From contig NC_087081.1 in the NCBI RefSeq assembly GCF_026151205.1, forward strand, positions 17,337,058 to 17,401,057: a stretch of DNA of 64,000 nucleotides, in the 5' to 3' direction. The stretch is from Bolinopsis microptera. Lineage: Eukaryota; Ctenophora; Tentaculata; Lobata; Bolinopsidae. The translations under genes were made by a program, and so were the position numbers. This document shows positions 1 to 64,000 of the stretch, piece by piece; position 1 is the stretch's first letter, and each line of letters starts with the position of its first letter. The notes below the pieces were generated by a model. It worked only from the letters and a program-made list of their open reading frames with translations. It was not told where the DNA came from and did no database searches.

Positions 1-180
1 AACTGAATATACTATCAGTGATGTTGATCAGTTGATAACTGAATATACTATCAGTGATGAAAATGGTATCTCCGTGAATGAAGCAGCCCATGAATTTAAA
101 TGGCCAGCTGTATTTTCGCTCAATCGCAGAGACAAACATCAGTTTTTCGCTTACAATTCGAAACGTATGTATTTTAGGGT
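1..180. other. No gene recognised
   Basis: Short sequence at the window edge with a duplicated stretch near bases 1-55. I see no coding signal with known homology. The short open frame running into the AT-rich repeat looks like chance. Confidence 0.4.
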
Positions 181-535
181 GTATATAATATATGTATATA
201 ACACAATGTATACTGTATATAATAATTAATATGTATATAACACACTGTATAATGTATATAATGAGCATATAACACAATGTATAATGTATATAATAATTAA
301 TATGTATATAATACAATGTAAAATGTATATAATAATTAATATGTATATAACACAATGTATACTGTATATAATAATTAATATGTATATAACACACTGTATA
401 ATGTATATAATGAGCATATAACACAATGTATAATGTATATAATAATTAATATGTATATAATACAATGTAAAATGTATATAATATGTATATAACACAATGT
501 TAATGAATATAATACATAAGTATATAACACAATCA
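181..535. repeat. AT-rich minisatellite
   Basis: Repeated variants of AATGTATATAATAATTAATA and TGTATATAACACAATGTATA form an imperfect higher-order array. Long open frames here are a product of the repeat and encode only Tyr/Ile-rich shadows. Confidence 0.85.
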
Positions 536-619
536 TGTAATAACCTGATCTTTAGAAGCAGTCTTTAGTTTGCTTTTGTAGGACATGTCAGGTGAGGAGC
601 CTCTTGAAGGTGCTTTAAC

Positions 620-800
620 TGGGGATTCAGTTAATTAGTTACTTAATTAGTCAATTAATCAGTCAACTAATTAATTAATTAGTTGATTATAATTAGTTGG
701 TTAAGAAGTTAATTAATAAGTTCACTAATTATTAGTTAATTAATTATTAGTTAATTAATTATTAGTTGATAAATTAATTAGTTAGTTAATTAATTAATAA
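620..800. repeat. TTAATTAGT-type AT repeat
   Basis: Irregular repeats of TTAATTAATTATTAGTTAA with many short palindromes. No coding content. The stretch from 800 to 970 shows nothing recognisable. Confidence 0.75.
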
Positions 801-969
801 GATAGAACTAACTTAGTTTGATAGGATGATTGGGGTCCCTTGGGGAGTGCAGACAGAGTAAAGATATGTTAGATAAGGTGAGGGGTACTTGGAGAGGGTT
901 CTTCACTGGAATCAGCACTGTCACCGTCTCTGCAAGGGCAACATTACTTATCTCTATTTAGAATATTAA

Positions 970-1105
970 TTGTAAGCCTTAACTTAAAACTAGTAATAAT
1001 ATAAATAATACGCAGTAGTATTACCTTAATTTAAAAACTAATAATAATATAAATAATACGCAGTAGTATTACTAATAATAATATAAATAATACGGAGTAG
1101 TATTA
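970..1105. repeat. ACGCAGTAGTATTA repeat
   Basis: Three copies of a unit containing AATAATATAAATAATACG followed by CAGTAGTATTAC. It lies directly downstream, in the minus-strand sense, of the terminal exon candidate at 1106-1266. Confidence 0.65.
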
Positions 1106-1266
1106 CTAATTACCGTTAATAGCACAAATAGGTCTGAAGGTGTTGAGGGTATCCCCACTAAATACTGTCTGGCTAGGTTTAAAAAAGGAAACCCGCCCCT
1201 CACTCATGAGACCGTGAGCAACGTCTTCAAGCTCTAACTCTCCCTGTCTCTTAGCTTTGTCAAAAT
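1106..1266 (-). CDS. Exon of an unidentified gene (possible last exon)
   Basis: On the minus strand a CTTTCAG acceptor precedes an open frame reading DFDKAKRQGELELEDVAH, then GLMSEGR, and ending TFRPICAING-N-stop at 1106. The charged, compositionally normal peptide and the good acceptor suggest a true exon. The product is not recognised. The first part of this exon and its acceptor are repeated four times upstream (1191-1575), so several alternative acceptors exist. A donor such as GGGTTTC just after the GLMSEG codons is an alternative end. It is probably the same gene as the exon at 2330-2479. Confidence 0.5.
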
Positions 1267-1575
1267 CTGAAAGTGAAAGTGAAAGTGAAACATATCCGCC
1301 CCTCACTCATGAGACCGTGAGCAACGTCTTCAAGCTCTAACTCTCCCTGTCTCTTAGCTTTGTCAAAATCTGAAAGTGAAAGTGAAACATATCCGCCCCT
1401 CACTCATGAGACCGTGAGCAACGTCTTCAAGCTCTAACTCTCCCTGTCTCTTAGCTTTGTCAAAATCTGAAAGTGAAAGTGAAACATATCCGCCCCTCAC
1501 TCATGAGGCCGGGGGCAAAAAAGTCTTCAAAGCTCTAAAATCTCCCTGTCTCTTAGCTTTGTCAAAATCTGGAGT
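1191..1575 (-). repeat. Tandem copies of an exon start plus its 3' splice site
   Basis: About four copies of a unit near 95-100 bp. In the minus-strand sense each reads a run of TTTCACTTTCAG (acceptor-like), then the FDKAKRQGELELEDVAH coding segment. The copy at 1500-1575 has diverged (GGCCGGGGGC and extra A runs). The number of GTGAAA repeats varies between copies. The array duplicates coding sequence together with the splice acceptor, so it is not a simple intronic satellite. Confidence 0.75.
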
Positions 1576-1867
1576 ACGTTATTATTTATCAGCCATATTT
1601 TAGTTTTCAAGATGTGATTGCCTTACTAGATTGCAAATACACATAATCTATTGTGTGATATTAGTTATGGCTTCCATATTATAATTCACGGACTATTTGG
1701 TGGTATCCCGGCATGTTTAAACACAAGATAAAGTGAAGGATATCTTTAGATGGAATCCGTACCAACATGGCAAGTTTTTTATTAAAAACTATTTATAACC
1801 ATGTTAAACTATGTTTTAAAATATCACACGTTCACCAGCAATCGAGTTAGCAAACTTTAAACATATC
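1576..1867. other. Presumed intron, nothing recognised
   Basis: AT-rich sequence between two exon-linked arrays. No further exon was found, although the phase mismatch between the flanking exons would allow one. Confidence 0.4.
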
Positions 1868-2329
1868 AAACATACCAGGGGTCTCCTTCACCATCCCGAC
1901 AACTTAGTTAGCAACTAAAAATGAAAGTGAAAGTGAAACATATCGAACATACCAGGGTCTCCTTCACCATCCCGACAACTTAGTTAACAACTCAAAGTGA
2001 AAGTGAGAGTGAATCATATCTAACATACCAGGGGTCTCCTTCACCATCTCAACAACTTAGTTGGCAACTAAAAGTGAAAGTGAAACATATCGACCATACC
2101 AGGGGCCTCCTTCACCATCCCGACAACTTAGTTAACAACTCAAAGTGAAAGTGAAAGTGAAACATATCGAACATACCAGGGGTCTCCTTCACCATCCCGA
2201 CAACTTAGTTAGCAACTAAAATGAAAGTGAAAGTGAAACATATCGAACATACCAGGGGTCTCCTTCACCATCTCAACAACTTAGTTAGCAACTAAAAGTG
2301 AAAGTGAAAGTGAAACATATCTAACATAC
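1868..2329 (-). repeat. Tandem copies of an exon end plus its 5' splice site
   Basis: About six to seven copies of a unit near 70 bp. In the minus-strand sense each reads GGATGGTGAAGGAGACCC then CTGGTATGTTCGATATG, so it holds the last coding bases of exon 2330-2479 and its GTATGT donor. The remainder is (CACTTT)n and GTTGCTAACTAAGTTGTC. Most copies have CCCC before the donor TGGTATG; the copy joined to the exon and one other have CCC. Confidence 0.8.
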
Positions 2330-2479
2330 CAGGGTCTCCTTCACCATCCCCGACATCTTCTCCCCGAACAAGGACAAGTGGATGTTATGATCCACTATGG
2401 TTATAGGTAGTTCCACAGTGGTGCTGGGGGGCTGGGACTGCAGGTAGATCTGAACCACTGATACGAAGTCCTGTATACC
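2330..2479 (-). CDS. Internal exon of an unidentified gene
   Basis: The minus strand has a TTTCAG acceptor at 2480-2485, 50 open codons and a GTATGT donor. The peptide begins GIQDFVSVVQIYLQSQPPST and ends IHLSLFGEKMSGMVKETL. Only this frame is open, codon use is unlike the AT-rich surroundings and both splice sites are good, so I regard it as real. I do not recognise the family. As written it ends in phase 0, while the next candidate exon (1266) needs phase 1. One more C, as most array copies carry, would join the frames, or an exon may lie between. Confidence 0.6.
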
Positions 2480-2640
2480 CTGAAATCAGTGCTTTATTTA
2501 ATTGTTTTATTTTCTCTGACTACTATTTAGTGATAATTTTGACAGCCGAATTTTCTGGCAGACAATTATATCTTCATATCACAGCAATTGGTTGAAGGCA
2601 TAAGATAGTTAATAACAATGAACACAATGTGCTCGAATGA

Positions 2641-3118
2641 CACGAATATATTGTGTATTGGTAATGCTAGACTGTGTTGTGTATTGGTAATGCTAGACTT
2701 TGTTGTGTATTGGTAATGCTAGACTGTGTTGTGTATTGGTAATGCTAGACTGTGTTGTGTATTGGTAATGCTAGACTGTGTTGTGTATTGGTAATGCTAG
2801 ACTGTGTTGTGTATTGGTAATGCTAGACTGTGTTGTGTATTGGTAATGCTAGACTGTGTTGTGTATTGGTAATGCTAGACTGTGTTGTGTATTGGTAATG
2901 CTAGACTGTGTTGTGTATTGGTAATGCTAGACTGTGTTGTGTATTGGTAATGCTAGACTGTGTTGTGTATTGGTAATGCTAGACTGTGTTGTGTATTGGT
3001 AATGCTAGACTGTGTTGTGTATTGGTAATGCTAGACTGTGTTGTGTATTGGTAATGCTAGACTGTGTTGTGTATTGGTAATGCTAGACTGTGTCGTGTAT
3101 TGGTAATGCTAGACTGTG
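2641..3118. repeat. 26-bp minisatellite
   Basis: About 18 near-identical copies of TTGTGTATTGGTAATGCTAG plus ACTGTG. The last copies end at the unique sequence GCACCTTCTGG. No coding function seen. Confidence 0.9.
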
Positions 3119-3416
3119 CACCTTCTGGAAGAGTATCTGAGAGTGCATTACATGCACACAATCATTATTGTAGGTTAGAAGACTTTGATATGCGTCGTAT
3201 GCGCCGTCTATATCCCGCACGTAGTATGATAGTTTCCCAATTGTGAAACCTATGTGGTTCTCTGCCCCGCGACCAAACCCCCTTTTCCTGAAACAGTGGT
3301 AATTTTAGTTTAACTTTTTTGAAATTTAAAGTGAAACTGAAGTGAAACTGAAAGTGTACGTGAGCCGGACTGGAATTGAAGGAAAAAACGTGGGACTTTT
3401 CCATTGTAAAACCGAA
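3119..3416. other. Unassigned sequence before the gap
   Basis: No recognised gene. GTGAAACTGAAG-type repeats near 3330-3355 resemble the GTGAAA repeats at 1.2-2.3 kb, possibly a related degenerate array cut by the gap. Confidence 0.4.
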
Positions 3417-3516
3417 NNNNNNNNNNNNNNNNNNNNNNNNNNNNNNNNNNNNNNNNNNNNNNNNNNNNNNNNNNNNNNNNNNNNNNNNNNNNNNNNNNNN
3501 NNNNNNNNNNNNNNNN
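3417..3516. other. Assembly gap (100 N)
   Basis: Exactly 100 N, the usual placeholder for a gap of unknown size. Sequence on the two sides may not be truly adjacent. Confidence 0.99.
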
Positions 3517-4379
3517 AAAATTTATTGTGCGATTAACACTCGTTCGGAACAACAATTGCTGATTTGGAAGTTGGTCTGAGCCATAATTAAATTAAAACCC
3601 GTGAATTAGAGCCCCGATTTAACATATAAGTTTGTGAATTTTAGAAATTTTAAAATCGCTCAGACATGCCCACGCTTAATCGCTACAGTCTTCATCAAAT
3701 AGCCACAATTTTATCGAATTATCGCGCAAAGTCAATAAGAGAACTTTAGAGTAAGATCTAAAGAGGTGTTTTATGGGTGCTCCATCAGCGGTACCATGGA
3801 AACACGCAGCAAATGGTAGGTCTGTATTATATAATGATATCACCTATATTTACTGTCAAGTGCAGTGGATAATTAGAAACAACAATCATTTTTAAAGTGA
3901 GGGATCTAAAATTAAGCCTGGGTTTATTTGAATTTTGAATTACAAATTTAAAAAATCACGGTATCAGCTCATTGACTTTACTTTTTATTTAGAAAGTTTT
4001 TACTCATTTTCAAACAAATTTGAAATCTTAATTTTTTTCTGGTTAGCCTAGCTCAAAGATTTCGTATGAATTTTAAACACAATCATATTATCATCTGATC
4101 ATCTGATCGGAAATGCTAATTTATTTCAGCTTTAAACGAAGTTAAATGTTGATATACTACTACCCCCCCCGGCCCCCCCCGCCCCCCCCCCCCCCCATTG
4201 TACTTTCTCCTTTACTAACACACCCCCCCCCCCCATTGTACCCTCTCCTTTACTAACACACACCCACTTGTAGACTGTACCCAGGCCTACCCTCTTATGT
4301 GATATATCTATATTATAGTACTGCCTCCCTAGCTGTACTGTGGCCTGGGAGGCATATTGTCTCTTTCGAGGGGCACCTG
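3517..4379. other. Non-coding, C-rich tracts
   Basis: AT-rich sequence with nothing recognised, then C runs at 4163-4196 and 4224-4238 with a small duplication of CATTGTACYYTCTCCTTTAC. Confidence 0.5.
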
Positions 4380-5621
4380 CAGGGGTGTAGGAAGCGGGGG
4401 GGCAGGGGGGGCCATCGCCCCCCCATGAAATCTGGGCAAGGGGCCAAAAAGGGCCAACTTTTTAATTTAGGTTTCTAAAAATTTTTTAAGTCAAAAATTT
4501 TTTAAGTCAAAAATTTTCTGAGTCAAAAATTTGCAAAGTTTTCTTGAAACTTTGAACAAAATACTTTTGTTCATGTTTCATGCTACCCTGATCATTATGA
4601 GCCAAAAATATTTTTTTCGGTTTTCGAAGTTCAATATACGATTTTGGACTCGAGGGTTCCCCTTTGTAATGCGATCTCGGAAGGCAGGCCTCCCTTTCGC
4701 AATACGAGCTCGGAAGCGGGAGCTCTGCTTTCAGAGGTACGTATCGAGAATGACTCAGACCAAAAATTTTCTAAGTCAAAATTTTCCAAATTTTTTCTGG
4801 AAACTACTTTTGTTCATGTTTCATGCTACCCTGATCATTCTGAGCCGAAAATATTTTTTTCGGTTTTCGAAGTCTAACATACGATTTTGGACTCGAGGGT
4901 TCCCCTTTGTAATGCGATCTCGGAAGGCAGGCCTCCCTTTCGCAATACGAGCTCGGAAGCGGGAGCTCTGCTTTCAGAGGTATGTATCGAGAATGACTCG
5001 GACCGAAAATTTTCTAAGTCAAAAATTTTCAAAGTTTTCTTGGAAAATACTTTTGTTCATGTTTCATGCTACCCTGATCATTCTGAGCCGAAAATATTTT
5101 TTTCGGTTTTCGAAGTTCAATATACGATTTTGGACTCGAGGGTTCCCCTTTGTAATGCGATCTCGGAAGGCAGGCCTCCCTTTCGCAATACGAGCTCGGA
5201 AGCGGGAGCTCTACTTTCAGAGGTATGTATCGAGAATGACTCGGACCGAAAATTTTCTAAGTCAAAAATTTTTAAAGTTTTTCTGGAAATTACTTTTGTT
5301 CATGTTTCATTCTGAGCCGAAAATATATTTTTTAGTCTTTTTGAAGTCTATATACCTACATTCGGAAGGTTGTGGATGTGATACTGATTGGTTTCATATA
5401 CTAATTATAGAAAACGTGACATTTGGCCCTCAGATTTAAAGGAAAATGCGCAATTTGATGCGGAAAACTGAAAAAATCGCGATTTGTCGTGAGGCCAGGA
5501 TCTGAAAACTCGAAATTCAGGCTTTGGCGCGAAGCGCCAAAAAATGTAGGCTGTGGCGCGAAGCGCCAAAAAATATTTAGAATTTGGCCCCCCCATGAAG
5601 AAAATCATTCCTACACCCCTG
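4380..5621. mobile_element. hAT-like non-autonomous element with 8-bp TSD
   Basis: Starts CAGGGGTGTAGGAA and ends TTCCTACACCCCTG, perfect 14-bp terminal inverted repeats, flanked by GGCACCTG at 4372-4379 and 5622-5629. An 8-bp duplication and CAGGGGTG ends are typical of hAT transposons. No transposase is visible. Inside are three to four 243-bp tandem units, and near 5525-5570 two copies of the palindrome TGGCGCGAAGCGCCA. Because 243 is a multiple of three, long open frames persist in two frames; I treat these as a repeat effect. Confidence 0.8.
4531..5340. repeat. 243-bp tandem repeat inside the hAT-like element
   Basis: Units contain ATACGATTTTGGACTCGAGG and CTCGGAAGGCAGGCCTCCC. Peptide shadows repeat with period 81 (for example FVMRSRKAGLPFAIRARKRE). 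The last copy is truncated near 5310. Confidence 0.8.
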
Positions 5622-5659
5622 GGCACCTGTGTTGTGAGACAGTCTATTGTAGAGACACT

Positions 5660-5745
5660 CGTCATACTCGTGACAATGTCATACTCGTGACAATGTCATA
5701 CTCGTGACAATGTCATACTCGTGACAATGTCATACTCGTGCTATT
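5660..5745. repeat. 17-bp repeat
   Basis: Five copies of CATACTCGTGACAATGT just outside the hAT-like element. Confidence 0.85.
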
Positions 5746-5894
5746 ATAATACATGACACATTGACAGTTTACGAGTAATAGCACGTGCTTAAACATAGAT
5801 TTTTAATTCATCATGTGCAGAAATGAGTAATACGGAATAAATGCTACTTTTTTATAACTATTGCAGCCTATTCTGAGTTCTATTCCATATCTTA

Positions 5895-6194
5895 TCTTAT
5901 TATATATAAAGCGAGACGATATATATGGATGGATCTGTGCCATTTTACTGACAACTTTAACACGACTTTTCGCAAAAAACCGTAAAAGATATAAAACTGA
6001 AACTTTTTTGACAGGGTCAAATGTTTAATGGCATTCAAAGCAGCATGAAAAATAAAAAACTGGCCATGAAATAAGAATTTTAGTGCCCAAAATTTGGATC
6101 CCCCGTAGTGTCAAAAATGCGATTTAAATTGGTAATAATTATTTCAGTCTTTTGAGTCTTGACACCATTTTAGGGTTATACGGGTTCCTGCTAG
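5895..6194 (+). mobile_element. Helitron-like non-autonomous element, copy 1
   Basis: Begins TCTTATTATATATAAAGCGA and ends ACGGGTTCCTGCTAG, with a TC 5' end and CTAG 3' end, between A and T, as Helitrons insert. Two more copies occur at 15535-15751 and 43123-43443. No coding capacity. The class is inferred from the ends alone. Confidence 0.65.
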
Positions 6195-6620
6195 TATATA
6201 TAGTGTATATATTATATATTATACAATTGCATATCTTACTTACAATTATTGTAACTTAGACATTTTACTAATAAACGCACAATTAGCTACTATTTAACTA
6301 TACAGGTTGCAAAGTAGTTTGCTTTGGCTGCAACATTGTACAGTATACATTGTACAGTATACATTGTACAGTATACGAAGATAAAGATTACAAGATTTTA
6401 TTTACAGTAGTTACATTAATGTAATCTTAATAATACAGACAAATCAAATAATTCTTCATCGATCATCATGACAGATTTAAACATTCAGGAAAATGCATTT
6501 TATTTATGCTTGGAGAACCCTAAATATTATTATTAACATCTGCCAAATTTATAGTTAGTGCTTTCTGATACTGAGAAATATAATTACATTATCATTTTGT
6601 AAAAGTAATTATAATTAGCT
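6195..6620. other. AT-rich, no gene recognised
   Basis: Contains a short repeat of ACAGTATACATTGT at 6335-6380. Nothing else identified. Confidence 0.5.
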
Positions 6621-6624
6621 ACAA

Positions 6625-7205
6625 TACACAGGGCCCCACTACACACTACACAGGGGCCCCACTGTGCACTACACAGGGCCCCACTGTGCACTACACAGGG
6701 CCCCACTACACACTACACAGGGCCCCACTGTGCACTACACAGGGCCCCACTGTGCACTACACAGGGCCCCACTGTGCACTACACAGGGCCCCACTGTGCA
6801 CTACACAGGGGCCCTACTGTGCACTACACATGAGCCCTGCTGTGCATTACACAGGGCCCCACTGTGCACTACACAGGGGCCCCACTGTGCACTACACAGG
6901 GCCCCACTGTGCACTACACAGGGCCCCACTGTGCACTACACAGGACCCCACTGTGCACTACACACTACACAGGGCCCCACTGTGCACTACACAGGGCCCC
7001 ACTGTGCACTACACACTACACAGGGCCCCACTGTGCACTACACAGGGCCCCACTGTGCACTACACACTACACAGGGCCCCACTGTGCACTACACAGGGCC
7101 CCACTGTGCACTACACAGGGCCCCACTGTGCACTACACAGGGCCCCACTACACACTACATAGGGGCCCACTGTGCACTACACAGGAGCCCCACTGTGCAC
7201 TACTA
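6625..7205. repeat. 22-bp GC-rich minisatellite
   Basis: About 25 copies of CTACACAGGGCCCCACTGTG plus CA, some with an extra CACTACA. Open frames in all three plus frames encode HYTGPHCALHRAPLCTTQ-type shadows, expected when a unit lacks stops and its length is not a multiple of three. Confidence 0.95.
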
Positions 7206-7517
7206 GAGTCTGATAGTCTCACAAGCGTATTACACTCTGAGGTCAGGTGATTTGTGTTACAGACAGAGTGGCTGGCTCACAGCCAACAAACACTATTTTA
7301 AATACTTTAACTGTTTACAGGTTAGCGCTGGTAAATTTACTTTTTGGAATATTATTGTTGATTGAGAGTTTGCAATGTGTATATTGGACGGACACTTCGT
7401 TATATGTACTGGATTTTATCCTGACAGAACTTAAAATCAGGATTAGTCAACGATACTTGTGTAGTTAAAACTGGATAGTAATATATATGCCTCATAATGT
7501 CTACATATTATTATGTG
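7206..7517. other. No gene recognised
   Basis: Unique sequence between two repeats. The 73-codon open frame at 7247-7468 has no recognisable motif. Confidence 0.4.
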
Positions 7518-7600
7518 CAGATCACGAGCTGGTCACGTGCTGGTCACGTGCTGGTAACGTGCAGATCACGTGCTGGTCACGTGCTGGTCACGTGCTCTGT
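7518..7600. repeat. CACGTG (E-box) repeat
   Basis: Seven repeats of an 11-bp unit TCACGTGCTGG, five of them with an intact CACGTG palindrome. It could bind bHLH-ZIP factors of the USF/MAX class, but may simply be a microsatellite. Confidence 0.7.
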
Positions 7601-7722
7601 GTCGCGTAACACGTTTATTATTATTCCGCTGGAGTCTGCTTATCAAAAGCGAGACTATCAAATATTTAGAGTGTTGTTTTCCATGACTACTGATTTGTAA
7701 ACGAAATGTTTTGTTATGTTAC

Positions 7723-8130
7723 TAGTGACATAAATTAGGAATAATGTAGTACACGAAATGTTGACTACTTGACATAAATTAGGAATAATGTAGTACACGA
7801 AATGTTGACTACTTGACATAAATTAGGAATAATGTAGTACACGAAATGTTGACTACTTGACATAAATTAGGAATAATGTAGTACACGAAATGTTGACTAC
7901 TTGACATAAATTAGGAATAATGTAGTACACGAAATGTTGACTACTTGACATAAATTAGGAATAATGTAGTACACGAAATGTTGACTACTTGACATAAATT
8001 AGGAATAATGTAGTACACGAAATGTTGACTATTTGACATAAATTAGGAATAATGTAGTACACGAAATGTTGACTACTTGACATAAATTAGGAATAATATA
8101 GTACACGAAATGTTGACTATAATGTAGTAC
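7723..8130. repeat. 44-bp minisatellite
   Basis: About nine copies of a 44-bp unit with GACATAAATTAGGAATAATG and TAGTACACGAAATGTTGACT. Very homogeneous. It ends close to the palindromic element. Confidence 0.92.
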
Positions 8131-8173
8131 ACGAAATGTAGTGCGCATTATGCACTGCTACTGTGCATTATAC

Positions 8174-8187
8174 ACCAAATATAACGT
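8174..8187. repeat. Left copy of 14-bp direct repeat (putative TSD)
   Basis: ACCAAATATAACGT, identical to 13974-13987 at the other end of the palindromic array. The outermost bases could match the array unit by chance, so at least 11-12 bp are informative. Confidence 0.75.
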
Positions 8188-8388
8188 TATTTAGAATATA
8201 TATTCGCATGTATCCACACTATATTTACATTACACGTTCAACGTGATATCGTTATCAGTGCAGTGTGTACAACACCAACTACACCGATCAATTGCCAATC
8301 TGCGAAACATTTAATTATTATTATCACTTCGAGATGGCCAGGCCTACTCTCATGCTGTCTATATGTGATGATTAACTCTGAAAAACTA

Positions 8389-8460
8389 GGGACAACTGGG
8401 GAATGATCCCAGAACCTCGAGATTTCGCGTCTCTTGCTCTACCAATTGAGCTACTGACCC
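8389..8460 (-). ncRNA. tRNA-like sequence (pseudo-tRNA or SINE head), first of 17
   Basis: The minus strand folds as a standard cloverleaf: acceptor GGGTCAG with TTGTCCC (one mismatch), TA, D-arm GCTC-AATTGGTA-GAGC with GG in the loop, anticodon arm AGAGA-CGCGAAA-TCTCG, five-base variable loop, T-arm CTGGG-ATCATTC-CCCAG. U33 is replaced by G and the T-loop lacks TTC, so a functional tRNA is unlikely. Nominal anticodon CGA. The A box (TAGCTCAATTGG) is good and the B box is damaged. Confidence 0.65.
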
Positions 8461-8733
8461 TGATTCTCAGAGCGAAATCACCACTCATATACAGCACAAT
8501 TTCATGCTTTGTGTGGAATATCATTTATCAGTTATTTAGAATATATATTCGCATGTATCCACACTATATTTACATTACACGTTCAACGTGATATCGTTAT
8601 CAGTGCAGTGTGTACAACACCAACTACACCGATCAATTGCCAATCTGCGAAACATTTAATTATTATTATCACTTCGAGATGGCCAGGCCTACTCTCATGC
8701 TGTCTATATGTGATGATTAACTCTGAAAAACTA

Positions 8734-11220
8734 GGGACAACTGGGGAATGATCCCAGAACCTCGAGATTTCGCGTCTCTTGCTCTACCAATTGAGCTACT
8801 GACCCTGATTCTCAGAGCGAAATCACCACTCATATACAGCACAATTTCATGCTTTGTGTGGAATATCATTTATCAGTTATTTAGAATATATATTCGCATG
8901 TATCCACACTATATTTACATTACACGTTCAACGTGATATCGTTATCAGTGCAGTGTGTACAACACCAACTACACCGATCAATTGCCAATCTGCGAAACAT
9001 TTAATTATTATTATCACTTCGAGATGGCCAGGCCTACTCTCATGCTGTCTATATGTGATGATTAACTCTGAAAAACTAGGGACAACTGGGGAATGATCCC
9101 AGAACCTCGAGATTTCGCGTCTCTTGCTCTACCAATTGAGCTACTGACCCTGATTCTCAGAGCGAAATCACCACTCATATACAGCACAATTTCATGCTTT
9201 GTGTGGAATATCATTTATCAGTTATTTAGAATATATATTCGCATGTATCCACACTATATTTACATTACACGTTCAACGTGATATCGTTATCAGTGCAGTG
9301 TGTACAACACCAACTACACCGATCAATTGCCAATCTGCGAAACATTTAATTATTATTATCACTTCGAGATGGCCAGGCCTACTCTCATGCTGTCTATATG
9401 TGATGATTAACTCTGAAAAACTAGGGACAACTGGGGAATGATCCCAGAACCTCGAGATTTCGCGTCTCTTGCTCTACCAATTGAGCTACTGACCCTGATT
9501 CTCAGAGCGAAATCACCACTCATATACAGCACAATTTCATGCTTTGTGTGGAATATCATTTATCAGTTATTTAGAATATATATTCGCATGTATCCACACT
9601 ATATTTACATTACACGTTCAACGTGATATCGTTATCAGTGCAGTGTGTACAACACCAACTACACCGATCAATTGCCAATCTGCGAAACATTTAATTATTA
9701 TTATCACTTCGAGATGGCCAGGCCTACTCTCATGCTGTCTATATGTGATGATTAACTCTGAAAAACTAGGGACAACTGGGGAATGATCCCAGAACCTCGA
9801 GATTTCGCGTCTCTTGCTCTACCAATTGAGCTACTGACCCTGATTCTCAGAGCGAAATCACCACTCATATACAGCACAATTTCATGCTTTGTGTGGAATA
9901 TCATTTATCAGTTATTTAGAATATATATTCGCATGTATCCACACTATATTTACATTACACGTTCAACGTGATATCGTTATCAGTGCAGTGTGTACAACAC
10001 CAACTACACCGATCAATTGCCAATCTGCGAAACATTTAATTATTATTATCACTTCGAGATGGCCAGGCCTACTCTCATGCTGTCTATATGTGATGATTAA
10101 CTCTGAAAAACTAGGGACAACTGGGGAATGATCCCAGAACCTCGAGATTTCGCGTCTCTTGCTCTACCAATTGAGCTACTGACCCTGATTCTCAGAGCGA
10201 AATCACCACTCATATACAGCACAATTTCATGCTTTGTGTGGAATATCATTTATCAGTTATTTAGAATATATATTCGCATGTATCCACACTATATTTACAT
10301 TACACGTTCAACGTGATATCGTTATCAGTGCAGTGTGTACAACACCAACTACACCGATCAATTGCCAATCTGCGAAACATTTAATTATTATTATCACTTC
10401 GAGATGGCCAGGCCTACTCTCATGCTGTCTATATGTGATGATTAACTCTGAAAAACTAGGGACAACTGGGGAATGATCCCAGAACCTCGAGATTTCGCGT
10501 CTCTTGCTCTACCAATTGAGCTACTGACCCTGATTCTCAGAGCGAAATCACCACTCATATACAGCACAATTTCATGCTTTGTGTGGAATATCATTTATCA
10601 GTTATTTAGAATATATATTCGCATGTATCCACACTATATTTACATTACACGTTCAACGTGATATCGTTATCAGTGCAGTGTGTACAACACCAACTACACC
10701 GATCAATTGCCAATCTGCGAAACATTTAATTATTATTATCACTTCGAGATGGCCAGGCCTACTCTCATGCTGTCTATATGTGATGATTAACTCTGAAAAA
10801 CTAGGGACAACTGGGGAATGATCCCAGAACCTCGAGATTTCGCGTCTCTTGCTCTACCAATTGAGCTACTGACCCTGATTCTCAGAGCGAAATCACCACT
10901 CATATACAGCACAATTTCATGCTTTGTGTGGAATATCATTTATCAGTTATTTAGAATATATATTCGCATGTATCCACACTATATTTACATTACACGTTCA
11001 ACGTGATATCGTTATCAGTGCAGTGTGTACAACACCAACTACACCGATCAATTGCCAATCTGCGAAACATTTAATTATTATTATCACTTCGAGATGGCCA
11101 GGCCTACTCTCATGCTGTCTATATGTGATGATTAACTCTGAAAAACTAGGGACAACTGGGGAATGATCCCAGAACCTCGAGATTTCGCGTCTCTTGCTCT
11201 ACCAATTGAGCTACTGACCC
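8734..11220 (-). ncRNA. tRNA-like copies 2-9 (left arm)
   Basis: Same 72-nt tRNA-like sequence at 345-bp spacing on the minus strand: 8734-8805, 9079-9150, 9424-9495, 9769-9840, 10114-10185, 10459-10530, 10804-10875 and 11149-11220. They carry the same U33 and T-loop defects as the first copy, so the units spread after the defects arose or arose by copying. Confidence 0.65.
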
Positions 11221-11422
11221 TGATTCTCAGAGCGAAATCACCACTCATATACAGCACAATTTCATGCTTTGTGTGGAATATCATTTATCAGTTATTTAGA
11301 ATATATAATGTAAATATAGTGTGGATACATGCGAATATATATTCTAAATAACTGATAAATGATATTCCACACAAAGCATGAAATTGTGCTGTATATGAGT
11401 GGTGATTTCGCTCTGAGAATCA

Positions 11423-13909
11423 GGGTCAGTAGCTCAATTGGTAGAGCAAGAGACGCGAAATCTCGAGGTTCTGGGATCATTCCCCAGTTGTCCCTAGTTT
11501 TTCAGAGTTAATCATCACATATAGACAGCATGAGAGTAGGCCTGGCCATCTCGAAGTGATAATAATAATTAAATGTTTCGCAGATTGGCAATTGATCGGT
11601 GTAGTTGGTGTTGTACACACTGCACTGATAACGATATCACGTTGAACGTGTAATGTAAATATAGTGTGGATACATGCGAATATATATTCTAAATAACTGA
11701 TAAATGATATTCCACACAAAGCATGAAATTGTGCTGTATATGAGTGGTGATTTCGCTCTGAGAATCAGGGTCAGTAGCTCAATTGGTAGAGCAAGAGACG
11801 CGAAATCTCGAGGTTCTGGGATCATTCCCCAGTTGTCCCTAGTTTTTCAGAGTTAATCATCACATATAGACAGCATGAGAGTAGGCCTGGCCATCTCGAA
11901 GTGATAATAATAATTAAATGTTTCGCAGATTGGCAATTGATCGGTGTAGTTGGTGTTGTACACACTGCACTGATAACGATATCACGTTGAACGTGTAATG
12001 TAAATATAGTGTGGATACATGCGAATATATATTCTAAATAACTGATAAATGATATTCCACACAAAGCATGAAATTGTGCTGTATATGAGTGGTGATTTCG
12101 CTCTGAGAATCAGGGTCAGTAGCTCAATTGGTAGAGCAAGAGACGCGAAATCTCGAGGTTCTGGGATCATTCCCCAGTTGTCCCTAGTTTTTCAGAGTTA
12201 ATCATCACATATAGACAGCATGAGAGTAGGCCTGGCCATCTCGAAGTGATAATAATAATTAAATGTTTCGCAGATTGGCAATTGATCGGTGTAGTTGGTG
12301 TTGTACACACTGCACTGATAACGATATCACGTTGAACGTGTAATGTAAATATAGTGTGGATACATGCGAATATATATTCTAAATAACTGATAAATGATAT
12401 TCCACACAAAGCATGAAATTGTGCTGTATATGAGTGGTGATTTCGCTCTGAGAATCAGGGTCAGTAGCTCAATTGGTAGAGCAAGAGACGCGAAATCTCG
12501 AGGTTCTGGGATCATTCCCCAGTTGTCCCTAGTTTTTCAGAGTTAATCATCACATATAGACAGCATGAGAGTAGGCCTGGCCATCTCGAAGTGATAATAA
12601 TAATTAAATGTTTCGCAGATTGGCAATTGATCGGTGTAGTTGGTGTTGTACACACTGCACTGATAACGATATCACGTTGAACGTGTAATGTAAATATAGT
12701 GTGGATACATGCGAATATATATTCTAAATAACTGATAAATGATAGTCCACACAAAGCATGAAATTGTGCTGTATATGAGTGGTGATTTCGCTCTGAGAAT
12801 CAGGGTCAGTAGCTCAATTGGTAGAGCAAGAGACGCGAAATCTCGAGGTTCTGGGATCATTCCCCAGTTGTCCCTAGTTTTTCAGAGTTAATCATCACAT
12901 ATAGACAGCATGAGAGTAGGCCTGGCCATCTCGAAGTGATAATAATAATTAAATGTTTCGCAGATTGGCAATTGATCGGTGTAGTTGGTGTTGTACACAC
13001 TGCACTGATAACGATATCACGTTGAACGTGTAATGTAAATATAGTGTGGATACATGCGAATATATATTCTAAATAACTGATAAATGATATTCCACACAAA
13101 GCATGAAATTGTGCTGTATATGAGTGGTGATTTCGCTCTGAGAATCAGGGTCAGTAGCTCAATTGGTAGAGCAAGAGACGCGAAATCTCGAGGTTCTGGG
13201 ATCATTCCCCAGTTGTCCCTAGTTTTTCAGAGTTAATCATCACATATAGACAGCATGAGAGTAGGCCTGGCCATCTCGAAGTGATAATAATAATTAAATG
13301 TTTCGCAGATTGGCAATTGATCGGTGTAGTTGGTGTTGTACACACTGCACTGATAACGATATCACGTTGAACGTGTAATGTAAATATAGTGTGGATACAT
13401 GCGAATATATATTCTAAATAACTGATAAATGATATTCCACACAAAGCATGAAATTGTGCTGTATATGAGTGGTGATTTCGCTCTGAGAATCAGGGTCAGT
13501 AGCTCAATTGGTAGAGCAAGAGACGCGAAATCTCGAGGTTCTGGGATCATTCCCCAGTTGTCCCTAGTTTTTCAGAGTTAATCATCACATATAGACAGCA
13601 TGAGAGTAGGCCTGGCCATCTCGAAGTGATAATAATAATTAAATGTTTCGCAGATTGGCAATTGATCGGTGTAGTTGGTGTTGTACACACTGCACTGATA
13701 ACGATATCACGTTGAACGTGTAATGTAAATATAGTGTGGATACATGCGAATATATATTCTAAATAACTGATAAATGATATTCCACACAAAGCATGAAATT
13801 GTGCTGTATATGAGTGGTGATTTCGCTCTGAGAATCAGGGTCAGTAGCTCAATTGGTAGAGCAAGAGACGCGAAATCTCGAGGTTCTGGGATCATTCCCC
13901 AGTTGTCCC
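11423..13909 (+). ncRNA. tRNA-like copies 10-17 (right arm)
   Basis: The same tRNA-like sequence on the plus strand at 11423-11494, 11768-11839, 12113-12184, 12458-12529, 12803-12874, 13148-13219, 13493-13564 and 13838-13909. The orientation is opposite to the left arm. Confidence 0.65.
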
Positions 13910-13973
13910 TAGTTTTTCAGAGTTAATCATCACATATAGACAGCATGAGAGTAGGCCTGGCCATCTCGAAGTG

Positions 13974-13987
13974 ACCAAATATAACGT
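13974..13987. repeat. Right copy of 14-bp direct repeat (putative TSD)
   Basis: ACCAAATATAACGT, matching 8174-8187. Confidence 0.75.
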
Positions 13988-14616
13988 CAACAATAAAGGT
14001 TTACACAGTAAAGTTTATCTAAACGCAAGTTCGGAAGATTGGTTCTGTAGTTGGAATAGAGTCATTAGTAATTAATAATCCTTATATAATATACTTATTA
14101 ACAATTTAGTTACAAATTTGGAAATGGCACAAATAAAACAACTTTATAGTAAAAACCATATAATAGGTTGTCTTTATATTATATACGCTAATCTAACTGC
14201 GTATAATGCGTTATAAAACAAACTGAGTGTATTTGTAGAGGATCATTCTTAGTTTGGACTTGGGCCAACAAACTGATGTGCTAAAACCATTATATTATAT
14301 TCAATCCTATTATATTTTATAAGTTTATATTATATTCAATCCTATTGCGAGAAAACAGTTCCTTAGTCCAGGAGAAAGAGTATTCCTGTTTTATCACGCT
14401 TACTTGATTCTCAGTTTAATACTAAATGTTCTATAATGCTGTTATACTGTTATACTGTTATATAGATGACTTAACTCGATTAACCTCAGTAATCAATCTT
14501 TACCCAAAACATGAGATTTTAGCGCGGTATTTCGTGTTAATCGCAACAGTTCAAATAACTTACTGATTAATTTAAGTAAGTAATTAATCTATAACTTAAT
14601 CTACTATTCTACTCAC
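13988..14616. other. Presumed kinase intron, nothing recognised
   Basis: AT-rich sequence with a short TTATATTCAATCCTATTAT duplication (14288-14345). I looked on the minus strand for the kinase HRD-containing exon that should follow 14617 and did not find it. Confidence 0.4.
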
Positions 14617-14689
14617 ATTGTGTCCATGACAGAAGTTAACTGCTTGTAGGACCTGCCACATAATCTTCTTGATTTGTAATTCTTCCAGC
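14617..14689 (-). CDS. CDKL1/4-like kinase, exon e (helix before catalytic loop)
   Basis: The minus-strand TTTCAG acceptor is followed by G plus 24 codons (LEELQIKKIMWQVLQAVNFC, then HGHN) and a GTGAGT donor. This matches the CDKL kinase segment directly before the HRD catalytic loop, where the WQ-LQAVNFCH pattern is conserved. The phase (one base completing a Gly codon) fits the exon ending at 24585. It is separated from that exon by a 9.9-kb repeat-filled intron. The HRD, DFG and C-lobe exons were not found further downstream in this window. Confidence 0.85.
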
Positions 14690-15319
14690 CTGAAATAATA
14701 CTGCTAATACTACCCAGCATTTACACTTTCAGTAATTATTTTTATACAGTCAAACCCCTTTATTCCCCCAAATATTTTATTTCATTAGCTCATTTTTTTT
14801 CAAGAAGTTTGATTTATTATAGCTGATATCGTATTTGATGGTGATTTGAGCAGAAGTTTAGCTGTATTCCATAACACTACGACACAGTACGTTTATATAA
14901 GGCCCAAATTAGGTTATTTGTAATGGACTACACAGGGATTAGGTGAACACTACACAGGGATTAGGTGAACAGGGTTATTTCTATTATGCATACTGCCATA
15001 TTGTGATACAAAGTATAAACAATATATACACGGGGATGTAAAGTATAAAAAATATATACACAGGGATGTAAAGTATAAGTTAAATATTCAGAGTTGCCAT
15101 TGTTACACAGTGATTTTAATAATCTATGTATAATAGCAAGTAATATACAATTATGTAATATAATGGCAAGTAATATAAAGTAATAGCAAGTTGTAAAGAT
15201 TAACTCTACAGTTAACTCTACATATAACATTACAATATTAACACTATAACATTACCTTGTTATATCGTCTCTACATAGAACAAGGTAATATAGGGGATAA
15301 CGTATAACTTCCACCATTT

Positions 15320-15410
15320 ATTAATTAATTAATTATTAATTATAATAATTAATTATTAATTATAATAATTAATTATTAATTATAATAATTAATTATTAAT
15401 TATAATAATA
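15320..15410. repeat. AATTAATTATTAATTAT repeat
   Basis: Four to five copies of a 21-bp A/T-only unit. No other content. Confidence 0.85.
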
Positions 15411-15534
15411 TATTGACCATACATATCTACCAACTTTATATTATATATTATCAATTCAGACGTTTCACTTTAATTCTTCTAAAGGTGAGTAATGCTCTAG
15501 ATATCATTGCTGGATTTCAGTAACTAATCTTACT

Positions 15535-15751
15535 TCTTACTACATATATATGAAGCGAGACGATATATATGTATGTATATATGTGTTTATCCGTACCATT
15601 TTACTGACACCACGGTATCAACTTTAACGCGACTTTCCGCAAAAACCGTAAAAGATATACAACTGAAACTTTGTTGACTGGGTCAAATGCTTCAATGGCC
15701 TCCAAATCAGCATGATTGACACCATTTTAGGGTTATACGGGTTCCTGCTAG
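15535..15751 (+). mobile_element. Helitron-like element, copy 2 (internally deleted)
   Basis: Begins TCTTACTACATATATATGAA, contains GCGAGACGATATATATG and ends ACGGGTTCCTGCTAG followed by T. It lacks about 80 bp of the copy-1 interior but has both ends. Confidence 0.65.
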
Positions 15752-16250
15752 TTTAACTAATGCGTCTTTAAATCTGTTCAAAATGTTTACATATCTAAAT
15801 AATAATTCAGCTTCCAGATCGTTTAATCGGTGTAAGATCTTCTATTTTCTCCAGTGTAGTGACGTTATGTCTCCAAATGGTATTATCTTATTATTATAAT
15901 TTATACGTATTTATACGTATAGCTTATATATGTATAATATATCAATTATTATAATGTAAACTAGCGAACTACTAAAAGTAGAGTGTTAGAGTGCAGCTTC
16001 AGATACGTAGGATTTGAAAAACCACTGCTGCAATGTTATCTTCTAACCCAAAGTAAAATTATGAAGAGATATTAGTTTAATCTTTTCCATCCTGGAGTAT
16101 AGAGAGGAGAATATGTAATGAATGTTGCTTTGAAACAAGATCAAAGCAATTGACATAACTCCGAATAATTTATGTGTATTTCTAATTATAAATATTATAT
16201 TATCATTATAATTATGATACTGTCTCAATTACACTAAGACTAATTAAATA
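15752..16250. other. Intronic, no gene recognised
   Basis: AT-rich unique sequence. Open frames here have no recognisable motif. Confidence 0.4.
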
Positions 16251-16252
16251 TA

Positions 16253-17019
16253 CAGGGTGGGCCAAAAGTCAGTACCCATACGTTGGCCTTTATAGCTCAG
16301 TCACTGAGTGCCCAATTTAAATACTTCCTTCTGATATGACTTAGTACCACCACTGGTTCGAGGAATTTGTCAACTCGAAAAATATTCGCGTTCATTTTTT
16401 TCAAATGAAGGTTCATTTTCACATTTATTTGATAGTTTGGATAGTTGGATCAAGCTTAATGTTATTAAATTGTGTTTGGCCATTCGAATTACGTTTGTCC
16501 TGAAAGAATTAAAACTGTAGCTTCTCAGATGACCGAGATATGAAGCATAACGAGTTTATTCATTACGTGTGATCAGGTGATTGGATTACCTAATCACGTG
16601 ATAAGGTGACCCCGTTAACCACCCCGTTAAACATTATGGGAATTGTTAAGAGTGCCCAATTAAGGTGTCGTGTCACGGTGTCACATAATCACCCAGTCAA
16701 TTTTGTTAACGAGATACAGAAAATGCTTGATAACTTCGTCATTTCTAATCCGTTTTGCCTCATGTTTTCAGATCATATGTAACATTTGATAATCTACCGT
16801 CTCTGAAAAAATTAGGCGTTCAGCATGTTCAGAGAAAACAATATAGGTGTTTTAATATTGAATGGGCGTGGTCTAAAATATTCGAATTTTCAAATTTTGA
16901 CGACGGAATCCTCGAACCAGTAAGTACAGTATGCAATCTGCAAAGCAACAGCTCTCAAATATAAAACACGGCGGAGCTATTAAGGCCAACGTATGGGTAC
17001 TGACTTTTGGCCCACCCTG
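16253..17019. mobile_element. Mariner/Tc1-like TIR element, non-autonomous
   Basis: Ends CAGGGTGGGCCAAAAGTCAG and its inverse; the inverted repeats continue about 46 bp with one mismatch. It is flanked by TA at 16251-16252 and 17020-17021, the Tc1/mariner target. The interior has a 69-codon plus-strand frame and a 66-codon minus-strand frame, neither resembling a DDE transposase. A related end without partner is at 32573. Confidence 0.8.
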
Positions 17020-17084
17020 TACATTATATATATAAGTTAGAATTTCAGAGCTTCTCTCAGCCATCCTTATCATTTACATTCAAT

Positions 17085-17930
17085 GTTATTTTAACACTAA
17101 GATAGTTAATTTTAACACCAAGATTGTTAATTTTAACACCAAGATTGTTCATTTTAACACCAAATCGTTCATTTTAACACCAAATTGTTCATTTTAACAC
17201 CAAATTGTTCATTTTAACACCAAATTGTTCATTTTAACACCAAATTGTTCATTTTAACACCAAATTGTTCACATTTTAACACCAAATTGTCCACATTTTA
17301 ACACCAAATTGTTCATTTTAACACCAAATTGTTCATTTTAACACCAAATTGTTCATTTTAACACCAAATTGTTCATTTAACACCAAGATTGTTCATTTTA
17401 ACACCAAATTGTTCATTTTAACACCAAATTGTCCACATTTTAACACCAAATTGTCCACATTTTAACACCAAATTGTTCATTTTAACACCAAATTGTTCAT
17501 TTTAACACCAAATTGTTCATTTTAACACCAAATTGTTCATTTTAACACCAAGATTGTTCATTTTAACACCAAATTGTTCACATTTTAACACCAAATTGTC
17601 CACATTTTAACACCAAATTGTTCATTTTAACACCAAATTGTTCATTTTAACACCAAATTGTTCATTTTAACACCAAGATTGTTCATTTTAACACCAAATT
17701 GTTCACATTTTAACACCAAATTGTCCACATTTTAACACCAAATTGTCCACATTTTAACACCAAATTGTTCATTTTAACACCAAATTGTTCATTTTAACAC
17801 CAAATTGTTCATTTTAACACCAAATTGTTCATTTTAACACCAAGATTGTTCATTTTAACACCAAATTGTTCATTTTAACACCAAATTGTCCACATTTTAA
17901 CACCAAATTGTTCACATTTTAACAAAGCAT
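17085..17930. repeat. 20-bp minisatellite
   Basis: About 40 copies of TTTTAACACCAAATTGTTCA with variants TTGTCCACA and AGATTGTTCA arranged in a rough higher-order pattern. Confidence 0.95.
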
Positions 17931-18226
17931 CTGATGGAAAGGACGTTTGATGCTTGCTTCCACAATTCAAACAGTTTGACAGAACCAATTACGTATATTA
18001 GATAGATATATTAGATATTAGATATTAGATAGCAAGCATGTATACAGTTCACGGGGGAGCTAGCTATATTACTCTCCTTTGTGACTAATTTCGTCCCACA
18101 ATCATGACCCCCCTTTATTTTTATTAGATATGTGATATAATCTGACATTAGATAAGCAAGGTTACAATGTGTGATTATGTGAATTGCTGCTAATATCCAA
18201 CAGAAATAGTGTCACGTGTTAAGTTA
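17931..18226. other. Intronic, no gene recognised
   Basis: Unique AT-rich sequence with a short TTAGATA repeat at 17998-18030. Confidence 0.4.
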
Positions 18227-18456
18227 CATCTCTCTATACTCTATACTCTATACTCTATACTCTATACTCTATACTCTATACTCTATACTCTATACTCTAT
18301 ACTCTATACTCTATACTCTATACTCTATACTCTATACTCTATACTCTATACTCTATACTCTATACTCTATACTCTATACTCTATACTCTATACTCTATAC
18401 TCTATACTCTATACTCTATACTCTATACTCTATACTCTATACTCTATACTCTATAC
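18227..18456. repeat. (CTCTATA)n 7-bp satellite
   Basis: About 32 uninterrupted CTCTATA units. Open in all plus frames, giving ILYTLYS shadows. Confidence 0.97.
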
Positions 18457-18845
18457 TATCTCTCTCTCTAGCTCTCAGGACAACTAAATAATGTTCGTGC
18501 TTTTTAACCGGAGCTTAATTTTATTCTTTTCTCCGATTCCGCGGAATTAAATTTATTATTTGAACGAACAGAATACCGTCTAAGATTATTAATATTTGTG
18601 GCGTATCTCCTGAGCGATAGTAGTAATAACTCTCTGTATTTAGTTCACTCACTACTTCACTCACTACTTCACCCTCCTCCTTCTTCGACCAATCAGAACA
18701 CAAACATCCACCAACCAGGGTGAAGCTATTTCATTAATTTGCAACTAGTGATCTAAGGAAGTTGTGTGTCGCCCGCCATATTACCAGTACCAGGTACAAA
18801 CTATAAATACTCATTACACTAGCCAGTACTTACTCCCCGGCTCCC

Positions 18846-18848
18846 CCC

Positions 18849-18898
<50 letters not shown>

Positions 18899-18904
18899 CC
18901 CCCC
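18846..18904. repeat. Poly-C tract
   Basis: An almost unbroken C run bordered by CCCCGGCCCCC on both sides. Length is likely unreliable. Confidence 0.9.
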
Positions 18905-19690
18905 AACCACACGACCCTGTTCAGTTGTGCAAGTTTGCAACGTGGTTTAACACAAAGCTAGGTGTTTGAAATCCTGTTTCTTCAAAATCTTCATTTCTCT
19001 GCAGAGTTGCGAGCTCTATACTGGTATCTAAGAGTAAAGCATTGTTTACTATTCAGTATATAAACAGTATAATATATATATATATATATATAAATAGTAT
19101 GTTTACTATTTTATTTGCAGTGGTCCACTCATACGGAGGGTTTTGGTTGAGTTCCAGAATGTTCCAGTAGAGTAGGATGAATCAGGAAACATGCAGGTTT
19201 CAGTTTACTACTACTACTACAGTTAAGGAGCATCATTGATGGAGAAATTTGGATTTAAAGAGTACAATTGTACTGACTAATACACTGAAGGGCAGTAAGA
19301 GCTATTCTTAGACCGATTATACGAATAAAATTCCTTTGACTTCCTTTGACTTCCTTTAACTTCCTTTAACTTGTGTATAACGTTAAAGTAAGTTCGTATT
19401 TAACTAACCCACACATATTAAGGGGTGTTAGTTAGTATTATATTAACTACACCCGCTCCATGTGACCTACTTATATAGTAGTATATAGTATATACCTGTA
19501 ATATAGTAGTATTATACAGTATATACCTGTAATGTAGTTAGAACTCAGAGTAATAACAGGGATGGAGTTCACTAATAAATATTATAAGCGGTAATTACCC
19601 ACGAGCCGGTATAGTAATTACAGCTGTTTCTATGGTGATTATCGGTAATTACAATTCAAGCCTAGCATGTTATTGCTCGGGGGCGTAGTC
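18905..19690. other. Intronic, short repeats only
   Basis: Contains (TA)n at 19070-19090, CTTCCTTTGA/CTTCCTTTAA repeats at 19331-19372 and TAGTATATACCTGTAATATAG duplications near 19480-19530. No gene recognised. Confidence 0.5.
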
Positions 19691-19699
19691 TACAAGTGA

Positions 19700-19857
19700 T
19701 AATATTACCCTGTATATTACCCTGTATTATATTACCCTGTATATTACCCTGTATATTACCCTGTATATTACCCTGTACATTACCCTGTATATTACCCTGT
19801 ATATTACCCTGTATATTACCCTGTATTATATTACCCTGTATATTACCCTGTATATTA
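19700..19857. repeat. TATTACCCTG satellite
   Basis: About 15 copies of a 10-bp TATTACCCTG unit, some with an extra TATTA. Confidence 0.95.
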
Positions 19858-19944
19858 GACTCGCGAGTCGCGCGTCTCCTGCACGTGTCAAATTTGGGTT
19901 TCATAAATACTAGTTTAATGAAGGAGCATTTGCCGAATATTACA

Positions 19945-20098
19945 CTACAATACTACAATACTACAATACTACAATACTACAATACTAAAATACTACAATA
20001 CTACAATACTACAATACTACAATACTACAATACTACAATACTACAATACTACAATACTACAATACTACAATACTACAATACTACAATACTATAATACT
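19945..20098. repeat. (CTACAATA)n satellite
   Basis: About 19 copies of an 8-bp unit with one A-for-C change. Confidence 0.95.
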
Positions 20099-20099
20099 A

Positions 20100-21535
20100 C
20101 AGTGCAGTATCGAGCACAAATACCATAAGGCCCTCTACTATAATAATCAGACATCTCAACCGCCAATTATAAATCTAAGTGCACAATTATAGTAGTAGTA
20201 GTATAGTAGTATAGTATTATAGTAGTAGTTAAGTAGTAATTTCAACACGTCAAAATGACGATGCGGAACAAGCGAGATATGACGTCATACAGAGTCAGAT
20301 ATGACGTCATACAGTATAAATAGAATACATGCTGCTACATGCTGCTACATGCTGCTGCACGTGCAGTTGTAAGGAGGGATGAAGGGTGCGGCAGTGAGTA
20401 GTACTCTCTAATAATGTGCTAGACAATAAGGAACACCACTTTTAACTGTGGCAATTGTGGGGGAGGATTTTAAACGCATACAAAGGAGATGTGAATGTAT
20501 TTATAAAGGAGTTTAGAGCTGATAATGGGGGAGGTATATCAGTATGGTATATAGTATGTTACAGGGGTGTATTAGCAAGTTAGTGATCTTCTCATTAATA
20601 AAGCCTTTATCTTTTAAAATTCTCATGCAAGAAATCCAAAGATCAAAAGATGACGAGAGATAAGTTTCACGAGATAATTTAACTATCATACTTCGTAATT
20701 GTATTGAACTTCGAGACAATGTGTCAAGATATTTTAAAATAGTATCTGCATGAATATCAGACATGTACGTGAAGAATGACTGGTTCTGTGGAAGATGTAA
20801 GTTGTGGAAGGGAATAAGGATGCTGTGATTTCAACTTCTTAAGGGGAATAGGGATGCTGTGATTTGAACTTCTTAAGGGGAATAATACCTGCCCTGGAAA
20901 TGGTGTGTAACTTCCTCTGAAGTATATGGGCACTTAATTCTTATCGTTTAACATGCAATCTTCGCCATTTTCTACCGTTTAAAATGAAAAATTTTCGGTA
21001 TGTGTCAGACCGTGTTATTATTTCCACTTTTCATTTTTTTTAAAAACAATTTCAATTAAAAGTTCACTGAAGAATTATAATATAAATGGAATGAGATAAG
21101 GGTGTCCTGATAAACAGAGGCAGTGTTTAGATAAACCCTTATTTTTTAAACGAGTACGTTATTTTTTCTCAAACAGCATTTTACATTTTTATATTTTTTA
21201 TTCTGATCTTTACTGTCCGTGTGATGATTTTATTGTTAATACACTAAGGGAATTGACGAATACAGAAAAATATATATAATAATATTAGGATACGAATAGA
21301 TCACACCATAAATCGGACGGTTTTTGTAATACGATACCAGTTATAAGACAGATTCCAGGAAAATATAGAATTTCTTGATTGGTGATATAATAACATGACA
21401 TGTTATCACATTGTACAATTCTCCCCACTTTTTCCGAGACTTGTATGTTGCTATGGCAATGTTGATACAATATATTATGGCATGATAACGTATGATATAT
21501 ATTTTACGGACAATTCAGGGGTGACAACACGTGAT
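20100..21535. other. Intronic, no gene confirmed
   Basis: Small repeats (AGTAGTAGTATAGTAG at 20187-20235; AGATATGACGTCATACAG twice at 20274-20313; TACATGCTGC three times). The minus-strand frame 20513-20764 (83 codons, starting MSDIHADTILKYLDTLSRSS) looks protein-like in composition, but no family was recognised and no splice context confirmed it. Confidence 0.35.
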
Positions 21536-21539
21536 AAAA

Positions 21540-21800
21540 ATGAGCCAATGAGAGACCAGGGCTACTGGGCACGTGACAAGCTCGACCAATCAGGACACGG
21601 GACAGCTGGCAGACTTTTGATTAGAGTATTAGAGAGAAGACAAATCTGCTTAATCGCATTGACATGGGCAATAATAACCTGACAAGCAGGCAAATAATCC
21701 CCGCACCGTGCAGCCAATCACACCCCAGTATCCTGTCACGTGACTTTAAGCAACCAATCATCTTCGAGTCACGTGGTTTCAGGGCGCCAATCAGAGTGAG
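21540..21800. promoter_or_regulatory. CCAAT / CACGTG-rich cluster 1
   Basis: Five CCAAT boxes (near 21545, 21586, 21714, 21751, 21787) alternate with CACGTG motifs near 21571, 21737 and 21770, one in the form TCACGTGAC. This mix is characteristic of NF-Y plus USF/MiT-type promoters. No exon was identified beside it, so promoter function is inferred only from motif density. Confidence 0.4.
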
Positions 21801-22854
21801 GATAGGAATGAGGCCGGAGATCAGCTGACAAACTAAGAGTACATAAGATAAGATGGTGTGGAGTGTAGTTCCTCCCCCACAACCATTTCACATAAGTATC
21901 AGCCTTACATGATCAGCATAGTAAGCAATACAAATAGGTATCAGCCTCACACTAAGTTAGTCCCCTGGCCCTCTCCCCCTGGTTTTCCTCTGGCCCTCTC
22001 CCCTGGTCCCCCTGGTCTTCCCCGTACCATCCTAGTACACCCTCCTAACTTCCAGTATCATATTATCTCTCTTACCATATATGGTATAATCGTTTGATCG
22101 TTATAAAATGAAGGTGGTATGTTAGTATGTGGTCCCTCCCCCACATTTCTCTGATAATCTCCCTCTCCAGGAGTACTGGTACTATAAATAGCAGCCTCAC
22201 TCCAGCAGTCCTCTCTAATATAGGAGCCTCTAATATCTGAGAGAGACACAATCAGGTGGGAAGTCACACCTGAAGTAGCCTGGTAGCGTCACCTCTAGTG
22301 CGTGTGTGGTATGTGGTATGTGGTATGTGAGTATGTCAGTATGTTAGTTTTTGGTATGTTAGTTGTTGGTATGTTGTACTTATTGTGTGGTATGTTCGTA
22401 TATTTATCTAATATTTAGTTCAGATTCCATTTAAGGTAAGGTAATATTTTATGCGGAACGAAAAGAACTAAATTGTTATAATTTTGTGACACATAATTCT
22501 ATATATTAGAGAACACTTTATATACAGTGGCGTAACGTTATGATTTAATATGAACTTATTTCCAGCATTATATTTACATGATTTAATGTTGATCGGCCGT
22601 CTGTAACGTTCAATGAAACATATTGGAAACTAATTTCGACAATCGTTTTCGTAATAATTTATTCGCATATTTAACTCGAAACTTACCTCCACTTTCTTTT
22701 ACTCATAGTCTGCAACTTAATACCATATTTGTGGTATTAATGACACCTTCACGAAAATGATTTAGTAAATGAAGAGCGTGATAATTAAGGCCTCATTACA
22801 AGAATCTTGGACGTGATATTTCAATACCTACCGTCTGTATGAACTTATGATTGA

Positions 22855-23042
22855 CTATGTACCTAATAAGGGGGGGGTGCACCTAAAAAGGGGGGGGGGG
22901 GGGGGTGCACCTAATAAGGGGGTGGGGGTGCACCTAATAAGGGGGGGTAGACCTAATAAGGGGGGTGCACCTAATAAGGGGGGTGCAACTAATAAGGGGG
23001 GTGCACCTAATAAGGGGGGTGCACCTAATAAGGGGGGTTCAC
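22855..23042. repeat. CACCTAATAAGGGGGGTG repeat
   Basis: About ten copies of an 18-bp unit with variable G-run length. The G runs could form quadruplexes on the plus strand. Confidence 0.92.
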
Positions 23043-23144
23043 CCTTTCTTATAAGTATGTGACAAAGTGTTATCCTAGTTTAGAAACCTGGCCTGTACCA
23101 TGAGCCGTGAACCGCTGGTAGGTCGTTAGGGAAATCACCTAGTT

Positions 23145-23390
23145 CCTGCTCCCTCATTGGCTGGTTACTGTAGTCCCTCTGCTATGATTGGGTAACTGCT
23201 GCCACGTGACTGTAGTTCTCTTGTATGATTGGTGGACGGGGCTTCCCACCACTTGGTTATCGTATTAGAGCATGGCATGGTGCATGTATTGCAATTAAGT
23301 ATGCTCCCCGTAATATCATTTCAGGACAATTTGTTTGATTGTAAGTGTTCAATGAACGCGTCTCTGATTGGCAAGTTTAAGTCACGTGAC
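23145..23390. promoter_or_regulatory. CCAAT / CACGTG-rich cluster 2
   Basis: Four inverted CCAAT boxes (ATTGG near 23155, 23187, 23229, 23366) and two CACGTG motifs (CCACGTGAC near 23201, GTCACGTGAC near 23381). Same motif pair as cluster 1, 1.6 kb away. It may be a diverged duplicate or an intronic regulatory region of the kinase gene. Confidence 0.4.
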
Positions 23391-24520
23391 ACAAACTTCC
23401 CTTTGTGAATGGGAATCAGAAACTGACCGCCATCTTGCCAGAATGGGCTCGTAATTTGAAATTTAGCTGAGAAAAACGATCGAGGTTAAGAAATTTAGGC
23501 TCCCTGGGTGCATCCTAAGAATCTACAGATGAAATTATCTAAATAAAGAGGGTTTGATTAGGTTATGAGCATGGCATGTGTTACCCAACCAATTGTAGAT
23601 TTGCATTAATAATTTCCTTTAAGTAGAGGAACATGATGAAGTTACAGCTAGAGTCTAGAGTCTAGACTTAACATTACCTTTTACATCAAATATTATGATT
23701 TTAGATGATAACTGTTGATCGTTATCAAGTGTGATAGGGTTACATTTTTCATCACTGAACAAATTCGGAGTTTTATTTTTAGTTCACCTCACACTAAAAA
23801 TATGGAAATACATTTTCCAGCATCAGTCAACCACTTCTTATCTCTTTTTGCGTTAAAATTTAATACGGACCACTTTAAGTTGTACGTGTGTATACAATGG
23901 TATGTTGTCATGGTAACTCCATACTCTAGACAGTTATATCATTACAAACCACCTATATATAATATACCTATAAAATAAATAATGGGTACGTGCCCGCTAG
24001 GAAATTACTTTTCACGTAATTTGGCCAACACTTTTCTTCCCAAATCTAAACGAAGAAGTTTGTAAACCATAACGGAGTTATTTGATGATATTTTTTAATT
24101 TTAAAATACCATGATGATCTTTTATCTAATAATTTTAGCCAGGGAAATGGACAGGCTTGTGATGTGGGAACTAAGTTTAGTGATTCAGTATAACGTTAAT
24201 AATATGATAAATACTGTTATCGCTATAGTAACCACTGTATTTTAAATGACATGTATTACTTATAGGTAAATTATAGGTAAATTATCTATAGATTAAATAT
24301 TTTTAATTTTGGGTAAGATTAAAAATATCACGTCTTAATGCTCAGTGCTCACCGATTTATTCTCCCCATTTCAAAGTAAATCGCTTCAACATGGTCATTA
24401 TTCAAAATTTAAATATTGAGCCACAAGGAACATGCACAGTTATACAGGGATAAACAAAGATTACAACTTATTGTACTCCTTGAGGATACGATTATAACAT
24501 GAAGTAGTTTCTCTGCAGGG

Positions 24521-24584
24521 GGGGGGGGCAGGGGGGCGGGGCTCTCTGCAGGGGGGGGGGGGGGGGGGGGCTCTCTGCACTTAC
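24521..24584 (-). repeat. G-rich repeat beside the kinase donor
   Basis: Runs of 10 to 20 G separated by CTCTCTGCA, three copies. In the minus-strand sense the unit TGCAGAGAG followed by C runs starts six bases into the intron after the donor GTAAGTGCAGAGAG, so the array begins inside the 5' splice region. Confidence 0.75.
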
Positions 24585-24639
24585 CCATTAGGGCATTCTT
24601 CTAGCTCATTCAACAACGTGTGATGACAGTACTCGAACA
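24585..24639 (-). CDS. CDKL1/4-like kinase, exon d (hinge)
   Basis: Acceptor TTTTCAG, then TG completing a Val codon, FEYCHHTLLNELEECPN and GG, then a GTAAGTG donor. VFEYC-HT-L is the hinge signature of CDKL kinases. Phases join exactly to exon c (24778) and exon e (14689). Confidence 0.9.
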
Positions 24640-24777
24640 CTGAAAATTAACAATCATCATTAGTTACATAGTAACATTATTTATATCTAAACAATGTGAA
24701 CATGGTTCAATTGACGACAATATAAAACATTAGGCTGCAGCATATCATCAAAAATCATAACAAATGAAAATGGTTAC

Positions 24778-24844
24778 CAAGATGAATCTTTTTCTTTCTT
24801 CTAAAGACTTGTAGTAAATTTACTAAGTTTCCATGCTTCAGCAG
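24778..24844 (-). CDS. CDKL1/4-like kinase, exon c
   Basis: Acceptor TTTCAG, then LLKHGNLVNLLQVFRRKKKI-HL plus G, donor GTAACC. It matches the CDKL LKH-NLVNLLEVFRRK segment (beta 4-5). It is 67 bp, so it enters in phase 0 and leaves in phase 1. Confidence 0.9.
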
Positions 24845-25003
24845 CTGAAAGTTTCAATCATTACTATTTCTTTATTAACCAGAATTCCAATTCAAAACTT
24901 TTTTGTACTTTCGTACGAAAGAATGTTATTGTTATTAGAAAGAGATCGTTACACAAAACTTTGTATTGTATAATACTCATACATAAACATTATCTATAAC
25001 AAC

Positions 25004-25310
25004 CTCTATCCTAGAGGTTGCGAGTTCGATCCCTGTCAGGGGGACAGTTAGTTCTCAACATATTATGACCAAAAAGGAACGACCGATCACCAAACCATGG
25101 TGTTGCTTAGCACAAAATGGTACACGGCCTAGGCCTTGGAAACAAATCAATTGTTGGTAGCTGTGATGGGCTCCTCGTGCAGAAATGCATGAATATCCTC
25201 CTCCTTGCTGACACTTGTGTGAGCTTGGAGAAGCATCATGAGCGGGCGTTGCCAGGTAACTGGCTATCCCGTGAATGGAAGCTCGTAAATATATTTTTTT
25301 AAACATAAAT
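25004..25310 (+). mobile_element. Possible SINE with tRNA-like B box
   Basis: Begins with a tRNA 3'-half-like stretch (CCTAGAGGTTGCGAGTTCGA, B box GGTTGCGAGTTCGATCC), followed by about 260 bp of GC-richer sequence and a T-rich end. It lies in a kinase intron. I see no A box, so it would be 5' truncated. Open frames on both strands have no recognisable motif. Confidence 0.4.
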
Positions 25311-25340
25311 ATTATATAATATGTAGATTATACATTCCTA

Positions 25341-28147
<2,807 letters not shown>

Positions 28148-28151
28148 TTAA

Positions 28152-28456
28152 CAGGTGATACTCGTAAAATATTTGTTTCAAATATCCAACTCGGCGCGCG
28201 TCCTGGTAGGTTATAAACTTACAAGGAGTAAAACAAACAGTCAATTAATACGTGACTTGTGATAATAAGTTTAACCGGCACACTCTCATAAAAAACATGA
28301 AAAATGAAACAAATTATGCATGTGCCGCGCCGCACTAAACAAAATTCGGACAGCATATTAATTATACTGTAGGTTTACAACCTATTAGGACGCGCGCCGA
28401 GTTGGACTCGTCGACGGTCCTAATATATGGAACAAATATTTTACGAGTATCACCCG
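28152..28456. mobile_element. TTAA-flanked MITE
   Basis: Inverted ends start C(A/G)GGTGATACTCGTAAAAT and remain paired, with interruptions, for about 90 bp (both arms contain CCAACTCGGCGCGCGTCC). TTAA stands at 28148-28151 and 28457-28460. A TTAA target suggests a piggyBac-like family. Other copies of the end occur at 28497, 28820 (also TTAA-adjacent) and 58355. Confidence 0.75.
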
Positions 28457-28819
28457 TTAATAATTAAATTGTTGTTTGTATTGTTGTACATTGATCCGGT
28501 ACTCGTAAAATATTTGTTCAAATACAAAACTGCATTGACAAGCTAAAAGTCCAAAACAACATGCAGCTAAAACAAAAATTTTTTGTCATTGGTCATATCT
28601 TGGAGGATTTCGCCGCTTCGACGCGCCGCGCGAAATATCATTCTTGCTTCGCATTACTGGGCGGCGCTCAGCTTGTCATCCCGCCTAATCTCTATTATGA
28701 ACATAAATATAATTATAGCCTGATGTTCCCAAGTAAGCTTCGCAACGCAAATAGCAAAGCAACGATTTCAATGGCATGGGTTAAAATTGTCAATCAAGTT
28801 ATATCATTATTTATTTTAA

Positions 28820-29610
28820 CGGGTGATACTCGTAAAATATTTGTTCCATATATTAGGACCGATTTTCTTTCATACAATTATATTACACTTCAAACAATCA
28901 GTTCATGTTTAAAACTTGTTTTCTCTTTAAAATCTGTCATTGTATTTAACCAAGTCAAAAATCATATCAGAACACGATTCAGATTTGATCTGTTAAGAAG
29001 TACACTTAATTGCACTGAGGGGAATCAGAGGAAGGTCAACAGCCCAGCAATCAGCATCTTGAACTGCAAGACGTATCCTTTAACCTCATCCTTCAACCCT
29101 ATCCCCCAGAAGACGAGCTTTGCGGTCTCCTAGATTTGTTTATGTAAATTTATGTAGATATTTTACTGTACTATTTTATATTGTATACAATTTTACGGAC
29201 GAAATGATCCCAGGGGGAGTCCCAACTCACCGCTTCGGCGGGTAGTTGATGCACTGATCACAAGCAAGAGCCACGTTGGTCTATTTGCTGTGAGGTGTCT
29301 CAGCTACATGGGTTGGGTGTCCCCCCATTTTTCTTTTCCTTTTTTTTGTATTTGGAATTGATGTTACGCTCAAATAAGGTGCACAAACCCTCCTAGCCCA
29401 AAGTTTCTCAACGATTTACCACGGCCATTTCCTATCCTCTTAGAGGAGAAAGAGGGATGAAAAGTGGTAGTGCAGTTAAAATAGCAGATTAAGATATAAA
29501 TTTAGAGCCAGTGCATTAATTGTCATTTGGCTACTTTTACTGTAAAGGTTTTTTATAAATGTTCCTCAGTTTTTAAGGGGCTTTTTGATTTGATTTGATT
29601 TTTCTCAGAT
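28820..29610 (+). mobile_element. Second TTAA-type end, then possible retroelement 3' remnant
   Basis: At 28816 TTAA is followed by CGGGTGATACTCGTAAAATA, the same end as the MITE, but no partner end is seen downstream. Around 29150-29610 the sequence ends in (TTTGA)n-like repeats at 29585-29605, as some LINE 3' ends do. The 190-codon frame across 28561-29133 has no known domain. Confidence 0.35.
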
Positions 29611-29792
29611 TTTTACCGCAAAACCTAATTTACTTTGGCTGTTTCCTTTCCCCAAACTCTAAGGTAAATCAGGGTTTTACCGTATATTAAGACACAATGA
29701 AACTATCGGACCACGATGTATTGGGACTTGCCACCCCATGGCAACATTAAAATATATCGACTCTGTTACATCGTTTCCTGTTAATAGAAAAC

Positions 29793-31490
29793 TACATAAA
29801 GTAAAGTAAAGTAAAGTAAAATTTATGACATCACATCATCACACATGTCTACAAACTATCATCGCACTGTGTGAAAAAACATATAATAAATATTTCCCCA
29901 CCAACATTAATTAATTATCAAATACAATATTTAAAAACAATTTCATCAAAAACATTATCCTATTTTAAAAACTTCCCAGTGGAATAAAGATTTATAAAAC
30001 GCTTCTTTGCCACATAAGGATGGAACCAAAGATAATTGTTATGTTTCTCTTTATTACTGACATAACTGGCTCCCTCAATTCTTACTAAAACTTCATTAGA
30101 AACATTCCAAAAAAAGCAATCATTTGTAATACTTTTAGAAATCATATCTATCTTATATCCTTCTAATTTAATTTTAAAACCTAAAACTGTCACAGAGTTC
30201 TTGACGTCCGGAGGGAGTTTGTTCCAATATGGAATAACTCGCTCCGGGAGAAAAGACTTCTGGATATTCTTGACCTTTGTCACACTTTTACTACATCTAT
30301 TGGATGAAACCAGATTAAGACCTGATCTGCTTGGTCTGAACAAGTCTGAACCATAATCAGTCATACCATTAATAACCTTAAAAGCTTCAATAAGGTCCCC
30401 ACGTATTCGCCGCTCTGCCAGCGTTGTCAAATTGAGGATTTCCAGTCTACGGCTGTAAGGAAGAGTACCCACCTCATCAATCAGACGGGTAAACCGCCTG
30501 TGGACGCTCTCCAGCTCCAAAACAGTCCCCCAACTTCCATGAGCCGCAGGTGGATTCCACAATTGGACACAATACTCAAGATGAGGTCTTATTAAAGCTT
30601 TATATATAGCAATCATAACAACCTTTTCTCTAATAACTAAATTCCTTACAATCCAACAAATCATACGATTTGCCTTAGCGATACATGCTTTGATCTGTTC
30701 GTTCCAAAGCAGGGAGCTATGGGTAATAACCCCCAAATCTTTTTCCTGTGCAAATACTTCAAGTTCTATACCATTTACCTTATAATTTAAATTAGAATTG
30801 TTGTTAAAATTAATGTGCACTACTTTGCACTTGGCAGGATTAAATTGTAAAAGCCAAATACTTTCCCAAACTTCTAATTCTTCGATATCTTCAGCAACAC
30901 TACCGTGGTTAGCTGCATTACCAATTAATTTAAGATCATCAGCAAATAACTTTATCTTATTTTTTACAAGGTCAGGCAAATCATTAATATACAGAATGAA
31001 TAGGAGAGGGCCTAGAACTGACCCCTGAGGAACACCAGATAAAACATGTTTAACCTCGGACCATTGTCCTTCTACAGAAACCCTCATAGTCCTGTCTGTA
31101 AGAAAATCTTTAATAACATCTAAAACCTTTCCTTTGACACCAAAGCCTTCCAATTTAGACAGAAGTCTAAAGTGGGGGACTGTGTCGAATGCCTTACTAA
31201 AATCAAAGTATAGAAGATCAACCGAGGCACCTTCATCTAAAATGTCAAGAATGTCATCAAATGTCTCTAAAAGATTAGATAAACACGATTTACCCTTAAC
31301 AAATCCATGCTGATGCTTCGAAATTCGATGTTCTAGAAAATTTAATACATGTGCTCTCACCAACTTTTCATACACTTTGCACAAAATACACGTTAATGAA
31401 ACTGGTCTATAATTTAAGGGGTCCGATTTAATACCCTTTTTAAACAATGCTACAACAGATGCATGAATATGAATGTTTTCATTTGTTTAT
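29793..31490 (-). mobile_element. CR1/L2-like LINE, 5' truncated
   Basis: Comprises the reverse transcriptase frame below, about 140 bp of 3' UTR and a (TTTAC)n tail at 29793-29822 (minus-strand sense). A short tandem tail instead of poly-A suits CR1-type elements. The endonuclease part is absent, as expected of 5' truncation during insertion. Confidence 0.8.
29960..31480 (-). CDS. Non-LTR reverse transcriptase (5'-truncated)
   Basis: About 500 codons with RT motifs in order: FKKG-KSDPLNYRPVSL (motif 1), HQHGFVKGKSC, YFDFSKAFDTVPH (motif A Asp), GVPQGSVLGPLLFILYINDL (motif B), LFADDLK (motif C, FADD), FNPAKCKVVHI and KDLGV, then the C-terminal thumb with YCVQLWNPP and LPERVIPYWNKLPPDVKNS, typical of CR1/L2/jockey-like elements. 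The frame is open upstream to a TAA near 31485 with no suitable ATG at its head, so the first residues belong to the truncated body. Catalytic Asp residues are intact, yet the element cannot be autonomous without its endonuclease. Confidence 0.93.
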   Translation of the reverse strand, partial: ENIHIHASVVALFKKGIKSDPLNYRPVSLTCILCKVYEKLVRAHVLNFLEHRISKHQHGFVKGKSCLSNLLETFDDILDILDEGASVDLLYFDFSKAFDTVPHFRLLSKLEGFGVKGKVLDVIKDFLTDRTMRVSVEGQWSEVKHVLSGVPQGSVLGPLLFILYINDLPDLVKNKIKLFADDLKLIGNAANHGSVAEDIEELEVWESIWLLQFNPAKCKVVHINFNNNSNLNYKVNGIELEVFAQEKDLGVITHSSLLWNEQIKACIAKANRMICWIVRNLVIREKVVMIAIYKALIRPHLEYCVQLWNPPAAHGSWGTVLELESVHRRFTRLIDEVGTLPYSRRLEILNLTTLAERRIRGDLIEAFKVINGMTDYGSDLFRPSRSGLNLVSSNRCSKSVTKVKNIQKSFLPERVIPYWNKLPPDVKNSVTVLGFKIKLEGYKIDMISKSITNDCFFWNVSNEVLVRIEGASYVSNKEKHNNYLWFHPYVAKKRFINLYSTGKFLK

Positions 31491-33355
31491 CCAAGTAAAC
31501 CTAACAAATCTTCTTTTTAGAGCTGATATAAATTTGTCATGGCTCAAACTGTGACTGATGATACCCAACTCTTCAAATCAAATCAATTCTTTTTACCAGG
31601 AATGTAAGTAAATTTACATTAGTTGCTTCAAGTTAGTTGCTTCAAGTTAAATATGTTTAGAGATCTTCCTATCTTCCAAATTTGTGTCGTTTGGATAAGA
31701 TTAAACTACGTATCAATTCATTAATTAGTTATTTCATTTCATGTTATTCAAATTATTTTTATTGATAATTATTTTTCTTCAGGAAAACAAGGTCTGCTCC
31801 AGGTTTACTTTTGAGGTATTGTGATAACTATTTTATTATTCCTGCGTTGTTAGATCTTTTACATTAAAGCTTTTTAAATGAGGTTTTCAATTTGGACAAA
31901 ACTCTGACGAAGCCAAGTGATTAAGGTTTTTCAAATCGGTCGGTGGTAAGTGGTTTAATTAATGGTTTTGTACTGCAAATGTGATATTAAAGTGACTCAC
32001 TTTTTGTCCCTCTCTCACACTCTCTCTCTCACTTTCTCTCCCCATTTACATCTCCCTAATTACTGCTTTGTACATAATTAGGTAATTTGGCAGTGGAGCC
32101 TATTAAGTATTACTATTGGATACTTGTATTACATGATGGGCGCTTAAAATTAAATTTACTCTAATGCGGTCGGTTTAAACTGAGCGAGTTTATACTTTTG
32201 CACAATTTTAACTTTTGCACCGTTTATACTTTTGCAATTCAACTGCGATAGTAAAGTCCCGGCCGTAGCCACGGGTTACACTAGTTTCATCATATTCACA
32301 AACATTACGATCAAAGTATAATACCCTTTCAGTCAAAACTCTGAGAATATTGGTTTCACAACACGGAATGAGTGAGTTAATTAAATTGGCTTGTTGCCAT
32401 GTCCAGGTCCTGCTAGTTGACATCATGCTGGTTCATGTTTACAGATTATGGCGAGATTCTGGTGAGTGCTCTTCAAATAGACACATCTGCTAAATCTCTA
32501 TTCATACTCTTAAATTAATTCTGTGGCTTTTTTGTTTGATATTATATTATGTATATATACAGATTACAGGGTGGCCCAGAAGTAACTGCCAACACGCAAT
32601 CCTTTAATAACTCACGTAATTCGTGTCAGAATTGCACAACAATTTCAGAGAATATAGATACCGTATAAGTCGAACTTAGATTTCCTAAAAGTCTCGTAAA
32701 ATTTCATTGATTAGAGAGGGTGTGGCACGCCACCCCCTTTTTTTCACTATTGTTACCATAAAGTAAGAACGCTTTCAGCTAGGAACTCCAAAGTTTCTAG
32801 ACACATTTGGTTTGATAATTGAAGTTCTGTCCCAAAATTTCAAGTTGGTTGTTCACAATTTAAGCGAGTTATGATCATTTTAAAATCTTGCAGATACGTG
32901 ATCTCTGCACTTATATATTACAAACGTTGGGTCTTATTACCATGATATTTGAGACCTATCACTTTACTGTAAAGAAAGACGAGCACGGAGCCAGGCTCCA
33001 GTTGACTGTTGTGAGAGAATAATACGTTTTGCATTTTATATACTTATAGACTAGGGAGTGAAATAATTTTAATGGTGGTGAAACATTATTGGTCAAAACA
33101 ACATAGAAGTGCTCATACTCGTGTATTTCTAGAAACTCCATATTCCTCAGTAAATATGGAATGTGATCTGAAAAGGTGACGCAAAACAGATTTCAAATTA
33201 TCAAGCAAAATTGGTTGGTAATCATGTGATAGTATGCTAGGATACTGTTATTAGGCTTTCTGCACGATTCCCATAGTGCAGATCTAATGGCAACCCAATG
33301 GCCCCATTCCACGTAATGAATAAACTCTTTATGCCGAAGTAGCTAGAGAGCTCCC
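31491..33355. other. No gene recognised; solo mariner-like end at 32573
   Basis: Mostly unique AT-rich sequence. At 32573 ACAGGGTGGCCCAGAAGTAA resembles the terminus of the mariner-like element at 16253, but I found no matching inverted end. Confidence 0.4.
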
Positions 33356-33547
33356 TTTTTTAGTTTGATCCTTTGAAATATAGAGTTTTCAGCCTCATTA
33401 CTTCCCCTTATTACCCCTTATTTGAGTGCTGGTGAACCACTAAGGGATAATAAACGAGTTTTCAAAATAAATAAAAAACGAGGCTGAAAACTCGCTTGAA
33501 ATCAGGGACCCATTTATAAGCTTTATTTCAAAGGATCAAACTAAAAA
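33356..33547. mobile_element. Short hairpin MITE
   Basis: TTTTTAGTTTGATCCTTTGA at the left is mirrored by TCAAAGGATCAAACTAAAAA at the right, with a second inverted pair inside (GAGTTTTCAGCCTC / GAGGCTGAAAACTC). About 190 bp, no coding capacity, upstream of the receptor exon. Confidence 0.75.
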
Positions 33548-33809
33548 TGTGGACTTCTTGTCAACATTTTCGGGGAAAAGGGAGAGGTAAATCAGGGTAC
33601 GGTATATCAGTTTTTTTTCTGTATCTATATAATAGACATATCTAGACATATCTAGACATATCTTAACTCAAACAGTTTACACTTTTACAGTGGTTCTTTT
33701 GCTGGTTTTGTTCTAGAAAATGTTTTGCTCACTACATTCTAGGGACGATTGTTTTCTCGCATTTTCCTGACTTCCGATTTGTTTTCTTGTTTCCTGTTGT
33801 TATTTGTAG

Positions 33810-34747
33810 CGTGTCCCAGGTTAAGCACGGACGATGACGACAACAACGAATCAATCTACATCAACATATTCCTCTCATCAATCCTGTTCGTCATGTGCAT
33901 CTCCTCAATGCCAGCTTATTTCCACTCAGTCCACAGCTTCTTTCTTATCTTCAAGAAGGGGCAACCATTCTACATATTGCTTCTCTTTGTACTACTCACT
34001 TCCTTCCTTAACTTGGCTGTGGCTGCGCTGGATGGGGTGGGCTTCTGGACAAGTATATCCCATTTTAATTGTGTACTGTTCGGATGTTTCAGAACTGCTA
34101 TACTCATTGTTTCCTCACTGCTGATTGCATTCGTTTGCATCAGCCGCTGTATCGCTGTTTCTTCTCTCGATCTGTACAAGAGGTTAAACAAAACGTTCGT
34201 TTTAACGTCAATTTCTGGCATGTTACTGGTATTCAGCATGGTAATACCAGGATTGTTTTACCAGTTGGGTCACATCGACTTCAAGTACATCGGCCCTCCC
34301 ACTCACATCGGCTGCAGTCCTATACTGTCCCACAACAGCAAGCACACTTACATTTCCTTTATTATTTTCTTCATATTTGCATGTGATTTCATATTACTGG
34401 TAGTGTACCTGGTGCTCTACCGCCGACTGCACTCCCCCTCGATCCGACCCTGCATGAAGAAACTAAAAGCCTCTGCAAGGAAAGTGTCCCTCATTATCAC
34501 CTTCACCTACCTAGTACTGCACCTCCCTCTCGTGGTAGTCTACACTGTCTTCTCCTTCAGCCCCACTAGTGTCATCTCCATTGGTAGTTCCGTAGGTAAA
34601 CTACTGCTCGACTTTGCTCTCAGATTCCTTTCTTACCTCTACTCCGCTCTGTTACCTACTATTATAGTTAAAACTGGCTCCATGAACGAGAAGACGCTGT
34701 CTGCAGCAAGGCAATCCGTCCACATTGCAAACACCAACAAAACTTAA
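33810..34747 (+). CDS. Seven-transmembrane receptor, probable last exon
   Basis: An acceptor TTATTTGTAG at 33800-33809 opens a frame of about 312 residues to TAA at 34745. No ATG precedes CPRLSTDDDDNNESIYINIF in frame, so the start lies in an upstream exon. An acidic outer N-terminus is followed by seven hydrophobic spans: INIFLSSILFVMCISSM, FYILLLFVLLTSFLNLAVAA, CVLFGCFRTAILIVSSLLIA, FVLTSISGMLLVFSMVIPGL, YISFIIFFIFACDFILLVVY, VSLIITFTYLVLHLPLVVVY and FALRFLSYLYSALLPTIIV. After span 3 stands ISRCIAV where class A receptors have DRY-IA, and span 7 has ALLPTIIV instead of NPxxY. Cys at the start of span 3 and in loop 2 (HIGCSP) could form the usual disulfide. Ligand unknown. A divergent rhodopsin-type orphan is the best reading. 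Confidence 0.8.
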
Positions 34748-35759
34748 CTGTAAGGATTTCAGCAATTCAGAAACCTTTTAACCGTTGTTATTAAAGTGGA
34801 ATCATTGTAACTAGTAGTAGTAGTAGTATGGAATCATTGTAACTAGTAGTAGTTGTAGTATGGAATCATTGTAAAGTCTCGTGTAGCTGGTTATTACGTG
34901 AGATGAAAAAAAGAACATTGCTTTTAATGTAAGAGCGTTAGTGGTCATATTTTTGAATATAAATGCTTTAGATTCTTATCAAATTATATATTTTATGCTT
35001 TTTATGTCGTTATTAAACTTAAATGGGATGATTAGAACTATGACATCTTATTGCTGCAATTTTGCTAATCCTTTAATATTTTACTAGATTATGCTATTCA
35101 TTTTTGGCAATGAAGAATTGCTAATTTTACTGTTATTCTTAAAATATGAGCGTGTTTATTGGATATTACCGTGAGCTAAAATATTAAATATTATATGGTG
35201 ACTGGAAAATAAGCGAAAAACAACAGGGATTGATGTAGTTGAAAAATTCAAAGGATGTGCTATTTTAGTTCAGCTCTCCCTCCCTACATCCCCCTCCATC
35301 CCCTCCCTCTCTCCCTTCCTTGCAAGGCTTTTCTAAAGGCTTTTCTAAAGAAATAAAACTTGATATTTTGAAGGCCTATTGAGTAAAAGAAGAAAGTGTT
35401 ACTATATATATACAGTTACTATATGTATACAAGTGCAAGGCATTTCTTGCAAAAGAGTGACAAGTAAAATTCATTTATTTATTGATTCATTATTTATTTT
35501 AAAATTTATTTTTGATTATATTCGTTCAATCTTCTCAACTCTCAGATCCCATCTTAATTATACCATAGAAAGTCATGTCTTCCTCGCCTCCCTTAAAGAT
35601 TTGACGTCAAACTTTATTTGTTTATTTTCTCATTTTATAGAAAATAAATAAATATGAGGAGAGGAGCTTTTGTGAGATGAGAAACCATTGTTTGGGGAGG
35701 CGCCATATAGTTGGGGGAACAGTGCAATACTAGCAAGTGGAGCTACATCAGACAATCTT
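34748..35759 (+). other. Receptor 3' UTR and flank
   Basis: AT-rich. Candidate poly-A signals ATTAAA (34791) and AATAAA (35350). TAACTAGTAGTAGTAGTATGG is duplicated near 34810-34860. No further gene recognised. Confidence 0.45.
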
Positions 35760-36103
35760 ACTGTTTAATATACAGGGGGGGGGGAAAACTGCTTACTAGA
35801 AAAATTTTTTTGGGGGGGAAAGTAAACTAAAATTAGACCAAATCTTACTGTTTAATATACAGGGGGGGGGGGGGGGGGAACCTGAAAAAACTAGAAAGTG
35901 GACCCCAAAACCCAGAAAAATCTTACTGTTTAATATACAGGGGGGGGGGGGGGGGAACCCTTTGCAATACTAAAAAGGGGGAAAGCTACATCAAAAATTT
36001 TTTCTTTTTTAATTTTACAGGGGGGGGGGGGGGGGGGGGGGAACAGGGGCAATACTAGCAAGTGGAGTACATCAGCCCAATTTTTTACATTTTTAAATAT
36101 ACA

Positions 36104-36141
<38 letters not shown>

Positions 36142-36202
36142 AACAGTGCAAAAAACTAGAAGTGGGGGCTAAATAAAGAAAATTTCTTAAGTTTAATATA
36201 CA

Positions 36203-36248
<46 letters not shown>

Positions 36249-36524
36249 GGGGGGGGGGGGGGGGGGGGGGGGAACAAGTGCAATTTTAGCAAGTGGAGGC
36301 TAAAAATCAGAAAAATTTCTTACTTTTTAAAATATACGGGGGGGGGGGGGGGGGGGGGGGGGAACATTTGAAAAATACTACCCAAGGGGGAGAACATCAA
36401 CAATCTTATGTTTTAATTTCGGGGGGGGGGGGGGGGGGGGAAAAAGTCCCAAAAAACTAGAAATTTTGGAGCTAACAAAACTTTACTTTTTTAATATCCC
36501 GGGGGGGGGGGGGGGGGGGGGGAA

Positions 36525-36564
<40 letters not shown>

Positions 36565-36634
36565 GGGGAAAAGTGAAATTACTAGCAAGTGGACCTAAAA
36601 ATAAGGAAAAAATTTTAAACTTTTTAAAATTATA

Positions 36635-36697
<63 letters not shown>

Positions 36698-36758
36698 AGC
36701 ATTTGCAATACTACCCCAAGTGGGGGTTTCATCAGACAATTTTTAATTTTTAATATAC

Positions 36759-36791
<33 letters not shown>

Positions 36792-36815
36792 GGGGGGGGG
36801 GGGGGGCAAAAAGGG
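35760..36815. repeat. G-run array, about 80-bp unit
   Basis: About ten degenerate copies of CAATCTTACTGTTTAATATACA followed by 8 to 50 G and a GAACAGTGCAATACTAGCAA segment. G-run length and spacers deteriorate from left to right, so the consensus is unreliable. The 82-120-codon Pro-rich frames on the minus strand are repeat shadows. Confidence 0.85.
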
Positions 36816-39347
36816 TCGTACCCCATACTTGGGCCTTTTTTAGCCCCATTCTCTAAAAACCCCCCAATTTAAAAATTAATTCTTTTCGGGTAAATTTTAA
36901 AGTCCCACCCCCCCGGGGAATTTTGGGCAACTCAAAAAATTTTTAATTTATTCATGAGGGTCAAAGATCTACGGGAAATTTTCCCCTAAGGGGACATTAT
37001 AAAACCAAAACCTTTTATGCCGGGCCCCTAGTTTTGATTTATTTTTAAAAGTATACAAAAACATAAGATTTGTTTCATTCAAAAATAATGTTAAGTTAAA
37101 AAAAACAGCCAAAAAAAATTGGTGAATGAAATATCGGTATTTTTAAAATGGGCAGACCCCTTTTCAAAATTTGGGAAAATTTTTCCAAAAAAGTCTAAAT
37201 ACTAAAAGAACTGAGATATTGGGGATGGGTTTTTCTTTTTTGGTGGGGCCTTTTTGGTTTTCAGGGAAACTAAATTTTTTAAAAATAATTTTTAGATGAG
37301 AATTGTAGATTAGTCCCTTTTTTTCCTTTTATAGTTTTTTTCATCCAAAAATTTCTGATAAAACCCCTCCAACCCCCCCCCTCCCCATTTTTCCCCCCCC
37401 GCCCAAAAAACCCCCAAATCTATTTTACTAAAAATCCCAAAAACAATTATTTAGTGATTTGGGGGGTGGGGCAAAGGGTTGACATAAAAGTTCCTTTTCC
37501 AAAAAGGAGTTCTTAAAAAATTGGGATGCCCCCTGGGCACCCCCCTTTTTTTTCCCCCTGAAGGAAAAGGGAAAACAACCCCAGGGAAACCCAAAAGGGG
37601 GAAAAAAAAACTCCTTTTTTCCCCAAAAACGTCCTCCCAAAAAAACCCCTCGGGAAAAAATAACTTCCCCGGGGCGAAGTTCCGGGGAAAATTAAAGGGT
37701 GTCACAAACGATAAAATTTGGGGGGGGGGAGGGTGGGGGCCCTTTTCTGGGGAACGACGGTTTCGGCGGGCTTTTTAATTTTCCTCCCCTCCAGTTAGTG
37801 GAGGGTAATTAGGGGAAAGGGGGGGAGGGAAAAAAATTAAAAAATTTGAGACCCGAAGGGTTGGGGGGAGGGGAGGGGAAAAAAAAATGGGGAGGGGGAA
37901 TTTGGGCGGGGGGCCCGGAGAAAGAGAGAAGGAGAGAGAGGAGAGAGGAAGGGAGAGTGAGGGGAAAGGGGAGAGAAAGGAGAGGAGAAAGACGAAAGGC
38001 CCAAAGTTTTTGGGGGGAAGGACCCCGAAAGTAAAAAGGAAAAAACGGAAAAAGTTTTTTGGGAGGAAAATTTTTGATTTTTAAAGGAGGAAAAAATTTT
38101 ATGGAAAAAAGGATTCCGGGGGGGAGAGGGACCCCATTTTGGGGGGAAAACCCCGAAAAACCCGGGGGGAGGGGGAAAAAGGGAGGAAAAGAGAAAGGCC
38201 CCGGGGAAAAGGAAGGAGGGAAAAAAAAATCGGAAAGATGAAAGGGGCCGGAAAAAACCCCCAGGGGGGAAGGGGAAAAAAAAAACCCCCCGGGGAAATT
38301 AAACCCCGGGGGGGGGTTGGGGGGGGGCGGGGGGGGGGTTTGGGGGGGGGAAAGGAGCCGGGGAATTTTTGGGGCAGAGGGGGGGGGTAAGGGGGGGGTA
38401 AATTAACGGGTTAAGGGGGGGGTTTTAGGTTATAAATGGAAAAAACGGGGGTGGTGGGTTTTTAAGGGGGGGGGCCGCAGGGGTTTTGGGTTTCCCCCCT
38501 TTTGGTGAATGTAAAACAGGGGGGGGGGGGGTTTTCGGGGGCTTTTGCCACAAGTTGGGGGTTTACATAGGGGAAAAAACCCCGGGGGTTTCCGGGGTGG
38601 GTTTGGGGGGGAAAAAGGGAAAAAACCGGGGGGGGAAACCGGGGGGTTTCCCCATTTGAAGCGGGATTTTTCCTTGGTTTATTTATTGGGGGGTTTTTTA
38701 CCCAATTTTGGGGGAAAAGGAAATGCCGGGTAATTCCCCGGGGGTTTCTGACATTTTTTCGGAACTGACGGGGGGTTTTTGGGGGGGGAAAGGGAAATTT
38801 TCGGGTTTTAAAAAGTAATCCGGGGGGGGCGGGGGGTGGGGGGGGGGGGGGGGGGGGGGCCAAAAAGGCCAACAAATGATACCCCCTTTTGGGGAAAACC
38901 TTGGGATTTAAAAAACCTCCCCCCAAAAATTTTTTACCCCGGGTCCACAGGGGAATTTTTTTTTTGTCCCCATTTGTTCCCCCCAAAAGGTCTCCAATTA
39001 AATTTTCCCCCAAAAATGGAATTTTTTAAGCCCCCAATTTAGTCCCCAAAAGTCTTTCCTTCAGGGCCCCCAAAAATTTAAAAATTTATCCAACCCTCCT
39101 TTCTTGGGGCCAAAACAAAAAACCCCCCCCTTCGGTCCGAGTTATAAAACCAATCCTTGAAAAAACCCCCAATAAATAACCCCCTTTTAAAAATTCTTGG
39201 GGGGACTTCCTGGGGACAATGGGGAAAATCCTTTCGGTCAACGAAAATTTTTTGAAAAAAACCTTCCCCCCGGTCCCCTGAAATTTTTTTTTTGCCCCCC
39301 CCCCTTGGTTTCCCCCCAAAATACCCCCCCCCCTTTGGTAGGGCCCC

Positions 39348-39394
<47 letters not shown>

Positions 39395-42300
39395 AATCCT
39401 TATGTAGGGGAAAATAGAAAACATATGAGAAATTAATTTTTTTTTATTTTGGGAAAATTTTTTGTTTTCTCCTTACAGCGAGAGTTGGTTTTCCCTTCCC
39501 CTTTGTTCGCCCGAAAAAAATTTGACCTAAAAAAAAAAGTGCTCAAATTTTAAAATTCTCGATAATTTATTTTTTTTCATGTTGTTTATTTGTGCAAGGG
39601 TGGCAAGATTTACCCTTTTAAACCCCAAAAAACCCAAATTTTAGGGGCGTTAAAAGCTCAAGGGGTTTGGAATAAATTAGAAAATTTGGTTTTGAATTTA
39701 AAAATATGCCAATAATGGGATAGCTCAATAAACGGGAAAATTTGAAGATGGTTTGGGGGGGGCCAAAAAGAACACAAAACCGAGGGAAAAAAAAACCCCC
39801 GAGAGAGGCGGGGGAAAAGTATGATATGTTTAAAGCGCGCCCCAGAGATAACCAAAAAATTGAGTTTGTCGCGCTGCCACAGTTCCTCTGATAATAAATA
39901 TACATGACAGCTGCGTATGGGAATATGCGGGGAAAGTGGAAAACTAAGGCTATGTGTGGTACTCTTTAAGGGGGAAAAACTTTTCCCTTGGGTTTGTTTT
40001 ATATAATGAAAAAAAAGTGGGTTTTTTGGGGGCTTGGGTTTGGGTTTTTTTCTGTGACAAAAAAAATGCCCCCCCCACCTCCCCACCTTTTAAAAAAACT
40101 AAATTTTATTTAATTGTGTAAATTGGGGAGATCACATGAAACGTTTTCCCAAATATAACATTTGTGGGGTTAAAAAATTTTTCGATTTTTTAGGGGGAAT
40201 AAATTTAAACCCGATTTTCCTCTGTTTACCTTTTAGAGAAATTGGTTTTAAAAAGTAAACGCCAATTTTTTTTTTGTCACCCAAAGCTCTCTGCCCACTC
40301 AAATTTTTCAAGGTTTGGGGGTTTACTTTTTTTCATTTTAATTAAGGGATTTTAACGGAAAAAATAAGCTCACCCCCGTTTCAGAGCAATTTGTAACTTT
40401 AAATGCAAAAATGTTTCAGAGCACTAGTAACTAACTGTACAATGTTTCAGAGCACTAGTAACTAACTGTACAATGTTTCAGAGCACTAGTAACTTAACTG
40501 TACAATGTTTCAGAGCACTAGTAACTAAAGGACAAATTTTTTAGAGCCCTAGTAACTAAAAGTACAATGTTTTAGGGGGCAAATAGTAAAATAACTGTAC
40601 AATTTTTTTAAAAGCCAGTAAAAAAACTTTTACAATGGTTTTTAGAACGGTTTAAATAACTGTACAAAGTTTCAAGTCCCCAGAATTTGAAAAATGTTTC
40701 AATGTTTTTTAGACAAACTTTTGGCCCCCAAGTAGCAGAGGGTTGGGAAATTCTGAGGTAAAGAAAATGTGTCCTAAAAGATGGGGGGGTCAATTTGGGG
40801 GAAATACTGAAACCCCTTTTGTAAAAAAACAACCCCTGATTTTCGATCAGAGAAACCCCCCAAAACCAACACCCTCATGTTTAAACAAGGGCTTGCATCT
40901 ATCATTTGGGTGAGGAGGGGGGTACTCTACTAGGGGAGGGGAGTGATCACACTCCCCTTACGGTTTTAAAAAGATAAAACTTTTGTTTTAAATTAATAAT
41001 TTTCTCTGGCCCGTTTTTTGGGAGATAATTTTTAATTTTTCTGCCAGGGGGGTTTCCCTTTTAAAAAAAAAAGGGCGAATCCCGCCCAAATTTTCAAGGG
41101 AAAATTTTTGGGTAAATGGGGACATTTTTCCCCCAACCCTTCCCGGCTGGTTTTAAAGGGTATCACTGTGAAAGGATTTTCCCGGGTTTAAAAAGTCGTG
41201 TCCCAAAGTTTAAATGGGTTTTAATTAAAAATTTTTACCCCCCCCCTTTTTCCCCCCCCCCCCCTCCCCCTAATTACATAAATACCGGGGCTTCTCTTTG
41301 TTTAGGGGGCCCCGGGCGTCTAACCACGGTCCCCCGCAGGGTGGTTTTTTTTTTTTTTGGGGTTTTTGCATGGACCGTTCAGGGGGCCCTGGGAGTGACT
41401 GTCCGGGGCCCAAACGACCAACTGGCCCTTAATTGACCCGGGTTGGTAATTTTTTGATTTGGGAGATAAAATTTAGTAGTAATTAACTGTGGGGGTATAA
41501 ATTTTGATTTTTGGGTGGGCCCCCTGCTTGAAAAAGGAAATGCATTTTTTCATTTCCTTCAAAAGGGATATTTTGTAGTTTTTTCCATTGTTTTAAATTT
41601 GTATTTAAAAAACTCTTTTAAATGTATAATTTTTGTTCCCTTAAAATTTTCCCCCCCATTGTTCCAGGTTTTGACGGTTTCCGGGGGGGCGTATTTCCAG
41701 TAATTTTTTAAAACCCCCAAGAACCCCCGGGCTATAATGCACAACCTGGCGTGCATTATCTTCGTACTGCTTAGAAGAGGGGGCCCCATAGCCCGAGTTT
41801 TCCCGGTTCATAAATACAGTACAAAAACAGTTTTCCCGGTTACCCAAACAGCTGAAATAACAATTTATAAAAGACACAAATTTTAAGACTAAATTTCGGG
41901 TTTCTGAGACTAGTTTATAGTTTTTGTTTTTAGAACTAGTTTATTTACCCACATACCCCGGCAGAAGTTTGCCGGGGGGGGGAAGTGTACAAAACTCCAA
42001 AAATTTGGGAATATAGGGCATTTATGTTTTCCCTGTCTGGTACAGGACATGGCCAGGAAACCCAAAAAACCGTGAGTACCCTTTTCATGATCACTCATTT
42101 TAATTAGGGTTAACCAAATTTAGTAATCCCCTAATTACTAATTAGGGTTACTACTTACTAATTAGTAATTACTAATTAGGGTTACTAATTAATAATCCCT
42201 TTTAAATTTCTAATTAGGGTTTTCTAATTACTAAATTTGGGAATCACTAATATTTTTAAAATAATTACACTTAAAAAAAACAGGGGCGGGTGGGGGAAAG

Positions 42301-42714
42301 AGCAGAGTTTTAGTTTCAATTTTACGGACCAGCTCCTGTCACCTTCTCCAAACCCCCACACGAGGAACCCCCAGAACCTTTCCCCCTGAACCTTCCCCGG
42401 AACCCAACCCCTGGCGGGGGGCCCGGTTTTTTATAATCATACGTGTCGGTATAGCCAAAGTTAACTTTATGGAGGGCGCGAAATGGAGTGTTTAAATCCC
42501 CGCTGCCTCTTTAGAATAACTAAACTGCTCCCAGTTTGCTAAAGACAGGTCGTACCGGGGGGGAGAGGAAGCTGATAACAAAAAACCCCCCCTGACCCTG
42601 CTCCCGATGGTATGGATACGGGCAGTGTGAGGAGGGGGGCCCTCTCGGGGCCAAGGTTCCCCCGAGTAGACCCTTAAATTGGGGGGCCTTAAACCCCATG
42701 CCTTAACCCGAGGG
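36816..42714. other. Homopolymer-inflated, probably low-quality consensus
   Basis: An abrupt change of texture: nearly every base occurs in runs of 3-9 and stop-free Gly/Pro/Lys/Phe-rich frames abound. This looks like poorly polished long-read consensus, not biology. Recognisable fragments remain: a TIR like that of the element at 44562 (near 36988-37090), a 31-bp repeat GTTTCAGAGCACTAGTAACT (40395-40600) and TAATTAGGGTTACTAATTA repeats (42110-42240). Upstream TRAPPC8 exons may be hidden here; no frame in this tract should be trusted. Confidence 0.7.
40395..40600. repeat. 31-bp repeat
   Basis: Four clear and several eroded copies of TGTTTCAGAGCACTAGTAAC plus TAACTGTACAA. Copies lose quality towards 40650. 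Confidence 0.8.
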
Positions 42715-43065
42715 AAAAAAGGGGGGGCTTAAAAAAATTTCTAAAAATTCTTTAAACCCCCCGCAAAAAGAAAAAAGGGGGGCAATTTAAATTTTCTACT
42801 ACTAACCCCCTGCTAACTGGCAAAAAAAGGGGGGGCAAATTTAAATTAATACAAAACTAACCCCCCCGCTAACTGACAAAAAGGGGTATGAAAGTTTTTG
42901 GGGGGGGCCATTGCTATACTCCCATAACCCCATGGCTAATGAGAAAAAGGGGGGCTAATTTAAATTAAATACATATAAAAACCCCCGCTAACCCGAGCCC
43001 AAAGGTGGGATTTTAATTACTACATACTAACCCCATGCTAACTGAGCAAAAAGGTGGGCTATTAA
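42715..43065. repeat. Degenerate repeat with AACCCCCTGCTAACTG
   Basis: Six or seven copies of a unit near 50-60 bp (ATACTAACCCC-GCTAACTGA-CAAAAAGG-GGGCTAATT). Quality improves from left to right, marking the end of the poor tract. Confidence 0.7.
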
Positions 43066-43122
43066 TCTTGTAGAGGAGGCTAGCCAACATTTAAAATCAA
43101 TGTTATATCCCTTTTATAATAT

Positions 43123-43443
43123 CTAGCGAGGAACCGGTATAACCTTAAAATGGTGTCAAGACTCAATAGACTAAAATAATTATTACCTATTTAATTCGCC
43201 TTTTTGTCACCACTCGGGGGTCCAAATTTTGGGCTCTAAAACTCCTATTTCTTGGCCTATTTTTTTAAATGCTGATTTGGAAGCCATTAAAGCATTTGAC
43301 CCAGTGAAAAAAGTTTCAGTTTTAATTAATAACGGTTTTTGCGGAAAGTCGCGTTAAAGTTGATGCCGTGGTGTCAGTAAAATGGTACGGATCCATCCAT
43401 CCATATATTATATATATATCGTCTCGCTTTATATATAGTAAGA
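43123..43443 (-). mobile_element. Helitron-like element, copy 3
   Basis: On the minus strand it begins TCTTACTATATATAAAGCGA, continues GAGACGATATATATA and ends CCGGTTCCTCGCTAG. It is a full-length relative of 5895-6194 and lies in the TRAPPC8 intron just upstream of the array at 43575. Confidence 0.65.
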
Positions 43444-43574
43444 TTAACAGGGTGCTCCTTTATAATATGAGTTTTCCTAACAATGCAACTATACACTACC
43501 TTACTACTACCTATATAATTACTACTTACTACCTTACTACTACCTATATGAAATAATAGTTACTATGTAATAAT

Positions 43575-43655
43575 ACTTAGTATCTGTGTAGGTAATATGT
43601 AATAATACTTAGTATCTGTGTAGGTAATATGTAATAATACTTAGTATCTGTGTAG
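43575..43655 (+). repeat. Tandem repeat containing a 3' splice site
   Basis: Three copies of a 32-bp unit ending CTTAGTATCTGTGTAGGTAA. The last copy runs into the exon at 43656, so the true acceptor TATCTGTGTAG and the first exon bases GTAA are part of the repeat. Confidence 0.8.
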
Positions 43656-43777
43656 GTAAGCACTGCGGAGAGAACCTAACTATAGCGGACCAGGCAGCTA
43701 TTAGGGTATGTATTAACGACTTTGTAGTGCGAGGACTGCTTCCTTTCAACGAGCGGAGGATGAGAGCCCTTAACGAG
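43656..43777 (+). CDS. TRAPPC8: TRAPPC8-like, exon 1 of 6 seen
   Basis: GT completing a codon, then KHCGENLTIADQAAIRVCIN, DFVVRGLLPFNERRMRALNE and a GTGAGC donor. It matches the TRAPPC8 segment whose core is FxxxGLLPxxExxxRxLN. TRAPPC8 is a subunit of the TRAPPIII complex, which works with Rab1 in ER-Golgi traffic and autophagy. 122 bp, ending in phase 0. Both splice sites are embedded in tandem arrays. Earlier exons are not visible to the left, where the sequence is poor. Confidence 0.85.
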
Positions 43778-44450
43778 GTGAGCTGTCAATTAACTTATTA
43801 TTTAGGTTAATTAACGAGGTGAGCTGTCAATTAACTTATTATTTAGGTTAATTAACGAGGTGAACTGTCAATTAACTTATTATTTAGGTTAATTAACGAG
43901 GTGAACTGTCAATTAACTTATTATTTTGGTTAATTAACGAGGTGAGCTTTCAATTAACTTATTATTTAGGTTAATTAACGAGGTGAGCTGTTAATTAACT
44001 TATTATTTAGGTTAATTAACGAGGTGAGCTGTCAATTAACTTATTATTTAGGTTAATTAACGAGGTGAACTGTCAATTAACTTATTATTTAGGTTAATTA
44101 ACGAGGTGAACTGTCAATTAACTTATTATTTAGGTTAATTAACGAGGTGAGCTGTCAATTAACTTATTATTTTGGTTAATTAACGAGGTGAGCTGTCAAT
44201 TAACTTATTATTTAGGTTAATTAACGAGGTGAACTGTCAATTAACTTATTATTTAGGTTAATTAACGAGGTGAGCTGTTAATTAACTTATTATTTAGGTT
44301 AATTAACGAGGTGAGCTGTCAATTAACTTATTATTTAGGTTAATTAACGAGGTGAACTGTCAATTAACTAATTATTTAGGTTAATTAACGAGGTGAACTG
44401 TCAATTAACTTATTATTTAGGTTAATTAACGAGGTGAGCTGTTGTTAATT
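43778..44450 (+). repeat. 41-bp array copying the exon 1 donor
   Basis: About 16 copies of a unit that reads AACGAGGTGAGCTGTCAATT then AACTTATTATTTAGGTTAATT. It begins exactly at the exon end CTTAACGAG and each copy repeats the last exon bases plus the GTGAGC donor. It also holds a TTAAC branch-like motif and a TTATTATTTAG acceptor-like motif, so each unit resembles a minimal intron. Confidence 0.9.
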
Positions 44451-44750
44451 ACCTTATTATTTAAATTAATTTTTATTCGCATTTGTCTACAAAATCTGGA
44501 TACACTGTAGAGGACACTTAGTTTTATTTTTTATTTGATATTATTCATTCAATCTACTTAAGGGGACATACACCAAAACCTTTTTTGCCGGGACCCGCGA
44601 TTTGACTTCATATTATGAAAGTATAGATAAAAACAATAAGATTTGATACATTGAAAAAATATATAGTAGGCAAAAATTTCAATTTTGCTTCTCTAGACCT
44701 TGTTTGATCTGTAACTTCGTCATCTATTGTTTAATTATAGAATCATTTGG

Positions 44751-45777
44751 GTAACGCGACTCCTGTCCGACAGCGACATGTGTCCGACAGCGACATCTGT
44801 CCGACTAAGGGTACCAGAAAAAAACGACATCTGTCCGAAATTGTGATTTGATTTCAATACGACACATTTCCAATTGGAGACATGATCTGAACTGTTACTT
44901 GCAAATTTGTATACGTAACATTGCCAATTTCGACCTATACAGGCAGGCATGAAGCAACTGCGTTGTGAATGGCGAGCTCGTAGTCCATGAGGATGGATTG
45001 TGGTTGGTAGCCCCCAAGGCCCAAGAAGCCCAGGTGTCTATCTCCTCGAGGCTCGAACATGTTGCGGTAGAGGGTCGTTCGATTTTCCAGGAATGAGTCC
45101 ATAGAGATGGGGGAGGTGCCAGCCATCAGGGAAGAGTCCGTGGACTGTGAAGGAGCTGATGGAAGAGATTAGGTGCGGATTTGAAGGTACCGTCGACTAC
45201 CCCATGCTACCGCGTCCACCATATGATCTGCGTTCTTAGGAGTCCCCCAAAGGAAAGATCGACGAGTCTGTTGATCGTCCCATCCAGAGTCCCCAGAGCA
45301 TCATTGGACCTGTTGTCGGTAGAGTAGGATTTGGTTTGCAGGAATGGATAGCGTTTCCAGATCTCTCGGGTCTGTTTGCTGCAGATCTGGGTCTGTTTCC
45401 TGAAGATTGGTCGATTTTGTGGATTGCGATAACTGGATCTCCATACGGGCCGCTGTCCTATATTACTCATGTAGGCTGTGTCCTGTGATGTGATCGACAG
45501 TGTACGCCTAACTACGCCTAGCACAATCCTGTCCTCAAATAGTCAATCAAGTATCGATGGATCAGATCTCAATGGATCACATCAGCATTCGAACAATGGG
45601 AGCAACGTCACGAGATTACCCGTGAGCTTGTGAAATACGAATGTGAAACCGAAATTACAATATGATCCGAAATTCGGACAGATGTCGCCAAAAACGACTC
45701 CTGTCCGACAGCGACATCTTCCGAAATCCCCAATTCGGCTGTCGGACAGATGTCGCTGTCGGGACAGATGTCGCCCA
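44751..45777 (-). mobile_element. MULE-like element nested in the TIR element
   Basis: Flanked by ATCATTTGG (44742-44750) and ATCCTTTGG (45778-45786), a 9-bp duplication with one mismatch, as for Mutator-like elements. Terminal regions carry inverted copies of CTGTCCGACAGCGACATCTG. The interior encodes a transposase fragment. Confidence 0.7.
44935..45126 (-). pseudogene. MULE transposase fragment
   Basis: The 63-codon frame includes SFLENRTTLYRNMF and GYQPQSILMDYELAIHNAVA-SCLPV. The T-Y-N-MF then P-SILMDYE-A--NA---CLP spacing is the MULE DDE core around the second catalytic Asp. The N-terminal DDE region and zinc finger are not found, and the minus-strand frame at 45207-45524 is not recognised, so the gene is broken. 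Confidence 0.6.
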
Positions 45778-46060
45778 ATCCTTTGGCGGGCTTTTGTACG
45801 AATTCTAAATAATGTTCAGTAAAAAAACTTTTAAAATGACTGAAAAATCGGTATTACAGTGACAGACTTCTCAAAATTGAAAAAACTTTCCAAGAAGAAT
45901 TTTTTTTTTCTTCGAAAGTGCGTACTCTCAAAATAATTTTTCAATGAATCAAATCTTATTGTTTTTATCTATACTTTCATAATATGAAGTCAAATCGCGA
46001 GTCCCGGCAAAAAAGGTTTTGGTATATGTTCCCTAAAGTATGTTATCTTATCTACCACAG

Positions 46061-46170
46061 GCGCTGAATACAAGACGAGGATTACGGGGTACCTTCTTCT
46101 CCGCAACTAAGAAACTGTTTAGTCCAGGACCTAAACCAGGGGTGTCTGGTAAAGTACCAGCAAATCCTGG
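46061..46170 (+). CDS. TRAPPC8: TRAPPC8-like, exon 2 of 6 seen
   Basis: Acceptor CTACCACAG, then ALNTRRGLRGTFFSATKKLF and SPGPKPGVSGKVPANP plus GG. It matches the TRAPPC8 block RKGL-RSLFSATKKWFSGSKVP. The GTAGTG donor at 46171 gives phase 2, exactly what exon 3 needs; the next repeat copy offers a stronger GTAAGTG donor. The last 33 coding bases (GVSGKVPANPG) are the founding copy of the array that follows. Confidence 0.85.
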
Positions 46171-47920
46171 GTAGTGCAGGGGTGTCTGGTAAAGTACCAG
46201 CAAATCCTGGGTAAGTGCAGGGGTGTCTGGTAAAGTACCAGCAAATCCTGGGTAAGTGCAGGGTGTCTGGTAAAGTACCAGCAAATCCTGGGTAAGTGCA
46301 GGGGTGTCTGGTAAAGTACCTGCAAATCCTGGGTAAGTGCAGGGGTGTCTGGTAAATACCCCCCAGCAAATCCTGGGGAAAAGGGAGGGGGTCTGGGAAA
46401 GTACCAAAAAATCCTGGGGAAGTGCAGGGGTGTCTGGGAAAGGGACCCCGCAAATCCGGGTAAGTGGGAGGGGGGTTTTGTAAAGCCTCAAACCTGGGTA
46501 AATCAGGGGGGTCCCCGGGAAAGTCTGCAAATCCTGGGTAAGTTTCAGGGTGTCGGTAATCCGCAAATCCTGGGGGAAGTGCAGGGGGGGGGGGGCTGGT
46601 AAAGACCAGCAAATCCTGGTAAGTCAGGGGGTCTGGTAAAGTACCTGCAAAACCTGGGTAAGTGCAGGGGTGTCTGGTAAAAAAACCTCAAATCCTGGGT
46701 AAGTGCAGGGGGGTCTGGTAAAGTCCTGCAAATCCTGGGAATGCGGGGGTATGTAAATAAAAAAGCAAATCCTGGGGAAGTGCAGGGGGGGGTCGGGAAA
46801 GTACCTGCAAATCCGGTAATGCAGGGTGTCTGTAAAGTACCAGCAAATCCGGTAATGCAGGGGTGTCTGGTAAAGTACCAGCAAATCCTGGGTAAGTGCA
46901 GGGGTGTCTGGTAAAGTACCAGCAAATCCTGGTAAGTGCAGGGGTGTCTGGTAAAGTACCAGCAAATCCTGGGTAAGTGCAGGGGTGTCTGGTAAAGTAC
47001 CTGCAAATCCTGGGTAAGTGCAGGGGTGTCTGGTAAAGTACCAGCAAATCCTGGGTAAGTGCAGGGGTGTCTGGTAAAGTACCAGCAAATCCTGGGTAAG
47101 TGCAGGGGTGTCTGGTAAAGTACCAGCAAATCCTGGGTAAGTGCAGGGGTGTCTGGTAAAGTACCTGCAAATCCTGGGTAAGTGCAGGGGTGTCTGGTAA
47201 AGTACCAGCAAATCCTGGGTAAGTGCAGGGGTGTCTGGTAAAGTACCAGCAAATCCTGGGTAAGTGCAGGGGTGTCTGGTAAAGTACCAGCAAATCCTGG
47301 GTAAGTGCAGGGGTGTCTGGTAAAGTACCAGCAAATCCTGGTAAGTGCAGGGGTGTCTGGTAAAGTACCAGCAAATCCTGGGTAAGTGCAGGGGTGTCTG
47401 GTAAAGTACCAGCAAATCCTGGGTAAGTGCAGGGGTGTCTGGTAAAGTACCTGCAAATCCTGGGTAAGTGCAGGGGTGTCTGGTAAAGTACCTGCAAATC
47501 CTGGGTAAGTGCAGGGGTGTCTGGTAAAGTACCTGCAAATCCTGGGTAAGTGCAGGGGTGTCTGGTAAAGTACCTGCAAATCCTGGGTAAGTGCAGGGGT
47601 GTCTGGTAAAGTACCAGCAAATCCTGGGTAAGTGCAGGGGTGTCTGGTAAAGTACCAGCAAATCCTGGGTAAGTGCAGGGGTGTCTGGTAAAGTACCAGC
47701 AAATCCTGGGTAAGTGCAGGGGTGTCTGGTAAAGTACCTGCAAATCCTGGGTAAGTGCAGGGGTGTCTGGTAAAGTACCTGCAAATCCTGGGTAAGTGCA
47801 GGGGTGTCTGGTAAAGTACCAGCAAATCCTGGGTAAGTGCAGGGGTGTCTGGTAAAGTACCAGCAAATCCTGGGTAAGTGAAGGGGTGTCTGGTAAAGTA
47901 CCAGCAAATCCTGGGTAAGT
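46171..47920 (+). repeat. 41-bp array copying the exon 2 end and donor
   Basis: About 42 copies of GGGTGTCTGGTAAAGTACCA, then GCAAATCCTGG, then the donor GTAAGTGCAG. Copies alternate ACCAGC and ACCTGC. Copies at 46360-46860 are eroded with homopolymer errors; those from 46880 to 47920 are clean. Minus-strand open frames up to 427 codons in all three frames are shadows of a stop-free unit. Confidence 0.92.
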
Positions 47921-47940
47921 AAATTAATTATCTATTATAT

Positions 47941-48093
47941 TACACTCAATATTACACTCAATATTACACTCAGTATTACACTCAATATTACACTCAATAT
48001 TACACTCAGTATTACACTCAGTATTACACTCAATGTTACACTCAGTATTACACTCAGTATTACACTCAGTATTACACTCAACATTACACTCAG
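47941..48093 (+). repeat. 12-bp array copying the exon 3 acceptor
   Basis: About 13 copies of TATTACACTCAG or TATTACACTCAA. The last ends at the real acceptor ATTACACTCAG and the exon begins GTAT, like the start of the next repeat. Confidence 0.88.
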
Positions 48094-48244
48094 GTATCTG
48101 ACGGACTCGCCGGAGATACTGCTACGTAGATTAGGTGACATATCCTTCCTCCTGCAGCATTATACCATGGCTTATAGCTCATACCATCAAGTTAAGAGGG
48201 ACTTTCAGAACGATCAAGCTTACAACCATTATGCTGCAGCCCTG
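48094..48244 (+). CDS. TRAPPC8: TRAPPC8-like, exon 3 of 6 seen
   Basis: G completing a codon, then YLTDSPEILLRRLGDISFLL, QHYTMAYSSYHQVKRDFQND and QAYNHYAAAL, donor GTTAGA. Strong match to the TRAPPC8 stretch with APE---R-ADL-FL-QHY-LAY--YH--K-DF-NDQA--YAAGAL, a TPR-like helical repeat region. Ends in phase 0. Confidence 0.93.
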
Positions 48245-48269
48245 GTTAGACTACTAGCATTATACCTTA

Positions 48270-48345
48270 CTGTACTGCACTGTACTGTACTGTGCTGTAC
48301 TGCAACTGTACTGTACTGTACTGTACTGTTTTGTACTGTATTCTC
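48270..48345. repeat. (GTACT)n microsatellite
   Basis: Imperfect TGTACTGTACTGTACTG repeats about 25 bp after the exon 3 donor. Confidence 0.85.
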
Positions 48346-48696
48346 ATCGGTATAGAATAACTGGAGTTATTATTTCCATTGTTAAACAGTAAAAAAATAA
48401 TCTATGAGACCTTAAAAAGAGTTTCACCAAACTGATAGAATGGCATGATTCAGTTTTTGTTTATCAATATCCTCAAACTTATATACCACTTCAATCCCAA
48501 CCTGACTTATAAACAGTATAATATCATGCCTGTTATATAAGGCCTAACACTTATGAATTATTTAATGAAAATTTCTTTAAATCATCAATCGACATAATTA
48601 ATAAATATACGTTAACCTTGCGAGATTACGTCATCAATACGACAATACTAATTAATGATCCCCCCCCCCCCCCCTTAATGACTAGATATATTTCAG

Positions 48697-48794
48697 GAAA
48701 TGACGTCACTTTCTTTGTTTATGGGCAGTGGAGTGAGGAGAGAGCCACATCCGTACTACGATGAATGTATCAACGTTTATCTTAACCTTTGCAA
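48697..48794 (+). CDS. TRAPPC8: TRAPPC8-like, exon 4 of 6 seen
   Basis: Acceptor ATATTTCAG, then EMTSLSLFMGSGVRREPHPY and YDECINVYLNLC plus AA, donor GTGAGT. It aligns with EMAAVSAFL-PG---PYPAHYMD-AI--Y-DICK in TRAPPC8. Phase 0 in, phase 2 out. Confidence 0.88.
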
Positions 48795-48854
48795 GTGAGT
48801 TCAGCCCTTTCTCTTGTAGCGCAGTGCACTGATGGGTCAAGTAATACTCTCGCC

Positions 48855-51800
48855 CCCCCCCCCCCCCCCCCCCTTAACCAGGCTTATATAAACAGATCCC
48901 CCCCGCCCCTTAACCAGGCTTATATTAACAGATCCCCCCCTCCCCTTAACCAGGGCTTATATTTAAGATCCCCCGCCTTAACCAGGCTTTATTTAACGAT
49001 TCCCCCCTCCCCTTAACCAGGTATATTAAGATCCCCCCCCCCCCCCTTAACCAGGCTATATTAAAGATCCCCCCTTAACCAGGCTAATATTAACAGAACC
49101 CCCCCCCCCCCCCCTTAACCCAGTTAATTAAAAACCCCCCCCTTTTTAACCAGTTAATTAAAGATCCCCCCCCCCTTAACCAGGCCCTTTTTTTAACAAA
49201 AACCCCCCCCCCAAACCGGGCTAATTTAACAACCCCCCCCCCCCCCCCCCCCCCCTTAACCACTTTTTTTAACAATCCCCCCCCCCCCTTACCGGGCAAT
49301 TAACAACCCCCCCCCCCCTTAACCAGCTTTTTTAACAGTCCCCCCCCCCCTTAAAAACCGGGCAATTTTAACACCCCCCCCCCCAAACCATTTATATTAA
49401 CGATCCCCCCCCCTTAACCAGGTTTAATATTAACAGCCCCCCCCCTTAACCGGGCTAAAATTAACAATCCCCCCCTAATAATTTAACAGATCCCCCCCCC
49501 TTGGGGGTTTTTAAAGATCCCCCCTTTAAACCGGCTAATTTTTAACAGATCCCCCCCCCCTTAACCAGGATTTTAACAGACCCCCCCCCCCCCCCTTAAC
49601 CAGGCAAATATTAACAGACCCCCCCCCCCTTAACCCGGGGCTAATATTAACGATCCCCCCCCCCCTTAACCAGGTTTAAATTTTAACAGATCCCCCCCCC
49701 CTTAAAACCAGCTTATAAAAACAGATCCCCCCCCCCTTAAAAACCGGCTAATTTTAAAACAGACCCCCCCCCCTTAACCCGCTAAATTAACAGATCCCCC
49801 CCCCCCTTAACCGGGCTAATATAACAGACCCCCCCCCCCCTCCCCCTTTTCCCGCCCCCCCCCCCCTTAAACCGGGCATATTCGACCCCCCCCCCCCCCC
49901 CCCTAACCACCTAATTTTAAACAACCCCCCCCCCTTAAAACCGGCTAATATTACAACCCCCCCCCCCTTAACCGGGCTAATATTAAAAACCCCCCCCCCC
50001 CTTAACCCAGCTAATATTAAAGATCCCCCCCTTAAAACCGGGCTAAATTAACAGATCCCCCCCCCCTTTAAACCGGGCTATATTAAAAACCCCCCCCCCC
50101 CCCCTTAACCGGGCTAATATTAACAGACCCCCCCCCAACCCAGCCCCCCCCCCCCTTTAACCGCTTTATTAACAATCCCCCCCCCCCCCCTTTTTTAACA
50201 AAACCCCCCCCTTAACCAGGCTAAATTAAAGATCCCCCCCCCCCCTTCCCTTTTTCCCCCCCCCCCCAACCACCTTTTTAAAACCCCCCCCCCCCCCCCC
50301 CTAACCCACCTTTTAACAAAACCCCCCCCCAAACCATAATATTACCAGACCCCCCCCCCCACCGGAAATATTCAATCCCCCCCCCCCAACCCTTTTTCTC
50401 CCCCCCCCCTTAACCAGGCATATTAACAGACCCCCCCCCCCTTTTTCCCCCCCCCCTTAACCGGCTAATTTTAACAGATCCCCCCCTTAACCGGTTTTTA
50501 AAATAACAATCCCCCCCCCCCCCCCCCTTAACCGGGCTATATTCCCTCCCCCCCCTTAACCAGGCAATATTAACAATCCCCCCCCCCCCCCTTAACCAGG
50601 TTTATTTAACGATCCCCCCCCCTCTTAACCAGGCAAATTAACGATCCCCCCCCTTAACCAGGGAATTAAGTCCCCCCCCCCCCCCCCTTAAACCACCCCT
50701 TATTAACAGACCCCCCCCTTAACCAGCAAATTTTCCCAATCCCCCCCCCCCCCCAAACCCGGGCTAATATTAACAGACCCCCCCCCCCCTTAACCGGGCT
50801 AAAATCCAATCCCCCCCCCCCCTTAACCAGGAATATTAACAACCCCCCCCCTTAACCGGCTAATATAACAGACCCCCCCCCTTAACCGGGTTTATATTAA
50901 CAGACCCCCCCCCCCCCCCCCCTTAAACCGGGTTTTATATAAAAACCCCCCCCCCCCCCCCCTTAACCAGCAATATTAACGACCCCCCCCCCCTTAACCA
51001 GGTTATATTAACAGACCCCCCCCCCCCCTTAAACCCGGGTTTATATTACAACCCCCCCCCCTTAAACCGGGCTAATAAAACAGACCCCCCCCCCCCCCCC
51101 CCTTAACCGGGCTTATAAAACAGACCCCCCCCCCCTTAACCAGGCTAATATTAAAGTTTCCCCCCCCCCCCCTTAACCAGGTTTAATTAACAGACCCCCC
51201 CCCCTTAACCGCTTAATTAAAAACCCCCCCCCCCCTTTAAAACCAGCTAATATTAACAGACCCCCCCCCCCCCCCCAACCAGGCTTAATTAACAGTCCCC
51301 CCCCCCCCCTTCCCCCCCCCCCCCCCCTTAACCAGGCAAATTTAAATCCCCCCCTTAACCAGCAAAATTTTACAGTCCCCCCCCCCCTTTTAACCGGCTA
51401 ATATTAACAAACCCCCCCCCCCCCCCTTAAAACCGGCAAATTTAACAATCCCCCCCTTAAACCGGGCTTTAAAACAACCCCCCCCCCCCCTTAAACCAGC
51501 TTATTTTAACAGATCCCCCCCCCTTTAAACCGGCTAATATTAACAGACCCCCCCCCTTCCCCGGCCAAAAAGATCCCCCCCCCCCCCTTAAACCACTTAT
51601 TTTTAAACAACCCCCCCCCCTTTAACCCCACCAAATTTTAAAAAAACCCCCCCCAACCAGCTAATATACGATCCCCCCCCTTAACCAGGCTAATTTTAAC
51701 GCCCCCCCCCCCCCCCCCCCCTTAACCGCTATATTAAAAAGTCCCCCCCCCCCTTAACCCCAGGAAAAAATTTTAACAATCCCCCCCCCTTAACCAGGCT

Positions 51801-54800
51801 TATATTAACAGATCCCCCCCCTTAACCAGGCTAATATTAACAGATCCCCCCCCCTTAACCAGGCTTATAATTAACAGCCCCCCCCCCCCTAACCAGGCTT
51901 TATTAACAACCCCCCCCCCCCTTAAAAACCGGCTAATATTAACAGACCCCCCCCCCCCCCCCCTTAAACCGGGCTTTATAACAATCCCCCCCCCCTTTTA
52001 AAAACCGGGCAATATTAACAGATCCCCCCCCAGTTTTAAACCCCCCCCCCCCCCCCCCTTAACCAGGCTATTTTAACAATCCCCCCCCCCCCCCTTAAAC
52101 CCCAAATATTACCGACCCCCCCCCCCCCCTTAACCGGGCTAATATTAACAGACCCCCCCCCCTTTAAAACCGGGCAAAATTTAACCAATCCCCCCCCCCC
52201 CCCCCTAACAGGCTAAATAACAACCCCCCCCCCCCTTAACCAGGCTAATATTAACAGACCCCCCCCCCCCCCCCTTAACCGGCTTATTTTAACAGACCCC
52301 CCCCCCCCCCCCCCCCTTAACCGGGGTTTATATTAACAGATCCCCCCCCCTTAACCAGCTAAATTAAAATTTTCCCCCCCCCTTAACCAGGCTCTATATT
52401 AACAGATCCCCCCCCCCTTAACCAGCTAATATTAACAGATCCCCCCCTTAACCAGGCTTATATTAACAGATCCCCCCCCCCCTTAACCAGGCTAATATTA
52501 ACAGATCCCCCCCCCCCCCTTAACCAGGCTAATATTACCAGATCCCCCCCCCCTTAACCAGGCTATATTAACAGATCCCCCCCCCCCCCCTTAACCAGGC
52601 TAATATTACCAGATCCCCCCCCCCCCTTAACCAGCTAATATTAACAGATCCCCCCCTTAACCAGGCTTATATTAACAATCCCCCCCCCCTTAACCAGGCT
52701 ATATTAACAATCCCCCCCCCCCCTTAACCAGGCTAATATTAACAGATCCCTCCCCCCTTAACCAGGCTTATATTAACAGATCCCCCCCCCCCCCTTATCC
52801 AGGCTATATTAACAGATCCCCCCCCCTTAACCAGGCTAATATTTAACAGATCCCCCCCCTTAACCAGGCTTATATTAACTGATCCCCCCCCCCCTTTACC
52901 AGCTTATATTAACAGTCCCCCCCCCCGTAACCAGGCTATTATTAACAGATCCACCCCCCCTTAACCAGGATTATAGTATCAGATCCCCCCCCCCTTAACC
53001 AGGCTAGATTAACAAGACCCCCCCCCTCTTAACCAGGCTGATATTAACAGATCCCCCCCCCCCCCCTTTACCAGGCTTATATTAACAGATCCCCCCCCCC
53101 CTCTTAACCAGGCTAATTTAACAGATCCCCCCTTAACACAGGCGTATATTACCAGATCCCCCCCCCCGCCACCCCCCTTCCAGAGCTCATATTTAACAGA
53201 TCCCCCCCCCCCCCTTTACCAGGCTAATATTAACAGATTCCCCCCCCTCCCTCCTTAGACCTTAGGCCTAATATTAACAGATCCCCCCCCCTTAACCAGG
53301 CTTATATTAACAGATCCCCCCCCCCCCCTTAACCAGCTAATATTAACAGATCCCCCCCCCCCTTAACCAGGCTTATATTACAACCCCCCCCCCCCCCTTA
53401 CCAGGCAATATTAACAGCCCCCCCCCCCCCCCCCCCTTAAACCAGGCTTATTAACAACCCCCCCCCTTTAAACCAGCTTATATTAACAAAAACCCCCCCC
53501 CCTTAACCGGGCTATAAAAAAGCCCCCCCCCCCCCCCTTAACCAGCTTATTTAACAATCCCCCCCCCCCCCTTAACCGGGGCTCAATTAACAGACCCCCC
53601 CCCTTTAACCAGGCTAATATTAACAGATCCCCCCCTTAACCAGGCAATATTAACGATCCCCCCCCCCCTTAACCGGGCTAAATTAACAGACCCCCCCCCC
53701 CCCCCCCCCCCCCCCCTTAACCGGGGCTAATATTAACAGATCCCCCCCCCTTAACCGGGCTTTATTAACAATCCCCCCCCCCCCCCTTAACCAGCTTATA
53801 TTAACAGACCCCCCCCCCCCTTTAAACCAGGCTAATAAAACAACCCCCCCCTTAAACCGGGTTTATTTTAAAAAAACCCCCCCCCCCCCCTTAACCAGGT
53901 TTAATATTAACAACCCCCCCCCCCCCCCTTAACCAGCTCATATTAACAACCCCCCCCCCCTTAAAACCGGGCAATATTACCAGATCCCCCCCCCCCCCCC
54001 AACCAATAATATTAACAGACCCCCCCCCCCCCCCCTTTTAAACCGGGAAAATTAACAGATCCCCCCCCCTTAAAACCAGGCTTATATTAACGACCCCCCC
54101 CCCCCCCTTAACCGGGCTTAAAAACAGATCCCCCCCCCTTAACCAGGCTAATTTTAAACAAATCCCCCCCCCCTTAACCCGGGATTATATTAACAATCCC
54201 CCCCCCCCCTTAACCAGGTTTATTTTAACAACCCCCCCCCCTTAAACCCCGGCTAATATTAACAGACCCCCCCCCCCCCCCCCCCTTAAACCATTTAATT
54301 AACAGTCCCCCCCCCCCCCTTAACCAGGCTAAATTAACAGACCCCCCCCTTAACCAGGTATATTACCAAACCCCCCCCCCCCTCCCCCCCCCTTAACCGG
54401 GCCATATTACAGACCCCCCCCCCCCCCCTTAACCAGGCTTATTACCAGACCCCCCCCCCCCCCTTAACCGGGCTAATATTAACCCCCCCCCCCCCTTAAC
54501 CGGGCTAATATTACCAGACCCCCCCCCCCCCCCCCCCCCTTAACCAGGCTAATATTAAAAACCCCCCCCCCCCCTTAACCGGGCATATTAAAAATTTTCC
54601 CCCCCCCCCCCCTTAACCCCGGCTTATATTAACAGACCCCCCCCCCCCCCCCCCCCAAAAACCGGATATTAACAAAATCCCCCCCCCCCCTTTAAACCGG
54701 CAAATATTAACAGTTTTCCCCCCCCCCCTTAACCGGGCTTAATAACAGACCCCCCCCCTTAAACCGGGCTAATTTAACAACCCCCCCCCCCCCTTAAAAC

Positions 54801-57767
54801 CAGGTTTTATATTAAAAATTTCCCCCCCCCTAACCACTAAATTAACGCCCCCCCCCCCCCCCCCCCTAACCAGGCTCATATTAACAGATCCCCCTTCCCC
54901 CCTTAACCAGGCTTATATTAACAGATCCCCCCCCCCCCCTTAACCAGGCTAATATTAACAGATCCCCCCTTAACCAGGCTTATATTACCAGATCCCCCCT
55001 CCCCCCCTTAACCAGGCTAATATTAACAGATCCCCCCTTAACCAGGCTTATATTACCAGATCCCCCCCTCCCCCCCCCCCTTAACCAGGCTTATATTAAC
55101 AGATCCCCCCCCCCCCTTAACCCTGTCTTATATTAACAGATCCCCCCCCCTTAACCAGGCTAATATTAACAGATCCCCCCCTTAACCAGGCTTATATTTA
55201 ACAGATCCCCCCCCCCCCCCTTAACCAGGCTTATATTAACAGACCCCCCCCCCTTAACCAGGCGAATATAAACAGATCCCCCCCCCCCTTAACCAGGCTT
55301 ATATTAACAGATCCCCCCCCCCCTTAACCAGGCTAATATAACAGATCCCCCCCCCCCTTAACCAGGCTTATATTAACAGATCCCCCCCCCCTTAAACCCC
55401 CCCCCCTTAAAATAACAGATCCCCCCCCCCCTTTAACCAGGCTATATTAACAGCCCCCCCCCCCCCCCCCCCCTTAACCGGGCAATATTAAAAAATCCCC
55501 CCCCCCCCCCTTAACCATTTATTTTAACGCCCCCCCCCCCCAAACCAGCTAATTTTAACAGCCCCCCCCCCCAAAAAAAACCGGGTTTATATTACCAATC
55601 CCCCCCTCCCCCCCCCCCCCCCTTAACCGGGCTTATTTTAACAGACCCCCCCCCCCCCTTAACCAGTTTCAATAAAACGACCCCCCCCCCCCTTAACCAG
55701 GCTTATATTAACAACCCCCCCCCCCCCCCTTAACCGGGGCCAATAACAATCCCCCCCCCCCCTTTAAAACCAGCTTCATATTAACAGATCCCCCCCCCCC
55801 TAACCGCTATTTTAACAATCCCCCCCCCTTAACCGGGCTAATTTTAACAACCCCCCCCCCCCTAACCAGGCTATATTAACAGATCCCCCCCCCCCTTAAC
55901 CAGGCGTATATTACAGATCCCCCCCTCCCCCCCCCCCCCTTAACCAGGCTCATATTAACAGATTCCCCCCCCCCTTAACCAGGCTAATATTACCAGATCC
56001 CCCCCCCCCCCCTTAACCAGGCTAATATTAACAGACCCCCCCCCCCCCTTAACCAGGCTAATATTACCATGCTCCCCCCCCCCTTAACCAGGCTAATTTA
56101 ACAGATCCCCCCCCCCCCCTTAACCAGGCTAATATTAACAGATCCCCCCCCCCTTAACCAGCTTATATTAACAGATCCCCCCCCCTTAACCAGGCTTATA
56201 TTAACAGATCCCCCCCCCCCCCCCTTAACCAGGCTAATATTAACAGATCCCCCCCCCCCCCCTTAACCAGGCTTATATTAACAGATCCCCCCCCCCTTAA
56301 CCAGGCTTATATTAACAGACCCCCCCCCCCCCTTAACCAGGCTAATATTAACAGATCCCCCCCCCCCTTAACCAGGCTAATATTAACAGATCCCCCCCCC
56401 CTTACCAGGGCTTATATTAACAGATCCTCCCCCCTAACCAGGCTTATATTAACAGATCCCCCCCCCCCCCTTAACCAGGCTAATATTAACAGATCCCTCC
56501 CCCCCCCCCCCTTAACCAGGCTATATTAACAGTTCCCCCCCCCCCCCCCCTTAACCAGCTAATATTAACAGATCCCCCCCCCTTAACCAGGCTTATATTA
56601 ACAGATCCCCCCCCATTAACCAGGCTAATATTAACAGATCCCCCCCCCCCTTAACCAGGCTTATATTAACAGATCCCCCCCCCTTAACCAGGCTAATATT
56701 AACAGATCCCCCCCCCCTTAACCAGGCTATATTAACAGATCCCCCCCCCCCTTAACCATGCTTATATTAACAGATCCCCCCCCCCCTTAACCAGGCTTAT
56801 ATTAACAGATCCCCCCCCCCCTTAACCAGGCAGTTATTAACAGATCCCCCCCCCCTCTTAACCAGGCTTATATTACAGATCCCCCCATAAACCAGGCGTA
56901 TATACCAGATCCCCCCCTCCCCCCCTTAACCAGGCTAATATTAACAGATCCCTCCCCCCTCCCCATTAACCAGGCGTAATATTACCAGATCCCCCCCCCC
57001 CTTAACTCAGCTTATATGAACAGATCCCCCGCTCCCCCCTTAACCATGGCTTTATATTAACAGATCCCCATCCCCCTCCCCCCCTTAACCTGGCAAATAT
57101 TTGAACAGATCCCCCCCCCTTAACCAGGCTTATATAACAGATCCCCCCCTCCCCCCCCTTAACCAGGCTTATATTAACAGATCCATCCCCCTCCCCTTAA
57201 CCAGGCTTATATTAACAGATCCCCCCCCCTTAACCAGGCTAATATTAACAGATTCCCCCCCCCTTAACCATGGCTTATATTAACAGATCCCCCCCCTTAA
57301 TCATGGCTAATATTAACTAGAATCCCCCCCCCCCCCTTAACCAGGCTAATATTAACAGATCCCCCCCCCCCCCCCCCTTAACCAGGCTCATATTAACAGA
57401 TCCCCCCCCCCCCCTAACCAGGCTTATATTAACAGATCCCCCCCCGCCCCTAACCAGGCTCATATTAACAGATCCCCCCCCCCCCCTTAACCAGGCTCAT
57501 ATTAACAGATCCCCCCCCCCCTTAACCAGGCTCATATTAACAGATCCCCCCCCCCCCCTTAACCAGGCTAATATTAACAGATCCCCCTTAACCAGGCTTA
57601 TATTACCAGATCCCCCCCCCCCCCCCCCCCCCCCTTAACCAGGCTTATATTAACAGATCCCCCCCCCCCCTTAACCAGGCTCATATTAACAGACCCCCCC
57701 CCCCCTTAACCAGGCTAATATTAACAGATCCCCCCCCCCCCCCCCTTAACCAGGCTAATATTAACAG
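48855..57767 (+). repeat. 9-kb C-run array copying the exon 5 acceptor
   Basis: About 260 copies of CTTAACCAGGCTAATATTAA then CAGAT and 5-20 C. The last unit ends at the exon 5 acceptor TATTAACAG, and the exon begins ATCCCC like every unit. Each unit holds a branch-like TTAAC/CTAAT, a pyrimidine run and AG. The edges (48860-49000, 52400-53350, 55870-57770) are clean; the middle is full of run-length errors. True length is uncertain. Confidence 0.93.
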
Positions 57768-57909
57768 ATCCCCGCTGTACGCAATGAGAGCAACACTAGT
57801 GCACTGTGAGTGTTTGATATCCCGTGGTTATTACCTCTCAGCTGCTGCTTGGTTTATTAAGATGGCTAATGACGAAAATGATCTGAACAGTGGACTTCTA
57901 CTTGAACAG
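57768..57909 (+). CDS. TRAPPC8: TRAPPC8-like, exon 5 of 6 seen
   Basis: A completing a Lys codon, then SPLYAMRATLVHCECLISRG, YYLSAAAWFIKMANDENDLN and SGLLLEQ, donor GTAGGG. It matches the TRAPPC8 segment ending S-AA--LI-MTSED-DLRSALLLEQ. The acceptor is supplied by the last unit of the 9-kb array. Phase 2 in, phase 0 out. Confidence 0.93.
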
Positions 57910-58012
57910 GTAGGGTTTTACATGTACAATAAAACCTCTCTATACCGGGGTTTATTGGAGAGGGGGTATTTCACTGAATATTACCAATTTACCAACTAAC
58001 ATTGGACCTTCA
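57910..58012 (+). other. Start of TRAPPC8 intron
   Basis: Unique sequence from the GTAGGG donor to the long-TIR element. This junction has no array. Confidence 0.6.
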
Positions 58013-58354
58013 CCATCTAGCGTCATTTAGCGTGAAATGACACTCGATGATGCTAGATGGCGCTAGATGACGCTAGATGACATTGACACTAGATGACGCT
58101 AGATGACGCGGGAATGTCGGTTTGCGACAGTTCACGCTAGATGTCGCCGCGACATCTAGCGCTATCAAGCGCCATCTAGCGCTAGATGGCGGAAGATGTC
58201 GGACGGTTTGCGATAGTTGACGGTTGATGTCGCCGCGACATCGGTCTAGCGCTAGATAGCGGAGAATTTCGGTTTGCTACAGTTAACGCTAAATGTCTCG
58301 GCGCTCGCTATTTAATTTGTCACTCATGGCTGTCGTGATATAACTAATAACGCC

Positions 58355-58390
58355 AACGGGTGAAACTCGTAAAATATTTGTTCCAAATAT
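58355..58390 (+). repeat. Copy of the TTAA-MITE end
   Basis: ACGGGTGAAACTCGTAAAATATTTGTTCC, given here as its first part ACGGGTGAAACTCG, resembles the end at 28820. No partner and no TTAA found. Confidence 0.5.
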
Positions 58391-59135
58391 TATTTCAAGA
58401 CTGTTGAAGAGTCCAAATTGTTACTTAGCTTGCTACTGCTAGTCTATTGTTCACTTCACTCGGGAACCCGCACGTCTTGTTAAGTTATTAATCTACAATA
58501 TAACGCGCCCTCAAGCACTGAACCATTTAGTTGTGTGAATAGTTAGTGTTGATTTAGTATTAATTTTTGATTGAACGTCTTGTTTCGATTTTATTTTATC
58601 GATTCAACTTCAAGTTGTAACCGAACTACAAACTAGGTTTGACTCTATAATCGTAATTAATTAAATTTGTATAAAATCTTTGTAGTACTACTATTACTTT
58701 GTAGTAGTACCAGTGTAATTCATATATTTTATATTTCATTTTGTGTAGAACTAGAAATATATTTGATTATGTTCGTATCATTATATTAATTAGTTCGAAT
58801 TATATAAGTGTGGGTAGTCACCCTGTATAAGTGGATCGTAGTTTTTAGCTCGTTTACAACGCCCAAATTGAATCGATGAAATAAAATAGCGAAAACAAAT
58901 GCATGCAATTTTGCAGGCTCGAAAATGAAATTACCAGTCCCTGTACTGTGCGCGGCGCTCTTTTCAAGCTTCATTAACAGGAATATCACGTATATCACAA
59001 GCTAGGTAAAAATCAAAAATATTCGCACAAATGCTCAGTGCGCGTTCTGTCGCGCGCAACAGCCATGAGTGACAAATAGCGAGCGCTTGCCTCAATTTTT
59101 AAAAATATCTTATGAAAAGGCCCTGTACCGAGAGT

Positions 59136-59861
59136 TTTTTTTTAAATATAACTTTATTCAAATCAAAAATAGAACATAAATGAACATCTTAAAGATCTGA
59201 TAAGTAGCCAGAAAAAAAGAAATACTGATACACAAGCTATAACAACTTCTTCCATCCCGCTCTATCAGAGGCTAAAAGTCTTAAATTGTACAAATCGTCT
59301 GTATTTACAAATGGAATGTTCCTACTACCTAAATCAAATTTAATAGTATTAAGCAAGTTCGACTGGTGTCTGCCTACTCTACCCTTTTTGGTACTCTGAC
59401 TCTCTACTGCAAAGTGTAATGCAAGCTGTGCAGGTGAGTTGTTATCACTGCGAAGGACATGTCCGAGCATCCTCCATCGTGCACATGCAACACGCTCACT
59501 GAGTGGAACCACTTCACATCTCTTGTAAAGGGTGTCGTTTTTGATTATATTAGGGTAAGTCATTCTGATGATTTGCCTCAGATGCTTTCTGTGGCAAATA
59601 TCCAGTTTACTCAGTAGCTGCTTTGAAGCAGCCCAGCAGCTACAATTATACATTAAGACGGAGACCACCTGGGCTTCGTAGATCTTAAGTCTGGTCTTAA
59701 ATCGTCTTTTTATGTCCTCGTTGCTGCACAATTTGGAACCAAGTGAGATAGATGATCTCCAGGGCTCTCTTCCTCGAAGTGGCTCTCCTTTGTCATCAAC
59801 TTCGTTCTTCTCAGCCAGATAGATATGTGTGAACTCTGTTTTTGATTCGTTGACAACTCTC
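59136..59861 (-). mobile_element. 5'-truncated non-LTR retrotransposon with 11-bp TSD
   Basis: GTACCGAGAGT at 59125-59135 and 59862-59872 flanks the insert. On the minus strand the 3' end is a short A-run next to the left duplication, and the body starts directly at the right one. Textbook target-primed insertion with 5' truncation, nested in the long-TIR element. Confidence 0.88.
59237..59861 (-). pseudogene. Reverse transcriptase C-terminal fragment
   Basis: The minus-strand frame reads RVVNESKTEFTHIYLAEKNE, then SISLGSKLCSNEDIKRRF, VVSVLMYNCSCWAASKQLLS, HRKHLRQIIRM and RWRMLGHVLRSDNN, ending SDRAGWKKLL. This is the region after the RT active site (SLGS motif, thumb and C-terminal R-RMLGHVLR motif) seen in many animal non-LTR elements. 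The catalytic RT motifs and endonuclease are missing, so it is inactive. Clade uncertain; it is not the CR1-like family at 30 kb. Confidence 0.82.
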
Positions 59862-60022
59862 GTACCGAGAGTATGAAAGTAATAAGAATCGGTGATTTTT
59901 TGGACGCTGATTCCTGATCACCCACATGCACCATGACGTAGTACAATTTTAGGGTAAAATTACTTCCCTGGAGAGTTACGGGCAAAAAACTGTTTAGTCA
60001 CGTGTCGAATTTTATTGTTTAG

Positions 60023-60137
60023 GGCTCAGGTTAGAGTTAGGGTTGTGGTTAGGGTTAGGGTTGTGGTAAGGGTTATGGCATATGGATAGCGTCGGGGTTA
60101 TGGTTACTGTTAGGGTTAGGGTTGGGATTAGGGGTTT
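60023..60137. repeat. Interstitial telomere-like TTAGGG repeats
   Basis: Degenerate GGTTAGGGTTAGGGTTG repeats with GTGGTTAGGG and GGTTATGG variants. TTAGGG is the usual animal telomere unit. Both flanks are other sequence, so this is internal. Confidence 0.8.
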
Positions 60138-60385
60138 TGTAAAACCGTTTTGTTTGGCTGCAAAACTATGAAAACCAAAGTCACGTGATAATTTTAAGGC
60201 GAGCGAACTAGTAAAAGCCAACATCTAGCGTGAACTGTCGCAAACCGACATTCTTCGCTATCTAACGCTATCTAGACAGCGCTAGCTGTCGCCTGGCGAC
60301 AGTGTCGCGTAACTAGCGTTAAGTGACGCTAGATAACGTCATCTAGCATCATCTAGCGTCATTTCACGCTAGATGACGCTAGATG

Positions 60386-60620
60386 TCGAATTTCAATCCC
60401 TAACATTGTGTTTCTTACTTGTTCTATGTTTGACTGCACGTAACAAGTACGTAACTAGTGATATCGGAAGGATAATACAACTAACCATTTCACTAGATTC
60501 CCTAAACACACGGATCTCTACATGTATTCCCTATCACACACTTGTTATTGTTACATAAGTGTGAACTTTAGGTGGAATATTGATGTTTTAACCGACAGCA
60601 CTACTAATCTGCACTTCCAG
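60386..60620 (+). other. End of TRAPPC8 intron
   Basis: Unique sequence between the TIR element and exon 6. No array at this acceptor (GCACTTCCAG). Confidence 0.6.
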
Positions 60621-60765
60621 GGCGCACATTGCTACGTCAGAGTGGACCCTCCCTCTCTCAGGAAATACGCCTTCCACTTAGTGTTAGCAGGACATCGTTA
60701 CAGCAAGGTGGGACAGAGGAAACACGCTCTCAGATGTTACAAGAACGCCGGGGACATCTTCAAGG
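60621..60765 (+). CDS. TRAPPC8: TRAPPC8-like, exon 6 of 6 seen
   Basis: Acceptor CTTCCAG, then GAHCYVRVDPPSLRKYAFHL, VLAGHRYSKVGQRKHALRCY and KNAGDIFK plus G, donor GTAAGA. Close match to AAHCF----P--RKYAFHMILAGHR-SKAGQKKHALRCY in TRAPPC8, the best-conserved part seen here. Phase 0 in, phase 1 out. The six exons give about 254 consecutive residues. The next exon is not visible before the window ends. Confidence 0.95.
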
Positions 60766-60960
60766 GTAAGATCTTAATTTATTTGGGACATCTTCAAGGG
60801 TAAGATCTTAATTTATTTGGGACATCTTCAAAGATAATGTTTCGATTTGTTTGGGACATCTTCAAAGATAATGTTTCAGTTTGTCTGGGACATCTTCAAA
60901 GATAATGTTTCAGTTTGTCTGGGACATCTTCAAAGATAATGATTCGATTTGTCTGGGACA
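60766..60960 (+). repeat. 34-bp array copying the exon 6 end and donor
   Basis: Six copies of GGGACATCTTCAAGGGTAAG plus ATCTTAATTTATTT. The exon ends GGGGACATCTTCAAGG followed by GTAAGAT, so the exon tail and donor are the first copy. The first extra copy keeps the donor; later ones read CAAAGATAATG and have lost it. Confidence 0.9.
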
Positions 60961-62221
60961 CACTTCCCCTAATATTTGTCTCCCTGTCCAAGTACTGCAC
61001 ATTAAGATGTGCCCGTGGTATTTTGTTCTTACGTGAAAACATCTGATAACCTGATCCTATATATTATACACTATGTATACCCAACACACTCCCCACCCCC
61101 CCTGCCCCCCTCTCACCCCCCCCCCCCCCCCCCCCCCTGCCCCCCTCTTCACACTCCCCCCCTCTTCTTCACACCCTCCTGAACGAGAATCGAACCCTAA
61201 ACCCTCTTCTTGCGAGTCTATCTGACCACCTGTACACCACGCGGGAATAGCTAGAGAAGAAACCCCACCCTGGCACTAGTGGGCACCTCACGTGCACTGA
61301 TCTGTCAGAAAAAGAGATGGGGTCTGGTAATATCCTTTTCTGGTCCCCTACAACAGCAGCTCTTCACCTTTTCTTGAGCTTCCTAACCTACCTTTAAACT
61401 ATTGTCATTCATCTGGGCGAAGAAGCTGACAAACTTTAAATATATTATATATATTGTATTTATATGTTTATATATTTATATATTTGTATATTTATATATT
61501 TATATGTTTATATGACATGGGCGCTGTAAATTATAATGCGTTGTCACTTCTGTAGAAAGCAGGAGGTACCGAGCGAGCACCGCATACCTCAACATGTACC
61601 ACTTGTTGCTCTGCTCTAGTATACTCCTCGCACAATTCTAGCTAGATTATCTGATCTGGCATTTGAAAAGGGTATATCTTAATTCTTGTTATTTCGGGGT
61701 AGTAGTAGTATATAATAATATATCCCTCATTGTTATACGTCATCCTCAGAAATAAGGGATTTGTTTTAACAAGACCTACTTTCAACACTACTATTTTTCT
61801 AATTAATTGAGACCACCCTTGCGGGTGAAACTTGGCTTTTCTTCTTTTTTACGATATAACCTAAAGATATTATGTTAATATAGATTTTCTATACGATAAG
61901 TTATCTTGTCTTTTTTATTTGGTTGTAGTTTTGGTCGTCCTGTCCAATAATTAGTAGCAGTCTCTGTAACCTTTTATTTAAAGTGCACGTCCGGTGTTAT
62001 AACCATTCTTTGGTGTGGGCTCTTGGTCGGGTTTAAGTAGGAATTTAGTTGGATTATAGTTGAATATCAGTACATCTCTCGTTCTGATAGTCTCTAGTTT
62101 TATTGACTTGATAACAGCTGATAACAGTTCATAATAAGGTGTCGACTCTTAATCATACTGGATAAACTGTAGCAGGGCTATAATGAGTTTCATTGATCAG
62201 GACCTTATACCATCTGGTATA
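60961..62221 (+). other. TRAPPC8 intron, no exon recognised
   Basis: C-rich tract at 61085-61170 and TATATTTATATATT repeats at 61440-61515. A GTAG acceptor-like site at 61550 precedes a stretch that does not match TRAPPC8. Confidence 0.45.
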
Positions 62222-64000
62222 ATATGAGTAGTCAGTACAATGTGAGCCCTATAGTCAGTACAATGTGAGCCTATAGTCAGTACAATGTGAGCCCTATAGT
62301 CAGTACAATGTGAGCCCTATAGTCAGTACAATGTGAGCCCTATAGTCAGTACAATGTGAGCCCTATAGTCAGTACAATGTGAGTAGTCAGTACAATGTGA
62401 GCCTATAGTCAGTACAATGTGAGCCCTATAGTCAGTACAATGTGAGCCCTATAGTCAGTACAATGTGAGCACTATAGTCAGTACAATGTGAGCCCTATAG
62501 TCAGTACAATGTGAGCCCTATAGTCAGTACAATGTGAGCCCTATAGTCAGTACAATGTGAGCCCTATAGTCAGTACAATGTGAGCTCTATAGTCAGTACA
62601 ATGTGAGCCCTATAGTCAGTACAATGTGAGCCCTATAGTCAGTACAATGTGAGCACTATAGTCAGTACAATGTGAGCCCTATAGTCAGTACAATGTGAGC
62701 CCTATAGTCAGTACAATGTGAGCACTATAGTCAATACAATGTGAGCCCTATAGTCAGTACAATGTGAGCCCTATAGTCAGTACAATGTGAGCCCTATAGT
62801 CAGTACAATGTGAGCCCTATAGTCAGTACAATGTGAGCTCTATAGTCAGTACAATGTGAGCCCTATAGTCAGTACAATGTGAGCCCTATAGTCAGTACAA
62901 TGTGAGCACTATAGTCAGTACACTGTGAGCCCTATAGTCAGTACAATGTGAGCCCTATAGTCAGTACAATGTGAGCCCTATAGTCAGTACAATGTGAGCC
63001 CTATAGTCAGTACAATGTGAGCCCTATAGTCAGTACAATGTGAGCCCTATAGTCAGTACAATGTGAGCCCTATAGTCAGTACAATGTGAGCCCTATAGTC
63101 AGTACAATGTGAGCCCTATAGTCAGTACAATGTGAGCCCTATAGTCAGTACAATGTGAGCCCTATAGTCAGTACAATGTGAGCCCTATAGTCAGTACAAT
63201 GTGAGCCCTATAGTCAGTACAATGTGAGCCCTATAGTCAGTACAATGTGAGCCCTATAGTCAGTACAATGTGAGCCCTATAGTCAGTACAATGTGAGCAC
63301 TATAGTCAATACAATGTGAGCCCTATAGTCAGTACAATGTGAGCCCTATAGTCAGTACAATGTGAGCCCTATAGTCAGTACAATGTGAGCCCTATAGTCA
63401 GTACAATGTGAGCTCTATAGTCAGTACAATGTGAGCCCTATAGTCAGTACAATGTGAGCCCTATAGTCAGTACAATGTGAGCACTATAGTCAGTACACTG
63501 TGAGCCCTATAGTCAGTACAATGTGAGCCCTATAGTCAGTACAATGTGAGCCCTATAGTCAGTACAATGTGAGCCCTATAGTCAGTATAATGTGAGCCCT
63601 ATAGTCAGTACAATGTGAGTCCTATAGTCAGTACAATGTGAGCCCTATAGTCAGTACAATGTGAGCCCTATAGTCAGTACAATGTGAGCCCTATAGTCAG
63701 TACAATGTGAGCCCTATAGTCAGTACAATGTGAGCCCTATAGTCAGTACAATATGAGCCCTATAGTCAGTACAATGTGAGCCCTATAGTCAGTACAATGT
63801 GAGCCCTATAGTCAGTACAATGTGAGCCCTATAGTCAGTACAATGTGAGCCCTATAGTCAGTACAATGTGAGCCCTATAGTCAGTACAATGTGAGCCCTA
63901 TAGTCAGTACAATGTGAGCCCTATAGTCAGTACAATGTGAGCCCTATAGTCAGTACAATGTGAGCCCTATAGTCAGTACAATGTGAGCCCTATAGTCAGT
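62222..64000. repeat. 23-bp satellite running off the window
   Basis: About 77 copies of AGCCCTATAGTCAGTACAAT plus GTG. Variants GAGCACTATAG and GAGCTCTATAG recur in blocks, with segments near 62560-62930 and 63100-63500 repeating the same variant order, a higher-order structure. The unit contains GTGAGC and TCAG, which look like splice signals. Confidence 0.95.

What the first reader, a model, noticed from the sequence alone, without database searches (positions are those of the whole stretch)
43575..60960. Tandem arrays in TRAPPC8 start exactly at splice junctions and contain the splice site
Five TRAPPC8 junctions with arrays (43656 acceptor, 43778 donor, 46171 donor, 48094 acceptor, 60766 donor), plus 57768 (acceptor), have a repeat unit that includes the real splice site and often the adjoining exon bases. 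The exon edge is the first or last unit. Units differ in sequence (32, 41, 41, 12, about 34 and 34 bp), so this is not one invading satellite but repeated local amplification of exon edges. Two minus-strand exons at 1.1-2.5 kb show the same. Chance placement within introns of several kb would rarely hit the junction eight times. A mechanism acting at exon edges, or selection for redundant splice sites, is implied. I know of no named system that does this.
Basis: partly seen in the sequence, partly recalled or inferred. Interest (0 to 1): 0.88.

Follow-up and report, generated by a model that had tools for sequence, protein, structure and literature searches.

The report
Tandem repeats that copy splice junctions
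In a gene of what is probably a comb jelly, short stretches that straddle the edge between coding and non-coding DNA have been copied many times in a row; this kind of repeat was described before in lancelets, and here two copies of the same gene segment show the repeats with and without the extra copies.

Summary
Of 12 TRAPPC8 junctions checked on the + strand, an array crosses five and abuts one. It has a name: "mirages", minisatellites that duplicate exon-intron boundaries, are reported in several lancelet genes. The minus-strand arrays lie in a second, inverted copy of the TRAPPC8 3' part, so all eight junctions come from one gene. The other copy lies downstream (L070), 98% identical where aligned, with one unit where the window copy has 17, four and three: a before/after view. 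The new acceptor array contains a piece of the upstream donor array with no exact copy elsewhere in the genome. With pre-expansion introns, spanning arrays are 5 against 3.25 expected (P 0.17); other counts give P 0.008-0.03, post hoc. Myosin and CCT genes show 0 of 94 paired junctions. Elsewhere dynein and POLR3A, and three more exons by reading frame, carry such arrays. Selection for redundant sites is unlikely. The host is probably the ctenophore Bolinopsis microptera.

The parts
43557..43659 (+). acceptor-type array of TRAPPC8 exon A, unit 32 bp; last unit carries the acceptor before 43656 and 4 exon bases
43656..43777 (+). TRAPPC8 exon A
   Evidence: joined exons against PDB 7b6e/7b6r; 98% over query 1-43
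43770..44471 (+). donor-type array, unit 41 bp, 17 copies of exon tail TTAACGAG plus GTGA
46061..46170 (+). TRAPPC8 exon B; donor at 46171 (GTAGTG in the first unit, GTAAGT in most later units)
46137..47920 (+). donor-type array, unit 41 bp, 34 exon bases in the first unit; 31 exact CCTGGGTAAGT
47937..48092 (+). acceptor-abutting array, unit 12 bp; 7 of 13 exact TTACACTCA units are followed by G (CAG), 6 by A
48094..48244 (+). TRAPPC8 exon C (3' end by eye)
   Evidence: (PF12739 E 1.5e-15)
48862..57773 (+). acceptor-type array, unit about 35 bp (C-run, TTAACCAGGCTTATATTAACAG|AT), about 254 copies by TRF, 122 exact TTAACAG
57768..57909 (+). TRAPPC8 exon X (3' end by eye)
60621..60765 (+). TRAPPC8 exon D (5' end by eye)
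60751..60960 (+). donor-type array, unit 34 bp; first 2 units keep GTAAG, 4 distal units read GATAA
3417..3516 (.). 100-N scaffold gap next to the inverted TRAPPC8 copy
2651..3118 (-). 26-bp array starting 4 bases inside the donor of exon E: 17 exact units here (18 by TRF), 1 in L070
1859..2359 (-). donor-type array of exon F, unit about 76 bp, exon tail in each unit; 7 CCTG|GTATG here, 6 in L070 (the stricter pattern counts 6 here)
1193..1571 (-). acceptor-type array of exon G: four exon heads separated by three linkers of 23, 23 and 29 bp ending in TTTCAG; single exon head in L070
977..1110 (-). array starting at the donor of exon G: 3 GTAATACTACT units here, 1 in L070

Best explanation
These are mirage-type minisatellites. 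A short tandem duplication, made by polymerase slippage or template switching, happens to straddle an exon-intron junction. It is tolerated because splicing can still use the exon-adjacent site (first unit at a donor, last unit at an acceptor), so the protein is unchanged and all other units become intron. Unequal exchange then multiplies the units and turns introns of about 70-400 bp into longer ones, up to kilobases. Because several ancestral introns are short, arrays in them often touch a junction without any targeting. Shown: anatomy of the arrays, single-copy against multi-copy state in two copies of the gene, the same anatomy in other genes, and a linker shared by a donor array and the new acceptor array. 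Inferred: the mutational route and its direction, neutrality, which splice site is used, and that the two gene copies are the two haplotypes.
For: Junction-crossing units of different sequence at each junction. The two copies of the 3' part differ at 30 of 1526 aligned bases, with 13 gap events, and in array state: 17 against 1, 4 against 1, 3 against 1, 7 against 6. Linker GATATGTTTCACTTTCACTTTCA occurs 10 times exactly in 264.65 Mb, all in these two copies: 3 in the new acceptor array, 4 and 3 in the donor arrays. The exon-adjacent donor at 46171 fits the length of fly TRAPPC8, and seven of 8 units are not multiples of three. Genome-wide, tandem AGGTAAGT pairs number 1201 against 19 for the reversed motif, while single counts are 10758 against 7965. 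5 of 16 fetched tandem-donor loci show a coding exon tail in the unit. Random-placement null with pre-expansion introns: 5 spanning against 3.25, P 0.17.
Against: Span-or-abut count 8 against 4.26 (P 0.008; 0.008-0.013 over three assumed F-G lengths) leaves room for a bias to junctions, and adding the 43656 and 60766 arrays, whose introns are not complete in the window, makes spanning 7 against 3.3-3.6 (P 0.01-0.03; biased upward, since other arrays of those introns are left out). With finished intron lengths the window alone gives 3 against 1.08 (P 0.05) and 4 against 1.41 (P 0.013). The tandem-donor excess over the reversed motif is larger than the single-motif excess, yet 10 of the 12 listed pair loci show no evident exon in what was fetched. 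0 of 94 paired myosin/CCT junctions carry a mirage, so the process is very uneven between genes. No RNA was available.
Confidence: 0.68

Rival explanations
1. A process acts preferentially at splice junctions, for example replication stalling or template switching at co-transcriptional structures near splice sites, so that arrays start there more often than elsewhere.
For: TRAPPC8 span-or-abut excess (8 against 4.26, P 0.008) and spanning 7 against 3.3-3.6 when the two incomplete introns are added (P 0.01-0.03). In myosin/CCT introns 3 of 13 distinct arrays lie within 10 bp of an intron end (expected 0.80, P 0.037) and 5 of 13 within 20 bp (expected 1.54, P 0.009). Among 175 myosin/CCT match edges, paired or not, two short donor arrays may take in one exon base and a third starts 2 bases inside the donor (by eye). 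Donor-like motifs in 5 of 30 array units outside the window against 1.5 expected (P 0.016). 1201 against 19 tandem donors.
Against: Spanning in complete TRAPPC8 introns is not in excess (P 0.17-0.23) and is 0 against 1.0 expected in the paired controls; with pre-expansion introns the control span-or-abut count is 3 against 1.65 (P 0.21). Acceptor motifs are not enriched in non-window array units (1 of 30), and the donor rank test there gives P 0.11. TRAPPC8 was picked for its arrays.
Confidence: 0.22
2. Selection keeps redundant copies of splice sites because they make splicing more robust.
For: In the 43770-44471 array all 17 units keep exon tail plus GTGA.
Against: Seven of 8 unit lengths are not multiples of three; distal donors of the 60766 array are destroyed in 4 of 6 units; 6 of 13 units at 48094 lack AG; reading through an acceptor unit of exon G meets a stop codon; one gene copy lacks three of the arrays.
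Confidence: 0.03
3. The arrays are assembly artefacts.
For: Copy 1 ends at a 100-N gap and has a damaged consensus there; long arrays have homopolymer-rich degenerate stretches.
Against: Clean arrays with several distinct unit variants occur in both gene copies and in unrelated genes; the linker fusion needs two distinct source sites.
Confidence: 0.04
4. The inverted 3' copy is a true inverted segmental duplication, not the second haplotype; the arrays then differ between paralogues.
For: It lies on the same chromosome scaffold, about 65 kb away and inverted.
Against: It ends at a scaffold gap, has a degraded consensus at that end, and differs by 2%, a value like the 2% SNP heterozygosity given for the ctenophore H. 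californensis (passage).
Confidence: 0.2

Closest known systems
Mirages (mirage minisatellites) of lancelets: Adh3, globin genes BflGb6 and BflGb9, TnC, PGBD5
   Same: Tandem minisatellites that span an exon-intron boundary, at 5' and 3' junctions, with exon bases and the splice signal in the unit; units 10-160 bp; copy number differs between haplotypes; not all units carry AG/GT (PMC3087553 passages; PMC3902484 passage).
   Different: Different animal, probably a ctenophore; many junctions of one gene; arrays up to about 254 units; array state differs between two copies of the gene; a composite acceptor that shares a piece with a donor array. Regular splicing is suggested by RT-PCR for lancelet globins and is not shown here.
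Intron gain by tandem genomic duplication (AGGT model; reviewed in PMC3443670, passages)
   Same: Tandem duplication that copies splice-like sequence; the product stays silent because splicing removes it.
   Different: There the duplication makes a new intron inside an exon; here existing junctions are multiplied and the intron grows. Novel introns were not looked for.
Introners (dispersed intron-creating elements; recalled, no call)
   Same: New intron sequence with its own splice signals.
   Different: Introners are dispersed copies of one sequence; here each TRAPPC8 junction has its own unit and exact copies of the linker are confined to one gene.

Membership tests
Mirage minisatellites | tandem repeat that spans an exon-intron boundary and includes the splice site | tested here: met
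   TRAPPC8 donors 43778, 46171, 60766, acceptors 43656, 57768; exon F donor and exon G acceptor on the minus strand
Mirage minisatellites | both 5' and 3' junctions can be affected | tested here: met
Mirage minisatellites | many but not all units carry the AG/GT signal | tested here: met
   2 of 6 units at 60766 and 7 of 13 at 48094 carry it, 17 of 17 at 43778
Mirage minisatellites | length varies between alleles | tested here: inconclusive
   two copies differ 17:1, 4:1, 3:1, but that they are alleles is inferred
Mirage minisatellites | regular splicing is not disturbed | not testable with these tools
   no RNA held; phase and protein length fit the exon-adjacent site
Intron gain by AGGT tandem duplication | an intron at a position new to the gene | not tested
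   intron positions were not compared with other species
Introners | dispersed near-identical copies in many genes | tested here: not met
   exact linker copies occur only in the two copies of this gene, 10 times; TRAPPC8 units differ at each junction; inexact copies were not searched

The most novel reading that the evidence does not exclude
In this lineage mirage turnover is fast and general enough to replace working splice sites: duplications that straddle junctions, joined with pieces of neighbouring arrays, keep building new 3' and 5' splice sites while the protein stays the same, so that intron length and splice-site sequence change between haplotypes of one species. The exon G acceptor, made from a donor-array fragment in one copy only, would be such an event caught in the act.
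Probability: 0.3. Interest if true: 0.72.

Novelty: new member of a known kind. Interest (0 to 1): 0.5.

Why it matters
In the open-licence papers found mirages are reported only from lancelets. Finding them in a probable ctenophore suggests that the process is not a lancelet oddity. Two copies of one gene segment with and without arrays make the birth of a mirage, and the swap of an acceptor for a newly built one, open to direct test. The case also shows how a chance argument from present intron length misleads when the array itself made the intron long.

Tried and rejected
Identifying the host by mitochondrial COX1: no match in the assembly. Splice-motif test on array units (period 20 or more): outside the window donors 5 of 30 and acceptors 1 of 30 above the control 95th percentile, rank tests P 0.11 and 0.84; in the window 3 of 20 and 3 of 20, rank tests P 0.27 and 0.014. 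Permutation with finished introns gave P 3e-4 for TRAPPC8; I use the pre-expansion null as the main test because the other holds present intron length fixed. A duplicated-junction search over 47 donors and 47 acceptors of myosin and CCT found 0 of 94 (93 distinct, one acceptor is shared by two introns). The 15 control arrays count two arrays twice; one search repeats the test on 13. Lengths of the three 3' introns were measured by hand (204, 376, 98); one search measures 210 and 97 and varies the middle one. A first idea that the minus-strand exons mark an inverted scaffold of one gene was dropped when one search found the same exon downstream on the + strand. A second control motif (ATGGAAGT pairs) and further control families (PF00225, PF01602) did not complete. 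The original Adh3 mirage paper: the DOI that I recalled for it is not held.
Full report
What was checked. The window is G000:C10:17337058-17401057 of a 264.65 Mb assembly with 232 contigs. I set exon edges by eye from reading frame and then joined the exons: the 259-residue peptide matches solved Drosophila TRAPPC8 over two stretches, E 9.1e-57, and PF12739 hits exon C at 1.5e-15. On the + strand I examined 12 junctions (exons A, B, C, C2, X, D). Five are crossed by an array (acceptor 43656, donors 43778, 46171 and 60766, acceptor 57768), one is abutted (48094), and six have no array at them. Ends of C, C2, X and the start of D are by eye (one search places X at 57768-57909 and D from 60621).

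The minus-strand exons are the same gene. A search of the whole genome with the TRAPPC8 peptide finds the exon AENHIGFTIGKLSYYV at window 3173-3298 on the minus strand and again, with 100% identity over residues 229-259, at C10:17405621-17405713 on the plus strand, 4.6 kb downstream of the window. So window 1-3416, which ends at a 100-N gap, is a second, inverted copy of the 3' part of TRAPPC8.

A before/after comparison. I fetched the downstream copy as L070 and aligned the two. They differ at 30 of 1526 aligned bases, with 13 gap events (arrays are included where they align). Array states differ strongly. The 26-bp repeat that starts 4 bases inside the exon E donor has 17 exact units in the window copy and one in L070. 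The exon F donor array has 7 donor copies against 6 (a stricter pattern counts 6 and 6). The exon G acceptor has four exon heads against one. The repeat at the exon G donor has three units against one. Three of four arrays are thus single-copy in L070. The contig end, the damaged consensus next to the gap and the 2% divergence make residual haplotype sequence the likeliest reason for two copies; this is inference.

How the acceptor array was built. In the window copy the exon G array reads exon head (74 bp; 79 bp and degraded in the first), linker, exon head, linker, exon head, linker, true exon. The linkers are 23, 23 and 29 bp and end in TTTCACTTTCAG. The sequence GATATGTTTCACTTTCACTTTCA occurs 10 times exactly in the whole genome: 3 in this array, 4 in the donor array of the exon before it, 3 in the matching donor array of L070. 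The simplest reading is that the new acceptor was assembled from a piece of the donor array a few hundred bases upstream and then amplified together with the exon head. Joins with one or two shared bases fit template switching; direction and route are inferred. Reading through one unit meets a stop, so only the last acceptor gives the normal protein. In that copy the working acceptor should be a newly built one; no RNA shows this.

Is the placement at junctions more than chance? With finished introns held fixed, 4 of 10 arrays in the five complete window introns lie at an intron end against 0.63 expected, P 3e-4. But several introns are long because of the arrays. Without them intron B-C is about 70 bp and C2-X about 103 bp, and the introns of the 3' part are about 210, 376 or less, and 97 bp. 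Placing one unit at random in the pre-expansion intron gives, for the window, 3 junction-spanning arrays against 1.78 expected (P 0.21) and 4 spanning or within 10 bp against 2.46 (P 0.13). With the 3' copy it gives 5 against 3.25 (P 0.17) and 8 against 4.26 (P 0.008). The acceptor 43656 and donor 60766 arrays were left out because their introns are not complete in the window; adding just these two positives gives 7 against 3.3-3.6, P 0.01-0.03, which leans upward because other arrays in those introns stay uncounted. All these P values are post hoc in a gene picked for its arrays.

Control genes. In 46 complete myosin and CCT introns, 13 distinct arrays were seen: 0 span a junction against 1.0 expected, 3 lie within 10 bp of an intron end (expected 0.80, P 0.037) and 5 within 20 bp (expected 1.54, P 0.009) with finished introns held fixed; with pre-expansion introns 3 against 1.65, P 0.21. 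A separate search found 0 of 94 duplicated junctions (93 distinct). Outside this paired set, among 175 match edges, two short donor arrays (C2:20663289, C3:11063551-11063594) may take in one exon base and a third (C13:10317340) starts 2 bases inside a donor. So a mild pull towards junctions is possible but not shown.

Is it general in this genome? Tandem pairs of the donor-like 8-mer AGGTAAGT with period 12-42 bp number 536 + 665 = 1201, against 10 + 9 = 19 for the motif read backwards, although single copies number 10758 against 7965. The 100 places listed for the pairs form 12 loci in C1 and the first 2.7 Mb of C2, against 2.1-2.8 expected from the control (P 2e-6 to 4e-5; for 10 distinct units 6e-5 to 7e-4; without three simple-repeat-like units 0.006 to 0.025). 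Only one control motif was answered. I fetched the exon-side flank of all 12, and of the four other clusters with spacing under 100 bp in the single-motif list (first 100 places, C1 to 2.6 Mb, one strand). In 5 of these 16 the unit holds a coding exon tail plus donor, with the exon as first unit. They are POLR3A (L073; PDB 7a6h E 6.5e-4 when joined with the preceding exon, no match for the exon alone), a dynein heavy chain (L079; PDB E 1.8e-6, no Pfam match), a sushi-like exon with 44 donor copies (L078; PF00084 E 0.0024, below Pfam's cut-off), a second sushi-like exon (L082, by reading only) and a signal-peptide exon (L077, by reading; no Pfam match). Only 2 of these 5 (L073, L077) come from the 12 pair loci; the other 10 show no evident exon in the few hundred bases fetched. 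A 72-bp array with a strong acceptor motif lies near a myosin-matching locus (L007 2836-3058), not tied to a known exon.

Selection for spare splice sites is unlikely: seven of the 8 unit lengths tabulated are not multiples of three, and the 60766 array has lost the donor GT in 4 of 6 units, although all 17 units at 43778 keep theirs.

What it is called. Tandem minisatellites that duplicate intron-exon boundaries were named mirages in lancelet (PMC3087553, passages). They are reported there for Adh3 and two globin genes and, in PMC3902484 (one passage), also for TnC and PGBD5. Those passages report both junction types, units of 10-160 bp, haplotype length differences, no disturbance of regular splicing, and a model of intron gain. 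The present arrays meet the three mirage features I could test outright; allelic variation is likely but inferred, and splicing could not be tested. I found no paper on them in ctenophores (open-licence full text only).

Host. Twelve known contig lengths of C1-C13 sum to 242.9 Mb and leave 21.8 Mb for C12 and the rest, which fits 13 chromosomes. Bolinopsis microptera is given as 265 Mb with 13 chromosome-scale scaffolds holding 97.23% of bases (passages; one table lists 346 scaffolds, against 232 contigs here). I hold the name at about 85%; it rests on size and karyotype, not on sequence.

Noticed in passing
window 8186-13974: A 345-bp satellite runs to 11307 (9.0 copies) and then continues to 13974 with a reverse-complement-looking unit (7.7 copies), a head-to-head foldback; 99-100% matches by TRF.
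   Followed up: no
window 35800-42500 and 46350-46850: G-rich, homopolymer-laden sequence that looks by eye like poor consensus, so array copy numbers there are unsafe.
   Followed up: no
L079 1-410: A coding stretch of about 150 bp of the dynein exon appears twice in a row, in addition to the donor array; duplication in the exon or assembly error.
   Followed up: no
L006 and L007 (C11): Two myosin-matching loci about 150 kb apart in opposite orientation, 97.1% identical over 2.4 kb with 17 gaps, then abrupt divergence: a second inverted pair like the TRAPPC8 one.
   Followed up: partly
L007 2836-3058: 72-bp unit, 3.1 copies, with a strong acceptor motif (CTTCTTTCAG followed by possible exon); it lies beyond the part of L007 that aligns with L006.
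   Followed up: partly
G000:C1:36576-37703 and C1:761375-762150: The same 32-bp donor-containing unit forms arrays at two places 725 kb apart with related flanks; likewise a 19-bp unit at C2:2666901 and C2:2723669.
   Followed up: partly
window 33743-34744: Open frame of 334 codons that looks by eye like a seven-transmembrane receptor; not tested.
   Followed up: no
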